Source: Fragilariopsis cylindrus CCMP1102
Lineage: Eukaryota > Bacillariophyta > Bacillariophyceae > Bacillariales > Bacillariaceae
Length of the DNA: 64,000 nt
Assembly (NCBI GenBank): GCA_900095095.1
Contig: FMBT01000324.1
Location: 186,001 to 250,000, forward strand
Direction of reading: 5' to 3'
Shown here: piece after piece, positions 1 to 64,000 of the stretch
How the letters are laid out: each line of letters starts with the position of its first letter
Position numbering within the stretch: the stretch's first letter is position 1
Notes under the pieces: generated by a model
What the model was told of the DNA's origin: nothing
The model's input: the letters and a program-made list of their open reading frames with translations, nothing else
Database searches by the model: none
Program-made: the position numbers and the translations under genes

Positions 1-414
1 TATTGAATGTGTCACGGGAAAATTGCACTACTGCTCTTTTCTTTCGGAATATAAGTTGAAAACATCTAAAGATCTAGAATTGCAGGTGTTCTTTATTCTT
101 TATTCGATAGCAGTACTCACACTGCAAGTATAAGCCTCCTATCTAGATACAGTCCAATTAGGGTATTTTCCTTCTTCCTGTCTACTTTTCTATTATTATC
201 TATCAGTTATTGTAGGCGTGTCTCAAATAATAGTCAATGTGTAAACTACCATTCTGGATATTATATTCTATTCATATATATATATATATACATATTTATA
301 TATATGCGTGTGCTCTTAGTATACTAGTCAGCCTATGATAAGCATGTTCAGCGGCGACTCAACAAATTCAGTTCTTTTTTGTCGATGCACCAAAAAACTT
401 GTCTAAAGAAATTA
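1..414. other. AT-rich spacer with TA microsatellite
   Basis: No coding signal seen on either strand. A TA-rich simple-sequence tract lies near 277-306. It is the 3' flank of the degenerate minus-strand glycosyltransferase that follows. Confidence 0.6.
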
Positions 415-1923
415 TCAAGAAGGAACTCTACCTAGCAAGAACTTAGCTCTATCAAGACCGACTTGGTCTACAAATCGGGGTAGCCATCGGTAAATTTCTT
501 CCTGACAACAAGTAGTAGAATCACTAACCTCAGCCAATTCTTTCCATTGGTCGAAAACCCTGCGTTTGTCACCCTTAGATTGGAATCTTTTCCACCCTCC
601 AGCATAATGCATAAGATAAAAAGGAGACTGCTTGAAGACTGGGACAGGTCTTATACATTCGTCTCTGAATGGACGATGTATGTTACTAGGTTCCATTGAT
701 AAGGTTGTGTTAGAAATATTACCAATATTCATAAAAACCTTACCAAACCTATTCTTCGAAAAGTCTTCTTTTTTTGCGTGTTGTTGAAATTTTAGAGTAC
801 CAAGAGAATCGTAGTCAAAATTTGCTTTTGCGAATTCTTTAATTTCGATGGAATTGGGACAGGTAAAATTTTCAAGTGCTCCGAAAGAAACTCTGGGCAG
901 AGTATGACACGATTTCAATGGTTGTTGTATGCTGTAAAATGAATTGATTATATCAATAACTGTTGAATTTGAATCTCTTTGTGGTAGGTTTATTCTCAAC
1001 CCATATGTTTCATTCAGTTGTAGTCTGTTCTCGTTTGTCGCATTTGTAGTTGCTGCTGCTAAATCGTTTGATCGCTTTGTTCGTCCGCAGTTATGTGATT
1101 TATTGCCACGAATTCATCTGTGTCTCCCAAAGTCACCCAACGAACCTTTTTTTGTTCCATAAAATTTGTACATACTGTAACATAATCATAGTTGACTGAG
1201 CGTTAGTGGTAGTTATGATTCTTTTTTTCCGTCGAATAATAACAATAATAATAACAGTTAAGCATCAACGACGTATAATGAAATACAGGCGTATCAATCA
1301 GATAATCCACGTATCATATCATTGTATTTTATATCATACGTACCGTTATCATAGCCTTCTGTTTGTGCAACAACGAGAATGGGCCAAATATTGAATCTCA
1401 TGATCGATTGTACTACTATTATTCGATTGTGTTGTATTTACTGTATGTTTTCGATTTCGGTACCGATTTAAAGTTCCTTCTTCATTGAATTCACCATGAA
1501 TATTTTCAAATATAGAAACATTGACCATCCAAGATTTTAGATCTGTATTTGATATTCTCCATTTTCGTAGCACAGTGTTCGGATCTTCGAGATTACCTTC
1601 ATCAGATACTACTAGTAAATATCTCAATGGTAAAACAGTGTAATGATAAGGAATCCATTCCGTTAATAGATCATTGTCACCTTTAACAATTAGACATGCT
1701 CCAAAGCTTTCACCGGGACGAACTGAAGACAGAATGGGATTCTGTGCATTCGTATTGTTATACACACTTGACAATATTCTCTTGTGAAATTCCAAAAGTG
1801 GTAAGCCTTCCCAAACGTTAAGAGTGATAGGATTGTTAGCAACGCAATTGTTTGGAATCGTATCTTCCTTTGTCTTTTAGTATTAGTAACTCCAGCAGGG
1901 AGCAGGAGAAGGGTCGACGTCAT
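415..1923 (-). pseudogene. Degenerate GT92-like glycosyltransferase
   Basis: Three minus-strand pieces read as one protein family. The N-terminal piece (1923 to about 1810) has a membrane anchor (QTIALLTILSLLTF). The middle piece (about 1800-1349) carries GACLIVKGDND, EWIPYHYTVLPLRYL and SDEGN, the start of GT92/DUF23-type domains common in diatoms. A short stretch at about 1150-1070 reads VRWVTLGDTDEF, the expected DxD-type metal site. The C-terminal piece (999-415) has HRPF and LMHYAGGWKRF. The pieces lie in different frames. The first switch, near 1806-1815, has no plausible intron. The second, between about 1350 and 1160, could be an intron (a GTACGT donor and a TTACAG acceptor are present). 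The third is near 1060. Known for the family: Golgi type II transferases. Inference: a decayed copy, or a gene with assembly indels. Confidence 0.55.
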
Positions 1924-2440
1924 GAAACGAAGAAGGCATTCGTGATCGTGAGATTACGTGTGGCAGTCGAGTTATGGTATTTTACTCAATACTAGTACGA
2001 GTAGAGTATCTAAATATTTCGTCGCAGCTGATAATCAACTATCAATCAGTACAATAATCATTACAAGATCATGATTTATTTTCATTATCAATTTATTTGT
2101 CAACGTTATGCTTTTTTAAATACATGCTTCATTAATTTTTCATTTTTGTCGATTTTAAATTTTAAAATTGACGTGCTTTTTAACGCGCGCGAGTGTTCTT
2201 CACGCAAAAGCGCCACCCCCAACAAGCACAACAGACTGAACATGCACTGCCACAACTATATCTTAAAAATTATAAATCAGCAATTTCAGAGCTAAAAATT
2301 AGTAGATACACTCTCTATGATAGATAATGGCTGCAATAAATATGAATTTCCAAATTATTCCTTGACCATACGTTTTGTTGTTGTTCAATTAGGGATTTAC
2401 TAAATTTGTAGATTTTACCTATCAGTTTTCAGGAGAATGA
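1924..2440. other. Intergenic spacer, no gene seen
   Basis: About 500 bases of AT-rich sequence between two minus-strand genes. It must hold the 3' end of the tRNA-guanine transglycosylase transcript and the promoter of the glycosyltransferase remnant. I see no RNA gene or repeat. Confidence 0.5.
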
Positions 2441-4243
2441 TCATATTTTATCTTCCATTATATCCTGTCTAATCGATGCCATCATATCATTCATATATTG
2501 GATATTGTGCTGGGCTGCCAAGGTCACAGCCAATGCCTCATTTGCCTTGAATAAATGCCAAAGATAGGCACGATCGTAATGCTGACACGTCGAGCAGTTG
2601 CACGAATTGTCAAGCTTCATCCCGTATGATTTTGAATGCTTTCCAGATTTTATTTTGATAGATCCATCTTTCGTAAGAATCGTACCATGACGGGCAACAC
2701 GAGTTGGATAGCATGAATCTAATGTGTCAATTCCTCGTGATACAGCATGTCGTATGCTTTCTTCATCCGCAATACCCAATAGATGTCGAGGTTTACTCTT
2801 TCGTTCTGATACTGAATCATCGTCAAATAAGGGCATCATCCAATTCAACAATTCTTTGAGTTCTTGCTTACCATTCCCTAGACTTCCTCCAATTGCAAAT
2901 CCATCAAATGGTAAGCTTGTCAGGAATTCAACTGATTTGGTACGTAACTCTTTATCGATTCCGCCATGGACAACACAAAACATAGCTTGTTTTTGTACGT
3001 CCTCCAAGTGTCTACGAAGAGACCGTGCCTCCCATCGATGTGATCGATCTACTGATTCAACCAAAACCTGTCGATCAATATGATAGGGTGGAAGCTCATC
3101 CAAAGGAATGATTATGTCTGCACCAATTTTTTTTTGTGCTTCAACAGTCGATTCGGGTGTAAGTAGAAATTTAGAACCATCACGGTAACTTCTAAAGACA
3201 ACACCCTCTTCATCCACTTTCACTGCATCGTTCCCTAATTGGTTACGGTATTTACTGTTACCAGATTTGGCTTTTTTTAATTCACCCTTACTCTCCAATT
3301 CTTCCTGAACACTACCATATGCTAAACTAAAGACTTGAAATCCACCTGAATCTGTTATGAATGGTCGATCTTTGCGATTGGTCCATTGATGGATACCACC
3401 AGCCTCGGCAATTATATCAGCTCCAGGATGTAACATTAAATGGTATGTATTTGAAAAGATCAATTGCTGTCCAGCTTTATCAGCATCTCTAAAATCTACA
3501 CCTTTTAAAGCAGCGTTGGTTGCAACGGCTACATACCCAGGAGTATCTATTATCCCGTGAGGTGTATGGATCCGTCCGACTCGAGCTTGACTCTTACTAG
3601 ATTCATGTATTAATTCAAAACGAAAAAAGTCACGGGGTTCGTATGCCCAGTCAGGAAAGTCATCTGGACCTAATAGTGGGTGTTCTTGTGATGATGATGT
3701 CGATGACGACGACATTGATGATAATATTGATGATGATGATGATTGTTTCTTATTGCCATCGTTAAAAGTAGGATCCAGTTGTGTCTTTAAAGTCAAGAGC
3801 TCTTCAACGACCGGTGCTATTATTGTAGCCTTATCAGCCCCCTCCTCTTTCAAAGCACGGATTTTATCACCCGTTTCTTTAATTTTTGACTCCAAAACCT
3901 TCCTTTGTTCCTCTGAAAGTTCCGTTGCTGATGATCCTGTTGATGATGATGTTGATAATAATGATGATGATTGTTTTGATAATTTGTGATTGGTATTCCT
4001 TCTTAAAGTCTTCTGCGTGTTGCTTTTAGTCGTAATGAATTGAGCCAACCTCGTCGAATGATGATGATGACGATGATGACAATTTTGCTGTTGGATCTTC
4101 ATTGGAAGTGAGAGGAAGGCATTTACAGCGCTCGTCCTACCTTTGGATTGATAACCATTCTTCCACACCAAAGACAACATAATCAGCACAACTACTACTT
4201 TCGCTTGTTGATTAAAAGATATGTAATATGGTAAGCACAACAT
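2441..4243 (-). CDS. tgt: Plastid-targeted queuine/guanine tRNA-ribosyltransferase
   Basis: Exchanges guanine-34 of GUN-anticodon tRNAs for queuine or a 7-deazaguanine precursor. The 600-residue intronless frame has a catalytic half from about residue 205. It contains SNTYHLMLHPG, the substrate-binding TDSGGFQVFSL loop, FAIGGSLG, the nucleophile region DTLDSCYPTRVARHG, and a zinc site of C-x-C-x2-C plus a downstream His in SCNCSTCQHYDRAYLWHL. Residues 1-45 hold a hydrophobic signal-like stretch (VVVVLIMLSL) followed by SAVNAFLSLP, which matches the diatom signal-peptide/transit-peptide junction with its Phe. Residues 50-200 are Ser/Thr-rich and disordered. Signal and Phe motif support the first Met and plastid delivery (inference). 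The family is normally about 380-400 residues. Divergent with the FKBP gene about 490 bases away. Confidence 0.92.
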   Translation of the reverse strand: MLCLPYYISFNQQAKVVVVLIMLSLVWKNGYQSKGRTSAVNAFLSLPMKIQQQNCHHRHHHHSTRLAQFITTKSNTQKTLRRNTNHKLSKQSSSLLSTSSSTGSSATELSEEQRKVLESKIKETGDKIRALKEEGADKATIIAPVVEELLTLKTQLDPTFNDGNKKQSSSSSILSSMSSSSTSSSQEHPLLGPDDFPDWAYEPRDFFRFELIHESSKSQARVGRIHTPHGIIDTPGYVAVATNAALKGVDFRDADKAGQQLIFSNTYHLMLHPGADIIAEAGGIHQWTNRKDRPFITDSGGFQVFSLAYGSVQEELESKGELKKAKSGNSKYRNQLGNDAVKVDEEGVVFRSYRDGSKFLLTPESTVEAQKKIGADIIIPLDELPPYHIDRQVLVESVDRSHRWEARSLRRHLEDVQKQAMFCVVHGGIDKELRTKSVEFLTSLPFDGFAIGGSLGNGKQELKELLNWMMPLFDDDSVSERKSKPRHLLGIADEESIRHAVSRGIDTLDSCYPTRVARHGTILTKDGSIKIKSGKHSKSYGMKLDNSCNCSTCQHYDRAYLWHLFKANEALAVTLAAQHNIQYMNDMMASIRQDIMEDKI

Positions 4244-4729
4244 CTGATCAAAAAGTACACTGTACTAGAACTCTTTTTTGATATTGCAACCAATTTTTAT
4301 CTAATTTGATGACGAAGACTTCGAAAGTTTCATACCGTCTGTGAGTATTATTGTTGATGTTGATGTCAAGGGGATTAATAGAGATACGGTACTAGTAGTA
4401 ATGAGATAATGCTGCAGCCCATCATTTTATCTTTTTTCATGATTGGTCCTCCATCGGCATGTTCAATGTGTGAGTGAGAGGCAGTCGAGTCGAGTGAGTC
4501 GATTGATTCAGTCATGTTTTTAATTTTATTGGAAATTTGAGGGATAGTCGTATTTTTTGTATTTTTATATCATTTTTTTAGTAACGTTAGATCCAATGAT
4601 CCAATCACAATACTCTGACTGCAACACTTTTGCTTTTTTGCTTTTGTTGTAACATCATCAACAGTCTTGAAATCACAAATACGAGGTATCACAAAGCAAA
4701 TACATTTTGACATCAAAAAGCAAAAAAGG
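4244..4729. promoter_or_regulatory. Divergent promoter region between tgt and PDZ-FKBP genes
   Basis: Roughly 490 bases separate the two divergent starts, so both promoters must lie here. No TATA box or known element can be assigned with confidence. A direct GAGTGAGAGGCAGTCGAGT / CGAGTGAGTCGATTGATTC stretch near 4470-4516 is locally repetitive. Confidence 0.4.
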
Positions 4730-6022
4730 ATGAAAGTGATTCGATTGCATAGGCCCATGCTTAGTTTTTGGTCTTTATGGGTAATGACGAGTAGTAAATT
4801 GTTATTGGTAAGGGCATTGATAGTCTTTCGATCGTCGTCGTCGTTTCCGCCTTCAACAACAACGACGACATCAATAAGACGGTCCCATGATGTATCTACA
4901 AATACTAATAGTTGCTTATTCAATCAAAACAACGAAGATGATGGTGATTATGATACCAGCTTGTTTCCACGAAGTAGTATGAACAGAAGGAAAATATTTA
5001 CTATGTTGACAGGATACACATCTGCTCTAATTGTCACTGCTGCAAATACTAATCCTGCAAAAGCGATTGTCACCGACGAGACTGACAATTTCGCCGACAA
5101 TTACTGGGATAGTAGTAGTAGTAGTAGTAGTAGTAATAAGAGTAACAAAGATTCACCCATTTCTTTACCATCACCGTCTGACGAAGTTGTGGTAACTGTA
5201 AAATCGAAAGATTTACAAACGAAAGGTGGCATTGGCTTAGAACTAGGAGAGATTGAGTTTCGAACTAATCGTAGAGTATTTGTAAAGAGTGTCAATGAAG
5301 GATCTGTTGCTGATCAATTGGGAATACAAAAAGATTGGGTAATCGTGTCAATTAATGGAGACACTGCTGAACGAACTAATGTTGAGGGTGTAGCTACAAT
5401 GATTTATCGTGCATCTCATAAAGCATCGTCATCATCATCAGAGTCTGATGATGTAATTGTATTGCGATTCAGAGATCCGGTGATTTTTCGTGACCAACTA
5501 AGAGACTTATCTTCTTCTTCTCCGGATTCTGTCGTTACAACACAAGTGGCTCCCGCGGGAGATACCACACAACGTCAATTGGATGGATCAGTGAAACCTG
5601 GTAGAAATGTCACAGAACAAGACGATCAACGAATATCCGTCTCACAATTAATCCCCCCAAAGATGTGCAAACGTGGTTCGACGTTGGATGACCTAATGGA
5701 AATCAGTTACATTGGACGGGTCGTTGAAACAGGGAACATATTTGATGGATCTGCTATCATGGTCGATGGTGAAGGTATACCTGGTAGAGGGAACGATGTA
5801 TCGATTTCTTTCGTTTTGGGGAAGCAACCTTTTGGTCAATTTCCACCCGGCTGGGATGTTGGCTTAACCGGCATGTGTGTGGGAGAACGACGTAGGATAC
5901 TTGTTCCACCAGTATTGGCATATGGTGAAAAAGGCCTACCTAGACGAGGAATTCCAAGCCAAGCTACCTTGCAATACGATGTGACTCTAGTGTCCTTAAA
6001 CGGACTTGCTACGCCGCGATAG
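4730..6022 (+). CDS. Thylakoid-lumen PDZ-FKBP peptidyl-prolyl isomerase
   Basis: Predicted peptidyl-prolyl cis-trans isomerase of the plastid lumen. I prefer the Met at 4730 over an in-frame Met at 4667 because a hydrophobic signal segment (FWSLWVM then LLLVRALIVF) follows it. Numbered from 4667, a twin-arginine leader NRRKIF at about 106-111 is followed by a hydrophobic run and an AKA cleavage site near 131-133, as in TAT-imported lumen proteins. A PDZ-like domain spans about 175-255 (GIGLELGEI, RVFVKSVNEGSVADQLGI, DWVIVSINGD). A C-terminal FKBP domain spans about 335-445 (SYIGRV, FDGS, VLGKQPFGQFPPGWDVGLTG, ERRRILVPPVLAYGEKG). Several usual FKBP active-site aromatics are changed, so catalytic activity is uncertain. 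PDZ plus FKBP in one lumen protein is unusual. Confidence 0.85.
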   Translation: MKVIRLHRPMLSFWSLWVMTSSKLLLVRALIVFRSSSSFPPSTTTTTSIRRSHDVSTNTNSCLFNQNNEDDGDYDTSLFPRSSMNRRKIFTMLTGYTSALIVTAANTNPAKAIVTDETDNFADNYWDSSSSSSSSNKSNKDSPISLPSPSDEVVVTVKSKDLQTKGGIGLELGEIEFRTNRRVFVKSVNEGSVADQLGIQKDWVIVSINGDTAERTNVEGVATMIYRASHKASSSSSESDDVIVLRFRDPVIFRDQLRDLSSSSPDSVVTTQVAPAGDTTQRQLDGSVKPGRNVTEQDDQRISVSQLIPPKMCKRGSTLDDLMEISYIGRVVETGNIFDGSAIMVDGEGIPGRGNDVSISFVLGKQPFGQFPPGWDVGLTGMCVGERRRILVPPVLAYGEKGLPRRGIPSQATLQYDVTLVSLNGLATPR

Positions 6023-6558
6023 TAATATTATTTTATATCATATATGTGTATATATTTCTTTCGTATTCAATCGGACACTCTCTGTCGGTTCAAATCAAAG
6101 CCTAGTATAGCTTTCGGGAGCCACATATGCACTAGTAGGTTCAACCAAGCTGGGTCTAGTAAACAGAAAATGTAGATTTAGTAATAGAGTCGTAATAGGT
6201 ATTCATCAATATAGGGTAGTGCATGTAATAATGGATAATGGGTATTGCTTATAAAAGTGAGCATCATCAGGGTCATGCAAAACTAGTCATAAGGCATGAT
6301 TTAGTCCTAATCTATCTATGCCTCATTTTAAAAAAAAATTGTATCATTTCGGCGAATACTTTAACTTATGTACTTCAAGTCAGGGGTCATAAAATTTATA
6401 ACCCCTGTTTCAAGCAAGATATGAAAATAAATGCGAAGAAATGCAAAAACATATCATCAAATTTCATACGAATAGAAGTATACAATACAATCATCGTAAC
6501 ATAGAAAGTACAATCACAATTAGATCGTCTAGCACAACGCTAACGTCAAGTCTGAGCT
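6023..6558. other. Intergenic spacer, nothing identified
   Basis: AT-rich sequence between two plus-strand genes. A tRNA B-box-like GGTTCAAATC near 6090 has no matching A box or cloverleaf that I can draw, so I call no RNA gene. Confidence 0.5.
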
Positions 6559-9500
6559 ATGGCTCGAGTGAAAGGTGACGCGTCGAGGAGTGTCGACACC
6601 GATCGACAACGGAAACTTCCAAAAAAAGAACAAAACGACGATGCTGGAACAAAATCAGGATCGAAATCAAATAGCAACACCAAGCAAGAACGAAACAATA
6701 CCAAGATGCATGAAGATATCAGCAACACCAGTGATCGTTCTGTCGCTAAGATATTGACCTTGCTGCGATCTCAACCTTCTAATAGATCGTGTTGTGACTG
6801 TCGATGTGCTTTGATAGATCCATCAAATGTTTTTGTCTCAGTTTGTTGTCCCGAAAATTCGATTGGGAGAGGTATCTGCCAAAATAAGAGTCGAAAGATA
6901 GATAATGAGGACGATACGATTGAAATTTCTCTACAAGATTTTCATTTAACGCACCGTGCTTTTGCACCCCCAAATAAAGTTGCTGTTGAAAAAAACGGCG
7001 ACGATAATAGTAATAGTCAAAATCTATACAAGTATAAAGACGACCCAGCAATTTCAGCTAATGGACGCTTTGGTGGGCATGGCGTATTTATATGTTCGAG
7101 ATGCGCTGACGCTCATCGGCAGCTTGGTTATACAATACAAGTGAAACGAGTCGTGGATTCCTCTCTTTGGACGATGGACGAAGTGCAATCCATTGCTGGG
7201 AATGAACAGTGTTGGAACATTTATGAAGGCTTCGTGCCAGATTCGTGGAAACAACGGAGACCGATATTTTCCAGTCCTATATCAACCCGTATCTTGTTTT
7301 GTCGTGCAAAATACGAGGCCTTAGCCTTTTGTCTGCCACAAGTTGGACCGTTGGCAGAAATAAGCTGGCGAGTTGTCCTACGGAACCATCAAAAGAAGAA
7401 CAAAAATCTTCTCGGAAAACAGTCGTACAAAATATCTGCCAGTTTGAAAAATATCTATTCTCTTTCGATAATGGCCCAATCGAATGTGCCAAACAAAAAT
7501 ACTGCAGAAGGAAAAGGGAAGAAATCTAGTCGCATACCCAGTCGACTTATCGATTATTTTTGTGTTATCTCATCATCGTCGCAACTTCTTCCAAGCAACC
7601 CTATCAGAAGCAAAAAACAAAAGACGGTCGATTATTCCAATTTAACTTCTCCAGAGGAACTGAAATTTTGGCCTCATGTTACTGACTGTTTTCCCCGAAA
7701 AAACACACACGGGGAAATGGGATATCAAGATCATATTTCCAGTTTTGTTATGCCCGATGGATGTCATCCAACGTTACAACCTAAACCACCATGCTTTTTT
7801 ACCTTTGTACTGACCATGCCGGACGGCTCATACTTGTACGGTGGATCTCTACAAATTTACGACGAACATGTCGACGCAGGAGAAATCAAGAGCAGTATGA
7901 GAGATTCGGGATACAAAAATGGATTTCCTAAGTTTCTTCAACAGAATGACATCAAAAATAATGATACATCTACTACAGACTCATCGGATGTGTTCTTCTT
8001 TCCCAAATGCTTAGTTATCTTGTCGCGTTATGCGTTCTTTGATATCTTTCGGAGCGTCCTTTTGGATATATACCAAATCTCGTTGATAGGCGCGCCTCTT
8101 CCCATCGAACGGTACATTGCCAATATTGTTTGTGAAATTCCACTGCCACCACAGGGTCAAGTTAAGGTTGAATTTGGATTCTCAAGTGACAAAAAGTTTC
8201 GGATTGAACGTCCGCCCATAAATGAATTGCCCATGGCCAACTTTTCCTACCGCCCATTATTTGCCTCGTTGAGTGTTAGCAATGTGATGGTAGTTCTGGG
8301 GTATCTATTGCAAGAATGCAAGGTAGTGATACTATCACAACATTACAGCATATTGACACCAGTAGCAGAAGCGCTTTTAAGTGCTATTTTTCCCTTTCGG
8401 TGGGCCGGTCTTTACCTTGTAAGTTTTCACATACTTCGTTTTATTTGCTTTCGGTTTTGAAGTCGTTTCTATACTCGTTGTGCATTAGTCGTTTTCCAGC
8501 CCGTACTTACTTACGAATTGTTTGCATTACCTTCATTATTGTTGGATATAGCCCGTGGCTCCTCTGAAAATGATAGAAATCTTGGATGCCCCAGTGCCGT
8601 ATCTCATAGGGTGAGTTAATTTTTGCATTTATTTTCCCTTTCCTTTTGGTTCCTTCTGGTCTTTCTTTCTAACGAATCGCGATTCTGTGATAGGCTGAAC
8701 ACGGAATACTTCAAGATGGTGGATGTTCGCCACAGACCACCAGATGCAATACTTGTAGATTTGGATCGAGATGTCATTTATATAGGAGATATTCCGCTTC
8801 CAGAAATTCCAGTACGTGACGCTCAAAAACTTAGTACGGCGTTAGAAGAAGCTGCTGGGTCAGTATATGTCGTTCCAAACAGTGGTATAAAAGGCTGTAT
8901 TATGGGCGGTTCGAAAGAATTAGTTTTAGTTCCTAACGAAGACCGTCCACGATACGCATATATGACAACTGCGACTGGCCTACCAGTAGAGATGCACTCT
9001 ATGGGTCGATCGGAAGTATTTTCAATAACTGATTTGGCTTATGGCAGATTTGATGACGAAACTGATAGAATCAACGGGTTTGGAAGTGTAGACGGTCAAT
9101 TTACTTCTACGGAAGAGACCGAAGTAACAAATGAAAAGAAAAAAGGGATCGCTTTTAACGCGAGTCCGATGAAAAGGCCTAGGTTTATGCGAAATAAAAA
9201 GGTCGATATCTTGTCCAATAATCACTTAGCAATGAGTCAAAGCCATCTTCTCGACATAATGGCTGAGCCAGAGGGATTTTCTGTAAGTAATATTCGGAAC
9301 ACATTTCTTCGATTTACAGTTGCTACATTTGCAGAATATCAAGATTCCTTGTTATCGGGTTCGAAACGCGATTTGTTCGACAGGGAAAAATTCATTGATA
9401 AGGGTGGTTCTCAAGGGGGAGGATCCAAGTTATTTCTGGAGAATATATTGAATACACAGCTCTTCCAGCGTTTCCTAGAAGAACGAATAGAAAATCCTAA

Positions 9501-11643
9501 TTTACCAGAAATTCGCTTTTTCGACGAATCCATTGTTGCAAAAAGGAATCGATCAAAGAAGGCAATCGCGAACGGTGGAAAGAAGTCGACGCCATTTTTA
9601 AACGACAAAACTACATGGAAGGTAACAAAACAATTCGCACCTCCTCCACCGAACAATTTTGGGCTACCTGACACAGAAGATTCTCGCGCTTATAGATACG
9701 GATCATTTCCAGCATTGAATGCTGCGCTATTTGGTCGAATTCGCCCCCCTGTAACGTGGCCTCAGCACACTAATCTTGACTCGGTTCGATCGAAGTACAC
9801 AAGATCTGACTCGGAAATGAAGAAAACTCAAAATCGTATCTTCAAAAAAGTTCTTGCAGCACCAAATGTAATAGCGGCAGCAGCAAAGCATACAGCCAGA
9901 AACTTGGAGTCAACACTCTCTGCCCTATCTATTATTCCTATTGCGAAACCCCAAGATGTTGTTTCCAACAAGACTGAAGGAGGAGGAGGAGGACGAGAAG
10001 GAGAAGGAGAGGGAGAACTTCCCTCCCCTCAACGAAATGTCAGCACGCTTACAGCTGCAGATACAATTATGATGGATACTAGAAGAAAGCAGACTATCCT
10101 ATTGGATATAATAATACAAATACAAGCAATCTGCCGTGGCTTTTTAGCTCGGCTTCATTGCAACGCTATCAAAGGTGAAGTTCTAAATACCAAAGAGAAG
10201 CAGGTGCAGCATGAGTTGGAATCAGCGAAAGCGAAACGCAAAAATAGACGCACCAAAGAGAAGCAGGTGCAGCATGAGTTGGAATCAGCGAAAGCGAAAC
10301 GCAAAAATAAACGCCTTTGTAAAGCTGCAATAGGGATACAAAGTTTTGTTCGCATGTATAATGCCCAGAAATTGGCCAACCAACTCCAAAAAAGACGCCT
10401 TTGTAAAGCTGCTGCAATAGTAATACAAAGTTTTGTTCGCATGTATACTGCCCAGAAATTGGCCGACAAACTGCTTAAAGCAATTGTCGAAATTCAAAAA
10501 AGCCAACGAGCCTCAGTTGCTCAAAAGAAATGGAGAATAATGAAGCATAGTGCCATTGTGATTGCAAAGAACATAAGGGCTCGACGGGCTCAAATCATTT
10601 TTCATGAGTTGAAACGAATCGTTACAAGTATCCAGGCTAGAGTGAGAGGAATGCAGATTCGGGTTGGAATTAAAGATTTTGTGGAGAAGAAAATTTTGTT
10701 ATATAATAGCCAAATATTTTTGCTGTGGAAACATTTACACGTTTCTCTTACTTTCAGAACCAAGCTATGGCCTGATATTTCGGGGAGTCATAGCTTTATA
10801 TGTCTTCGTCTAGCAGAATCAGAACTAATACGACTATGGGAAATTGCTGATTTCCCTGATCGATTAACGGATGCCAAAGGCGCAGACGAAATAACACGGC
10901 TTGGTGATGTTTTTGGCATCGGTAACGAAGTCTATTGCAGAAGCATAAAATGCATAGATTGGATTAATAATTGTGGATCAGCGTTGACTGAATATTCTAC
11001 TATCGAAAACGCTTTTCGAATAGAGGAAGCGGAACGTCTACAGATATATGAAAGGTTGAGCTCCAGTGTCAGTGTATCCAAGAAGGGTGTACCCGAGAAG
11101 GATATCTTAACGATGTATCATAATTTTGATATTCTTCAGTCGACCCCGATGAAAAAAGTTTCCCTCTCCAAACGAATCTGGACGAATCTTGATGAGTCCG
11201 ACCGCTCGGCATCTTCTATGATTTATCTTTTCCCGGAATTAAACAATTCACTTGGTATTAGCTTTCAAAAGCCTTCTTCCAAGGGCCAACGTCGATTTCC
11301 GAAGACTCGCAAACCGCCACTTCCTTCAATAGACCATGTACTCTGGGACCGCGCTTCAATAGAAGGCAACACAAAGAGACACGTTCAAGAAGTTGCCATG
11401 ATCTTCATTACAAGAGTCCCCTCACTAACGATTAAACTGGATTCCATCTGTCAGAGAAGATCAAATTCAAGATATATTTCATTCCTGGAAGCTGCAAGGA
11501 AAGTGTACGGCTTCCAAAACCTTGAACAAGCCCAATGTTCTATCATTATGCAATATCTCAACAAAAGCTGTTCTGCAAAACTGAATCCAAAAAAGGAGAA
11601 CGAGAACCAACGTATTATCTTATGTGAAGAGAAAAAGTGTTAG
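6559..11643 (+). CDS. ArfGAP-DENN-IQ multidomain membrane-traffic protein
   Basis: Three exons, 6559-8418, 8552-8610 and 8694-11643, join in frame to 1,622 residues. The introns are 133 bp (GTAAGT donor) and 83 bp (GTGAGT donor). Residues about 62-235 form an ArfGAP-like zinc finger (CCDC near 78-81, FICSRCADAHRQLG near 178-190, then LWTMDEV and WNIYEGFVPDSW) with about 97 residues inserted between the Cys pairs. A DENN module follows: upstream part about 325-465 (FVLTMPDGSYLYGG), core about 485-640 (FPKCLVILSRYAFF, GAPLPIERYI, then APVPYLIG across intron 1 and exon 2), downstream part near 820-880. The C-terminal half has at least four IQ-type calmodulin-binding motifs (IQIQAICRGFLAR, IQSFVRMY twice, IQARVRGM). 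DENN proteins are Rab exchange factors and ArfGAPs stimulate Arf GTP hydrolysis. Joining both in one chain is inference from the frame. Confidence 0.85.
10189..10470 (+). repeat. In-frame tandem duplications in the IQ region
   Basis: Two nested coding duplications. A 63-base unit (21 codons, TKEKQVQHELESAKAKRKN core) occurs at 10189-10251 and 10252-10314 with almost no divergence. A unit of about 84 bases carrying an IQ motif (LCKAA, IQSFVRMY, AQKLA) starts at 10312 and again at 10396. Both keep the frame, so the IQ array has grown recently. Confidence 0.85.
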
Positions 11644-12672
11644 TTCAAAAAACTAATGAATTATATCATGTTTTTTCTAGTACTATTGTTCAAACATTTT
11701 ATACCGAATAAAGTCAAAATTATGAATTTTCCCTCATTTTTAGCCTCGCAAACAGTTTTTCTGTTTATAGATCTTGCTATCGAAAGGAATAGCATAGCAA
11801 ACTTCACTCTCATTATGTCTGATAATAGAAGATTCCATCCTCATGTGCTGGACGCATTTAAATTCTTCTCAGTAGCTGCTTCCATAGAATCATTGTGTTA
11901 TTATTAATCTGATATATATCACTCCTTGACCAACATGACTACTATATAAAGACAAAGGTACAATTAATTGCATATAAACACTATATTATTATATAATTTG
12001 TTTGTTTTGTGTGAGTAACTTACCGTATTGAAGTGGGCATTATGAAAGATTATCTTTCTACTGTACTTCCTCCGTGCACCGCTTGATTCGTACGCGCTAT
12101 CGCCAGGAATTATTTAAGGATAAAAGCACCTTGAAACCTTAAAATCTACCCACAAAATGCGAAATGTACGAAAGAAATAAAAATAAGCGAAGATTTTACG
12201 AAGATTTTAAGGGTTCAACGCCCTTCTATGGTGTAATAATTCGACATGATAGCGCGTACGAATCAAACGGTGCACGGAGGAAGTACGCTAAAATTGATAC
12301 CGCGTGGCAAATACTAGTCGTATTCATTCGCGTCACACGCACTTGCGTCCACACGATTGGGCGACATCAGAGAAAAAAAAAACTTGGAAAATCTCCTGCT
12401 GCCGCTTTATTTAGAATATATTATTTAATTTCAAAGACAACAAAACACCCTCAGAATAACAACTGTTTATGTTTACGAAACAAACAGCAGCGAACGTGAA
12501 CGCACTTGCTTTAATCTTCCAATTATTTATCGACGCAGACACCACACGATTGGCGACAGAGAAAAAGAAAGGCTTCGAAAAAACAACAAAACAAACAGCA
12601 GCTGCATATCGATAGAGCAATAGAATAACAGCCATTGGATTACGGTCGAATCGAATCTAAAGACTTCAAACG
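11644..12672. other. Intergenic region with MITE and imperfect direct repeats
   Basis: No gene seen. It holds the MITE at 12066-12283. Downstream, an imperfect direct duplication recurs: CACACGATTGG followed by CGACA and GAGAAAAA near 12351 and 12544, then ACAACAAAAC and AAACAGCAG near 12440-12490 and 12583-12600. This lies just upstream of the next start codon, so it is probably 5' leader or promoter. Confidence 0.6.
12066..12283. mobile_element. Stowaway/Tc1-mariner-like MITE
   Basis: A 218-bp element flanked on both sides by TA (12064-12065 and 12284-12285). Its ends are inverted repeats of about 37 bp with one mismatch, beginning CTTCCTCCGTGCACCG and continuing through TTGATTCGTACGCGCTATC. 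Weaker complementarity (GAATTATT, TTGAA-C-CTTAAAATCT) extends inward, so the whole element can fold back. TA targets and a CTYCCTCCGT end are typical of Stowaway MITEs moved by Tc1/mariner transposases. There is no internal coding. Confidence 0.7.
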
Positions 12673-15462
12673 ATGACGGTGGCAACTGCTATTGACACAT
12701 CGTCTACACATTCTGAAAATATACCACATGATTCCATGTCGTCACTTTCAGAAAGCAATAAAAATGAGAATGGAAAGGATCTTGAAAGAAAAAATAATAC
12801 TAGTTCGACGACTGCTGATCGAGCAGTGGGTGCAGAAGAAATGACGGCGTCAATTAATAATGAACCTGAAAAAGTCGTCATCATCAACGAAACAGCAGTG
12901 CTGCTGCGCACAACAAAAAAGTCCATTTCTTTCGAGGAGGATGCTAATAGTAGTAACTCGCAAAACAATTACGATGAATGTCAATCACAGATTGAGCCTG
13001 AGGGCAGCACAATACCTGATCATCTGAGGAAAGCTAGTCGCAGATTCGACGAAGGAATGCTACAAAAAGTTCTATCAGGAGAAGAGTACGACAACGGAAC
13101 GACGGGAGTCGAAACAATAGATAATACCAGTACCGAAGACTTCGATAAGATGAAAATCGTGCAAGAAATAAATGAAGACGAGGATGAAAAATCAAGAGAA
13201 CCACCGTCAGGATCTCCTTCAATTTTTTCTTCTTCTGATGGAGAAATCGCAACAGAAAGTTCTGGTAAGGGAGGAAAAGAAACAATAGATGCTAATGAAA
13301 TAGAATCAAAGGAAACCCAGACAGTCGAAGAAAAAGTTGAGTTGATAGAAGAAGAAGAAGATGATGATGAAAAGAAAATTAACGGAGAACAGATAATTTC
13401 AAGGGAACCATCAGGAACATCAACAATGTCAACTGGAGATGATACTGATCATGGCAAGGAAACGAAAAAGACATTCCAAGAGGAAAAAAAGTCCGATGAG
13501 CGACCCATCATACACGTAACGGAGATTGTTCAGGACGAAAAAATGCCGTTAGATCTTCATCAGCCTATAATTTCTGAATTAAACATCAGTCATACTATTC
13601 CAAACACAAGTTCGCGTCCTATATCATATACTCAACCACAACTCACTGTGAGAACAAATTCACCAACCTTAAATGAATTGTCACCTAGTGATATTGATAC
13701 ATCGGATCCTACAGGCTTTCGATATTTGACGTTAAATGGACAGCTAGGAAATGGAATTCCACTTCAGCATCCTGAACTAGGTATTCCGCACCTTCCCCCT
13801 TTAATGGCACCAATACCAATAATAGGATCATCACATGCTGCAGCAATACAAGGACCCGATCATTCGAATGGCTACCATCAATTTCAGCATAGATTATCGT
13901 TGTCATCTATTCCAAATCAAGTTACAACCATGTCTGCGCCTGATGGCAAACGAAAAATACATCTACGTCTAATAGAAGATGTGAGCTCTCTAATGCAACC
14001 TGAAAAGAGTGGATTTCTTTCATTCCGGCGGAAAAAGGGTATACTTCGAAGTCCAATGCATACGTCGTCAATATCTGAATTCGGAGCAAAGAAGAGTGGT
14101 AGTAGAGACTCGAGCGGGGAGGACCGCGGGAGTCTAACAGTTTCTTGGTACGAGGGAACAAGTTCAGTGGAGCTGCAAGAGCATGTACGAAATAGTATAA
14201 TTCGAAAATTGGGCATCAGGGGTACAACTAAACTACTGGATTTTCGTGTTCTGGATGAAAGTTCTGATCCACCCGAAGGTAAGTTTATCTGTTTTATTCT
14301 TTCAAACTAACATTGTGATGATATTGCATTTAGGTGGTTAATGTTCTGGGATGTTTTTTTTCGAAAATTAATCCTACTTTTTCAGTTAATCTTACCTATA
14401 TTGATATCTTCTTTCTTTACTACAGAAATTGTACTCAGTACTTACATTCCGAATGGGTCGAGGTTGCTCGTTCGATTTGCTACCACGACTAATGAAGGTG
14501 AAACAACGCCACCAAAATACACGAGATTCTCCGATTTTAACAGTCCACCTGATTCGCCCTCGGCAGCACCAAGTCCATACCCATCCAATTTAAATCTAAA
14601 AGGCTTGAACTTGAACGCGAATCAGATGGCTTTGTTGGGAACGCGTTTGAATGGTATGCAAATCGCAGGAGCAGATCCATACAACCAAGTAAAATCGCAA
14701 CAAATTGGAAAAAAATCAAATTTATCGAGATCTTCTAAGAAAAAGAGCTCTAAAGATGAAGACGATGAAGACGAAGACGACGGTAACTCAAAAAGTTCAA
14801 ATATGGAAGTAGCATCTCTCCATCCTGAAGATCCAGTCCAAAAAAGCTTGCGTGAAATCACTGGGCTTCTACTTGCAGAACGTAAAGGGGAAATTCGACA
14901 GCAGCCTCGACAGGAAAAGCGACAGATCATATTCGTCTTAGCGAATTATTTCGTACTGTTCTTATCACTTCTTGCCATGTCTGCTGAGATACAAGCAAGA
15001 GCACCTGGTTGGCACACAGCAATGGAGCAGCAATTCAAGAATGTTCATGACTGTTCAAAAGACAAAGAGTCCTTGTTTCAATGTGTCGAGAATGGTGATA
15101 TGGCTGGTCTTGTTGCTTCGGTGATTCTTTGGTTAAGTAGGTCAGCTGCTACTAAAAGAATTTTTCTTTTTGGATTTGAGTCTCCACTGAAATTGTGGAC
15201 TGCTGTTTATGAATCCCTAGTGACTGCCTTTTGTTGGGGTTTCAGCTACATTGTTATCCGCCGCGGTATGAACCCTGACAATAAAAGAGATTTTCTTCGA
15301 AGGTTCTGGAAAGATGCTGTTTATGGAAGTCTTGCTGGTTTCAATGCTGCATTTATGAAACAAGTGTTGAAGAATTTGATTCCGCAGGAAGTTATTGAGG
15401 ATGCACTCCAAGATAGGCAGCTAAGAATACTTTCGTGGCTACACTTACCAAGTATTGGTTAA
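12673..15462 (+). CDS. Large multi-pass membrane protein, function unknown
   Basis: Two exons, 12673-14278 and 14426-15462, join in phase 1 (GAAG|GTAAGT to TACTACAG) to 880 residues. The junction reads DPPEEIVLSTYIPNG without a break. Residues 1-400 are acidic, Ser/Thr/Glu-rich and probably disordered. A basic stretch (FLSFRRKKG) precedes a compact region of about 70 residues (VSWYEGTSSVELQEHV through PNGSRLLVRF) that looks like a beta-grasp fold and spans the intron. After another low-complexity part with a Lys/Asp/Glu-rich run, the C-terminal third has about three hydrophobic segments (IIFVLANYFVLFLSLLAM, LVASVILWL, LVTAFCWGFSYIVI). I do not recognise the family. The topology suggests an endomembrane protein with a long cytoplasmic N-terminus. 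Confidence 0.75.
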
Positions 15463-15681
15463 CATGATATTATATGTATATGAGAGTGCAAAAATAGAGA
15501 ATAAAAACGCACAGGGAAAATAGATAATGAAATGATATTAAATAAAGTTTACTTTGTTGATTCTGAAATAGAAAGCACTGTAACTCCAAAATTAGTTGGA
15601 AAAGGAAAGAAGAAGAAAAATCGTCATCGAATACGCCCGCGATCGTTATCCACATCTTTGAATAAACCAACAAATCATTGA

Positions 15682-18600
15682 CTAGTCACGCGAGGACTCA
15701 CGTCTTCGAAAAAGTCTTCTTAAAACTCCTGATCGTCTTTCAACCGACTGCCGTGGAGAGGAATTCTGATTTTGTCCTTGCCGTTCATTATCGATATCGT
15801 TGCTATTACCCAGTGATTGATTTGTTTGCGTTTGCGAGTTGTTCGATCCGGTGTTGTTGCCGTCGTCGTTTTCAGTCTCTTGATTCCCTGTTGCTGTTGT
15901 CTGAGAGATTCTCTGAACAAGTGACCCGTTCGGATCAATAGGCCTCGGATTCTCTGAATAAAGCTCAGAAAAGAGATCAGCATTATCTTCGTCGTCCATG
16001 GGATCGGTATCGGTGGACAATAGGGAGTTGCCGAATAGAGCCCCTCCCCTACCTAGCCGTGTCATGCTCCTGTTAGAGGAGGACAAGTTTCTTGCGCCCC
16101 CAAGGATTGCTGTCGGCGATCTGCCACCACTGCCTATAGTAGCAATGCCCATACCGCCTGGAGATGCCCCCGGGGCTGTTACAATAGCGTGAATATGAAT
16201 GTCAATGCCAGTATCGCCTGATCCGCCATTAGATCCTCTTGATAAGAGTCTTGCCAGTCCTGTACTGCTACCAGAACCATTTTCGTCATCCGCTGTGCCG
16301 CTTCCAAGACTGGCTGCTGCCAAATATGTTCCAAGTAGATTTGCAACGTCGTCGTGAGAAGTTCGACTCCTAGGTCCTTGTCTAACCTCACCTCGTGATG
16401 TATTGACTACACCACTCGCAAAATCTACATGATCAGGATCGATCGTGGCTGTGAGCGTTTCAGGTCGTGTTGAAGCACTCTCCTGGTTTCCATTATGACG
16501 CCGTCGTTCACGAGACCATAACGAAAGTAGGCCTCCAAGTGGAGCCAAGGACGCCTCCAATTCTGGAGGATTTATACGTTCTGAACTGTTCGAAGCGGAC
16601 TGGTCAGATGAAGTGTTAATCTCTTCTGGAAGCGATGCAGCTAATGAGGCAACATGTGAGGCGCTAGTAGTTAAAATTCGGCCAAGACGATCAAAAACTG
16701 TCGCAAGGTTTCGCAACTCTCTTTGACTATACATTGTTCTCGGATCGCGACCAGAAACTCGTTCTGAAATTGCATCTTCGTCATCGTAGTATATATTTTC
16801 TTGTTCGTCCTCTTCTTCAGGATCTTCTATATTGCATCGTACTGCACTACTATATGTACGATCATCATCATTATCATCATCATCGGATTTATCAGATTTA
16901 GTTGAATTCTCACCATCGTTTACACCCTCCTGCGCCATCCATGGTAAGTCTTTCTTGGCTCTTCCACACGTATCGTTAGTTTGTCTTTGTCTACTCAAGG
17001 GACACAAGTCTCCAGTTCATCTTCGTCACTTTCTGACTATTGTTATCGCCGTGTTCCCGATGAACTAACTCTCCGAGCAAGTCGCTGACCTGGGCAAGGG
17101 CAACATTCAACTCGGGTAAAAGAGCAAGCCGATCTTCTTCTTCACCACCGTCTCGAATATTAGTTCTAGGTGCTTCAGTAAATACAGACTGCGGTGTTGG
17201 TGATGCTATAGATGACATATTGGGGTGACGAGTTCTCGTACGAAACGGTCGAATCCGTTCACTGTCGCTTCTCAGAAATTCGTCCCATCTTTCGGGCCAT
17301 CCGTTGTAATGAATGAGAAGTAACTTCACACCATTATTATTAGATCGGGGCCGGAATGATGACTGGAATGATGGTGATGATTCGTCACCACGACCAGCAT
17401 TACTGCTACCTGAGAGCAATTCTTGTGGATCACCAGGTTCGCATTCTTCCAAAAAAAGTCTTCGTCGTCCCTCAAGGTCGGTAGAACTGATTACTGGATC
17501 ATTGTCTACATTTGATACTCGTCGCGCTCGTCGTCGTTGTCTATCTCTACGATACAAGGGTGATCCAATCGATGCAGCAGCAGTAGCTGTAGCAGACGTT
17601 GTTGTTGGTTGATTACGTAAAACTGCGTCGTCTAAAATATCCTGAGGATCTAGTACGTCAACGACGGTGGCCTCCAACCACTGGTTTACAGTGTCTCTAG
17701 CATCTATCCATTGTCCTCGAAAAAATTCACGATTAGCTTCAAATGGATGATGAGATCTGATTCCTCCTTCACCTGCATGTACGTTCTGTTGTGAATTCAT
17801 TATTGTATGCAATGTCATAAGACCTTGTCGTACAGGTTCCATACTTCCTGGATCTGGAACTTCCAAGTCCTCAGCTACTAATCGGTAGGGCAATCGACGA
17901 TTATGACGATGCGAAAAAAGACCACTACTACCACTCGTGCTTGTGCTCGCTCGAGATGATCTCCACGGAGAGACAGTAGGTGCTGCTGCTGCTGCTGTTG
18001 GTGTTGTTGATCGATCAATAGTATTATTCGTATTAATACCGCTGTCTAGACTACCCAAGCCTAACAATGCCGCTAATAGAGCACCACCACTTCCGCTACT
18101 ATGCGATCCTCCTTCATTATCCGTAGTAGAACTATTATTTCCTACGCCAGCGGAACTAAAGTTAGCAGTTGTATTACTCGAATCTGAAAGAGATAATCCC
18201 GACGTGTTAGCGTTGTCCTGTTCATCAGCAACATCAATCTCTGCAGTCTCCGTCTCTCGTCGTTTCTTAACGAGATGAATTGTCTGTCCATCACAAAGGC
18301 CTACGATGTCCTTAATTTTGTATTCATTTTCACAACAAACTATAGTCTTTTTTGAATCATCATTATTGTTTTGGTTGTTGTTGTTGTTGTTAGCATTGAT
18401 GGGACTACTACTTTGAGAAACATCACTCTTCCCAATCAATCGACCGCGATAGATTAGTCGTTGTTGAGAGCCTTTTACACCAGTAACACCTTCAATTTCT
18501 TTATGCAGAGAGTCCATTCCGTCTTCTGGAGAGACCAATACATTGAATGATCGTGGTCCACCAACGACAGCGATTTGTTTACCGTTTACCTTTTCATCGT

Positions 18601-18721
18601 CATCCACGCTAAGGCGAAAATCGTCGTCAAAACCACCGCCGACGGCCTTGACAAATAAACACCAGGGACTTATGGCCTGATCTTCTTCATTTTGTTTGGA
18701 TGTTGTTGCGGAAGGCGTCAT
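15682..18721 (-). CDS. Ubiquitin-like domain protein with Tudor-like domain (BAG6-like)
   Basis: Two frames overlap at 16991-17007 and are best joined by a 76-bp intron, 17029 to 16954 (GTGACG donor, CTAAC branch-like sequence, CCAAG acceptor), giving about 987 residues in phase 0. The donor is weak; a GTCAGC donor upstream would also keep phase. Residues about 45-150 form a ubiquitin-like fold (SFNVLVSPEDGMDSLHKEI, GSQQRLIYRGRLIG, LCDGQTIHLVKK) interrupted by an Asn-rich insert. Residues about 340-515 carry WIDARDTVNQWLEATVVDV, then LLLIHYNGWPERWDEFL and RIRPFRTRT, the pattern of Tudor/chromo-barrel-like domains. The C-terminal half has a helical region (LATVFDRLGRIL) and Gly/Ser-rich repeats. 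BAG6-type proteins handle ubiquitin and chaperone clients. That assignment is inference from the UBL at the N-terminus. Confidence 0.72.
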
Positions 18722-19530
18722 AGTAGCGAATTTTCCGATCGGTGTCTTATATCTTATATGTCGTTGTGCTGTTGATGATGGAGGGAAGGTTTACGAGTTT
18801 TTATTTTATTTTAATTCTATCTAGGGGTTGGTTCATATGCTGTGTGTGTGTATGTGACCAATGGTTGCTTATTTCTGTAGACTTGCTTCGTATATCAGTT
18901 CTTATTAAAATCCGTTCTTATTATCAGATCTTTCAAGAAAACAAAATTATACAAATGTCGTGGCTGCTACTGGTACAAAATGCGAGAGTTGGTGTTGCTG
19001 TTGGTATTTGGAACTCTTCTGTTGTTTCAATGATGATAATTGCTCAGAGAGCTACCTTTTGCTGGCATAGAGCAATAAAATATATATGCGATATTAGTCA
19101 ATACAAGGGAAGAATTTCAAATCAATCTAAATTCTTGATGTTTTTTTTGTTCCGCGCCGCGGTAAAGACTGATGATGTGTTCGTGTAAAATAAAATTTAT
19201 CAAGTGCGCCATTTCGACATAGTTATATGTTAGTCCGCAAATACTAGCATGTAATAAGCGCCTGTCATTAATTATCTTGGGGGGTTCGCTGCTGTATCAT
19301 GTGCAATACTAGTATGCATTTTCAGTTCACTCCTCTTTTTCAGTCATGGATATGCTCATATTTTATGATGATATAAACATATCATACAATCATACATACA
19401 GAGTGCTACGAGCGGAGGACAGACCTGCGTGTGTGTGTGTGTGTGTTATTGACGAGACTAAACAACAGTATAGTATAAACAACTAGTTGTATCATCTCAC
19501 ATAAGAATGGAACACACCAAGTTAACATTG

Positions 19531-19575
<45 letters not shown>

Positions 19576-19974
19576 TTTGTTAGTGATGAGAATAAACAAT
19601 GTGTCAGTGGTCACGTTTTTTGGAAGCATAATTGCGTGGCTTATAGCGCAATTACAAGTGGAACGTTTACTAGTCTATTTGCAAAGCGCAGGTAAAAAAC
19701 TAGACGAACATAAGTGCCATAATATATATAAATTGGTTTAGTATTGCAAAAATAGCCGAAACGCAAACTTGACTTCTTCGGTGTTGCGTAGAGTGTAGAT
19801 AAATAAACCATATATATATATATATATACGCATATCTTGTCTCGTCGGTACTGTATTCATTATTTATGAAACTGTGCGGAAGGAAACATACATATAAACC
19901 AGTAAGATATGAAGAATCGTCAATCCTGAGTATCTGAATTGAAAAAAATAGTATGATTAGTAGGGAGGGGGATT
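18722..19974. other. Intergenic region with TG microsatellites
   Basis: About 1.25 kb between two minus-strand genes. It holds a TG run at 19429-19446, a longer one at 19532-19572, and a TA run near 19810-19829. Open frames here are short, low-complexity and partly read through TG repeats, so I call no gene. Confidence 0.6.
19532..19572. repeat. (TG)n microsatellite
   Basis: About 20 uninterrupted TG units, with a shorter related run 100 bases upstream at 19429-19446. The two sit in similar flanks (TATTGACGAGACTAAACAA versus TAGTGATGAGAATAAACAA), so the locus looks like a small local duplication around a microsatellite. Confidence 0.9.
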
Positions 19975-21998
19975 TCAATAATGGCAATGCAGTCTTTTTC
20001 GGACAAATTTTTGAACATTATCAATCGAATCGTCCAAATTGTACATGTCAGTTCCATCCTTTATGGGTACAATGAATAAAGCAAACACCGCAGTAAACTA
20101 CGATGTAGAAATAATTTGCAGTACATGCATCGTAAAACATACGGATAGAGGAATAGAAAAAAAGAAGGACTGTGATGAGAACAAGCGACTGCGGAAACGA
20201 CCAATTGTACTATTTTTTATAAAACTTTTTTTGTGCGTACTTACTCCTTGATGTAAAGCTCGACCCGTTTGAAAGACATTATTATTACCAGCTAATGCAA
20301 TGGGACCAAATTCACCATTCGCGTAAAATCCTAAACAAGGAACATTCGGAAATTTATTAGCAAAACGCTTTGCATCTGACATTTCTTCTGATATAAAATC
20401 AGGATTATTATCTGGTCCACGTCCACAACATGTATACATTAATGCACCTAATATTTGTTCATTTTTTGTTTGGTCCTTAAGTTTGGACATTGTTCTATCC
20501 ATATCTTCCATACATGATTTGCCATTCAATGTAAAGAAATCAATTTCTGCACCCAGTAATGATTCACTTTCATAGTCTGAACCATCTGTTGGTACAATGA
20601 ATGCATCTATGGATAATGATGTTGATACGTCAATTGCATTAGATAATTCGAATCCATCCATTCCATTATCTCGTTTTAAACCAATAAATTCAAAATTGAG
20701 GAGATCTGTATCATCTAATGATGATGATGACGATGATGATTCGAATAATTCAGATGATAACAATTCAATTGGAGTATAAATTTTATTGGTTTGGATATCT
20801 TTAATTTTTCGTATAAAATGAATCGGTGGTTGTTCATGTGAACCAAATACGAAATCATCATCACCTGGTTTCAGTAAGGATACATCTGTAACAATTAAGT
20901 TTGTTGAGTTTGCGTTGTTGTTTAGTACACTATGTACACCTCTTGATACGACACTCTTCACTGGTACATTCCCACCTAAGAAAACTCCAAATGCACCAGA
21001 TCTATTGATTTGTACCATCGTACTATCATTATTATCGTCTTCTTTTATTTTCTTTAGGGCATTAAATACGTATTCGACAAGATCAGACTTTCCTGGAAAT
21101 TGTCTTGTATATGCAAACTCCGTTGTACTTCCTGGTATTGCGCAAGTATTTTTTAATATGTACCGTAAATGACTGATAGTCATATTATTCAATTCATTTT
21201 TTGTATATATTGAGTTTGATACGTATCCCTCTTTACAGACACCACCAACTATCACAGCATTCGGTCCGATAATTTTTTGCATCCGTTTTGTTATCATATC
21301 GGATGATTCAACACTATCCCCAACAACATACAATATCATTGCCTTCCAAAAGAATGGTTCGCTATTTTTGTTGTGATAACACAATCGTTGCTCTAAAAAT
21401 TCTAAATCCTGTATATCAGGATGATGTCCATTAATGTTACAATTAATAACAAATGGTAATATTTTTGCATTAGGAAAATTCATTGCCATCAGTGATGCTG
21501 TACTTGTATGTTCAATGATTGGCGGTCTTGGACTTTTTGAGGTTGAGCTAGCATTTGAGGTTGAGCTTGGTTGATTCACTTGAATATATTCATGAGCAAC
21601 AGCACCAAGACTTATTGTATATTTCGATGGGAATGTTCTTTCAAAACCAACAGACGTTGGGCGCGTTGTCGCTGCTGTGGATGAAAATGTTAAGACTAAA
21701 TTCGGTCTAGTTTGAAGTTTATTCTTGCAATCTTTTATCATACATTTTTCTATTTCAAATTTACATGCTGCGTTTGCGTTTGCGTTTGCGTTGCTATTGT
21801 TGATGATGCTACTATCGATTCAATGGCTGATGTTGTTACTAATTCTGGTCCTTTTATTTCATCACGGTATTTATGAACAAGATAATAATATCGTTGTGAA
21901 GTATTTGCTAATTGACCACTATCGACAACATTAAGGTATTGTATAATCCTTAGTGTAAGATCTGATGATAGATCATCAAATAACGACTCCTCAAACAT
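19975..21998 (-). CDS. F-box/FIST-domain protein (FBXO22-like)
   Basis: Likely substrate adaptor of an SCF ubiquitin ligase. The first frame (21998 to about 21775) has an F-box-like start (LSSDLTLRIIQYLNVVDSGQ). A second frame carries FIST-type regions (TISLGAVAHEYI, ILPFVINCNINGHHPDIQDLE, AVIVGGVCKEGYV, GALMYTCCGRGP, GFYANGEFGPIAL), the FBXO22 arrangement. The two frames are one base out of register inside an ACGCAA hexanucleotide repeat near 21775-21800, where no normal intron fits. The C-terminus is spliced: the exon ends at 20245 (GTAAGT donor), an intron covers 20098-20244, and the last exon 20097-19975 adds 40 residues starting FTAVFALFIVPIKDG, completing the FIST_C end. About 600 residues in all. 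Polymorphic repeat, assembly indel or true break cannot be told apart here. Confidence 0.75.
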
Positions 21999-22421
21999 TT
22001 TAAAAACTTGTACTTATTTTGAACTACTAGTACTCTTGTGTTACGAATACGGGTATTGTATTGTGTTGCCTTGTCGTAGCTGGATAGATCTCATACACAA
22101 GAATAAATCTAGACGGCTACTATACTTTAATTGAAAAAAAGTGCGTACATGAGAGTGCTACAAAAGTGAAAAGAACAGAATGTGATACCTTCGTTTTTCG
22201 TCATCATCATCGTCGCCGAAGATTCCGCGCTGATATTGAACATGCACGACTGGATCTATCTGGATCCAAAAAATATCTCTATCACCTTATTATTTCACCT
22301 TTCACACTCATCAATCATCAGGATCAAAATACAACAAAACGACGACGACGACACGACGACGACACACAACAACAACACAGAAACAATAACAGACACATTA
22401 GAGAACACAACCATTACGCGT
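21999..22421. promoter_or_regulatory. Divergent promoter region, F-box/FIST and aldo-keto reductase
   Basis: The two genes are head to head, so this stretch must hold both promoters. A low-complexity CGACGA/ACAACA run lies at about 22335-22395 before the most likely reductase start. No defined motif recognised. Confidence 0.4.
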
Positions 22422-23524
22422 ATGATTAGCAGTATGATTATTGAAATATTAAAACGTCCTACTACTGATCACAACGACAACGGCGACGAGGATCATAATC
22501 GTACTAATATTGTTGATGATCCGTCGTATACAATCAAAGTTGTTAAGGTGCTAACATCCACCGACAATTCACATTCACAGCAAGACCAACAATTATCCAA
22601 CGTCGATGTAGACCTGGCAGCAACGGCAACCCAGAAAAATGAAGTAGTAGTAAACATACCGGTTTTAGCATTTGGTATGTATAAGGTACCCGATAATGAT
22701 GATGGTGTACAAATTGTACTAAATGCAATTCAGTGTGGTTATCGACATTTTGATTCTGCTAGTATTTATGATAATGAAGAAACATTAGGAAAGGCTTTAC
22801 AAACATCAATCTTCAAGTCTAAGATCGTAAAACGGTCTGAATTGTTCATTGCGAGTAAGGTATGGAATGATGTACAAAAAGATGGTAGAGATGCTGTTCG
22901 GCGTAGCGTCGAACAAAGTCTTAAAGATTTACAAACTGATTATTTAGATATATGTTATATCCATTGGCCTATTCCAGGATATTTTGTGGAAACATATAAA
23001 GAACTTATTTTATTGTGTAATGAAGGGAAATAAATTCTATAGGTATTAGTAATTTTAATAAATTAGACTACGAAGAATTACTTTCTGGTATTGCAAAAGA
23101 TGAGGAGTTATTAGATTTTATTCCACCATTAATCCATCAATTTGAGATATCACCATTTATGTATCGACCTGATATGATACAATATTTCCAAAATGAACAT
23201 GGTATATTAATTGCAGCAAGTAAAGCATTAAATCGTTTCGGGGCTGGTAGTGATAGGGATGATACTACCAGCATGAAAATTATACAGGATATTGCAACAT
23301 TGTATTCTGTTACTTATGCACAAATTTTAATACGATGGAGTTATCAAAAAGGATATATTGTTCTAAGTAAAACATCAAATATATTACGAATGAAAGAAAA
23401 TAGGAATATATTTGGTGGTTTTTGTTTATCAGATAAAGAAATGAAACTATTAGATTCTATTACAACATATAATGATGTACGAATACGAGAAGAATTAGAA
23501 GTACAAAGAAAAATGAATTCATAA
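22422..23524 (+). CDS. Aldo-keto reductase with one frame break
   Basis: NADPH-dependent carbonyl reductase family. The first part shows [26 protein letters not shown] (catalytic Asp and Tyr), FIASKVW (Lys) and [11 protein letters not shown] (His), so the AKR catalytic tetrad is complete. The frame then closes at 23031-23033 in GGGAAATAAATTC. One base out of register, translation continues as [18 protein letters not shown], the expected strand after EGK, through a normal AKR C-terminal half ([37 protein letters not shown]) to 23524. An extra A in the homopolymer would restore the frame. A Met at 22182 is also in frame, but the added 80 residues are low-complexity, so I prefer 22422. Confidence 0.8.
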
Positions 23525-24049
23525 TAAAGGGAGTAAAAAAAGAAGCAATGTTGCTACAAAATAAATAGATAAATAATTGAATCACACCAGTATATTGAAA
23601 TAGTAATAAACGCTATTGCTGTATATTCAAATAATATTTTGTACAGTATTGCATTGTATTAGGTTAGATCTTCTTCGGCGAGAGTTTTTGATCTGGATCA
23701 AATGAAGTAAATGATATGTGTTCATGTACAGGTATCTAGAATTATCACCGACAATTTATGTTGAAGATGGGGCGCAATATGATTAAGCACCGTTTCCCCG
23801 CACCAACCACCAGCAACGGGACACACACGCACACATCGTGAGGGCGAGTACTTATTGCGGGGATGGCTGCAGTATTTGCTTGCAGTTCTGGAACTGATAT
23901 TGCATTAAATACGACCAGAATGAAGTCGAGACCAACCTAAGTATATGCGATTACTTATGCGATTAAGATCGTACAAGGTACATAATTACTATTGATAATA
24001 TTTTATATAAATGTTTCGTAAAACTTTTCTGTCGAATACTAGAATTCTC
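23525..24049. other. Convergent spacer, nothing identified
   Basis: About 525 bases between the 3' ends of two convergent genes. An ACACACGCACACA-rich patch lies near 23820. No RNA gene or mobile element recognised. Confidence 0.5.
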
Positions 24050-26296
24050 TCAACCACCAAAGGATAGTCTCGGAGGAGGAGCACGAGAAAGTTTCAATTC
24101 AGCCTTTTTCTTCAAACGCAATTCAAACATAACCTTCGAGATAAGAAGAAGGTCGGACAAACCCTGACTTTCTGGATCGTGCATATTATTAATATGTACT
24201 CGTCGACGTCGTTTGACAGGCCTTTGATTATCCCCTTCGGCATCAACGACAACGTCGTCATAGATAATTTTCATTTCACGAAAATTCCGAAATTTGGTAG
24301 CACATGTAATACATTTTTCTACCAGCTTAAGAAAAAACTCTCGACGATGACCGTCATTGTTCGACCTATGTCCTCCTTTTTCGTACCGCTCTGAATCCCA
24401 TGGACTATACAATATAGGTAGAGCAACGCGGAGCCAATCACGTAGGGCCAAGTGCGGTTCAATGGACGTGTTGTGTAAGGTATTATAATCCATTTGGGCA
24501 ACACGAAATCGTAACTCCATTGGCAAACGTGCAATATCAGCTGCTTCTCCAGATAATGGAGCACCATTTTCTTCTTCAGAATCTTTTTCACTAATCATGC
24601 TTGATTCTGCCTCAGCAAATATGAAAGATTCCAATAAATCCTGTTCGTCTAACAAATCCCATGTCGGCACAGACGAGTTCTCCAATAGTCTAGAATCACT
24701 TCGTATCTTAGATGTCCTTTTTTTCGAATCGTTGTTTTCAAATGCTTCAGTTAATTGCTCCCAATCGATAGGTGGTATTGACAAATCCCGACGACCCTCC
24801 ATTGTGTCATTACTAGTATCTGTTAGAAAGGCTTCCAAGCATTCTTTTATCAAATCATAATCTGGTATGTCATTAAATCCAAGACCTTTTAAATGCTCAA
24901 AGGCCTTTGTCAATAGACCAACCTTGTGTTCGTCTCCGGATAAGGCCATAGGTTTTGGTAGGGACGGATCATCTTCGTCGTTGACGATAACATCTTGACC
25001 GTCGTGTTTCGGTGGATCGACCTTACCCTTACGTTTCTTGAACAGCGCCACGTGATACTCGTCTCCCATAAGTAAACGTCGTGTATTGATTAATATTTCA
25101 CCATCGGCTTGCGCCTCTAAGCCATGGATCCGTTCCTTGAGGGTTTTACATGCATCCCGATCTCGATTGGCCGCATGGCTCATCCACGGCAGTCCTCCTG
25201 AGGCTAGATCACAAAAGACATACAATAAAGACCAAATATCATCTCGAGGACAATAATCATTCAGCTGATGAACTCGGACACTTGCGTACATAGAGGTACC
25301 ACGGAAATCGGCCTTTTCTCGTTCTTTTCGGTAGCAAGATCCCGCTGAACCAGGAGATTGGCCTATCCAATTCAAACCACCCCAAGTTAGTGTCGAATTT
25401 GCCAAATTTGAATCTGATGGTACTACAATCGATTTAGACAGACCGAAGTCGACCATGCAAAACAAATTATTGCTCCCTCGTTTAACAACATTGCTCGGCT
25501 TGACATCTCGGTGAACGATTCCGACATAATGCATTTTTCTTAAGAGGGGTAGCATAACGTTAGCAGTTAGATATACGGCATCATTGATTGCGATCCGACG
25601 TCGGGCGCGGGCAGGAGTACTTGTTGTTGTAGAGCCGTTATTGGTATTATTGGTAGTACTACTGATACTATTCGGAGCAACTCTTTCGTCGTTGTTGTCT
25701 CTCTGCGAAGAGAATTGCGGTGGTTGTGGTTGCTGCTGTCTTTGTTGCTGTTGAACTTTCGGTTGTTGTCGAGTCGCCCAGTCTCTAATGACGTGCATAT
25801 CTTGTCCTGTCAAATACTCCATAACAATAGCCGAAGTAACGGTGTTGTTATTTTTATCCCTATCTTTACTTACATAATGTCCCATATATGAGGGTACTGT
25901 ATGAGAAGGTAATACGTCGTCTAGGAAATGCAAAATTGATGCTTCTCCCCCCAAAACACCTGAATTTTTGAAATCACCAATCTCCACCTTGGCAGCTGCT
26001 AGTCGATGAGTTTTTGGTTTATTCTTTCCGTTATTACTAGTACTATCAATTTGTGTGTGATGATAACGCATGTTTATGCACTTGTGAATACTACAAAAGG
26101 TTCCTTTTCCTAACCGCCCTATGCTAAAATAGGGACCGAGGGTGGATCCAACTGCCGGGAAGTTGCCGGTTGTACGTGCAGATATCGGAGCACCATAATT
26201 GACATTATCACGTCCACGACCGCTGGCTGTTCCTGCAGGCACCGCCGTTGCAGCAGGTGCCGTTATAGCACGCATACTTGAAGCCGCATCGTCCAT
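24050..26296 (-). CDS. CK1/TTBK-like serine/threonine protein kinase
   Basis: 748 residues, no intron. The N-terminal 50 residues are Ala/Gly-rich. The kinase domain runs from about 54 to 410: glycine loop GRLGKGTFCSIHKC (60-73), Lys in AAAKVEIG (about 103), IVMEYL hinge (157-162), catalytic VHRDVKPSN (261-269), DFGLSKS (283-289), then FRGTSMYASVRVHQ and CPRDDIWSLLYVFCDLASGGLPW, the pattern that marks casein-kinase-1 and tau-tubulin kinases. A Gln/Asn/Ser-rich insert of about 60 residues (near 178-235) sits between hinge and helix E, and another insert follows the DFG motif. The last 340 residues show no known domain. All catalytic residues are present. Substrate unknown. Confidence 0.88.
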   Translation of the reverse strand: MDDAASSMRAITAPAATAVPAGTASGRGRDNVNYGAPISARTTGNFPAVGSTLGPYFSIGRLGKGTFCSIHKCINMRYHHTQIDSTSNNGKNKPKTHRLAAAKVEIGDFKNSGVLGGEASILHFLDDVLPSHTVPSYMGHYVSKDRDKNNNTVTSAIVMEYLTGQDMHVIRDWATRQQPKVQQQQRQQQPQPPQFSSQRDNNDERVAPNSISSTTNNTNNGSTTTSTPARARRRIAINDAVYLTANVMLPLLRKMHYVGIVHRDVKPSNVVKRGSNNLFCMVDFGLSKSIVVPSDSNLANSTLTWGGLNWIGQSPGSAGSCYRKEREKADFRGTSMYASVRVHQLNDYCPRDDIWSLLYVFCDLASGGLPWMSHAANRDRDACKTLKERIHGLEAQADGEILINTRRLLMGDEYHVALFKKRKGKVDPPKHDGQDVIVNDEDDPSLPKPMALSGDEHKVGLLTKAFEHLKGLGFNDIPDYDLIKECLEAFLTDTSNDTMEGRRDLSIPPIDWEQLTEAFENNDSKKRTSKIRSDSRLLENSSVPTWDLLDEQDLLESFIFAEAESSMISEKDSEEENGAPLSGEAADIARLPMELRFRVAQMDYNTLHNTSIEPHLALRDWLRVALPILYSPWDSERYEKGGHRSNNDGHRREFFLKLVEKCITCATKFRNFREMKIIYDDVVVDAEGDNQRPVKRRRRVHINNMHDPESQGLSDLLLISKVMFELRLKKKAELKLSRAPPPRLSFGG

Positions 26297-27441
26297 CGTT
26301 TCTCTCGATCACTTGTTCTTCCTGTGCTCTACTCTGATTGTTAAGATTGAGTACTAGTACAAAGCATCATTCTGGGGTTCTTTCAACTTTCAACAAACGT
26401 AACCACAGATTTTTATAATAATTCAACATACTTGAAATACACGAATACACCGTAGTTAAATAAATGTTGAAATTGTCGTCAATCTACCGGTACTTGCAGT
26501 ACTGTAGTTTGAAAAACTACAGTACATACCTTTCTTACAACGTATACATAGGAAGAAGGTTATTTCTAAAACTTTATGATATATTTTATATAGATAGTAT
26601 AATAGATGTTCATTGACCCCTCCACACTATGACCAAATTCACCTTGATTGCATTGAAAGATCATATTCCCCAAAACAGGCAATATGTATCACAGAATTGA
26701 ATTTAAGTTCTAAACTATCAAATTTGTAAGTGAATCAGAAGTTAAGTGATTGAAAACACAGGGCTTATAATATTATTCAAGAGATCACATAGGGTCTTGA
26801 GCCGGAGAGATATGTATACGTCACTTTGTTAATGGCTCTGGTGTTATAGAATTGTCAAGCTCTATGCCGTCATACATATTGCATATATCATTTGTTCTGG
26901 GAATACCATTACACACACATCACAGCCAGCGTAGATTGATGATGAACAAAAATTCATTCAAGTCCATTATTAGTATATCTACCTTTTTATGCAAGAGATA
27001 TACATAGCTGAGCTTGGAGTGGCGGCAATATTTTTCTTGATCCTCTCTTGTAAAGCACTCATACAGGTATGATCAAGTGTCTTACTAATCTAATAAATCA
27101 TGAAGATTTGATGGATGCCACTCTACTGATATAAAATGCTAATATGTCTACTGTAGATACCTACCATATCACTAGCACGAATAAAAGTATAAATAGTGTA
27201 TGAAGGAGTAATTAGTAGCTACTACCGTAGGGCGCATTAAAATGCTCGGTTTAAGACTACTTCAAGTATTAAGATAGTTATTCCAACACAGTAAAAGAGA
27301 ATTGTTCGCAGTTGTCCTGCTAAATTCTTTTTCTTGAATGCCACATACCCTAGCGACAGATATTTTTTCTAACCACACCACTCACACATAAACACATACG
27401 ATTGATGTGACACAAATCCTGTTCGGACACATTGAATATTC
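26297..27441. other. Intergenic spacer, no gene seen
   Basis: About 1.1 kb of AT-rich sequence between two minus-strand genes: promoter of the CK1-like kinase and 3' flank of the PP2C gene. A short inverted repeat (TGCAGTACTGTAGTTTG and CAAACTACAGTAC-like) lies near 26494-26525. No RNA gene recognised. Confidence 0.5.
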
Positions 27442-29837
27442 TCAAGCGCTTCCTTCCAGTTTTTCGACTGATATTAGATTAGTTAGGACCTCTCTATCGA
27501 TTTTCCACCCTGTTATTGTTTGAAGTGAGATTACAGTTGCCGCATATTTCTGTTGGTCAACAATGACTTCGTGACCGACGTAGTCTCCAGGTTTAAGTGT
27601 AGAATTCTGAGGAACACCCTTGACCACTTTTACCCGCTCTGTGTTGTAAAAAATAGAATGCAAAATGAAATAAGATGCAAGATAAAATAAAACGATTAGA
27701 ATCATTATTAAGATCAATCAAAAGTGGCAATACTAAAGATAGAGCCCACGAGGAAGTGTATTTTTTATCATCATGGTACGGTCGCCGATAACTTACCACA
27801 AGTACCCGAGGTAAGGACAAACATTGATTCCCCAAAATGGCCCTGTTCGACGAGACTTTCTCCGCGACCGAAGGCAATTTCATCAAAAGAAACTGCTACC
27901 TTCGTAATTTCCTCCTTGTCCAGTCCCCGAAAGAGTGGGATATTCGAAATTGTCTTCATTAACTCCTTCCTTGTTCCTTGCGATTGGGCTAGTACTTGAC
28001 GAAAGGCAGCACGATGTAAACCCCACAAATGACCATCTGAACGAGCTATGATTGAAGCAGATCTAGGAGCTGAGTACATCAGAGCCAATTCTCCGAAACA
28101 AGGATGCAAATGCTTTGAAACAGAACCCTCGTAGACATGGATAAGAGCACCGCCAGTCCCATTGTCCTCTTCTCCTTCTCCTAAGATGCGAACCTCAAAG
28201 GTACCATCGTCGATGATGTAGAAGCGGTCTCCCACCGTCCCTTGCTTTATGACCCATGTACCCTTTTCAACTGGAATTGGCTCCATGATACCAAAAATTA
28301 GTTCGCGTTGTTCATCAGTGATGTTCCGGAACATAACAGACGTCTTGATTGCATCCGCTATTCGAGCCTTCTCCGAAAGAGTCTTTACTGTATATAGCTG
28401 ATCTAAGTCAACTTCCTTGTTTAGCTCCGCTAGGTCCTCCTCGCTCACAACAGCATTCTGTTTAAGCTTTTCGATTTCCTGTGCCTTCTCTTTGGTCATA
28501 CGACTACGAACAGGCCGCGCATCCTCACCAACATTGTTACTGAGATGATTGCTTAACGAAAGTTCCGCTTGCGTGGATGGTCCCTGATTTACATCTAGAT
28601 TTCTTATCGACGAAGTTACGTATTCTCCTTCCATCGCTTCCGGCGTGTTAATTGTTTCTACAAACATACAAATGATGGTGATATCATCCGTTCGTAGCTC
28701 ATATTGAAGCCACAATTCATAACTTTCTGCGACAACTGCACGACAGGCCTCCAATGGATCAGTAAACTTTGCACAAATATCAATTACCGATTGATTGGTC
28801 AAGAACTCAAAAACACCATCACTTGCTATAACAATGACCCGATCTTCAGGTTTGATTTCTCGTGTTAACATTTCAGGTTCGGCATATACACCAAGCTCCT
28901 CAGCCATTGCATCACCCAAAGATCTCGTAAATGCCGTACCTGGATAGTCTCCATTAGCACTCCATACACGAGGAGGATCACCTCCTTCATCTAGCTCCTC
29001 TCCGAGTTCTATATCACCCTCATCATTGTTCTCGTCGTCATCAGCATTATCATTGATCGGTTGTAATCCTTCCAGCTGATCAAGAGATAAAATCCGTGCA
29101 CCTGTCTTTCTAATGCGTATACGTTCATCTTTACGATATGGCGTTTGGTCACGAGAAAGAGGGAACGCCTTAAGTGCTTGCCTTTGACCGTAACCATTTG
29201 GTTGAGTGGCCTTACCTAGTACAGCCCGACTATCGCCTACGTTGGAAATGGTTAACCGATTACGGCGTCCGTGAACGTACGCCGAAATTGCAGTAGTCCC
29301 TGACAGAGAATCATCAACATGTGGATCCTGATGCATGGCTAGATTGCATTCTACATGAGCACGAAGACTTGCTTTATGCATTTGTTCCTTTGATAGTTCA
29401 ATATGAGAGAGTGGGTCAGATGTTCTATATGTTTCCAGCTTATCTTTCATGGCATTTGACTCCTTTGCTTTCATTTTATTGATATGCTTTGCGAGGTACT
29501 TAGGCATTTCATCTCTAGCAAACTGAGAACATAGATCTCCATCTCGGCCATGTCCATCATAAACTGCAAAGAAACCATCATTCGATTCACGTGTTCCGAA
29601 ACGATCAGTTACACTGTACGCATCCTGATTCGGCTTGTGAGGATCATCGGGGTAGTACCCCTTTTGACTTAAGTACGCGTATCGCATTCGTAAACCACCA
29701 CAGATAATTTCTTTTGACTCATCACTACAATCAACTTTTCGCAGAGCCTTTTCTTCTCCACGTCCCATACTACCGTTGGCTTTCGACATCGGTTTAGAGC
29801 CATTACCCTCTACTTCGGCCGACTCACAGCACCCCAT
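27442..29837 (-). CDS. PP2C phosphatase with two cyclic-nucleotide-binding domains
   Basis: Exons 29837-27797 and 27638-27442 join in phase 1 (GTAAGT donor, CACAG acceptor, 158-bp intron) to 745 residues. I chose the Met at 29837 over 29861 because it gives MGCCES, an N-myristoylation/palmitoylation start. The PP2C domain (about 50-400) has FFAVYDGHGRDGD, SGTTAI, NVGDSRAVLG, LSRDQTPYR, TRSLGDAMAEELGV and IVIASDGVFEFL, so the metal-binding Asp residues are present. CNB-A (about 500-625) has a full phosphate-binding cassette, FGELALMYSAPRSAS. CNB-B (about 635-735) lacks FGE-LAL and the Arg, having GHEVIVDQQKYAATV there. Plant and alveolate relatives add a kinase domain; none follows here. Inference: a membrane-tethered phosphatase regulated by a cyclic nucleotide. 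Confidence 0.9.
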
Positions 29838-31882
29838 GATATCGCCGAGGATAAGATACAATTATTGATCGGTAGATTGACAGTTTCGAGTACTTTGTAG
29901 AATATCAGTGAAGAGATGGTTTGATGGCAAGAGCCGAATAGGTGCTAAGGACAGCGTTTCAGTTGCTTTGATTTCAATTTCTTAAACAAAATACTGTACA
30001 AGAGTATGTGTATTGATAATGTCAGTAACAGCATGCATATTAAGTACAAACAGTTCGCCGTTGATTCTTCGATTTACGTTGTTAAGGTGCACCTTAAGAG
30101 CGATGATCATGCAGCATTGCGAAAAAAAAAAAGATGACTTCTCGTGATTTCGTGCGCGTGCAGCGCGAATTAAAAAATACTTGATGTCAATCAATTAAAA
30201 ATAGACATTACTGTACTGTAGCTCGCTCGAGCTCCACGCACATTTAGTACAATTAGTTGTAGTCATTCATCATGTTATATTTTGATTTTGATATAAGTAA
30301 TAGGTTAGTACTACTGTATTACTAAATATTACTTACTATGCTTAGTACTTCTATGGGTGTTACTTGGTAAAATGATTCGATTTTGCTTTTGCTGGCTATT
30401 GGGTTCCAGAAGCTATGCATGGACGTCTGCCTGAATCATCGTTGCCTTCTTCTTTGATGATGTGATGACATTCACTTGCATTATATGATTAAAAGAGACA
30501 TCATCATCATGTATGTTGTGTCTTTATGTAAAAATTATTACAGCCCTTTCTTTTAAGGCTACTAGTAGTAACTTAAAAGGAAAAAGAATATGTTATGCGC
30601 TTCCCTTTTCTTTCAAATATAAATCATTAATCAATCTATCAAAGAACCATTTCCTCAGGTTGTTGAGTAGACAATTGTAATCCAGAACACATAACCTGTT
30701 CACCTCATCCCAGCAATCAGTACATCATGTGACATGCTTCAAATTCATCAAGAGGTATGCACATGCATGCATGTATGACTAGAATTGTGGACTGAACAGT
30801 CAGATATTTCTAATTTAGATTTAAAAATAAAAAAAATCACAACATACAGAGTCTAGCCTCCTCCCGTCAACTGCGCAACGTAACGTAATTTTCGTTTTAA
30901 CAATATTTAAGTAACAACACGTTGACGATGTGTTTGAACAATATCAATCACTTTCACTACCGGTAAATACAAGTATTAAAAAAAGAAGTTCTATTGCTTT
31001 TTCAGGTTGAGGACACCAACATCAAGCCACATCAAATCATCGATTGATGTCGACCAATAACGAGAACGAGAAATAGTAGTCTTCACTTGTTACAGTTGTA
31101 CAAGAAAATTGAAAGAGAAACAAAAAAGCCGCGCTTATTAATAAGTTTACGATCAATAAATAAATAAATAGCCACCGGACGTTGAACCAACATCACTGTC
31201 TCAAAGACGAATCGAATCAATCAAGATTAACCCGAAAAATCAGAATCAGATTCAATATCCCTCGAGGGAAATTAAATTCCAAGCTTTCAGTTTTCTTGAT
31301 ACAATTCTAGCTATTTGAAAGAAAGATTGGAAGGTATTGATTACAATACAAGAAGAGAGGAGAGGAGTTTGACAAGTTGAAGTGGTTGCTACTTTCAAGT
31401 ACAGTAATTCAAGACAGACGTCGAATTGTTAGTTGTCAGTTGTCAGTTGTCAGTTGTCAGTTGTCAGTTTCCAAGTAGCATCTCAGAAGATAAATCACTT
31501 CGGCGGTAATAACCACACGAGAACTCACATCGGAAAAACCTTGACCTTGACGGCAATACAATAAAGATTAATATCGAATTCTTGATCATTCATTGATAGC
31601 TCATCACGATTAAAAAAAACAAAAATAAAGACTTGCTGTTCGACCAATCGTTGTTCTTTAATAGACACACTCTTTATCACTACTTTTTTGTTGATTGGCT
31701 TGGCTGCCTCTGCCTGAAAGAAAGAAAAAAAGATCAAAATTGAACGATAGGGCTTATACATTATCTATCTTTATTTGACCGTATTATTCTATTGAATACC
31801 TACATTGAAAGTATTATTTCCAAAAATATATACAATACAGTACAACAAAAACACCTTTTAAACATAAAACAAACGATACATA
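29838..31882. other. Two-kilobase divergent intergenic region
   Basis: The longest gene-free stretch, between the divergent PP2C and RBBP6-like genes. It holds the TTGTCAG heptamer array at 31432-31468, a purine-rich GAGAGGAGAGGAG patch near 31353, and scattered poly-A. Short open frames here lack complexity or family signal. It probably contains long 5' leaders and could contain a non-coding RNA that I cannot identify. Confidence 0.5.
31432..31468. repeat. TTGTCAG heptanucleotide tandem repeat
   Basis: About five head-to-tail copies of AGTTGTC, about 415 bases upstream of the RBBP6-like start codon, in its likely 5' leader or promoter. Confidence 0.9.
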
Positions 31883-34366
31883 ATGTCATCTACAATTTTA
31901 TACAAATTTCGAGCGTCTACGACGTTCGAGGCTTTACCTCTTCCCGGCTCTGCCGCTAGACTTTTTGATGTCAAAAAGGCTATCGTCAAGGCTAACAAGC
32001 TTGATACTGGAAGTATGGAATTCGATCTCGCTGTTCGTAATGCTGATACCAATGAGGAATATGCCGACGAAAGTATGCTATTACCACGTGGGACCAGAAT
32101 TATCGTTCAACGTCTTCCTGCAGGTCGGGGACAGGGTTTTCTTGCTCGTATGCAACGCAACGAACATGGAGGCGGCGGTGCAGGTAATAATAGCTTTCAG
32201 CAACAGCAACAGCAGCACCCTAGTGGGTATTATACGATCGACAGCCGAGCAAGAGAAAACGAAGAAGAAGAGTTCGTGGAGACGGATACTGCCGAAAGCA
32301 ACGACGATAAGGAGTTAGCTGCTCTTCAAGCGGTTACCTCTATTCAAGCTGATGGACCTACCATGGCTGGTGGACGATCCATGATGGGAGGTGGAGGTCA
32401 CCGAGGGGGGCGTGGCGGACCACAGCAACCTGCAGGGATGGGAGCTCCACCGAGTGGATCGAAACCGAATTACCATCAAAAATCTAATAACACCCATCAA
32501 CGACCGAATGCAGATCCGGAATTACGTGATCAGGAGAAAAAACTCATGCCCAAGAAACGTGCCACTGGTATTCCTCGAACTTTTTTGAATCTTTCAGCTC
32601 CACCCAAAACGGATGGTACCAAGGAGGGGGAAGAAGGTGACCAGACTCCGCTTTTGCAGCCAAACAAACAGGGATTTAAAGAGTTGGTTAGTCGTGGAGG
32701 AGGTCAGAGCGCAAATACAGCAGGCACACGAAGAGATTTGGACTATGTCTTGAAGCTCACTTCAACAACTGTGCCGGAGCATCTTCAATGCGCTATCTGT
32801 GAGAATGTTGTTAAGAGTGCTCTGTTATTGCCGTGGGATACAGAAGGCAGAACTGTGTGTGAAACTTGCATTCGGGATGCCTTAACTCAGAATGGGTTTC
32901 GTTGTCCTTTGACGGGCATGGATGGTGTTAGTCCTGACGATCTAATTCCTAATGTTGGTTTGCGTAAGGCTGCCGAATTGTTTATTAAGGGAGTAATGGA
33001 GCAGGTAGATGAGATTGAAAAGCAACAAGTTGAGGAGTCGGTCAATACGACAGAGAATCAGTCAAGCGAGAAAAACATTCTGGATGGTGAAGGCGTAGAG
33101 AAAGGAGTCATTGTTTCTAAAAGAATGTCTTTTTCTAATTCCAAAAAGTTGGATGGTGATCCTTTTGGCGGCGGTGTTGATGATTTTGGTGGGGATGTTT
33201 TTGCTGTTGAAGCGAAAAATCAGACAGCCAAGGAGCCAGAAGAATTGACGGACAAGAAAGAAGACGAGAATCTTGATACATCTACAACTACAGAAGTAGC
33301 AGTAAAAACAGATAGCAATTCAGAATCTAATACAGTTGTTGAAAGTACAGAAGAAACTAAATCTAATGAATCTAAAGATATTGATACTACTGCTGAAAGT
33401 GATAAATCCTCCTCTTTAACTAATATTCAATCATCTACTAATGAGGCTAATAGCAATAATAAGCAAAATGATAAAACAAACGAACTTTCGATTTCCGCGG
33501 AATCTTCAAATTTGAAGAGTAAGAATGAGCAGTCTTTTAAAACATCTACAAATGAAAGTAAGGCACAGAAATCACAGCCCACACCAACACCGCCATCTTC
33601 TCATATGCGCTTTCACAGAAGACGCGGTCCACCGGCAGGTTATGCTATGGGTCCTGCGGGCGCAAGAGCAACGAGCGCAAGAGTAAATAACCAGTCAGAT
33701 AATAATAACAATAACAATAACAACAACAACAACAACAACAATAATAATAATAATAATAACAATAACCAACATGGAAACAACGGAGGACAAAACTACCCTG
33801 ACCAAATGAACAATAATAACCACGAAAATGGATTTTCGAGAGGTGGTGGAAGAGGTCGAGGTGGACGGTTTCCCGCACGTGGTGGTGGTGGAGGTGGCAG
33901 ACATAATGGCAACTTTAATCAGAGAGATGATCGTAACGGTGGCGGAGATTCGTACGGGAGAGGAGATCGTGGCGGACGAGGGCGTGGCGGTGGACGCGGA
34001 CGTGGTAGAGGCAGATTTGATGGAGACCAGCAGCAGCAGCAGGATCACCGATTAATGGACGAAGACAACAATCGTGGTATGAAAAGAAATAGGGATGACC
34101 ATAGACACCCTCAACAAGATTCGGATGATTTTCGCGGCCATGAAGGTGGAGGAGGAGGAAGAGGAAGAGGAGGACCTTATGGTGGCAGAGGCGGGTATGA
34201 TGATAGAGGGGGAGGAAGGGGACCTTATGGTGGCAGAGGCGATGACAGAGGTGGTGGTTATGAAGGTAGAGGCGGAGGAAGAGGTCGTGGTGGTGGTGGT
34301 GGTGGCGGACGGAACTTTCGTGGAGGTCGAGGTGGAGGTCGTGGCTATGGTCGTGGTCGATACTAA
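31883..34366 (+). CDS. RBBP6/Mpe1-like DWNN-RING protein
   Basis: Component of the pre-mRNA 3'-end cleavage and polyadenylation machinery by homology. 827 residues. Residues 1-85 are a DWNN ubiquitin-like domain (ILYKFRASTTFEALPLPG, FDVKKAIV, RNADTNEEY, RGTRIIVQRLPA). A conserved post-knuckle segment KKRATGIPRTFLNL (about 226-239) follows, but the CCHC zinc knuckle that should precede it is absent: that stretch is Gly/Pro/Gln-rich with no Cys. A RING/U-box-like domain at about 297-365 reads LQCAICENVVKSALLLPW and TVCETCIRDAL and RCPLTG, with Trp where the family has paired Cys. A Ser/Asn/Glu linker contains a poly-Asn run coded by AAC/AAT repeats, and the last 190 residues are RGG-type, likely RNA-binding. 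Confidence 0.88.
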   Translation: MSSTILYKFRASTTFEALPLPGSAARLFDVKKAIVKANKLDTGSMEFDLAVRNADTNEEYADESMLLPRGTRIIVQRLPAGRGQGFLARMQRNEHGGGGAGNNSFQQQQQQHPSGYYTIDSRARENEEEEFVETDTAESNDDKELAALQAVTSIQADGPTMAGGRSMMGGGGHRGGRGGPQQPAGMGAPPSGSKPNYHQKSNNTHQRPNADPELRDQEKKLMPKKRATGIPRTFLNLSAPPKTDGTKEGEEGDQTPLLQPNKQGFKELVSRGGGQSANTAGTRRDLDYVLKLTSTTVPEHLQCAICENVVKSALLLPWDTEGRTVCETCIRDALTQNGFRCPLTGMDGVSPDDLIPNVGLRKAAELFIKGVMEQVDEIEKQQVEESVNTTENQSSEKNILDGEGVEKGVIVSKRMSFSNSKKLDGDPFGGGVDDFGGDVFAVEAKNQTAKEPEELTDKKEDENLDTSTTTEVAVKTDSNSESNTVVESTEETKSNESKDIDTTAESDKSSSLTNIQSSTNEANSNNKQNDKTNELSISAESSNLKSKNEQSFKTSTNESKAQKSQPTPTPPSSHMRFHRRRGPPAGYAMGPAGARATSARVNNQSDNNNNNNNNNNNNNNNNNNNNNNQHGNNGGQNYPDQMNNNNHENGFSRGGGRGRGGRFPARGGGGGGRHNGNFNQRDDRNGGGDSYGRGDRGGRGRGGGRGRGRGRFDGDQQQQQDHRLMDEDNNRGMKRNRDDHRHPQQDSDDFRGHEGGGGGRGRGGPYGGRGGYDDRGGGRGPYGGRGDDRGGGYEGRGGGRGRGGGGGGGRNFRGGRGGGRGYGRGRY

Positions 34367-35326
34367 AAGCTAGTAGAATAGTTGAGACACCTGTTCTATG
34401 AAAGTAAAAAATTTGTTAGCAAAAAAAATGAATCAAGATGATAGCATAGCAATTGATTGTGACCTCATCCTTGTATTGTATTGTATTGAATTTAATTTAA
34501 TTTAATTTAATTTAATTGAATACACTCGTTGCAGAATAAATAAAAAGAGATATGCTACCAACTGGCCAATACTATACACGCACCTATCTCGCAAATAAGT
34601 ATGAAAAAGATAAATAAACAATAGTAAATAGTATATTAAGATAAACAAATAAAAAATGCGCACATTCAACATAACGTTACCTATATGTATACAGAGAGGA
34701 GATTATAGCTTTAGGCTGGTATTCCACTACTGCTACTTTTCCTCTGTAAAATGAACTTCAGATATAGACAATACTCCATAGATTTTACCATCTATACTAC
34801 AGTGTACATTATACATGGATATGTACGGTAGCTACTGTAGCTAGAGTAGTATGGTCTGAATGCCATGGTATGTTAGTAATAAATTTTAATGAAAAAAAGG
34901 GGGGGGGGGGCTTCGATTTTCTATTAATTTTCAGCGCTTTTTTTGTTTTGTTTTGTGATGACGCGATAAGGGGGCTACGCCACTGATTTGATATGCGCTA
35001 GTCGTTCATTATTCGTTAAAGAACAAGGAACAAACAGCGTCCTGTCGACCAACCGTACTGTCCCATTCGCCGAGGGTTTTCGCTTGCGATGCGGCGATGT
35101 GATTTCAATCAAGCCGATGAATTCGAAAAAGCTGCTTGGTACATCGGAATCACAATAATAAATAAATTACTTCAAGAAGTAGAGAGCAAAAGACAGCTCC
35201 CTTTGTTTCGTGCTGGCCAGTCACGACATCTTCATCAATCATCATCATTCTAGCTATTGCGATCGGTTACTATTTTACACAACAATCATTACATAACACA
35301 ACATTCACAGCGTTATATTTTCAGCC
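34367..35326. other. Intergenic spacer with simple repeats
   Basis: Nearly 1 kb between two plus-strand genes. It contains a TTTAA/TATTG pentamer run (about 34471-34520), a 12-base poly-G (34899-34910), and the TerC promoter. No gene or RNA recognised. Confidence 0.6.
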
Positions 35327-36766
35327 ATGATGCTTCTCTATCGAATAACAGTATTATTTGTGGTCGTTGCATGCATATCATCAAATAATCAGAACAGTTT
35401 CACAATCGCACTCAGTCCATCCTATAATCATAATAATGCACGGAAAGTAGCATCGACGAAATCAACTTTCGTAACTCCCTTGACTCGTTCATCGCAGCAG
35501 CAGCAGCAGCAAAAGCTAAAACATCGCCAACACCAACACCAACTACTATTGTCAGCACAAAGTAACAACGAAAATGGAAATGATCTAGTAGTAAGAACGC
35601 CGTCACGTGTGAGTATAACGTCATTAAAAGATAGTAGATCCGATTCAGAGGTTACCGTAGTTGACGGTGTTGACGTAGTAGTTAAAGACGAAGGTAATGA
35701 TATCTACAAAACAGCAATTCGAAGGACATTATTTTGGGTCGGAGCTGCTATCGCATATGGATTTTTATTAATATTCATTGCTGGACCAGAAACATCTGGT
35801 GAATTTTATGCTGGTTATTTATTGGAACAATCATTGTCGATTGATAATCTATTAGTATTCCTACTTTTATTTGATTATTTCAAAATCCCATTAGAATTTC
35901 AAAATAAAGTATTGAATTGGGGTATTATTGGTTCTATTGTTATGAGAGCAACTATGATCGGATTTGGTTCAGTTGCACTTGAAAATTTCCGTGAAGTATT
36001 ATTAGTATTCGCTGGTATACTAATATTCAGTGCGGTTAAGGTTATAGTGGGCGATGACGACGATGAAGACGAAGATTTGAGTGATAATGCAATTGTTAAA
36101 TTTACAAAAAATATTATGGGTTCAACTGATCAATTTGAAGGTGATAATTTCTTTACAGAAATCGATGGTATAAGGATGGCAACACCGATGCTATTGTGTA
36201 TGATCGCAGTTGAAATTAGTGATGTTGTATTCGCCGTAGATAGTATCCCTGCTATATTTGGTGTTACAGAGGTAAGATCATAAGAATTGAAATTAAAATT
36301 GTGTGACAACATCCAGCATGAAATATACAAGTTGCTATGTTTGTTAGTCCTACTAGAGAAGCAGACGCAGAAAATCACATAGAAACTACCTCTACCTCTT
36401 GTTATTTAAAGCTGGACTTTTGTTCTTCTTTTGAATTGCTAACATTATTTTGTCTTTGAATATGATTGTTTTTCTTTTTTGTAGAATCCTTTGGTTGTAT
36501 TTTCTTCGAATATGTTTGCAATAATGGGACTAAGAAGTTTATACATTATCTTATCGAAGGCTGCATCAGAATTGAAGTACCTTGAGAAAGCCGTAGCGGT
36601 CGTACTAGGATTTATTGGTGGCAAATTAATTGCTGAGTACTTTGGGTATACAATATCTACCGAGTTTTCACTTGGGGTTGTAATTACAATGCTGGCTATA
36701 GGAACTACGGCATCACTTCTAGACAAAGACAATAGCGATGATGACGAAGAAGCAGAAACTGAATAA
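35327..36766 (+). CDS. TerC-family plastid integral membrane protein
   Basis: Exons 35327-36271 and 36485-36766 join in phase 0 (213-bp intron, GTAAGA donor, TTGTAG acceptor) to 408 residues. An N-terminal hydrophobic segment (LLYRITVLFVVVACI) precedes a Ser/Gln-rich presequence of about 100 residues, as in plastid-targeted diatom proteins. The TerC domain follows, with about seven membrane helices: ALFWVGAAIAYGFLL-like first helix, the acidic LLEQSLSIDNLLVFLLLFDYF, IGSIVMRATMIGFG, VLLVFAGILIFSAVKV, the signature EISDVVFAVDSIPAIFGVTE, then NMFAIMGLRSLYIIL and two more. A Thr is followed by an acidic Asp/Glu tail. Plant TerC is needed for thylakoid membrane insertion and bacterial relatives handle metal ions. 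The plastid role is inference from homology. Confidence 0.9.
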
Positions 36767-37264
36767 GCTACTTTTTTTGCTGTACGAATAGAAAATGAAT
36801 GGTACAAGTTTACGAATGTCATGATACTACAACAACATACGCAAAATCTAGCTAGACTACCGTACACTATGTTTTTTTCATTTTAAAAAATCATTGCCTT
36901 CACTATTTAATACTATTATGTTTTGTTTGTTGCCGTCTTTACTGATACATTTCATATACGTTGGTGCAGCAATGGTGTGCTGCTTCTTAAACTAGCCCGA
37001 TTATTCATCAGTCACGAACACGAACACGAAGACTTCGGACCATAAAAGTGTGTGAAATTAGTTCTAATGAATGAATGAATTAATCATATCATGATCTCAC
37101 GACGAGTAGTACAATGTTGTAGTGATATTATTATTACAACTAACTGTGCACGTATAATTAAGACAAAACATATTACCGTATCGTATTGCATCATGGGTGT
37201 ACTATCAACTAGCTACCTTTAGTCCTACTGTATATCATACCATCGTTTATTTTTGTCCACTGTA
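36767..37264. other. Convergent spacer, nothing identified
   Basis: About 500 bases between convergent TerC and MUB genes. AT-rich, no coding signal, no RNA gene seen. Confidence 0.5.
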
Positions 37265-38285
37265 TTAAGATATCACGCATCCGCATCCCTGTCCAGTTTC
37301 TTCTGTTGACCTACCAGCGGAACCGCCCCCACCAGACGAGCTCCCTCCACGTGCACCACTACCATCTTTTCCACCACTTTTGGAATTTTCTACTACTTTA
37401 GCCTTTGGTCGAACTGCTACATTTATAGGAGTTGGGTGTGTTTTGAAAACAGGAACGTCACAATCCTCCAGTGTTCTTGTGTCTGGCATAAGTACTCCTT
37501 TACCCATACAAATCAACCTCAATTGATCACCACTCGTACAACTGTCTAGATCTGAAGGATACGAGGAGGTATATATATTGTCAAATGTGATTTGATTTGA
37601 TAAAAAAGCGTTAGTACAATGTTTTTTTATATGTGTCAACAAAGCAAAACACAAGAAAATCAATGGTAGATAACAAGGAGAATTTTGAACAGAATATAGT
37701 TTATATCGCGAGCACTACTACTTGCTTTCAACCCTTAATTAACTTACCTTCTGGCCATACAGATAATAGTGTACCCTTCACTTCCCCTACAGTAGTATCC
37801 GGTTTGCATTCTATCGTAATTGTAAAACCATCCTTGTTTGCAAACAAGAAACGCAACGTAATCTTTTCTGCATTAAACTTGTATGGTGGACGTGTTCTTT
37901 TAGTAGCTGAAATAACCGGTCCAGAAGATGGGTCACCAGCACTACTTTGTACCTTCTTCTTTTCTTTTTCTTTTCCTAATACTCCATCTGTTGATTTTTT
38001 CTCTTTATCATCACTACTATCCTTCTCTGTAGTTTTAGTAGTATCTTTTTCCTTACCATTACTCGTTCCATTTTCTTTCTCCTCTTCGTCTTTTTTTCCT
38101 TCGGTGGTATCTATCTTTGCTAATGACGCATTATCTCTCTTCTTCTTTTTCTTCTTCTTTGAAGATTCCGTATTTGTCGTCGTCGTCACTACTTCTTCTA
38201 ATGAGACTGACGGTTTGTCGTCAATAACTTCTAATGTCGAAGGCGTCATTTCGGTTGCAGTCTCACTTGTTCCGTTATCTACCAT
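37265..38285 (-). CDS. Membrane-anchored ubiquitin-fold protein (MUB/UBL3-like)
   Basis: Exons 38285-37748 and 37551-37265 join in phase 1 (GTAAGT donor, CTTCAG acceptor, 196-bp intron) to 274 residues. Residues 1-115 are a Lys/Glu/Asp/Ser-rich extension with a poly-Lys run, unlike the roughly 117-residue plant proteins. The ubiquitin fold follows: ITLRFLFANKDGFTITIE, TVGEVKGTLLSVWPEG, then across the intron DQLRLICMGKGVLMPDTRTLEDCDVP and TPINVAVRP. After a Gly/Ser linker the chain ends GCGCVIS, a CaaX prenylation box with further Cys for palmitoylation. Plant MUBs recruit ubiquitin-conjugating enzymes to the plasma membrane; UBL3 sorts cargo to vesicles. The intron splits the fold as in relatives (inference). 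Confidence 0.88.
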
Positions 38286-38970
38286 ATCGCTGTCTTAAGA
38301 TGTATTACTATTGTATTATTTTATATTATTTTATTATACTAGTGATGGAAAGATCGAGATCAAAATTAAAAATCCAGTCGACGATACCTTTGAATAATAA
38401 TTTCAAGGCGCCAGTTCAACAATCAATTATTTCTAGCTAGCGTTCAGATTATTCACTTCCTACTGTATATGTTTATCCGACGACGGTATGCCATAAGCGT
38501 TATTGTACTTGTATGGGATGGGACATGATGTCTCCTATCTTCCTGAACGTGATGAAAGAAAAGTTCCTGTTCGATAGAAGTCGACGTTGAAGCGTGCATC
38601 ATATATTAAAATTAGGCGATGACTCTAGGTAGGCCATAAATAAATAGTCTTTTTTTAAAAATCAAAATTCGGATCCGCAGAGGAGGCAGGGGGAGGAGGG
38701 GATGTTGATTGTTTCTATTTTTTTCCAAAACGGGTTTTGTCGATGATCACGTTCAACGACACGTGGTCAGAATTCAGAAGAAGAAAATTAAAAAGAATGA
38801 AGAATGCATCGACACTTTGTGAATGAAAACAACACGAACAACACATAACATCAAACAGAAGCACTCATACTTGAGGTATTTCTTTCGAACATTCTCTTTT
38901 CAAACATTCAAGATATTATTTGATTTATCTACTACGGATATTGTATATTATAACAGCTATCTTATCAACC
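38286..38970. other. Divergent intergenic region, no gene seen
   Basis: Shared upstream region of the MUB-like gene and the small plastid-type gene. A G-rich patch (GAGGAGGCAGGGGGAGGAGGGG) lies at 38680-38701. No defined regulatory motif. Confidence 0.45.
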
Positions 38971-39372
38971 ATGAAATTGGAAGTTATACAGTTAATAGCA
39001 TCGATTTCGTTGCTTTCAGGAATCGTTAATTCATTCTGCCCTTCTCCAAGTAGCAATACTAGACCATCAACAGCTATTTTTGATGGTGATGGAACCGGCG
39101 GATGGGGTATAGGTGGACAAAGAACAATCACACCAGAAGAATTTGCTAAGGGTGATCGTAGATATTTCGAATCATACAAAATGAGTGAACAAAGTGATTT
39201 TATGATCCAAATTGATCAAGATAAGGAAGATATGGAAAAAAGTCAATTAGAAGAATTATTGGGTGTTGCTAAAATTGCTGGTTTGAAAGTGAAAGATCCA
39301 AAGGGACGATTGGATAAATTTGATTTAGATATTCTTCAAGGTGATGATGACGATTTAGATCTTACTGTCTAA
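38971..39372 (+). CDS. Small plastid-targeted acidic protein, unknown function
   Basis: 133 residues from the Met at 38971. An in-frame Met at 38920 would spoil the signal-peptide layout. The start reads MKLEVIQLIASISLLSG, a signal peptide, followed by VNSFCPSP, a good ASAFAP-like motif for diatom plastid import. The mature part has GTGGWGIGGQRTITPEEFAK and GDRRYFESYKMSEQSDF, then a helical acidic region (SQLEELLGVAKIAGLKVKD) and a DDDDLDL tail. I do not recognise the family. Convergent with the SET gene 150 bases away. Confidence 0.75.
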   Translation: MKLEVIQLIASISLLSGIVNSFCPSPSSNTRPSTAIFDGDGTGGWGIGGQRTITPEEFAKGDRRYFESYKMSEQSDFMIQIDQDKEDMEKSQLEELLGVAKIAGLKVKDPKGRLDKFDLDILQGDDDDLDLTV

Positions 39373-39524
39373 ATGAAATTGAAATTTGAATTGAATTGTA
39401 TGGAACTGATCTCCAATACTATGAACGAACAAATAACATCCGATTCGTGATCCCTATCAAACAAATACAAAAGAAGGAAAATAAATTGTATTCTAATAAT
39501 AAATGATTTCTTTATTACTTATCT

Positions 39525-41086
39525 TTATTTTCTTGCATCGTCGAATTTTGACAGTGCATTCTTCACTCCTATTCGATAATTGTACGCTGCGATAATAGAC
39601 GAGTCTATTTCTTCTTCAAGAAGATTCATATCGTCCTCCAATGTTGTTAGATTCAATTGTTCTATAGTTCTTAATCGATCTGATTCGGACATTAAATATC
39701 CAGATCCAATACCCTCAACAATTCGTCTTTTTCCTAGTAATTGCTGTGCTACCATGTTGTACGCTGCATTGTTGCTGCTAGTATCTAGAAACCCATAATC
39801 TATTCATAGTGTAGTAGGTAGGATGATTTATTATAATATCAAAGGAAAGAGATAAAATAAAATTAGAGTTAGAAGGAATAGTAAAAGATTTCTGGTGAGC
39901 ACTATCATAAATGGTGAAGAAAAAGATATATATCGACATCAAAATAAAACAGCTCTCACGACAGACATTATCACAGTTACAACAAACAAAAATTGTAGGG
40001 ATAGTTTTATTTTATTTTAAAAATAAACATACCTTGTAAAAAACGATCGTTGCCTGCTACACCGCCCCCGTAACCAATATTAATAGCGTCACCTTCCTTT
40101 ATAGATGCTCCTGCCACAACTTTCAATTCACCTCCCGGGACTGCTCTTCCCGTTAATACATGAGGACTCGATCGATCATGGTTACACATGTCAAGGAATG
40201 GGATCAATAAACGATACGATTTCCCTTCTTCAGCATCACCTTGAACCGTAAGAACACGTGATGTAATCAACCAGACCGCCCATGCCAACTGGTCTTCAAT
40301 TATAGGGGAACCATCTAGCCACTTTGGGAAGTTTTCATTGTTCGCAATGTCTGATTGGAACCGAGAACATATCCGTTCTTTACGCTTTTCAGTTTCTTCT
40401 ACAATCAGAGGATATTGTAACTCGGTCAAGGCACGGTCCGAAAAGAATCCCGTACTACTCATGCAATCCTCGCCCTGAAATTTTGGTAACATTTGATAGT
40501 AAGAAGCCTTGCCGCTAATCTTTTTATTTTCTATTGCGTCGACTTCATCAGTGGATGATGACGACGACGACGCGAGTGTTTCACAATAATCCTTTAGGAA
40601 TGCAACAGCCGGCAAGGTTGGATCTGAACCTTCCTGTCCAAAATTAACTGCCTGTTCGTATGGAATTCGGATTATCGTATCTCCTTTCTTAATAGGTTTC
40701 AAAGCTACGATACCTCTTATTTTTATTTCATTATTAAGTGGTAAATTTCCAATAACACATCGACTAAAGTTGTCCCCTGCACCTCCTTCTTCCATATAGT
40801 CATAGAATAATCTTGCTTCATTTGATCGATCTATATCAACTTGCTTGTCCTTTGTCGATCCACCGACAGATCCAAACCCTTTCAGACCACCACCACTACT
40901 ATTATTATTTCCTATTTTTTTCTTTTTCTTTTTGACAGGTTTAGCCATGCATAGTATCGAGTTTGAATACGAACTTGTTGTACCATATGGAGCTAAAAGC
41001 CGTTCACCAATTGAAAATGCGGTAATTGATGTTGACGAATTAGACCAAATCATCAAATTGACCACTATTATCTGAAGGACTTTCAT
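39525..41086 (-). CDS. Plastid SET-domain lysine methyltransferase (Rubisco LSMT-like)
   Basis: Exons 41086-40033 and 39799-39525 join in phase 1 (GTATGT donor, GAATAG acceptor, 233-bp intron). The join restores NDRFLQDYGFLDTSS, the end of the SET core. I chose the Met at 41086 (442 residues) because it starts a signal segment (MKVLQIIVVNLMIW) followed by ITAFSIG, an ASAFAP-like motif. A Met at 41167 is also in frame. The SET domain is split: IRGIVALKPIKKGDTIIRIP near the start, an insert with helices, then RLLIPFLDMCNHDRSS (SAM- and lysine-channel motif) and GDAINIGYGGG. A C-terminal helical part (RTIEQLNLTTLEDDMNLLEEE) is the shortened Rubis-subs-bind region. Likely targets in the family are Rubisco or plastid aldolase lysines; the substrate here is unknown. 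Confidence 0.87.
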
Positions 41087-41167
41087 AATGGTTCGACTAG
41101 TACTACTATTACGAAGGCTTTGATGATGACATGATGTTACGTCATCTCTCGCACAGAGCTCCATCAC

Positions 41168-41884
41168 GGATATAAAACAGAGATATAGATAGAGAGAGAG
41201 AGAGAGTGTGTGTGTGTGAGAGAGAGAGAAAAAACCTCAACCTCTATTAGCTAGTATCTACTTTGTATCGTCCGAACAGAAGAAATTCATTCATTGCCAA
41301 GCAAACGGCATCTTCAATCTCGTCCATCACAACATTTCGACATTTTCTTTTTAAATAATTATGGAAATCTGAAACAATACGTATGCGTTTACGGGACTGG
41401 ACAGAGTATTCGTGAATCGACAACACCGCCACTACCGCCACTGCATGACTTATCCGAAGTAAATTATAATATATATATACTATGCAATATACTGGGCTAT
41501 ATGGGTGAGTTGGGCGAGTCCGAAATAGTGATAATATAAAATGACCAATAGATAACAAGAGCAATCGATGTGTTTTGTTGAGAGTGTAGGACACAATATC
41601 ATTGCTGCTAGTTTAGTATCAGAGAGCACAAAAGGTAGTACAGGCAACTGTAGACTACGTCAGTGGGTGGTATTGTGATCTATCTAACAGCTAATGCGCA
41701 AATGGTTTATAAGGTCCTATGAATACATGCATATTGATTAGATAAAGAACGACTACTAAATGAGTGGTGTCTGTTGACTTTGTTGCTGCTTATAATTCTT
41801 TATACGACTCTAATTATATCGTATATTAGTATGGGGTGCAACTCTATTTACAGCGAACATTGAAATATTGTTATTTAGTTAAAG
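41168..41884. other. Spacer with AG/TG microsatellite and a doubtful small frame
   Basis: An (AG)n-(TG)n-(AG)n tract lies at about 41187-41230. A minus-strand frame at 41594-41247 would encode 115 residues with a protein-like C-terminal half (DFHNYLKRKCRNVVMDEIED), but it has no family match that I recognise and an odd N-terminus. I leave it uncalled, as a possible exon remnant. Confidence 0.4.
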
Positions 41885-44529
41885 TTAAAAAGGTGTTGGA
41901 CAGGTTTTTTCAATAATAAATGCCATACTTACAGCATATGCTGTGTATGGCTGTGCCGAGTTTCTTGCCAGAACAGCAACATAAATACCTGGGTCTAGCG
42001 GCCATTCACCATTTCCAGCATGGATTTGGTTCACTGGAATAAGGTTTTTATTGACCTCTTCCCTACAGTTTCGGGTACCACATGCCCAGGACCAAATATT
42101 AGGATTTTGAAGACCATTACCGTCAAAATTTTCATCTACGAGGTAAAGTCCTACCCAATCATCACTGTCAGGGTCGCAGTTTGTCAGGGAAACTTCAACA
42201 TCGACCGATGGTTCATAGCAATCGCTGAGAACTGATATTGCATTAACGCAATTGGTGGGAGGATTCGTAGGAGGAAGGCCCGTTGGGGGCGATGTAAATC
42301 GAACGAGTGGCTGCGTTGTCGGGGATGCACTAGGGGACATGGTAACTGGGGATGCACTAGGTGACATGGTTGTAGGAAGTGCCGTGGGAGACGGAGTAGC
42401 CGCACATTCCGTGCAACACTCACAACCCTGTGCTTCGCAATCAACACTCAGAACTTCCATGTCTTCAAAACGACAAATTTCTTTTGGTAAATTTCCAGTT
42501 AAATCGTTGTTTCCCAGTGTTAGTACTTGTAAATTTCTCAAATCTGAAAGGCTATTGGGAACCCATCCAGTTAGATTGTTGTCGCTCAACGCTAATTTAA
42601 CAAGTGAATCCAAGTCGCCGATGTCCCAAGGGATGTAAGAGCTTAGGAGGTTATAATCCAAATGAAGTTCAGTTAGAGATACCAGCCCCATAAGATCGTC
42701 TGGAATACGGCCAGTAAACTGATTCTTTCCAAGTTCGAGATATTTGAGGTTCGAAATGAGACCAAAGTCAATGTTTATTTGACCACTAAGATTATTCCTT
42801 CGAAGACGCAAGCTCTCTAGATTAGAGAGATCACTAAATGTCGTTGGGATGCTTCCCTCCAACCCGTTACCATCGAGAACAATTTGTTTTAACGAATTGG
42901 ATAGAAGAGAGAGCTCTGTTGGTAGATAACCTCCTAACATCAAATCTTGGATATCAATCCTCTCGTACATGCCGTTATCATTGCAAGGAGCTGCTTCGCT
43001 GGAGGTAAACCAAGTACACTCATCAGTGTATGTCAGCCATCCTTGAGGAAGGTCCTCCATCATTCGACGTTGACGTTGTTGCGGTTGTTCTAATTGAGAA
43101 GAAGGTGAGGCCCAAGTAAACGCAAATACGGCCAATACCCATCGTTGAATGACGCGATCTTCTAAATATTCGTAATAGGTAGGGTCTCGAGAAAGCCAAT
43201 TAGTCGCTAAATATTGTGGAGAATCGATATCGCTCTCGAACCTTGCTGCATCACGTTCATTCACAATCTCTCGACTGATCAAAAGATCTAGTACTTCGGT
43301 GAAAACAATTTCTACGGCTGCGTTTTCCGTCGGTCTGGGGAAGGAGCTGTGTCGTTGTGGGAGGAGGTGATGTCAAAGAGAACGATATCGAAAGATACAG
43401 ATAATAATTGGTATAATCATAAAAACACAGGTTTTGATTCAAGAGTGAAGAGTTCAAAGAGGAAAGATATTCAAAAGAAGTGAGATTTTTAGTGGTAGTG
43501 ATGGTAGTGGTAAAATAATACTTTCAGGAGAAATGAGGACTCCTAAGATTGACTTAAGAAGATATATCACTCACCATTGTCGATTGGACTGTCAGTTGGG
43601 GAAGGAGGAGGTTGTGTTGGATTCCTGATATCGATTGAGTCGTCTTCTTCAATGATGGTGAATCATCCATATCGATCCCAGCATCAAGATCTGGCCAAAT
43701 ATCAAGGATATTGTCATCGTTTTCTTTATCATTGCTCCCACCACCCTCGATAGAAGAATTAATAGATGACGTCGGACTGTTGTTGTTATCGTAATCGCCG
43801 CCACGCATACCTTTAAGTGCTACCCCTAGGGCGATAATTGACGCAAATAATACTAGAGCTAGTACACCAGCGATAATATACACACGCCTCGTTGGAACAG
43901 AAGATGACACATCCTTGCCACTATTAGACCTAACTTTTCCTTCGTCTTTCCTGTAGGATGAAGTAGTGCTTTGCCCGGGAACTCGGATCATGCCAGGAGG
44001 AGTTTCCGGTAAAGTTTCGTCGTCGTTGTTATCATTGTTGTCGGTATTGCCATTGGGAATTTTATCTTCACTCTTGCTATTCCTACTACTACTACCCTTG
44101 TTCTTATGTTTCTTTTCTGGTGTGATGTATTCCTTGAACAATCGGATTCGAGGTTTAGAATCGGCACGACTAGAACCGTTACCAGAAAAGAAGCTCCTCG
44201 TAGTTTCATTGACGGTATCGTTAGCGATAGTACTAACATCATCTTCAACACCAACAATCGACATAGTTTCGTTGGGAAGTTGAGCAACATCTGTTGATAA
44301 AGAGTAACCATCCATGGTATCTGCATCTACATCGCACCGCAACCGTTGTTTTGCCACCATTCATTACACTAGCTAAAGTTTCCCCACCAGCAACACTATC
44401 ATCCATATTGTCTTGATTCTTGACACGTCCAGTCTGATTATCTTCCATCATCATTTTGAAGTAGTTCGTTTCTGCCGTCTCGTTCCAGACGGCATTTTCC
44501 ATGTCGGAACCGACAGATTCGAAATCCAT
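41885..44529 (-). CDS. Type II membrane protein with leucine-rich repeats and C-terminal DWVGLY module
   Basis: Start near 44529 (MDFESVGSDMENAVW). A frame change near 44345-44360 leads into an acidic cytoplasmic region and one helix, VYIIAGVLALVLFASIIALGVAL. A GTGAGT donor lies at about 43575 and the second part is open from about 43375, so an intron is likely although exact ends and phase are unresolved. The second part (to 41885) has the diatom LRR-protein lead-in (SDIDSPQYLATNWL, RVIQRWVLAVFAFTWA), a TDECTWF cap, about seven plant-type LRRs (LESLRLRRNNLSGQI and similar), a Cys cluster (CEAQGCECCTEC), a Pro/Ser/Thr stalk, and a terminal module from CVNAISVLSDCYE to EKTC with DDWVGLY and WSWACGTRNC. 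The module recurs in four neighbours. Probably a cell-surface recognition protein (inference). Confidence 0.68.
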
Positions 44530-45243
44530 TATTTTGAAGTATTTTATATTCTTTATATTTTCCGTTTGTCTTTTTCTTTGTGATCTTTTTCTTCGAAGTA
44601 ACGAAGTTTCGAAACGAATTGCGGATTGATGTTGTTCGACGATAGTAACTAGACTTTTGTAAATCTTCAGAAAAAAGAGAACTCCTCTCGATTTGAAGTT
44701 TGCTCACACCGTACTCGATACAGCACAACGTAGCAATGCAATCGTTCAAAATCGGTAGGAAGAGCACGTCGATCTTCATAAGCCGATTTGTGGATGCGTT
44801 CATTAACGTCTAGTTTTGTGTCACACCAACAGAAATTTTATGCACAAAAATCCACAACAGAAACAAAATGGACGAAAATTTAACGTAAAATGTCATATAT
44901 ACCTATTTTTAGGAACACAGGCGCGCGCATTTTTTCACACGTGGATTGATCTGTTAAATTTCTTACAACGGAAAAAGTAGAGCATAATTCTACTAGGACC
45001 TAAGTTAGTACTGTAGTACATACAACATAGTATTATTATGATTGAGCACTCACTTCAACACCATGTATGAGGTTCTGTGGGATTGATTGATACATAGATC
45101 TTAGTCAGCAAATTTTGAGCACACTACAATAAAGAGCAGCAGCAATGATGTATATGATCAAACATCCCCTGTATTTAGAAAAATATAGACTCATAACATG
45201 ATATATCCTATATATATATATATATATATAATATATATAGGAT

Positions 45244-45284
<41 letters not shown>

Positions 45285-45791
45285 ATTTATGTAGCACAAA
45301 TTGTACATCATGTTACATCAATAGTATCAATGCAATCTGAGTTACAGAATGTCCTACTAGTATAGTACTGCCAAGTAACAGAAATCAGCCACCTAATGTA
45401 GATCAGTTGAGAGATCTATAAAATATGAATGCAGCTTGTATTAATAGAGGACAGAATAATGACTAGAACTCGTATACAAGTTGCTCTGGGAAGAAATGTT
45501 TTCTGGTCCTAAGTAACTTTACTGGATCGTATCTAGCTAGTACGGTGCAGTAGGGGGCAGAAACTAAATAATATGGATAGTAATAAATATAATGCATATA
45601 ATTATGATATTTTTTAATGTAATTTTTTTAGGACACCATCGTCGACAAATTTGATCAAAGAAGAAGATTCTTACATATATACCAAATACAGTTGTACGTA
45701 GATAGGAGAAATTTCAGCATAATCGACACTTCAAATTCAAAAAGGATCCTTGGGGATTTACATTCATTCATTTTTCTTTAATCAATAAATC
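44530..45791. other. Spacer with TA/TG microsatellite
   Basis: About 1.26 kb between two cluster genes. A compound (TA)n(TG)n tract lies at 45209-45284. No coding or RNA signal seen. Confidence 0.55.
45209..45284. repeat. Compound (TA)n-(TG)n microsatellite
   Basis: Two TA blocks joined by AGGAT, followed by a TG block of about 14 units. Confidence 0.9.
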
Positions 45792-46801
45792 TTATACGGG
45801 ACATTCAGTGTTGGAATTATCCACTATACGAAATTCGGGACTACTAGCAAAAGACGAAAAGAATGTAGCTTCACCGTTACGAATTAGGTAAGCACGGTAT
45901 CTTCCCGCAGGGGCTACATCGGTAACTCTTGAAAAGGATAGTACCTCAGTCTGGATCGTTTCAGTACATCGTCGATCACCACAGGTATATAACCATGAAA
46001 CAGAATTATCATCGAATAGATTTTGAGGATCAGAGGAAATGTCATACAGCGCAACCCAGTCGCCGGATTGAGGAGTACATACATTAAAGTAAACTAACAC
46101 ATCCGAACCTCTACCAAAGCAATCTAAACTTAATTCCAATTTATCCACACATTCGGTTTCTTCGGATTCAACTTCTTCTTGATCGAGTACAGTGGAGATA
46201 GTGGGGGTAGGTGCCATGTTAGAACTCGTTATTTTTTCTTCCTCAGTGACAACACTGGTTGTTGTTTCGGCTCCTGAATCAGGTGCCATGTTAGAACTCG
46301 TTATTTCTTCTTCCTCAGTGACAACACTGGTTGTTGTTTCGGCTCCTGAATCAGCATCCATTTGTTGCTGTTCTTGCGCTAGATCCGTGGATGAAATCAT
46401 ATCTGCAGTGTTGATAGATGATGATGTGATGTTGATGTTGATGTTGATGATGATATTGCTGCTTGATCTTGTGTTATAGCTGCATCTTCTTTGCCCATTG
46501 TCATAACAAATGTAATAATCAAACCAATTAGGATCAAATGAAGTGCACAACAAAAACCCAGCGCAATACGGAACCGTCGACTACCTCTAAAATGAGTAAA
46601 CATTCCATGTTTTCCTCCTTTAGAAAATTGGTTGCGGCCTGATAATGGCGATCTCTCCATTGTAAGAGTCGTATCAATCATTGAATCTTCAACATCCATC
46701 AATGCAACTCTTCTGCTGTTTTGATACTCATCATCAAATTCGTCTTCAGCAGGGGGAAGTTGTAAATTACTTATAACGTATTTATCATCATTGTTACTCA
46801 T
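45792..46801 (-). CDS. Type II membrane protein with DWVALY module (cluster member)
   Basis: The first frame starts at 46801 (MSNNDDKYVISNLQLPP), with an acidic cytoplasmic part and a membrane helix (IALGFCCALHLILIGLIITFVM). Just after the helix the frame moves by one base inside an ATCAAC hexanucleotide repeat near 46430-46450, and continues as a Thr/Glu-rich stalk. The stalk holds two tandem 24-residue repeats (DSGAETTTSVVTEEE core; bases 46210-46281 and 46282-46353). The terminal module runs from ECVDKLELSLDCFG to NTECPV with GDWVALY and VSWLYTCGDRRC. It follows the same plan as the other cluster genes. The module faces the lumen or outside if the helix is a type II anchor (inference). Whether the preceding frame at 46798-47508 belongs to it is open. 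Confidence 0.65.
46210..46353 (-). repeat. 72-base coding tandem duplication
   Basis: Two nearly identical 72-base units in the stalk of the cluster gene, in frame (24 codons each). The low divergence points to a recent duplication. Confidence 0.9.
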
Positions 46802-47508
46802 CGGGTACGGTGATGATTCCGGACAACAAATGCAAATGGCATATCACCAGTGGTACCAACGGAGGTATTCGCTGCTGTGGTAACTGGAATTTGACCTTCT
46901 TCTCCTTTAGTTTGAGCAGTATTTGTATCATTTTTATTATTATCAACTGAATAATTAGATACGGGCATCATTTGTGCTCTGGACTTATTATCCTTATTAC
47001 TATCCGGAGTTTTTGCGCTATTGGTATCAAAATCAGCAATATCCTTATTATTACCGGTACTTTTATTTCTAAACTCCTCATCATCAAACTTCTCGTCGTT
47101 ATCATTGTTGTCGTCCTCATCAATAGAATCACTAGTCCATTCATCGTCTGGTGCTGCGTCTGCGTCTTTGTCTTTTCTTTGATTGGTAATTATAGCTGAT
47201 GATGCTTTATCTAAAAACTTACGAAATCGTGGCCCTTTGTTTGCACCAAAGTCCTTCGGTGATATTTCTTTATCTAGAACCGTTTCAAGTTGAGTTAAAG
47301 GCAAGTCTACACCAGCTGCCTCGTATGAATTCAAAATCAGCTTTCGTGAATCTTCAGCAGACATGATCGTACTAGGACTACTACGACTTTGCTCATCCGT
47401 CATTGTGCTACCACTGCTACCATCACCACGCTCAGGAGCAGGAGCAGGAGCAGCACTACAAATCACTGGAGCTGGGTCGGTAGGGATAGGAGGGCGTTGT
47501 TCATCCAT
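46798..47508 (-). CDS. Acidic disordered protein, or N-terminal part of the next gene
   Basis: 236 residues with no recognised fold. It has a Pro/Ala/Ser-rich start, one short helical segment (SAEDSRKLILNSYEAAGVD, then LTQLETVLDKEI, SPKDFGANKGPRFRKFLDK), then an Asp/Asn/Glu-rich tail. Its stop overlaps the next start as CCCGATGAG, an ATGA arrangement rare for eukaryotic genes. The layout of the other cluster proteins (long acidic cytoplasmic part before the helix) suggests both frames are one gene with a one-base shift near 46800. I keep it separate because no junction is evident. Confidence 0.5.
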   Translation of the reverse strand: MDEQRPPIPTDPAPVICSAAPAPAPERGDGSSGSTMTDEQSRSSPSTIMSAEDSRKLILNSYEAAGVDLPLTQLETVLDKEISPKDFGANKGPRFRKFLDKASSAIITNQRKDKDADAAPDDEWTSDSIDEDDNNDNDEKFDDEEFRNKSTGNNKDIADFDTNSAKTPDSNKDNKSRAQMMPVSNYSVDNNKNDTNTAQTKGEEGQIPVTTAANTSVGTTGDMPFAFVVRNHHRTR

Positions 47509-48057
47509 GGTCTATATTTTTATTATTATTATTATTATTATTATTCTATCACTATTACTATTATATTATATTATTATTATGATTTGTAACAAGAGCTGAT
47601 CGCGTTTTGTAAATTACATGGACTCAACTAACTAGCTACGTACTATTAGCACTCACATCTCACATCGTTGTGAGTTCTTGTTTTATGGGAATTGATTTTT
47701 ATTTTGTCGGAGGTTCCCATTACTTACGCGGGAATGCATATTTAAATAGGGGCTCGTCCCTTCCGTTCGGCCAAAGCAAAGCACGTGGTCGCTTAACATT
47801 CCCCCTCGTTTTCTATATCCCCCTTAAATATATCATTCCCCCGAATTTAATTTCAGAATCATTGATCGGATGTGTCAAACTTGAACTTCATACCGTTACA
47901 GGTTACATTTACAGCATGTCGGTATCTTTGCTTGTTCTTGTTGACACCCAACGACGACATGATCGGCATTCTCTATTGATGACGATCATAGGTTTAAAGA
48001 CACAGAACACAATTGTTTTACAACAAGTCTAATACAATATATTATAATTATATCACC
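47509..48057. promoter_or_regulatory. Divergent promoter region
   Basis: Head-to-head spacer between the acidic-protein frame and the lumenal gene. An ATT/ATA trinucleotide run lies at 47517-47580. No element identified. Confidence 0.4.
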
Positions 48058-48708
48058 ATGGAGACTCGACTTCTAGTATCGTTGAATTTCCTACTTCTTC
48101 TAGCCACCGCGTCAGGATTTAGTCCAGTGGTAGTTCATCAAACATCGAAAACTCATTTGAATTTAAAGCGACTGTCGTCAGAAAGAGGTGGAGGATATAA
48201 ACAAGATGGTGTTAATATTATGCCAAGAAGAAAAGACTTTCTCGCTTTACTTGGTACGATCGTAACAAGCTCTATTGTATCGACTAGTCCAGCGATGGCG
48301 GAAGAGATTAAGACGTTTGATCTATCACTTCCATCGTATGATTCTATCAATACGTTGAAAATTACCGATGAAAAGGCATTGGGTGTCGAGACTCCTTCAG
48401 GAAAAGATACGACGACTAAAGTGAAGAAAACGAAAGAGAAAAGAAATGGAGGAGATAACAATCCACTAGGAAATGTTTTACCGTCTATGAACAAGAAAGC
48501 TGTCGTCAAGAAATCCAAACCGCAAAAGACTGTTGAAAAAGCTTCCAAACCGGAAAAAGACGAAAATACGAAACAATGGATATGGCTCTACCTTCCTACT
48601 CTTCGAGTACAGAATCCAAAGAAAAAGATTTCTTCTCTATCCAAAAATAGTTCATTCAATAAAGTATACGGCTTTGGGATTGATTGTCTACTATTATTGA
48701 CTATTTAA
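48058..48708 (+). CDS. Thylakoid-lumen protein of unknown function
   Basis: Start at 48058 (METRLLVSLNFLLLLATASGFSP): a signal peptide with an ASGF plastid-import motif. An upstream in-frame Met at 48013 gives a poorer leader. A second leader follows, MPRRKDFLALLGTIVTSSI to SPAMAEE, a twin-arginine signal with an AMA cleavage site, so the mature protein should reach the lumen. It begins EEIKTFDLSLPSYDSINTLK and continues as a Lys/Thr/Pro-rich linker. The present frame ends in an unlikely WIWLYLPTLRV stretch. One base out of register the DNA reads MDMALPSYSSSTESKEKDFF and stops at about 48651, echoing the LPSY motif. So a one-base shift near 48570 is likely and the true C-terminus may be that second LPSY segment (inference). 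Confidence 0.65.
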   Translation: METRLLVSLNFLLLLATASGFSPVVVHQTSKTHLNLKRLSSERGGGYKQDGVNIMPRRKDFLALLGTIVTSSIVSTSPAMAEEIKTFDLSLPSYDSINTLKITDEKALGVETPSGKDTTTKVKKTKEKRNGGDNNPLGNVLPSMNKKAVVKKSKPQKTVEKASKPEKDENTKQWIWLYLPTLRVQNPKKKISSLSKNSSFNKVYGFGIDCLLLLTI

Positions 48709-49182
48709 CAAATTATTCATAATTAAATCAGTTTACTGTCATATAGCTTTTTCGTACTTGTACTATGATACACGTTAATTTTCTCGATTCGAATTTGTTC
48801 TGATGGAAAGCTAATTGTGCTGTTTAGGATTCTCATGAGGGTTTATGCGCTTTCGATGCAATACTTTGCTGATACTGGTCAGTATTGAACATCAAAAGCC
48901 CACAAAACATCGGAAGGTAATCATATAAATAAGCAAGATGCCATAGATTAAAATTTGTATCAATCATAATAATCTTTCTATACTAGTATAGTAGTTGTGC
49001 AAAAATAATGTTGTTACTGGAAAATGTAATTATTGATACAGTAAGTGATCAAAAAAATAATTGTCGCTCTATCAATTATTCCACACAAGTCAATAGATAG
49101 TCCAACAGTAGTAATAGTACATGTGTTAATAGTCCACTTCTTTAGCGTTAAACCTATAGCATTTTATCTCATTCTATTCCTT
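48709..49182. other. Convergent spacer, nothing identified
   Basis: About 470 AT-rich bases between convergent genes. No RNA gene or repeat recognised. Confidence 0.5.
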
Positions 49183-50522
49183 TCATTGTGCGACGCATTC
49201 AGGAACAATAAAGTTATGCGTAGTGATAACATCATATGGTTGCATACTATCCCGAACGAGTGAAATCTCATAATTTCCTTTCCCAAGATCTGCCAATGTT
49301 AATTGTCCTTCCATTTCATCTGTATAGTCCCATGAATCGTATTCCGAAGTTCCTTCATCATCACTGGTACCTCGTATCCAATACCAATCACCGTCACGTT
49401 TGGTAGCAAAGCAATATTGGACCGTAGAGAATGCAGTAGTAGAGTCATCTTCAACACAATTCGAAGAAACAACAAGACTATGATCTGGGCAATTCTCATT
49501 AGACCAGGGGCTATCTGTAACCTCTGAAGTAACTGCCGTAGTCGATACATCAGTTACCGGTACAGTCTGTTGAGGTGTTGGAGCAAGTGTTGGAGCAAGT
49601 GTCGGATCAGGAGTAGGTGGAGAGGTAGTTTCGACATCAGTAGTTTCGACATCAGTAGTTTCGACATCCGTAATTTCGACATCAGTAGTTTCGCTTTCCA
49701 CTTTCGCTTACATTTTCATTGTTATCGTTGTCTTCTTGTGGAGGGGTGGTTTGGTCAGAGACAGGTGGCGATGTTGCAGTAGATGATGTTGGTCCGTTTG
49801 TTGTGGACGTATCATCAGGTATCGAAGCTATTGTTGGAACTGCTGTTTCTGGTGTTGTAGGTGTTGGACGTGGCGCTGAATCAGACCATAACGAGTCTTC
49901 TTTTTGTTTATTATCGATCTCTTCTTTTAAATCAATTTCTGCATCATTATTTGCACTATTGTCTTCACCAGCAGCATCGTTAGGAGAAATATCGAGATAT
50001 CATCACTGATGTTCGTATTACATCTACAACCTCTGCACCTTCTTCATCGACTAGACCGGCGGCCGCAAAGGATTTCGAGGACTTGTCATTGGTTATTTTC
50101 AGTAATGCCAAATACCCAACAATGCCACTAGCAATCATTATTATAGCAAACGCGATAAGGAACAATATCATTCTCCTCGAACAACAATTACGTCGTTTAT
50201 GGACATCGTCATAATTCTTAACCGCGTCGTATTCAGCGCTAAATTCGACAGCTTCTACTTCAATACCATTTTGACTAAAATCATCAGTAATGATCGTATC
50301 TTCACGAGGTAAATAATGGTCTTGTTCTAATTTGTTTCTGTCAGCACCAGGTTGAACAAATGTTGAAATATTTTCGGTTTCTTCCTTTTCCGCACCACCA
50401 GATTCAAAAAGGTTAAAAGGATTAAATCTAGTGGGTTGAAATACCGATTGACTCAATGAGGAACAATCAGAGACGTCGTCGTCGCTATTAGTATTTGATT
50501 TCTTGCCCTTTCTAAACGTCAT
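49183..50522 (-). CDS. Type II membrane protein, divergent cluster member
   Basis: The first frame (50522-49980) has an acidic cytoplasmic part and a membrane helix (MILFLIAFAIIMIASGIVGYLALL) preceded by CCSRR. A middle stretch (about 49990-49700) reads as a Pro/Thr stalk (SPNDAAGEDNSANND, PTPTTPETAVPTIAS) in a second frame. A third frame (49701-49183) has a TTDVE five-residue repeat, a PTPDPTLAPTLAPTP stalk, and the terminal module CPDHSLVVSSNC to PEC. The module keeps the outer Cys pattern, GNYEISLVRD and the final IVPEC, but has GDWYWIRG where others have DWVGLY. Frame moves lie near 49985 (where an intron is possible; a CTAAC branch-like sequence is present) and near 49700 (probably an indel). 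It is closest in plan to the next gene (51376-52377). Confidence 0.62.
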
Positions 50523-51375
50523 CGTGCGTCTTCGTCGTTATGGGATAATGGCTATGGAGCAAAATTATGCAATGTCTAATCACTTCCTAAAGAACTTTAA
50601 CTTTTCCAGCAGCTCTTCGTTGTTGCTATGTACTGGCTAATCACTTCCTAAAGAACTTTGATTTTCCAGCAGCTCTTCGTTGTTGAACTAACATCAACAG
50701 CACACTTTCGAACTTCGATTTTTTCGCATTTGTCATGCATTTGTCATCGGTGGTTGTTGTATTGTCACATACAAACCTTTTCGTAGGTCCTAATGAACAT
50801 GTATTTTCCCCGCGAAACCAGTCAGGCGCTCAAAATCGGCCACTGCACGAGTCTTAATTTCGACTCATCAAGCAAGCCGTACGTGTTTGGGCATAAATAT
50901 AAATAATTATTGACTACTTTCTCCGAACTGTACTATATACTGTGGTACTGTACCATAGCTGATTTTTACGATGACATTGATATATTATAATATTACTGGT
51001 ATATAAAATTTTACTCTGACTAGTACAGCAATAGCGAATTGCTGCTGCTATTAAAGTAGCATTTAAAAAGCATCTTAATATTCTTCTATTCAATAGGGGG
51101 TTGCTGAGTAGTATTTTTAAAAGTAAGCATGATCCATTTATTCATCCAGAGTTTATTTTTACAATAGGAAAAGTCGATATTAAAATGGATACAAATTATT
51201 ATTGCAATGGTATGATTCGATTCTGATACTTGAATTGCTTTATTAATAACTTAGTTATACAGTAGGATAGATAAAATATATGTAGTATGTATGAAACGAG
51301 AAGAAGATTATCGGAAAGAAAAAAGACATACATCACTCAAGATATTCTTTTTTCTTTCTTCGTCATCTATCTTCT
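50523..51375. other. Spacer with a 61-base tandem duplication
   Basis: Upstream of the 50522 start. A unit CTAATCACTTCCTAAAGAAC plus TTTTCCAGCAGCTCTTCG is present at 50576-50625 and again at 50637-50685, period 61, with only a few changes. The rest is AT-rich with no gene seen. Confidence 0.7.
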
Positions 51376-52377
51376 TTAGTTAGTTGCACATAAGATGGTG
51401 AATTCAGATGATGCAATGAGAGGATACTCATCCATATCCTCATTTCCATTTGAGTACAGTCCGAGCACGTAATTACCTTCCGGAAGACCAAGAACTTCTC
51501 TATCCTGTCCTTCTCGTACCCATCCCCAATCTCTAAATTGAATTGGCGCATATGCCTCAGGAGTTTCAATCCACGCCCAGAATTGATCAGATGTTTCATC
51601 GGCTATACACATTCGAATACTGGTAGATGAAACACCATTATCACAACTAGAGGAAGCGGATATTTCATCGACGGCACATTCAGTAACTGCGAAATCATCA
51701 GTTAAATCATCATCATCGGTACCAGCATCAGTAGCACCTCCTGTTGCAGCATCAGTGACAACTACAGAAGAGTCAATGGTGGGGACTTGCGTCAATTCGC
51801 CAACGGTGGGAACAATGGGGGTTGTGACTACTTCTGGTTCGATTTCTACCGGGGGAATAGTATCACTTGTAGTAAAGACATCTTCTTCGGCGTCGCCACC
51901 AGCAATTGGCGAGTCAAAGGAGGAACCATCATTGGCGGCGTCAGCGTCTGTACCGTCAAGGTCTGATGCGTTTGCAGAAGACCTATTCTGTAATTCTTTG
52001 GAATCCAAGCCTAACTTGATAGCGAGACCTAATAAAATACAGAAGGTAGCAATAGACGCAAAGATTAGCAACATTTTGTTTCGTCTGCTTGAGTCTTGAT
52101 CTTTGTCCTTCTCATCCATTGAGGAATTAGGATCGTCGGATAACATCGAATCACCGACATCGTTAGCTTCATCAGCAGATGGCGAATCTTCAACGGTATG
52201 TGAATCATTTAGTGACAGATTTTGTTTCGTTGATCCTGCTCCTGGAGGTGGAGGAGGTAACGAATCTCCCTCTGTTGAACAATCATCGTCGTTACCATAG
52301 GCTAGATTTAATTCGTTGTCATCCTGTGCCTCCTCAACAACATCCTCTTCTTTCTTCTTTCTACCGAATAGACCCAT
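51376..52377 (-). CDS. Type II membrane protein, cluster member with intact frame
   Basis: 333 residues in one frame and the cleanest copy in the cluster. MGLFGRKKKEEDVVEE is a basic/acidic start followed by an acidic cytoplasmic region with a Pro run. A membrane helix is at about 103-120 (MLLIFASIATFCILLGLAIKL) after SSRRNK, then a Ser/Asp/Thr stalk. The terminal module (CAVDEISASSSC to FTILCATN) has RMCIADETSDQFWAWIE, RDWGWV and LPEGNYVLGLYSNG. It shares with the 49183 copy the W-A/Y-W-I core in place of DWVGLY. No signal peptide is present and positive charge precedes the helix, so the C-terminus should be lumenal or outside (inference). Function unknown. Confidence 0.8.
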   Translation of the reverse strand: MGLFGRKKKEEDVVEEAQDDNELNLAYGNDDDCSTEGDSLPPPPPGAGSTKQNLSLNDSHTVEDSPSADEANDVGDSMLSDDPNSSMDEKDKDQDSSRRNKMLLIFASIATFCILLGLAIKLGLDSKELQNRSSANASDLDGTDADAANDGSSFDSPIAGGDAEEDVFTTSDTIPPVEIEPEVVTTPIVPTVGELTQVPTIDSSVVVTDAATGGATDAGTDDDDLTDDFAVTECAVDEISASSSCDNGVSSTSIRMCIADETSDQFWAWIETPEAYAPIQFRDWGWVREGQDREVLGLPEGNYVLGLYSNGNEDMDEYPLIASSEFTILCATN

Positions 52378-53472
52378 TTTTACTACTTGATTTCTTTGTA
52401 ATTGTACGTGAATTGTGTTGTATCAATAAATGGAAGCTTTATGCATTTCTTTACCTTTCTGGTAATACCTGCCGTTTATTCTCGTTAAACTACGGTAAAT
52501 TTTTCGAGGAATTAGAGAAATTCAATCCAATACAGAACCAACGACGTCAAAACACACGATTGGCCAGCCAACTTCGGCGAGAATGTGACAGATCGATAGC
52601 GCGCGTTGACTGCTCGACTGAAAAACTATTTTTTTGTTATGATGGCACGCACGGTTTCATTTTACTATGAGTTAAATAATGTTAAAAGAATAACAACAAT
52701 ACAATGATCATATCTTGCTATTGTGGATTGGTCAGACTGCAAACAAAAGAGGGTCAGAATGGAAATATCAGCAGAGAAGCAGCATCTTTTAAAGAAGAAC
52801 CTCCAATAGTAGACTGCTTAGTCATGATCTTCTAATCATTGGCTGGCTTACACTTGCCCATCCATTTCACCATTATTTGTTTTTTTCACAAACAGCAAAG
52901 ATAATTCTTAGAACCAAGTATTTGGATGGAGAAACATTTTGGTGCCAGCAATCCTTGCTCATTGAGAGCCTTCAACAATATGATATGATGATTGAATTCA
53001 AAAAATCTTCCAAACCATTTTCAGACTTGATGTACTACACCAATGCAGAGTTAACAAAGGGAATGTAACTGATCCACCTCCACTTTCAAAAATAGGCTGT
53101 ATGGGAAATGAATAGAAAACTCATCCTATGCTTAATTCTTAATAGTTACTTGTTAGGTGGCACTGCATTATTAGTACCTACTACAACTCGATGTCTTGGG
53201 AATAATTTAGAGGATGCAATATTTTAAATTTTTCATATACATTTTTATCCACGTATGAACGGATTTCGAATTTGTTTTCGAAAAGATTTCGTTGTTTCGA
53301 TTTTCTTCAAAAATAACATCGAATCATTAGTCATTTTCATCATCTCTATCGTCTATCATTGTCTATGTCACTGCATATATTGAAAACAATCTGACATATT
53401 GAAACAATTTGAATTGAGAGTTATTACTGTCATACATACCTTTCGAATTATTAAGCTTACTGATAATATAAA
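52378..53472. other. Divergent intergenic region with possible coding remnant
   Basis: Upstream of both the 52377 gene and FKBP12. A plus-strand stretch at about 52877-53068 reads like protein (KYLDGETFWCQQSLLIESLQ) but starts and ends without context, so it may be a remnant. The 18-base string ATTTTTATCCACGTATGA near 53242 recurs near 56176. Confidence 0.5.
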
Positions 53473-53862
53473 ATGGGCGTCGATAAAGAAGATATTTCCC
53501 CAGGAGATGGAACTACATTCCCCAAGAAGGGAGATCAGTTGACGATGCACTATACTGGAAAACTTTCTGAGAATGGAAAGGAATTCGATAGTAGCGTATC
53601 AAGAGGTAAACCATTTCAATTTGTAATTGGTATAGGTCAGGTCATACAGGGATGGGATGAGGGTGTAATGAAAATGTCTCTTGGTGAAAAGGCCAATCTG
53701 AAGATCTCGTCAGATTATGGGTACGGATCACGTGGAGCACCAGGTGCAATTCCACCGAATGCTGACTTAACGTTTGAAGTGGAACTATTGGCGATTGGAA
53801 CTAAGAATTCTCCAAACTACACCGGCAGTAGCAGCAGTGGTGGCAACTGTACTGTCATGTAG
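53473..53862 (+). CDS. FKBP12-type prolyl isomerase with C-terminal CaaX box
   Basis: Peptidyl-prolyl cis-trans isomerase and potential rapamycin/FK506 receptor. 129 residues, no intron, no presequence, so cytosolic. The FKBP fold covers residues 3-108 with the usual active-site residues: Tyr27 (MHYTGKL), Phe38-Asp39 (KEFDSS), Val57-Ile58 and Trp61 ([10 protein letters not shown]), Tyr84 (DYGYGSRG), and Phe101 (LTFEVELL). Unlike the 108-residue canonical protein it has a Ser/Gly tail ending GNCTVM: CTVM fits a CaaX farnesylation box (final Met). Inference: a membrane-tethered FKBP12. It lies among, but is unrelated to, the minus-strand membrane-protein cluster. Confidence 0.93.
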
Positions 53863-54133
53863 ATATTTTTTCATTCGTCCCGTCGACAACTACATTATGC
53901 AGTAATCAGAAATGCTTCATATCCTACTTGCATAGTATTCTTATGTGAATCTATGAAGTTGACACACTCAGAATTAACAACCAAACAATTAATAACGGGA
54001 AAAGTTTTTCGTTCGTGATGAGTTCTATTATTCTTGGTAAAAGTACTATTGAATAGATTATAGATTAAAATATTAGTAGCAGGACATATAATTCTAAATT
54101 TCCGCTTATTGTAAATAGCTAGCTTCATTAATT

Positions 54134-55257
54134 CTAATTACAACTTGAAGATATCCTGAAGGTATTTCCAATCCCGTACGCTAAGAATGTACCATCACCA
54201 TCTGCATTGTCTCGAAGTAAGAGAATTATAAATTCTCCAAAACCTGATACGTTAAACATTGTTGCCTCACCATTACCATCAACAGGATCACTACAAAATT
54301 GATTCCCACATGACCATAACCAAGCAAGAGGATTATCAGAAATATCTGATAACTCCAAGCTCGAAGCAGGGTAAATTCCTATCCAATCAAGGGATGTCGC
54401 ATCACAATTGTTGAATGATATTTCAATATCATCGCCGTTCTCGTAACAAGTATTTGTAGTCGCTATAGATGATACACATGAAAAAGGTGGAGGTGCGGGT
54501 ATTGCTTGTGTTGTTGGTGAAACTGTAGACGGAGACCATGTTTGAAAGTCTATTGTTAAAGGGGTAGTAGATGGATCCAAAGATGGAGATCGCACAGTGA
54601 CGGTAGGCGTAGTGGTAGATATGTAAGTTGGATATGACGTTGGTGTAATGTCATCACTTGGCAGACCTGTTGGTGAGGTCGTGCTTATCCTTTTTGTTGG
54701 AGAGTTTGTAGGGGAGTACGTAGGCGATACAGAAGTCAATGAAGATGATGATGTTGGTACAATTGTTAGTAGGGTACTTTCTTTTCCAGTAGGGGGAGAT
54801 GTTCTTGATTTCGTCGGTGAAGTAGATAGAGGCAATGTGGTCACTACGTCTATTGATTCAGGACTCGAAGGACTACTAGTAGGAGTGTTCGTAGTAGTTG
54901 CGGAGCCAACTGAGGATGATGATGAGGATGATGATGATGAAGACTTTGGTGACATATTTCGGGACACGATTACTGCCGTAAAAATGGAGGCACCAATCAT
55001 AACAAAAATTAAAAATGTCATAATTTGAGTTATCGAAAAACAACATATGAATTTTTGGTTATCATCGTCACTGTCGTTCCTTTCTTTATTACGTTGCACT
55101 GTTGATATCTTTTTTGGACTTTGACTACTAGATGACGAAAAATCATTTTCTCCCATACTTGTGGTCCATGTATATATATTCGAAGGACCTTCCGTGATAA
55201 ATACAAAACCTGGTATTGGCATTGGAATACTTGTGGGCTCTGCTACAATATCTTCGC

Positions 55258-55296
<39 letters not shown>

Positions 55297-55861
55297 TATA
55301 ATTATCAGCAGCAGCATCGCCTTTATTATTCGATTGATTACTTGGACGATTTTGACGCTGCTGCTGCTGTTTCCGGTGGTTCTCCTTCTGATGTTCCTTT
55401 TGCTGGTGTTCCTGCTGCTGCTGATAAGGATATCGCGCTGGATGAAATATTGTTTCTGTCGCAGGTGATAATTCTTCTTCATCATCATTATCATCATCCG
55501 TATCCCCCATCAGATTAACCTTGGAAAGCCCTGGAAAGATCGATTCATCTTCGTCGTCGGTGTAGATATTATCAACGGTATTATTCTCGTCCTGCTGACT
55601 GAGACCGGATGTATTAAGATCTCCAAAAGCAACTGACGTTGGTGATTTTCGTAAGAGATTTGAATCCTTTCGTCGATCATGATGATGGTCTTCGTATTTT
55701 TCGTATTCAAGCATATCACCAAGTGTAGAGTCACCAATTAAACTATCTTCCGTGATACGCTTCGTCATCATGGAACGAAAGTACTCTAGCTCGGGGTTGT
55801 CTGTCCAAACTATAGCTGATTCCACATCAGATATGTCATCAATTACTTCACCGCCGTTCAT
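54134..55861 (-). CDS. Type II membrane protein with DWIGIY module (cluster member)
   Basis: I chose the Met at 55861 over 55945 because the 28 extra residues are only Ser-rich and because DDISDVESAIVW then matches the start of the LRR cluster gene; this gives 575 residues. The cytoplasmic part is acidic with Gln-rich and poly-Asp runs (from CAT repeats). A membrane helix (ITQIMTFLIFVMIGASIFTAVIV) follows ICCFS. A long Ser/Thr/Pro stalk with TSPT and SPTNSPT repeats probably carries O-glycans. The terminal module runs CVSSIATTNTCYENGDD to ISSSC with SFNNCDATSLDWIGIY, AWLWSCGNQFC and EFIILLLRDN. The module closely matches those at 41885 and 45792. Function unknown; a surface-exposed protein is likely. 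Confidence 0.8.
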
Positions 55862-57799
55862 TCTTTTACTGTTGCAATTAGTAAGTTCAGTTCTGGGCAG
55901 CGAAGAAACAGAAGACGACCGAGAGATCGAAGATGAGAAAAACAAGACAATGAGATGGACAATCTACTAGAGAGAGAGTGTGACGAGGAATCGAGAAATT
56001 TCGAAATACATACCGGTAGTAACTGAAGTGAGAAAAGGAGACGACAGCAAAATTTATCGTAAATTTATCTGCTTATTTATTAGACAACGAACACAACCCC
56101 GACTCAATTTGAATTGATTGATACACATACAACGTGAAGAAATGTCGGTCAGCACTATTTGCGACTATTTGCGACTTAAATTTTTATCCACGTATGAGGT
56201 TCAGATTTTGGTACCAGTCAGTGAAAACATGGAATTTTGCGTCCAAACAACTAAGATAAATTTGTGGAAGGAAGAAATTCCATCATCCTTACAGAAAGAT
56301 GAGTGCCCTGCTGCTATAACATTTTCATTTTTACTCTACACTGATTGCATCTCAATCATTGTGCATTCACCCACCCGTATATTGCTATACTTTTAACATA
56401 TACCATACCAACTTGTTTTCTCTGAACATCTTTGAGCTTGTCGACAACATCGCAAATCACTCGGAATCCCTAGCTGAGTGCAATTGGTGTAGATCCAGGT
56501 AATAATTAGCATAATAATTGTGGTTTTTTTCATGTTGTCATCATAATAATAGAAAATGGAAACTGGAATAATCATAGGAAGAATTGCCATCCAGAAGATG
56601 CCAATGTATGTTCCAGCTACTAAATCAATATGCTATTGTTGTCAGAGATTGGGCCGGAGGGGTTGCTACTACTGAAGATTGGTGTTGAATGTGGATCAAC
56701 TGATGCTGACAGCCAACAAAGGATATGTCAACCACTGCATAATGACAATTGTAGTCATCAATTTAGATTCTATTGGATAGTGTCAAAATATGCACTAACA
56801 TCAGTTGCAGTAGATTATGTATCAATTATTGGTGACCTCAGGATAGTCAATTTGATAGGGACTTTGTTTTTCATGGGTAGATTGGAATATCTACATAGTT
56901 GGTTGATTGTATTTCTACAAAATAGTCTGTGGGCATAATTTGAGAAGAGAGGATACAAAATCTAATGCTACCCTTCCTGTAGATAGAAGTCCGGTGGTGG
57001 TAGATATTCCTTTAATTGATGTCTGTGCAGCAATACTACTCATACAATCAACGACCAACCAACCATTATCATTCCAAATTGAATGGCATGGATCATGGTG
57101 GAAGGAGATCGCATGTGCAATGACAATTATGATGAAGGCAAAGACAAAGACAACAGCAGCAACAAATTGATACAAACTACAACTCCTATTTGATGACATG
57201 AGTTGCTGTCTCATATCTTAATTATATAAGCCTCATCTCACAAAGTAGTGACATTTTAAACAAAAATAGAAAATAGAAATAATGCATAATATAAAAAAAT
57301 GTAAAATGGAAATGGAGATTTGGGGGAGACGGTTGTCTTGATTTTTTTCGTAATGTTTTGCGCGAAAATTGATTCATTCTTTTTTTTCAAAGGAAGCAAG
57401 GAGTGACAGCAGTGTTGCTTTTTTTTACTGGAGTTGTACTTCGTAGTTTATTCGATCCCGTACTGAAAGTAACGTTACTGGGAGTACAGCTTGCATGAGC
57501 ACTGTAAATAATTGTCATAACACTATCGGATAGTATTAACAATGATAGCTTCTTGCTACTTGATGTCTCCTTACAAGTATCAGATATCTAATATAATTGA
57601 ATTACATCTATTATCACTTTAATTCTCCCCGCCGCTGTCGATTGGTTGATTCGGTCTCGGCAAGATTACTTTGTTAGACAGAGTTCGCAATAAACGATAT
57701 ATCAAATTCCGTCGACAAAAAAATATTGAATACCGCCACCGACCGATTAAAAACTATCTGACTTTTTAAATACTGTGCACAACAACAGCAACAACAACA
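55862..57799. other. Spacer with possible degenerate membrane-protein gene
   Basis: About 1.9 kb. On the minus strand, frames at 57214-56915 (hydrophobic FVFAFIIIVIAHAIS, then STTTGLLSTGRVALDFVSS) and 56590-56393 (ILPMIIPVSIFYYY, IIMLIITWIY) look like parts of a multi-pass protein, but the sequence between them has many stops. I treat this as a likely decayed gene with low confidence. The rest is AT-rich and includes the promoter of the NAK-type kinase. Confidence 0.35.
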
Positions 57800-60219
57800 A
57801 TGTCGGGTGGTGACGGTGGTCTTGGGACAACTCTCGTTGGCGAAAAAATTACTATTGGTCAGCTGAATGTGACTGTAACGAATCTAATCGGAGAAGGTAA
57901 GTTGAAAAGTGATGACATGACAGGACGAGGGTTATTTGTATCTTACAAAAATTCAGCAGAGTATATCTCACCATTAAGGAAAATATGCGTCGACACGAAA
58001 AATGACAATGACACCCAACTGCATTGTAAATGACACGTCACAGGTGGTTTCTCGTATGTATATCTTGTCAAGGACACCGACGGTGGAAACCTGGTTGGTT
58101 CATCACATCATTCGAATAATGAAAGAGAAGTATCACCCAATAGAAACAACACTGGATCGGAAAAATATAATGACGGAATACCTAAAGGAGGGCCCTTAGT
58201 ACTAAAAGTAACATCAATACACTCTAGAGCACAGCGTGATATTGCAGAAAAGGAAGCCAAGTTACTATCTAGACTATCGCATCCGTCGATTGTAAAAATG
58301 TACAACGCGTGTTACAGGACAGCATCTCAACAGCAATCTGGAAAGCGTGGGAAAGATCAATCTAATACAGGAAAAGAACGACCACAGCATTTAATATTAA
58401 TGGAATATTGTGAGGGTGGTCACGCTTTGGATGTATGTAACAAATTAGCATCACAAGGACAACGATTTGATCTTAGCACGTTGATCATTGCATTTGGACA
58501 AATATGCAACGCGGTTAGTTATTTACATGCACAACGACCACCTATTGTTCATCGTGATCTAAAGCCTGTAAATTTTTTAGTTAAAAATGGTGCATATAAG
58601 CTTTGTGATTTTGGATCGGCTGTGTTTGGTCACGTCGATTTACGAACTCCGAAGGCCCGTTCCGATGCAGAAGATGTCGTTCAAAAAACGACGACACAAA
58701 TGTTTCGAGCACCTGAAATGATCGATCTTTTTGTGACCAAGAAACTAACGCAATCGTGAGTAGCTCTTTTTTTGTTCTGCTAGCTTCTTTTTTGGTGCAT
58801 GAATGTTGATTGAATCAATCTGATGGTTGAATGTGTTGAAGTCGTGATGTTTTATTGATTTGTTGTTGAAACCTAACGGGTGTAAGTGTGATTCGCATGA
58901 CACTAATATATTGATCATTCTATTGACTTATAAATTGATCGGTACTTGCACAAAAATTCAAACAATATTATAAAACCAGAACTGATGTGTGGGCTCTAGG
59001 TTGCTGCTTATATTCCCTAGCTTTCCTGCAAAATTGCTTCGAGGAAGGTTCAAATCTTGCTATCCTGTCTAGAAAATATACAATCCCAGACGACAATCCG
59101 TACGGCGATGGTTTGGTTGAGCTGATAGATAGAATGTTAGCAGTTGACTATAAAGCCCGGGCAGATATGACAGAAGTTATCTTATGTCTCTCAGCTGTAT
59201 ATTCGGGACGACCACTACCGCCGAGAAAGAAAAATACTCGATCTTCGAAGTCAGATGAAAAGGAGTCAAGTAAGAAATCGGTAGAAACTACCCAAAAAGA
59301 GACAATAGGGAAATTTCGAATCGACTCTCAAGGATATCAGGAGAATATTTATGATCCAACCAAAGCAACAGAAGCGAAAAAGTTGGCTTCCAATTCCGTA
59401 GCAGCTCGACGGAAACGGGCCGCTGCATCATCATCATCATCATCGTCAGCCGTCACCTCTAAAATTTCGGGTGGCCCGTCTGCAACAATCGCTACCGCCA
59501 CTGCCGCACCTACTCCGGTACCAGCGCCGGTGGGATTACCGTCATCAAAAGATTCTCTTACTTTTAGTTCCATTCAAGGGTCAGAAGAGAACAATAATTC
59601 GGATGTTGCCTTTTCATCCTTCGGGGACCTAAGTCGTGAGTTTTCCACTAGTCAAAGTAAAGGGGACGTTGCTTTTTTCCAAGCTTTTGATAACGCCAAA
59701 GAAGGACAAAAACCTAAAGGGAATGATGGATTCGATGCTAACGCTTTCGGAGCTACAGGGTGGGACGAAAAGGCTGACGGCAATGGGATAAACAAAGTAC
59801 AAACCTCATCGACGAATAAAAACGATAATCTTGATAGTAACGGAGAAAAGACGAAGAAAGACGGATCAGACAATCCCCGTACAAAGTCACGGAGGAAACG
59901 AGAAGGGGGAGGGCGGTCTCGAGCAAATCGGGATGTCGAAGCAGGAATGGAGACTTTAAAAATAAACAATAATGATGACGCTGGAGCTGGTGCTGGTGCT
60001 AGTCGACGACCAAGAAGTTCTAGAGGTGAAGAAGATAAAGAATCGAGGCTGCGTAAAAGATCGGGAAGTTCGAAACGGAAAGCACGAGGACCGCGACCTT
60101 CTACCACAAAAGCAGTTGATGAGACAGGGATTTCCGTCGATGACGACGAAAAGAAACCTTCGAAACAAAATAACATTCGGAATATATTCAATCGAAAGCA
60201 AGGGAGTCAAGATCCTTAA
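57800..60219 (+). CDS. NAK-family protein kinase (AAK1/GAK-like)
   Basis: Three exons, 57800-57896, 58044-58755 and 58980-60219, join to 682 residues (introns 147 and 224 bp). Intron 1 splits the glycine loop: NLIGEG joins GGFSYVYLVKD. Other motifs are VLKVTSIHS (catalytic Lys), EKEAKLLSRLSHPSIV, ILMEYCEGGHALDV, IVHRDLKPVNFL, KLCDFGSAV and TTTQMFRAPEMIDLF. Intron 2 precedes TDVWALGCCLYSLAF. The T-x5-RAPEMIDL activation segment and the hydrophobic CCLYSLAF are Numb-associated kinase hallmarks. After residue about 330 the chain is Ser/Lys-rich and basic, with Phe-containing clusters (AFSSFGDL, FFQAFDNA, FDANAFGATGWD). Family members phosphorylate AP-2/AP-1 medium chains in clathrin-coated vesicle transport. 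That role here is inference. Confidence 0.92.
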
Positions 60220-60805
60220 GCTGGGGAATTACTACCGTCGAAGCTCGAAGCGAGTTGGCTAATTTATGTCTATTACTACACTAGTTGTAATTTATAGTTG
60301 ATAAAACTGTAGCTACTATATAGTATCATATATCTGTCTCTATTGATTGTCGCACCAATGCACACTGTACCATCTAGTCAACACGGAACCATAATACCAG
60401 GTTGTAAAATGGTAGGCAACATCATCAGTCATTTACCTGGCAACGTAATCTATCTCTAGTATTTATGATATTCCCGTTTTACCTAAACCCTCACTTGCCG
60501 ACAAAAAGTAATAGGTCCAAAGCATAAGTAAAGTGCTACGAGATCAGTGGGACAATTGGTTGCATTGTCATACGCACATAGTAGTTTTTCATAATAGTGT
60601 CTTGTTTGTGCATGCAAAACAACGTCGTTCGTTATTGAGATAGATAGATATTGATTGATTGATTGATTGATTGATTAATTCTGGCTCAGCATTTGATTCC
60701 TATCTATCACTGTAATTGATTTATGGTAGTGTCTCGTTTGTGCAGCAACACTACGTCGTACTACTACTGCACTGCAATTGGAACATCGTTTGTTGGTGAG
60801 ATAGG

Positions 60806-60837
<32 letters not shown>

Positions 60838-61346
60838 CTGGTCCAGCATTCTTCATATCTAATACTATAATCAATCTATGATTTTGTCTCGTTTGTGTAG
60901 CAAAACTACATCGTACTACTACTGCACTGCATGCAATTGGAATACTAGTTTGAATAACTACTTTAATTTCTTATAATTATATTATTATCATGGTTATGAA
61001 TCTATAGTATATGCCTCATGGAAGTCTCCGTCAAGTAGACTTCTCTCTGGGTAATGGTTGTGGTAGTACTTAATAATAGTATTTGATTGATATAATCAAG
61101 TAGGAAAAGCAACTCTCTTCTCCCCTTGTCGTCCCCATAGAACCGAATCGGACCGGGCGTTCTTTTTTAAAACGATCGTAGATTTATATTTGTTGCTCTC
61201 AGTTGTTGTCGTTATCAAAGTTTGTGCTGCCCTTTCAAAGAGTCAGCAGAATACAATGTAAGAAATGATAGAATCAAAGGTTTGATTTCATTCATGGATC
61301 TGAGTTGCTGTACAGTACGATCTGTCGTCACATATTGACGAGAAAA
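60220..61346. other. Convergent spacer with degenerate tandem repeats
   Basis: About 1.1 kb between convergent genes with no coding signal. It contains the repeat array at 60596-60945. Confidence 0.6.
60596..60945. repeat. Degenerate tandem repeat array with ATTG microsatellites
   Basis: Three partial copies of a unit of about 130-160 bases. Each has a GTGTCTYGTTTGTGCA block (60596, 60728, 60884), and an ACGTCGT or ACTACTACTGCACTGCA block follows. A GATTGATT microsatellite (60652-60676 and 60808-60836) and TTCTGGYYCAGCATT complete the unit. Confidence 0.75.
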
Positions 61347-62887
61347 TTAAAAGTCGTTGCTCAATGTCAAGCTCGCTACTCCTCCGTAACGGCTGCTAGT
61401 GTACTTTTTGTTAACTGCACGAAGCTCCTGTGCCGCATTAGCCTTCTCGTTCATGACAGCTTTAGCAATCGGCATGATATCTTCCTCGCGATATTTAGCA
61501 TATTTCAATAGCGTTGGACTCCAAGAATTGCGACCAACTGTGCGCCGTGCGATGAATACCGCCGCTGCTGCAAGTTGACTTGGAAGGTAATGAAGTAAGT
61601 TGTAGGACTGAAGAGTACCATCTAAGATGTAACAAGAGAGTTGCACAATACGCTTATCAGCATGAGCAGCTTTCAAGAATCGGACCAAGAATGCATGAGC
61701 AGAAGGGATGGTGATATTGTATTCAAGTGTTTTCAATATCTTTTCTTCCATTTCAATAATCTGGAAGAAGATAACAATAAGAGAAAGAAATGAAATCGTT
61801 GAGAAACACGAAACGAAATGAAATAAAACCAAATAGGGTATACAATAGTGTTTTCAAGTACAGCTACGTTAATATTGTACATACCTCGGTACGAGTATAA
61901 GCGCGGTCGCAAATATACACCAAATCCCGTAGCTCAGGTGGATAAATCTCTTCATACTTCGAAGCGATTAAGAGAGAGGTTACACCAACAAGTTGAAGTC
62001 TAGGACGAGATACCTCTTGACGTTCGAGGTAACGATCGATTAGATTAATAGTAAGATACAAAGTTTCCGGTACCAGCTTGAACTTCAAATGAACCTCGAC
62101 TAACCAGTCGACAAGAATGGATCTCATACGTTCGTTGATGTGGGTTTGGTTGTCCATGTATAGTGGACGGACAGAAGTGCTACCTTCCTTGAGTCGAAAA
62201 TGTTCGTACATATCCTGGACGTATTCAGTTGCACAGAGTGGATCTTCTGCATCACGTTCATCGATGTTATCCGATGGTCCCATTTGATAACTAGATGGAT
62301 TGGAAGCGATGACTGGATTTTCTGGTTGAGTGCTGATAGTTCTATGCATGACACGTTGACGAGACTGAAGTTCTCGTTGTTGATTAACCTCCTCTGCTGG
62401 ATCGCGTTGCTCCAATACGATGGGCTGGTGGTTGTTGTGCTGATAGCTATTTGGTTGTTGTCGATTTACTGGAACGAACTCGGTACGGGCCTCACGCTTT
62501 TCTGGTAAAACATTTTGACCAGGCTTGCCACTTTTTTCGACAGGGTTAGCGTTTGTTAAATCCTGTTAATAAAATAAAAACAGAGAGAGTAAAAGTATGT
62601 GAGTTTACTTGACTGAGTGTCGATAATATATTGAAAGTCTCGCTACTCTAGTAAACCACTGAACCAATAAAGTCGAATGGAAATCGAAACGCTACCGACA
62701 GACGACGGAACGTCCTCCCAAAAAGCATCGTCGTTATTCGTATCTAATTGTACTGATGTATGATCTCAACACCCGAATGAAATGAATTCATCTTCAACTT
62801 AAAATAACTCACTCTGAATGCCCCACGCCGAGAATTATTCCCAGTGATTGATTGCGATCGCGTATTAACGGTATTAGAATGAAACAT
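61347..62887 (-). CDS. B-type mitotic cyclin
   Basis: Regulatory subunit of a mitotic cyclin-dependent kinase. Exons 62887-62813, 62562-61885 and 61760-61347 join in phase 0 throughout (GTGAGT and GTATGT donors; introns 250 and 124 bp) to 388 residues. Exon 1 ends in RRGAFR and exon 2 begins DLTN, giving RGAFRDLTN, a destruction box with Phe in place of Leu. The N-terminal 110 residues are disordered. Cyclin_N follows: YVQDMYEHFR, then MRSILVDWLVEVHLKFKL and ETLYLTINLIDRYL, then LQLVGVTSLLIASKYEEIYPPEL. Cyclin_C begins IIEMEEKILKTLEYNITIPSAHAF and holds SQLAAAAVFIARR. The length is typical of B cyclins. Expected to act in nucleus and cytoplasm at G2/M and to be degraded by APC/C. Confidence 0.93.
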
Positions 62888-64000
62888 GATATTGTATTAT
62901 ATTAACAACTGAATAAGTAATGTAGTTTCGATAGGGAAAGCTTTATAATTGTATGATTGCCAGAAGAAGGAGTGGATGAATGATAATGATATGAAATCAA
63001 GATGATAGATCGAATTGAATTGAATTGATAGACTGATTTGATTGCTGGTTAAAGGCAAGCGAGTAGTAAATTGATTGGTACTGTTCTAGAAAAAGAAATT
63101 GTGAGTATTATCAATTCATGAAACTCCTTTGTTGTTGCTCCTATCTCACTGTATTCTCCTTTATTTTTGCGTCATCAGAGTGCTTCGAGCTATTTCCTAT
63201 TATTGCCAATAAAACCACTAGGTTGGGAGACTCGCAGAAAATTGGCGATTTCGCATCCGTTTCTCGCGATTAAAACGATTTTGAAACTGATTAGTTTTTG
63301 AAAGTGTACCTACTTAACGTTTATTCCGTTGTGCGATTTATTTAGCTTATGGAATTCCAGATCAAATTCAAGTTTGACGAACTCGTTATGTGTCTATTGA
63401 TAACGGCTCGAAAGTGATCAAAACAGGGTGTAAAATTTATTCGTCATGGATAATTTTATATTTAAAAAATAAAAACGTGCGTCCAGCCAGCCTCATTCGC
63501 CAAAACGTTGAGTGTGTGCTTTGAAACGGGCGGACTACAACAATATATTTGCACGTACTGTAATACGTACAACGAAAAATACAAACGCTTTAAAATTTAT
63601 TTCAAGTCGCACACGCGTGTAACTTTGATACTGTTAAAGATAAAAGTAGATTCAGTGTGACATTCAGTACGGTTATGGAAGAGAGGAGGGGCAATGTTAC
63701 AAAAAATAAATTCATACTAATAAAAATAAATAAAGCAAACTGTAATTCTAAGATATAACAGTCAAAAATATGCGATTACAGTAGCTTAAGGAAACTACAC
63801 AGTCCTACAGCACATCATTCTTACCGGTATAGTAGGATCCTAGTGCTGAGAGGGGATATGTAACAGCACTACTAATACTAGAGAGTATTCATTGATACTG
63901 TCTTGAGTAATCTGATTTGTTTGTCCGTCACATTGCATACAACACTAACAGAATTGGGTTGTGTTCCAAGTGTGTACATGCTATGATGTATCTACCTGCT
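62888..64000. other. Cyclin B upstream region, no gene seen
   Basis: About 1.1 kb to the window edge. AT-rich with short TTGGCGATTTCGC and TTCGCCAAAACG stretches near 63243 and 63497 that resemble, but do not match exactly, E2F-type sites on a cell-cycle promoter. No RNA gene or mobile element recognised. Confidence 0.4.

What the first reader, a model, noticed from the sequence alone, without database searches (positions are those of the whole stretch)
41885..55861. Local expansion of type II membrane proteins sharing a Cys-bounded DW(V/I)G(I/L)Y module
Five same-strand genes in 14 kb share one plan: acidic cytoplasmic tail, one helix, Ser/Thr/Pro stalk, and a terminal module of about 110 residues. 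The module has a first Cys, S/T-x-x-C near the start, DW-V/I-G/A-L/I-Y, W-x-W/Y-x-C-G-x3-C, a G-x-Y/F-x3-L-x-R turn and a final Cys. I know no named family for this whole architecture. The DW-I-G-x-Y core resembles beta-sandwich modules (SKICH-like, or those at purple-acid-phosphatase N-termini), so an adhesion or ligand-binding role is possible. This is the best candidate here for an undescribed system.
Basis: partly seen in the sequence, partly recalled or inferred. Interest (0 to 1): 0.78.

Follow-up and report, generated by a model that had tools for sequence, protein, structure and literature searches.

The report
Disulfide-rich surface domain family in alga
Five neighbouring genes of a diatom-like alga end in one related, cysteine-rich domain that also occurs elsewhere in the genome beside receptor repeats and peroxidases, so it is probably a reusable unit for binding or docking outside the cell, but its function is untested.

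Summary
The modules are real: a profile scan places exactly five in the window (E 6e-36 to 1e-14; shuffled or reversed windows give nothing better than E 0.83; the five are themselves in that profile). Held-out tests support three strongly (70-73 bits, 0 of 2000 shuffles as high) and two weakly (M3 13.4 bits, 0 of 2000; M4 7.9 bits, 4 of 2000). The quoted DW(V/I)G(L/I)Y and CGx3C motifs are in 3 of 5. Acidic tail and helix hold for all five, but gene 1 also has leucine-rich repeats. "Local expansion" is doubtful: the module sits at five or more other places, including two kinds of heme-peroxidase gene, and the cluster copies are not recovered as a clade, though one origin is not excluded. Cysteines tend to be lost in pairs, which suggests three disulfides, 1-25, 11-end and 57-62, with two imperfect cases. 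The predicted fold is a moderate-confidence seven-stranded beta-sandwich. SKICH and fn3_PAP matches stay below curated cut-offs. Most likely an extracellular docking or recognition domain; ligand unknown.

The parts
41888..42250 (-). module M1 (six Cys), end of gene 1
42407..42829 (-). leucine-rich repeat region of gene 1 (limits from the LRR_14 match, itself just below its cut-off)
   Evidence: LRR_8 65.2 bits, LRR_1 55.1 bits, both over cut-off; LRR_14 37.6 of 40
43554..44529 (-). 5' part of gene 1 (N-terminal tail, helix about 43821-43877); frame breaks in the window copy, open in C547
45795..46151 (-). module M2 (six Cys), end of gene 2
46505..46561 (-). predicted membrane helix of gene 2; likely ATG at 46801
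49186..49491 (-). module M3 (four Cys), end of gene 3
49980..50522 (-). 5' part of gene 3 with membrane helix about 50115-50171; join to M3 not resolved
51376..52377 (-). gene 4, one open frame of 333 aa: acidic tail, helix about 52018-52074, stalk, module
51379..51678 (-). module M4 (four Cys), predicted seven-stranded beta-sandwich
54134..55861 (-). gene 5, one open frame: acidic tail, helix about 54968-55024, S/T/P stalk, module
54137..54478 (-). module M5 (six Cys)

Best explanation
The module is a reusable extracellular, disulfide-stabilised beta-sandwich domain (Ig/Fn3 class, SKICH-like in its core motif). In the window it stands at the tip of single-pass proteins with the N-terminus inside: acidic tail in the cytosol, helix, extended stalk, module outside. 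Elsewhere it is joined to heme-peroxidase domains, and in gene 1 to LRRs. The best-supported mechanism is that it docks on or recognises a partner outside the membrane (a wall or mucilage polymer, or a partner protein), so that the same unit positions receptors and enzymes. Shown here: homology among modules, domain combinations, pattern of Cys loss. Inferred: disulfides, fold, topology, secretion. Conjectured: binding and its ligand.
For: Leave-one-out profiles score 9 of 11 modules at 37-76 bits, best shuffle 12.2. One search with the C324 module finds three window modules (M5 E 1.1e-7, M2 2.8e-7, M1 5.5e-6) and both C730 modules (5.6e-6, 0.0023). Combinations: LRR, Peroxidase_2 E 2.7e-27, peroxidase E 4.9e-13, ShK E 0.016 below cut-off. 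Cys 57+62 absent together in M3 and M4; Cys 1+25 absent together in C84 and C730b. Acidic tail, helix, basic residues before it. Seven-strand model of M4, with Fn3 and Ig domains among the Foldseek rows at TM 0.4-0.6.
Against: No Foldseek match reaches E 0.001; the best for M4 is 0.012, to a proteinase inhibitor. Both models rest on five sequences. M4 is close to the shuffle background. The C324 search did not list M3, M4, C80, C84 or C91. Two exceptions to paired Cys loss: C80 lacks the Cys after CG but has one at 41; C730a lacks Cys 25 but has a Cys immediately before the place where I cut the module, perhaps in its leader. No expression, localisation or binding data; no signal-peptide predictor was available.
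Confidence: 0.5

Rival explanations
1. A true but divergent member of the SKICH / fn3_PAP group: an accessory domain that packs against its neighbour domain, as the N-terminal domain of plant purple acid phosphatases does (recalled), and binds nothing outside.
For: SKICH E 0.006 in the C324 protein; the only genome-wide SKICH match is at that same place, E 0.04, 20.1 bits; fn3_PAP E 0.15 in gene 1 and C324.
Against: All below curated cut-offs; no SKICH or PAP chain among 6 PDB sequences matched by the 10-module profile up to E 10 or 4 matched by the C324 module; in genes 2, 4 and 5 no other domain was found over its cut-off for the module to pack on (gene 2).
Confidence: 0.2
2. A structural or mineral-related role: the modules face the lumen of secretory or silica-deposition compartments and help to organise the wall, without specific ligand recognition.
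For: A family of silicalemma-associated membrane proteins (SAPs) is described in diatoms (PMC5647440, only the start of the abstract seen, in the listing). Similarity in composition to those is recalled and not tested.
Against: LRR and peroxidase combinations fit sensing or surface chemistry better; no localisation data either way.
Confidence: 0.15
3. Only M1, M2 and M5 are one family; M3 and M4 are a separate short Cys-bounded domain that looks similar by composition.
For: M4 7.9 bits with 4 of 2000 shuffles as high; M3 and M4 as queries find only themselves and their C547 copies in the genome; M3+M4 form their own branch (95/91).
Against: M3 beats all 2000 shuffles; M3 and M4 match each other (0 of 2000 shuffles both ways); shared C1, C12, third Cys, W, G-x-Y, F, last Cys; same place at the C-terminus after helix and stalk.
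Confidence: 0.2

Closest known systems
SKICH domain (Pfam PF17751)
   Same: size about 100 residues (profile 103 positions), DW-I-G core; beta-sandwich fold of SKICH recalled
   Different: matches stay below the gathering score (17.5 of 23.4 bits; 20.1); SKICH is cytosolic and lacks these Cys pairs (recalled)
Fn3-like domain of purple acid phosphatases (PF17808)
   Same: DW-I-G core; extracellular beta-sandwich (recalled)
   Different: best 12.6 of 33 bits; no metallophosphatase domain among the Pfam matches of the proteins scanned
Diatom membrane LRR proteins (MRP2 and MRM2 of Pseudo-nitzschia multistriata)
   Same: gene 1 has LRRs, a helix in its 5' part and no kinase match; PMC6261938 (passages read) describes MRP2 and MRM2 as transmembrane LRR proteins without recognisable kinase and suggests pheromone receptors or adhesion molecules
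   Different: gene 1 carries the module at its end; its sequence was not compared with MRP2 or MRM2
GDPH-domain proteins of diatoms
   Same: hypothesised role in secreted adhesive proteins (PMC7335047, passages read), one of the roles considered here
   Different: no GDPH string in the 10 protein frames checked; no GDPH profile was run

Membership tests
SKICH (PF17751) | whole-protein score over Pfam gathering cut-off 23.4 | tested here: not met
   17.5 bits in C324, 10.2 in gene 5; genome-wide best 20.1
SKICH (PF17751) | DW-I/V-G/A core | tested here: inconclusive
   5 of 11 modules: M1, M2, M5, C324, C91; a short motif is no proof of membership
fn3_PAP (PF17808) | score over gathering cut-off 33, followed by a metallophosphatase | tested here: not met
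   best 12.6 bits; partner domains are LRR and peroxidases; the genome-wide search found nothing, nor did its 14 controls, so it is uninformative
Ig/Fn3-class beta-sandwich | seven strands in two sheets, structural match to solved members | tested here: inconclusive
   seven strands and Fn3/Ig rows at TM 0.4-0.6 but no E <= 0.001; pLDDT 69
membrane LRR protein without kinase (gene 1) | LRRs over cut-off, membrane helix, no kinase | tested here: met
   LRR_8 65.2 bits (cut-off 27), no kinase among matches up to E 10, helix in the 5' part; that the two parts are one gene is inferred
GDPH diatom domain | GDPH motif | tested here: not met
   string absent from 10 of 10 frames checked; C91 not in that check; no profile was run

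The most novel reading that the evidence does not exclude
An undescribed algal extracellular domain family with a three-disulfide code (1-25, 11-end, 57-62), reused in stalked single-pass proteins, an LRR protein and secreted heme peroxidases, which serves as a common docking tag that brings receptors and oxidative enzymes to the same site on the cell surface.
Probability: 0.27. Interest if true: 0.6.

Novelty: new variant of a known kind. Interest (0 to 1): 0.38.

Why it matters
How diatoms recognise mates, bacteria and surfaces is poorly known at the level of receptor domains (my general knowledge). A domain shared by stalked membrane proteins, an LRR protein and peroxidases would give a handle: one profile to list candidate surface proteins, and a disulfide pattern that can be checked on one recombinant domain. 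If it turns out to be an ordinary Fn3-like spacer, the finding is of modest interest.

Tried and rejected
Rejected: recent tandem expansion. M1, M2 and M5 are 27-31% identical to each other and 30-34% to the C91 copy. On an unresolved tree the cluster label needs 2 changes; 4% of 200 bootstrap trees make it one group; one origin is not ruled out, and 31 of 500 label shuffles are as low, so there is a hint of clustering. Rejected: chance. Rejected for now: filing under SKICH or fn3_PAP.

Led nowhere: prokaryote and virus collections gave no relative (M5; C324: 54; C730a: 55; M1: 56, 57); these searches find close relatives only. Plasmids were tried with M5 alone and phages with the C84 module alone, without a match. 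None of these collections is meant to hold eukaryote genomes, so this says nothing about other diatoms. NCBIfam gave nothing for 9 of 11 modules but one irrelevant E 0.18. PDB sequence searches: none with 5 modules, 4 with the C324 module (best E 1.1), 6 chance-like with 10 modules (best E 0.035). Gene 3 splicing: many GT-AG combinations keep the frame, and some remove the helix, so no model is claimed. Weak genome hits on C337, C346 and C350 (E 0.03-0.28) were not resolved; one search listed no closed frame of 200 codons in L034. Papers: the listings (open-licence PMC; titles and starts of abstracts, capped lists) show no description of this module; four forms of the core hexapeptide were sought and one unrelated paper holds one of them. 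Most subscription papers are not held.

One search also showed a Cys just before my cut in C730a, which weakens the paired-loss argument; I lowered the novel reading from 0.30 to 0.27 for that.

Rows dropped before counts: the C91 module, lacking its first exon, is but not in profile A3, nor and the string check; C730b was not either. The five window modules are members of A3, so one search shows number and place, not independent homology; one search is the held-out test, in which each peroxidase-linked module was tested with its two close relatives left in. Copies on C547, C241 and C253 were counted as the same genes as the window's and C730's. BLAST E-values used a tiny database size and are not quoted.
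Full report
What is there. Five modules on the minus strand, 41888-54478, align over their whole length with eight invariant residues. A profile scan of six frames finds five; the next match has E 0.51, and three shuffled windows and one reversed window give nothing better than E 0.83.

Are the five one family? I built profiles without the tested module. M1, M2 and M5 score 70-73 bits and the six canonical copies from elsewhere 37-76; the best of 2000 shuffles for any of these nine is 12.2 bits. M3 scores 13.4 bits (0 of 2000 shuffles as high) and M4 7.9 bits (4 of 2000); M3 and M4 match each other with 0 of 2000 shuffles as high in both directions. So three are certain, and two are probable, divergent relatives of each other and of the rest.

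Motifs and plan. The hexapeptide core and the CGx3C pair are in 3 of 5 window modules; M3 and M4 lack both. From the likely ATG the tails of all five genes are net acidic, weakly so in gene 2 (13 acidic, 11 basic), and one helix follows.

The family elsewhere. Single-protein searches of the same genome find the module at C324, C80, C91, C84 and C730, besides near-identical copies on C547 (the window locus again), C241 and C253 (C730 again). The tool says such counts are lower bounds. C324 and C80 are single open frames with an acidic tail, a helix and a terminal module, like genes 4 and 5; C324 has an added Cys-rich stretch before the module. C91 has a leader-like helix, an ShK match below cut-off and the module apparently split by an intron. 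C84 has a module before a Peroxidase_2 domain (E 2.7e-27). C730 has a module in one frame and, after one stop codon in the same frame, a heme peroxidase domain (E 4.9e-13) with a second module; that these are one gene is inferred.

Gene 1. Its 3' frame carries LRRs (LRR_8, 65.2 bits against 27) and ends in M1. A stretch of its LRR N-terminal part has 23 matches in this genome at E <= 0.001 (two are the gene itself and its C547 copy, and some others look like duplicate contigs), so gene 1 belongs to a larger LRR family, whose members were not checked for the module.

Local expansion? The module tree is poorly resolved (1 of 8 inner branches starred). M3+M4 join (95/91) and the peroxidase-linked modules join (91/95, drawn open). 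The five cluster copies are one group in 4% of 200 bootstrap trees; starred branches do not rule out one origin, and only 31 of 500 label shuffles cluster as well. Old duplication or gathering fits; recent expansion is not supported.

Disulfides. M1, M2, M5 and C324 have Cys at 1, 11, 25-26, 57-64, 62-69 and the end. M3 and M4 lack exactly the fourth and fifth; C84 and C730b lack exactly the first and third (and no Cys within 25 residues upstream). Paired loss suggests bonds 57-62, 1-25 and, by what remains, 11-end. Against it: C730a lacks the third but has a Cys directly before the place where I cut it, perhaps in its leader; C80 has an extra Cys at 41 and lacks the one after CG; C91 is incomplete; and the losing copies are relatives of each other, so this is about one event per pair.

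Fold. AlphaFold2 with the five window modules gave pLDDT 61, pTM 0.56 for M5 and pLDDT 69, pTM 0.61 with seven strands for M4. Foldseek on M4 lists a proteinase inhibitor, PH1083 and SoxY first, then many Fn3 monobodies, cytokine-receptor and Ig domains and glycosidases, top E 0.012, none at 0.001 (50 of 1285 rows seen); on M5 nothing better than 0.17. This supports a beta-sandwich of Ig/Fn3 class and no particular family.

The duplicate contig. C547 aligns to window 43102-63018 in three pieces at 96.7, 98.5 and 99.9% identity. Gene 2 is open there and differs here by 5 nt in a microsatellite; gene 1's 5' part is open there and broken here; the end of M3 is broken there and open here. These may be allelic differences or assembly errors; I cannot tell which.

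How it most likely works. N-inside topology is inferred from basic residues before the helix in genes 1-4. The stalk then projects the module outwards. Recurrence of the same module with LRRs and with peroxidase domains argues for a docking or recognition role outside the cell; no ligand evidence exists. As precedent, PMC6261938 (passages read) proposes receptor or adhesion roles for two LRR membrane proteins without kinase, and PMC7335047 (passages read) reports LRR proteins among the tandem duplicates of Seminavis robusta. PMC8027222 held none of the four terms looked for.

Verdict. A real family with a plausible extracellular role, below the cut-offs of Pfam and without a NCBIfam match of note, weakly SKICH-like. 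The title claim of a local expansion with one architecture needs correcting.

Noticed in passing
43102-63018 versus G000 C547:1-20000 (L028, L029): A second contig carries the same locus in three aligned pieces of 96.7-99.9% identity; 77 of 89 difference events lie in 43.1-49.0 kb, among them small indels in coding sequence; haplotig or assembly error.
   Followed up: partly
G000 C730, C241, C253 (L035, L038, L039): Three contigs carry near-identical copies (99-100% over the first module) of a module / heme peroxidase / module arrangement; the peroxidase part was read on C730 only.
   Followed up: partly
46798-47508 minus: Open frame of 236 aa, overlapping the likely start of gene 2; no Pfam match at E 0.001; own gene or upstream exon unknown.
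   Followed up: no
about 53480-53860 plus: By eye an FKBP-type prolyl isomerase lies between genes 4 and 5 on the other strand, so the cluster is interrupted.
   Followed up: no
46209-46354 minus: A 72-bp tandem duplication in the stalk of gene 2 (off-diagonal matches of 74 bp at 98.6%).
   Followed up: no
27771-29861 minus: Frame with PP2C phosphatase and cyclic-nucleotide-binding domains together.
   Followed up: no
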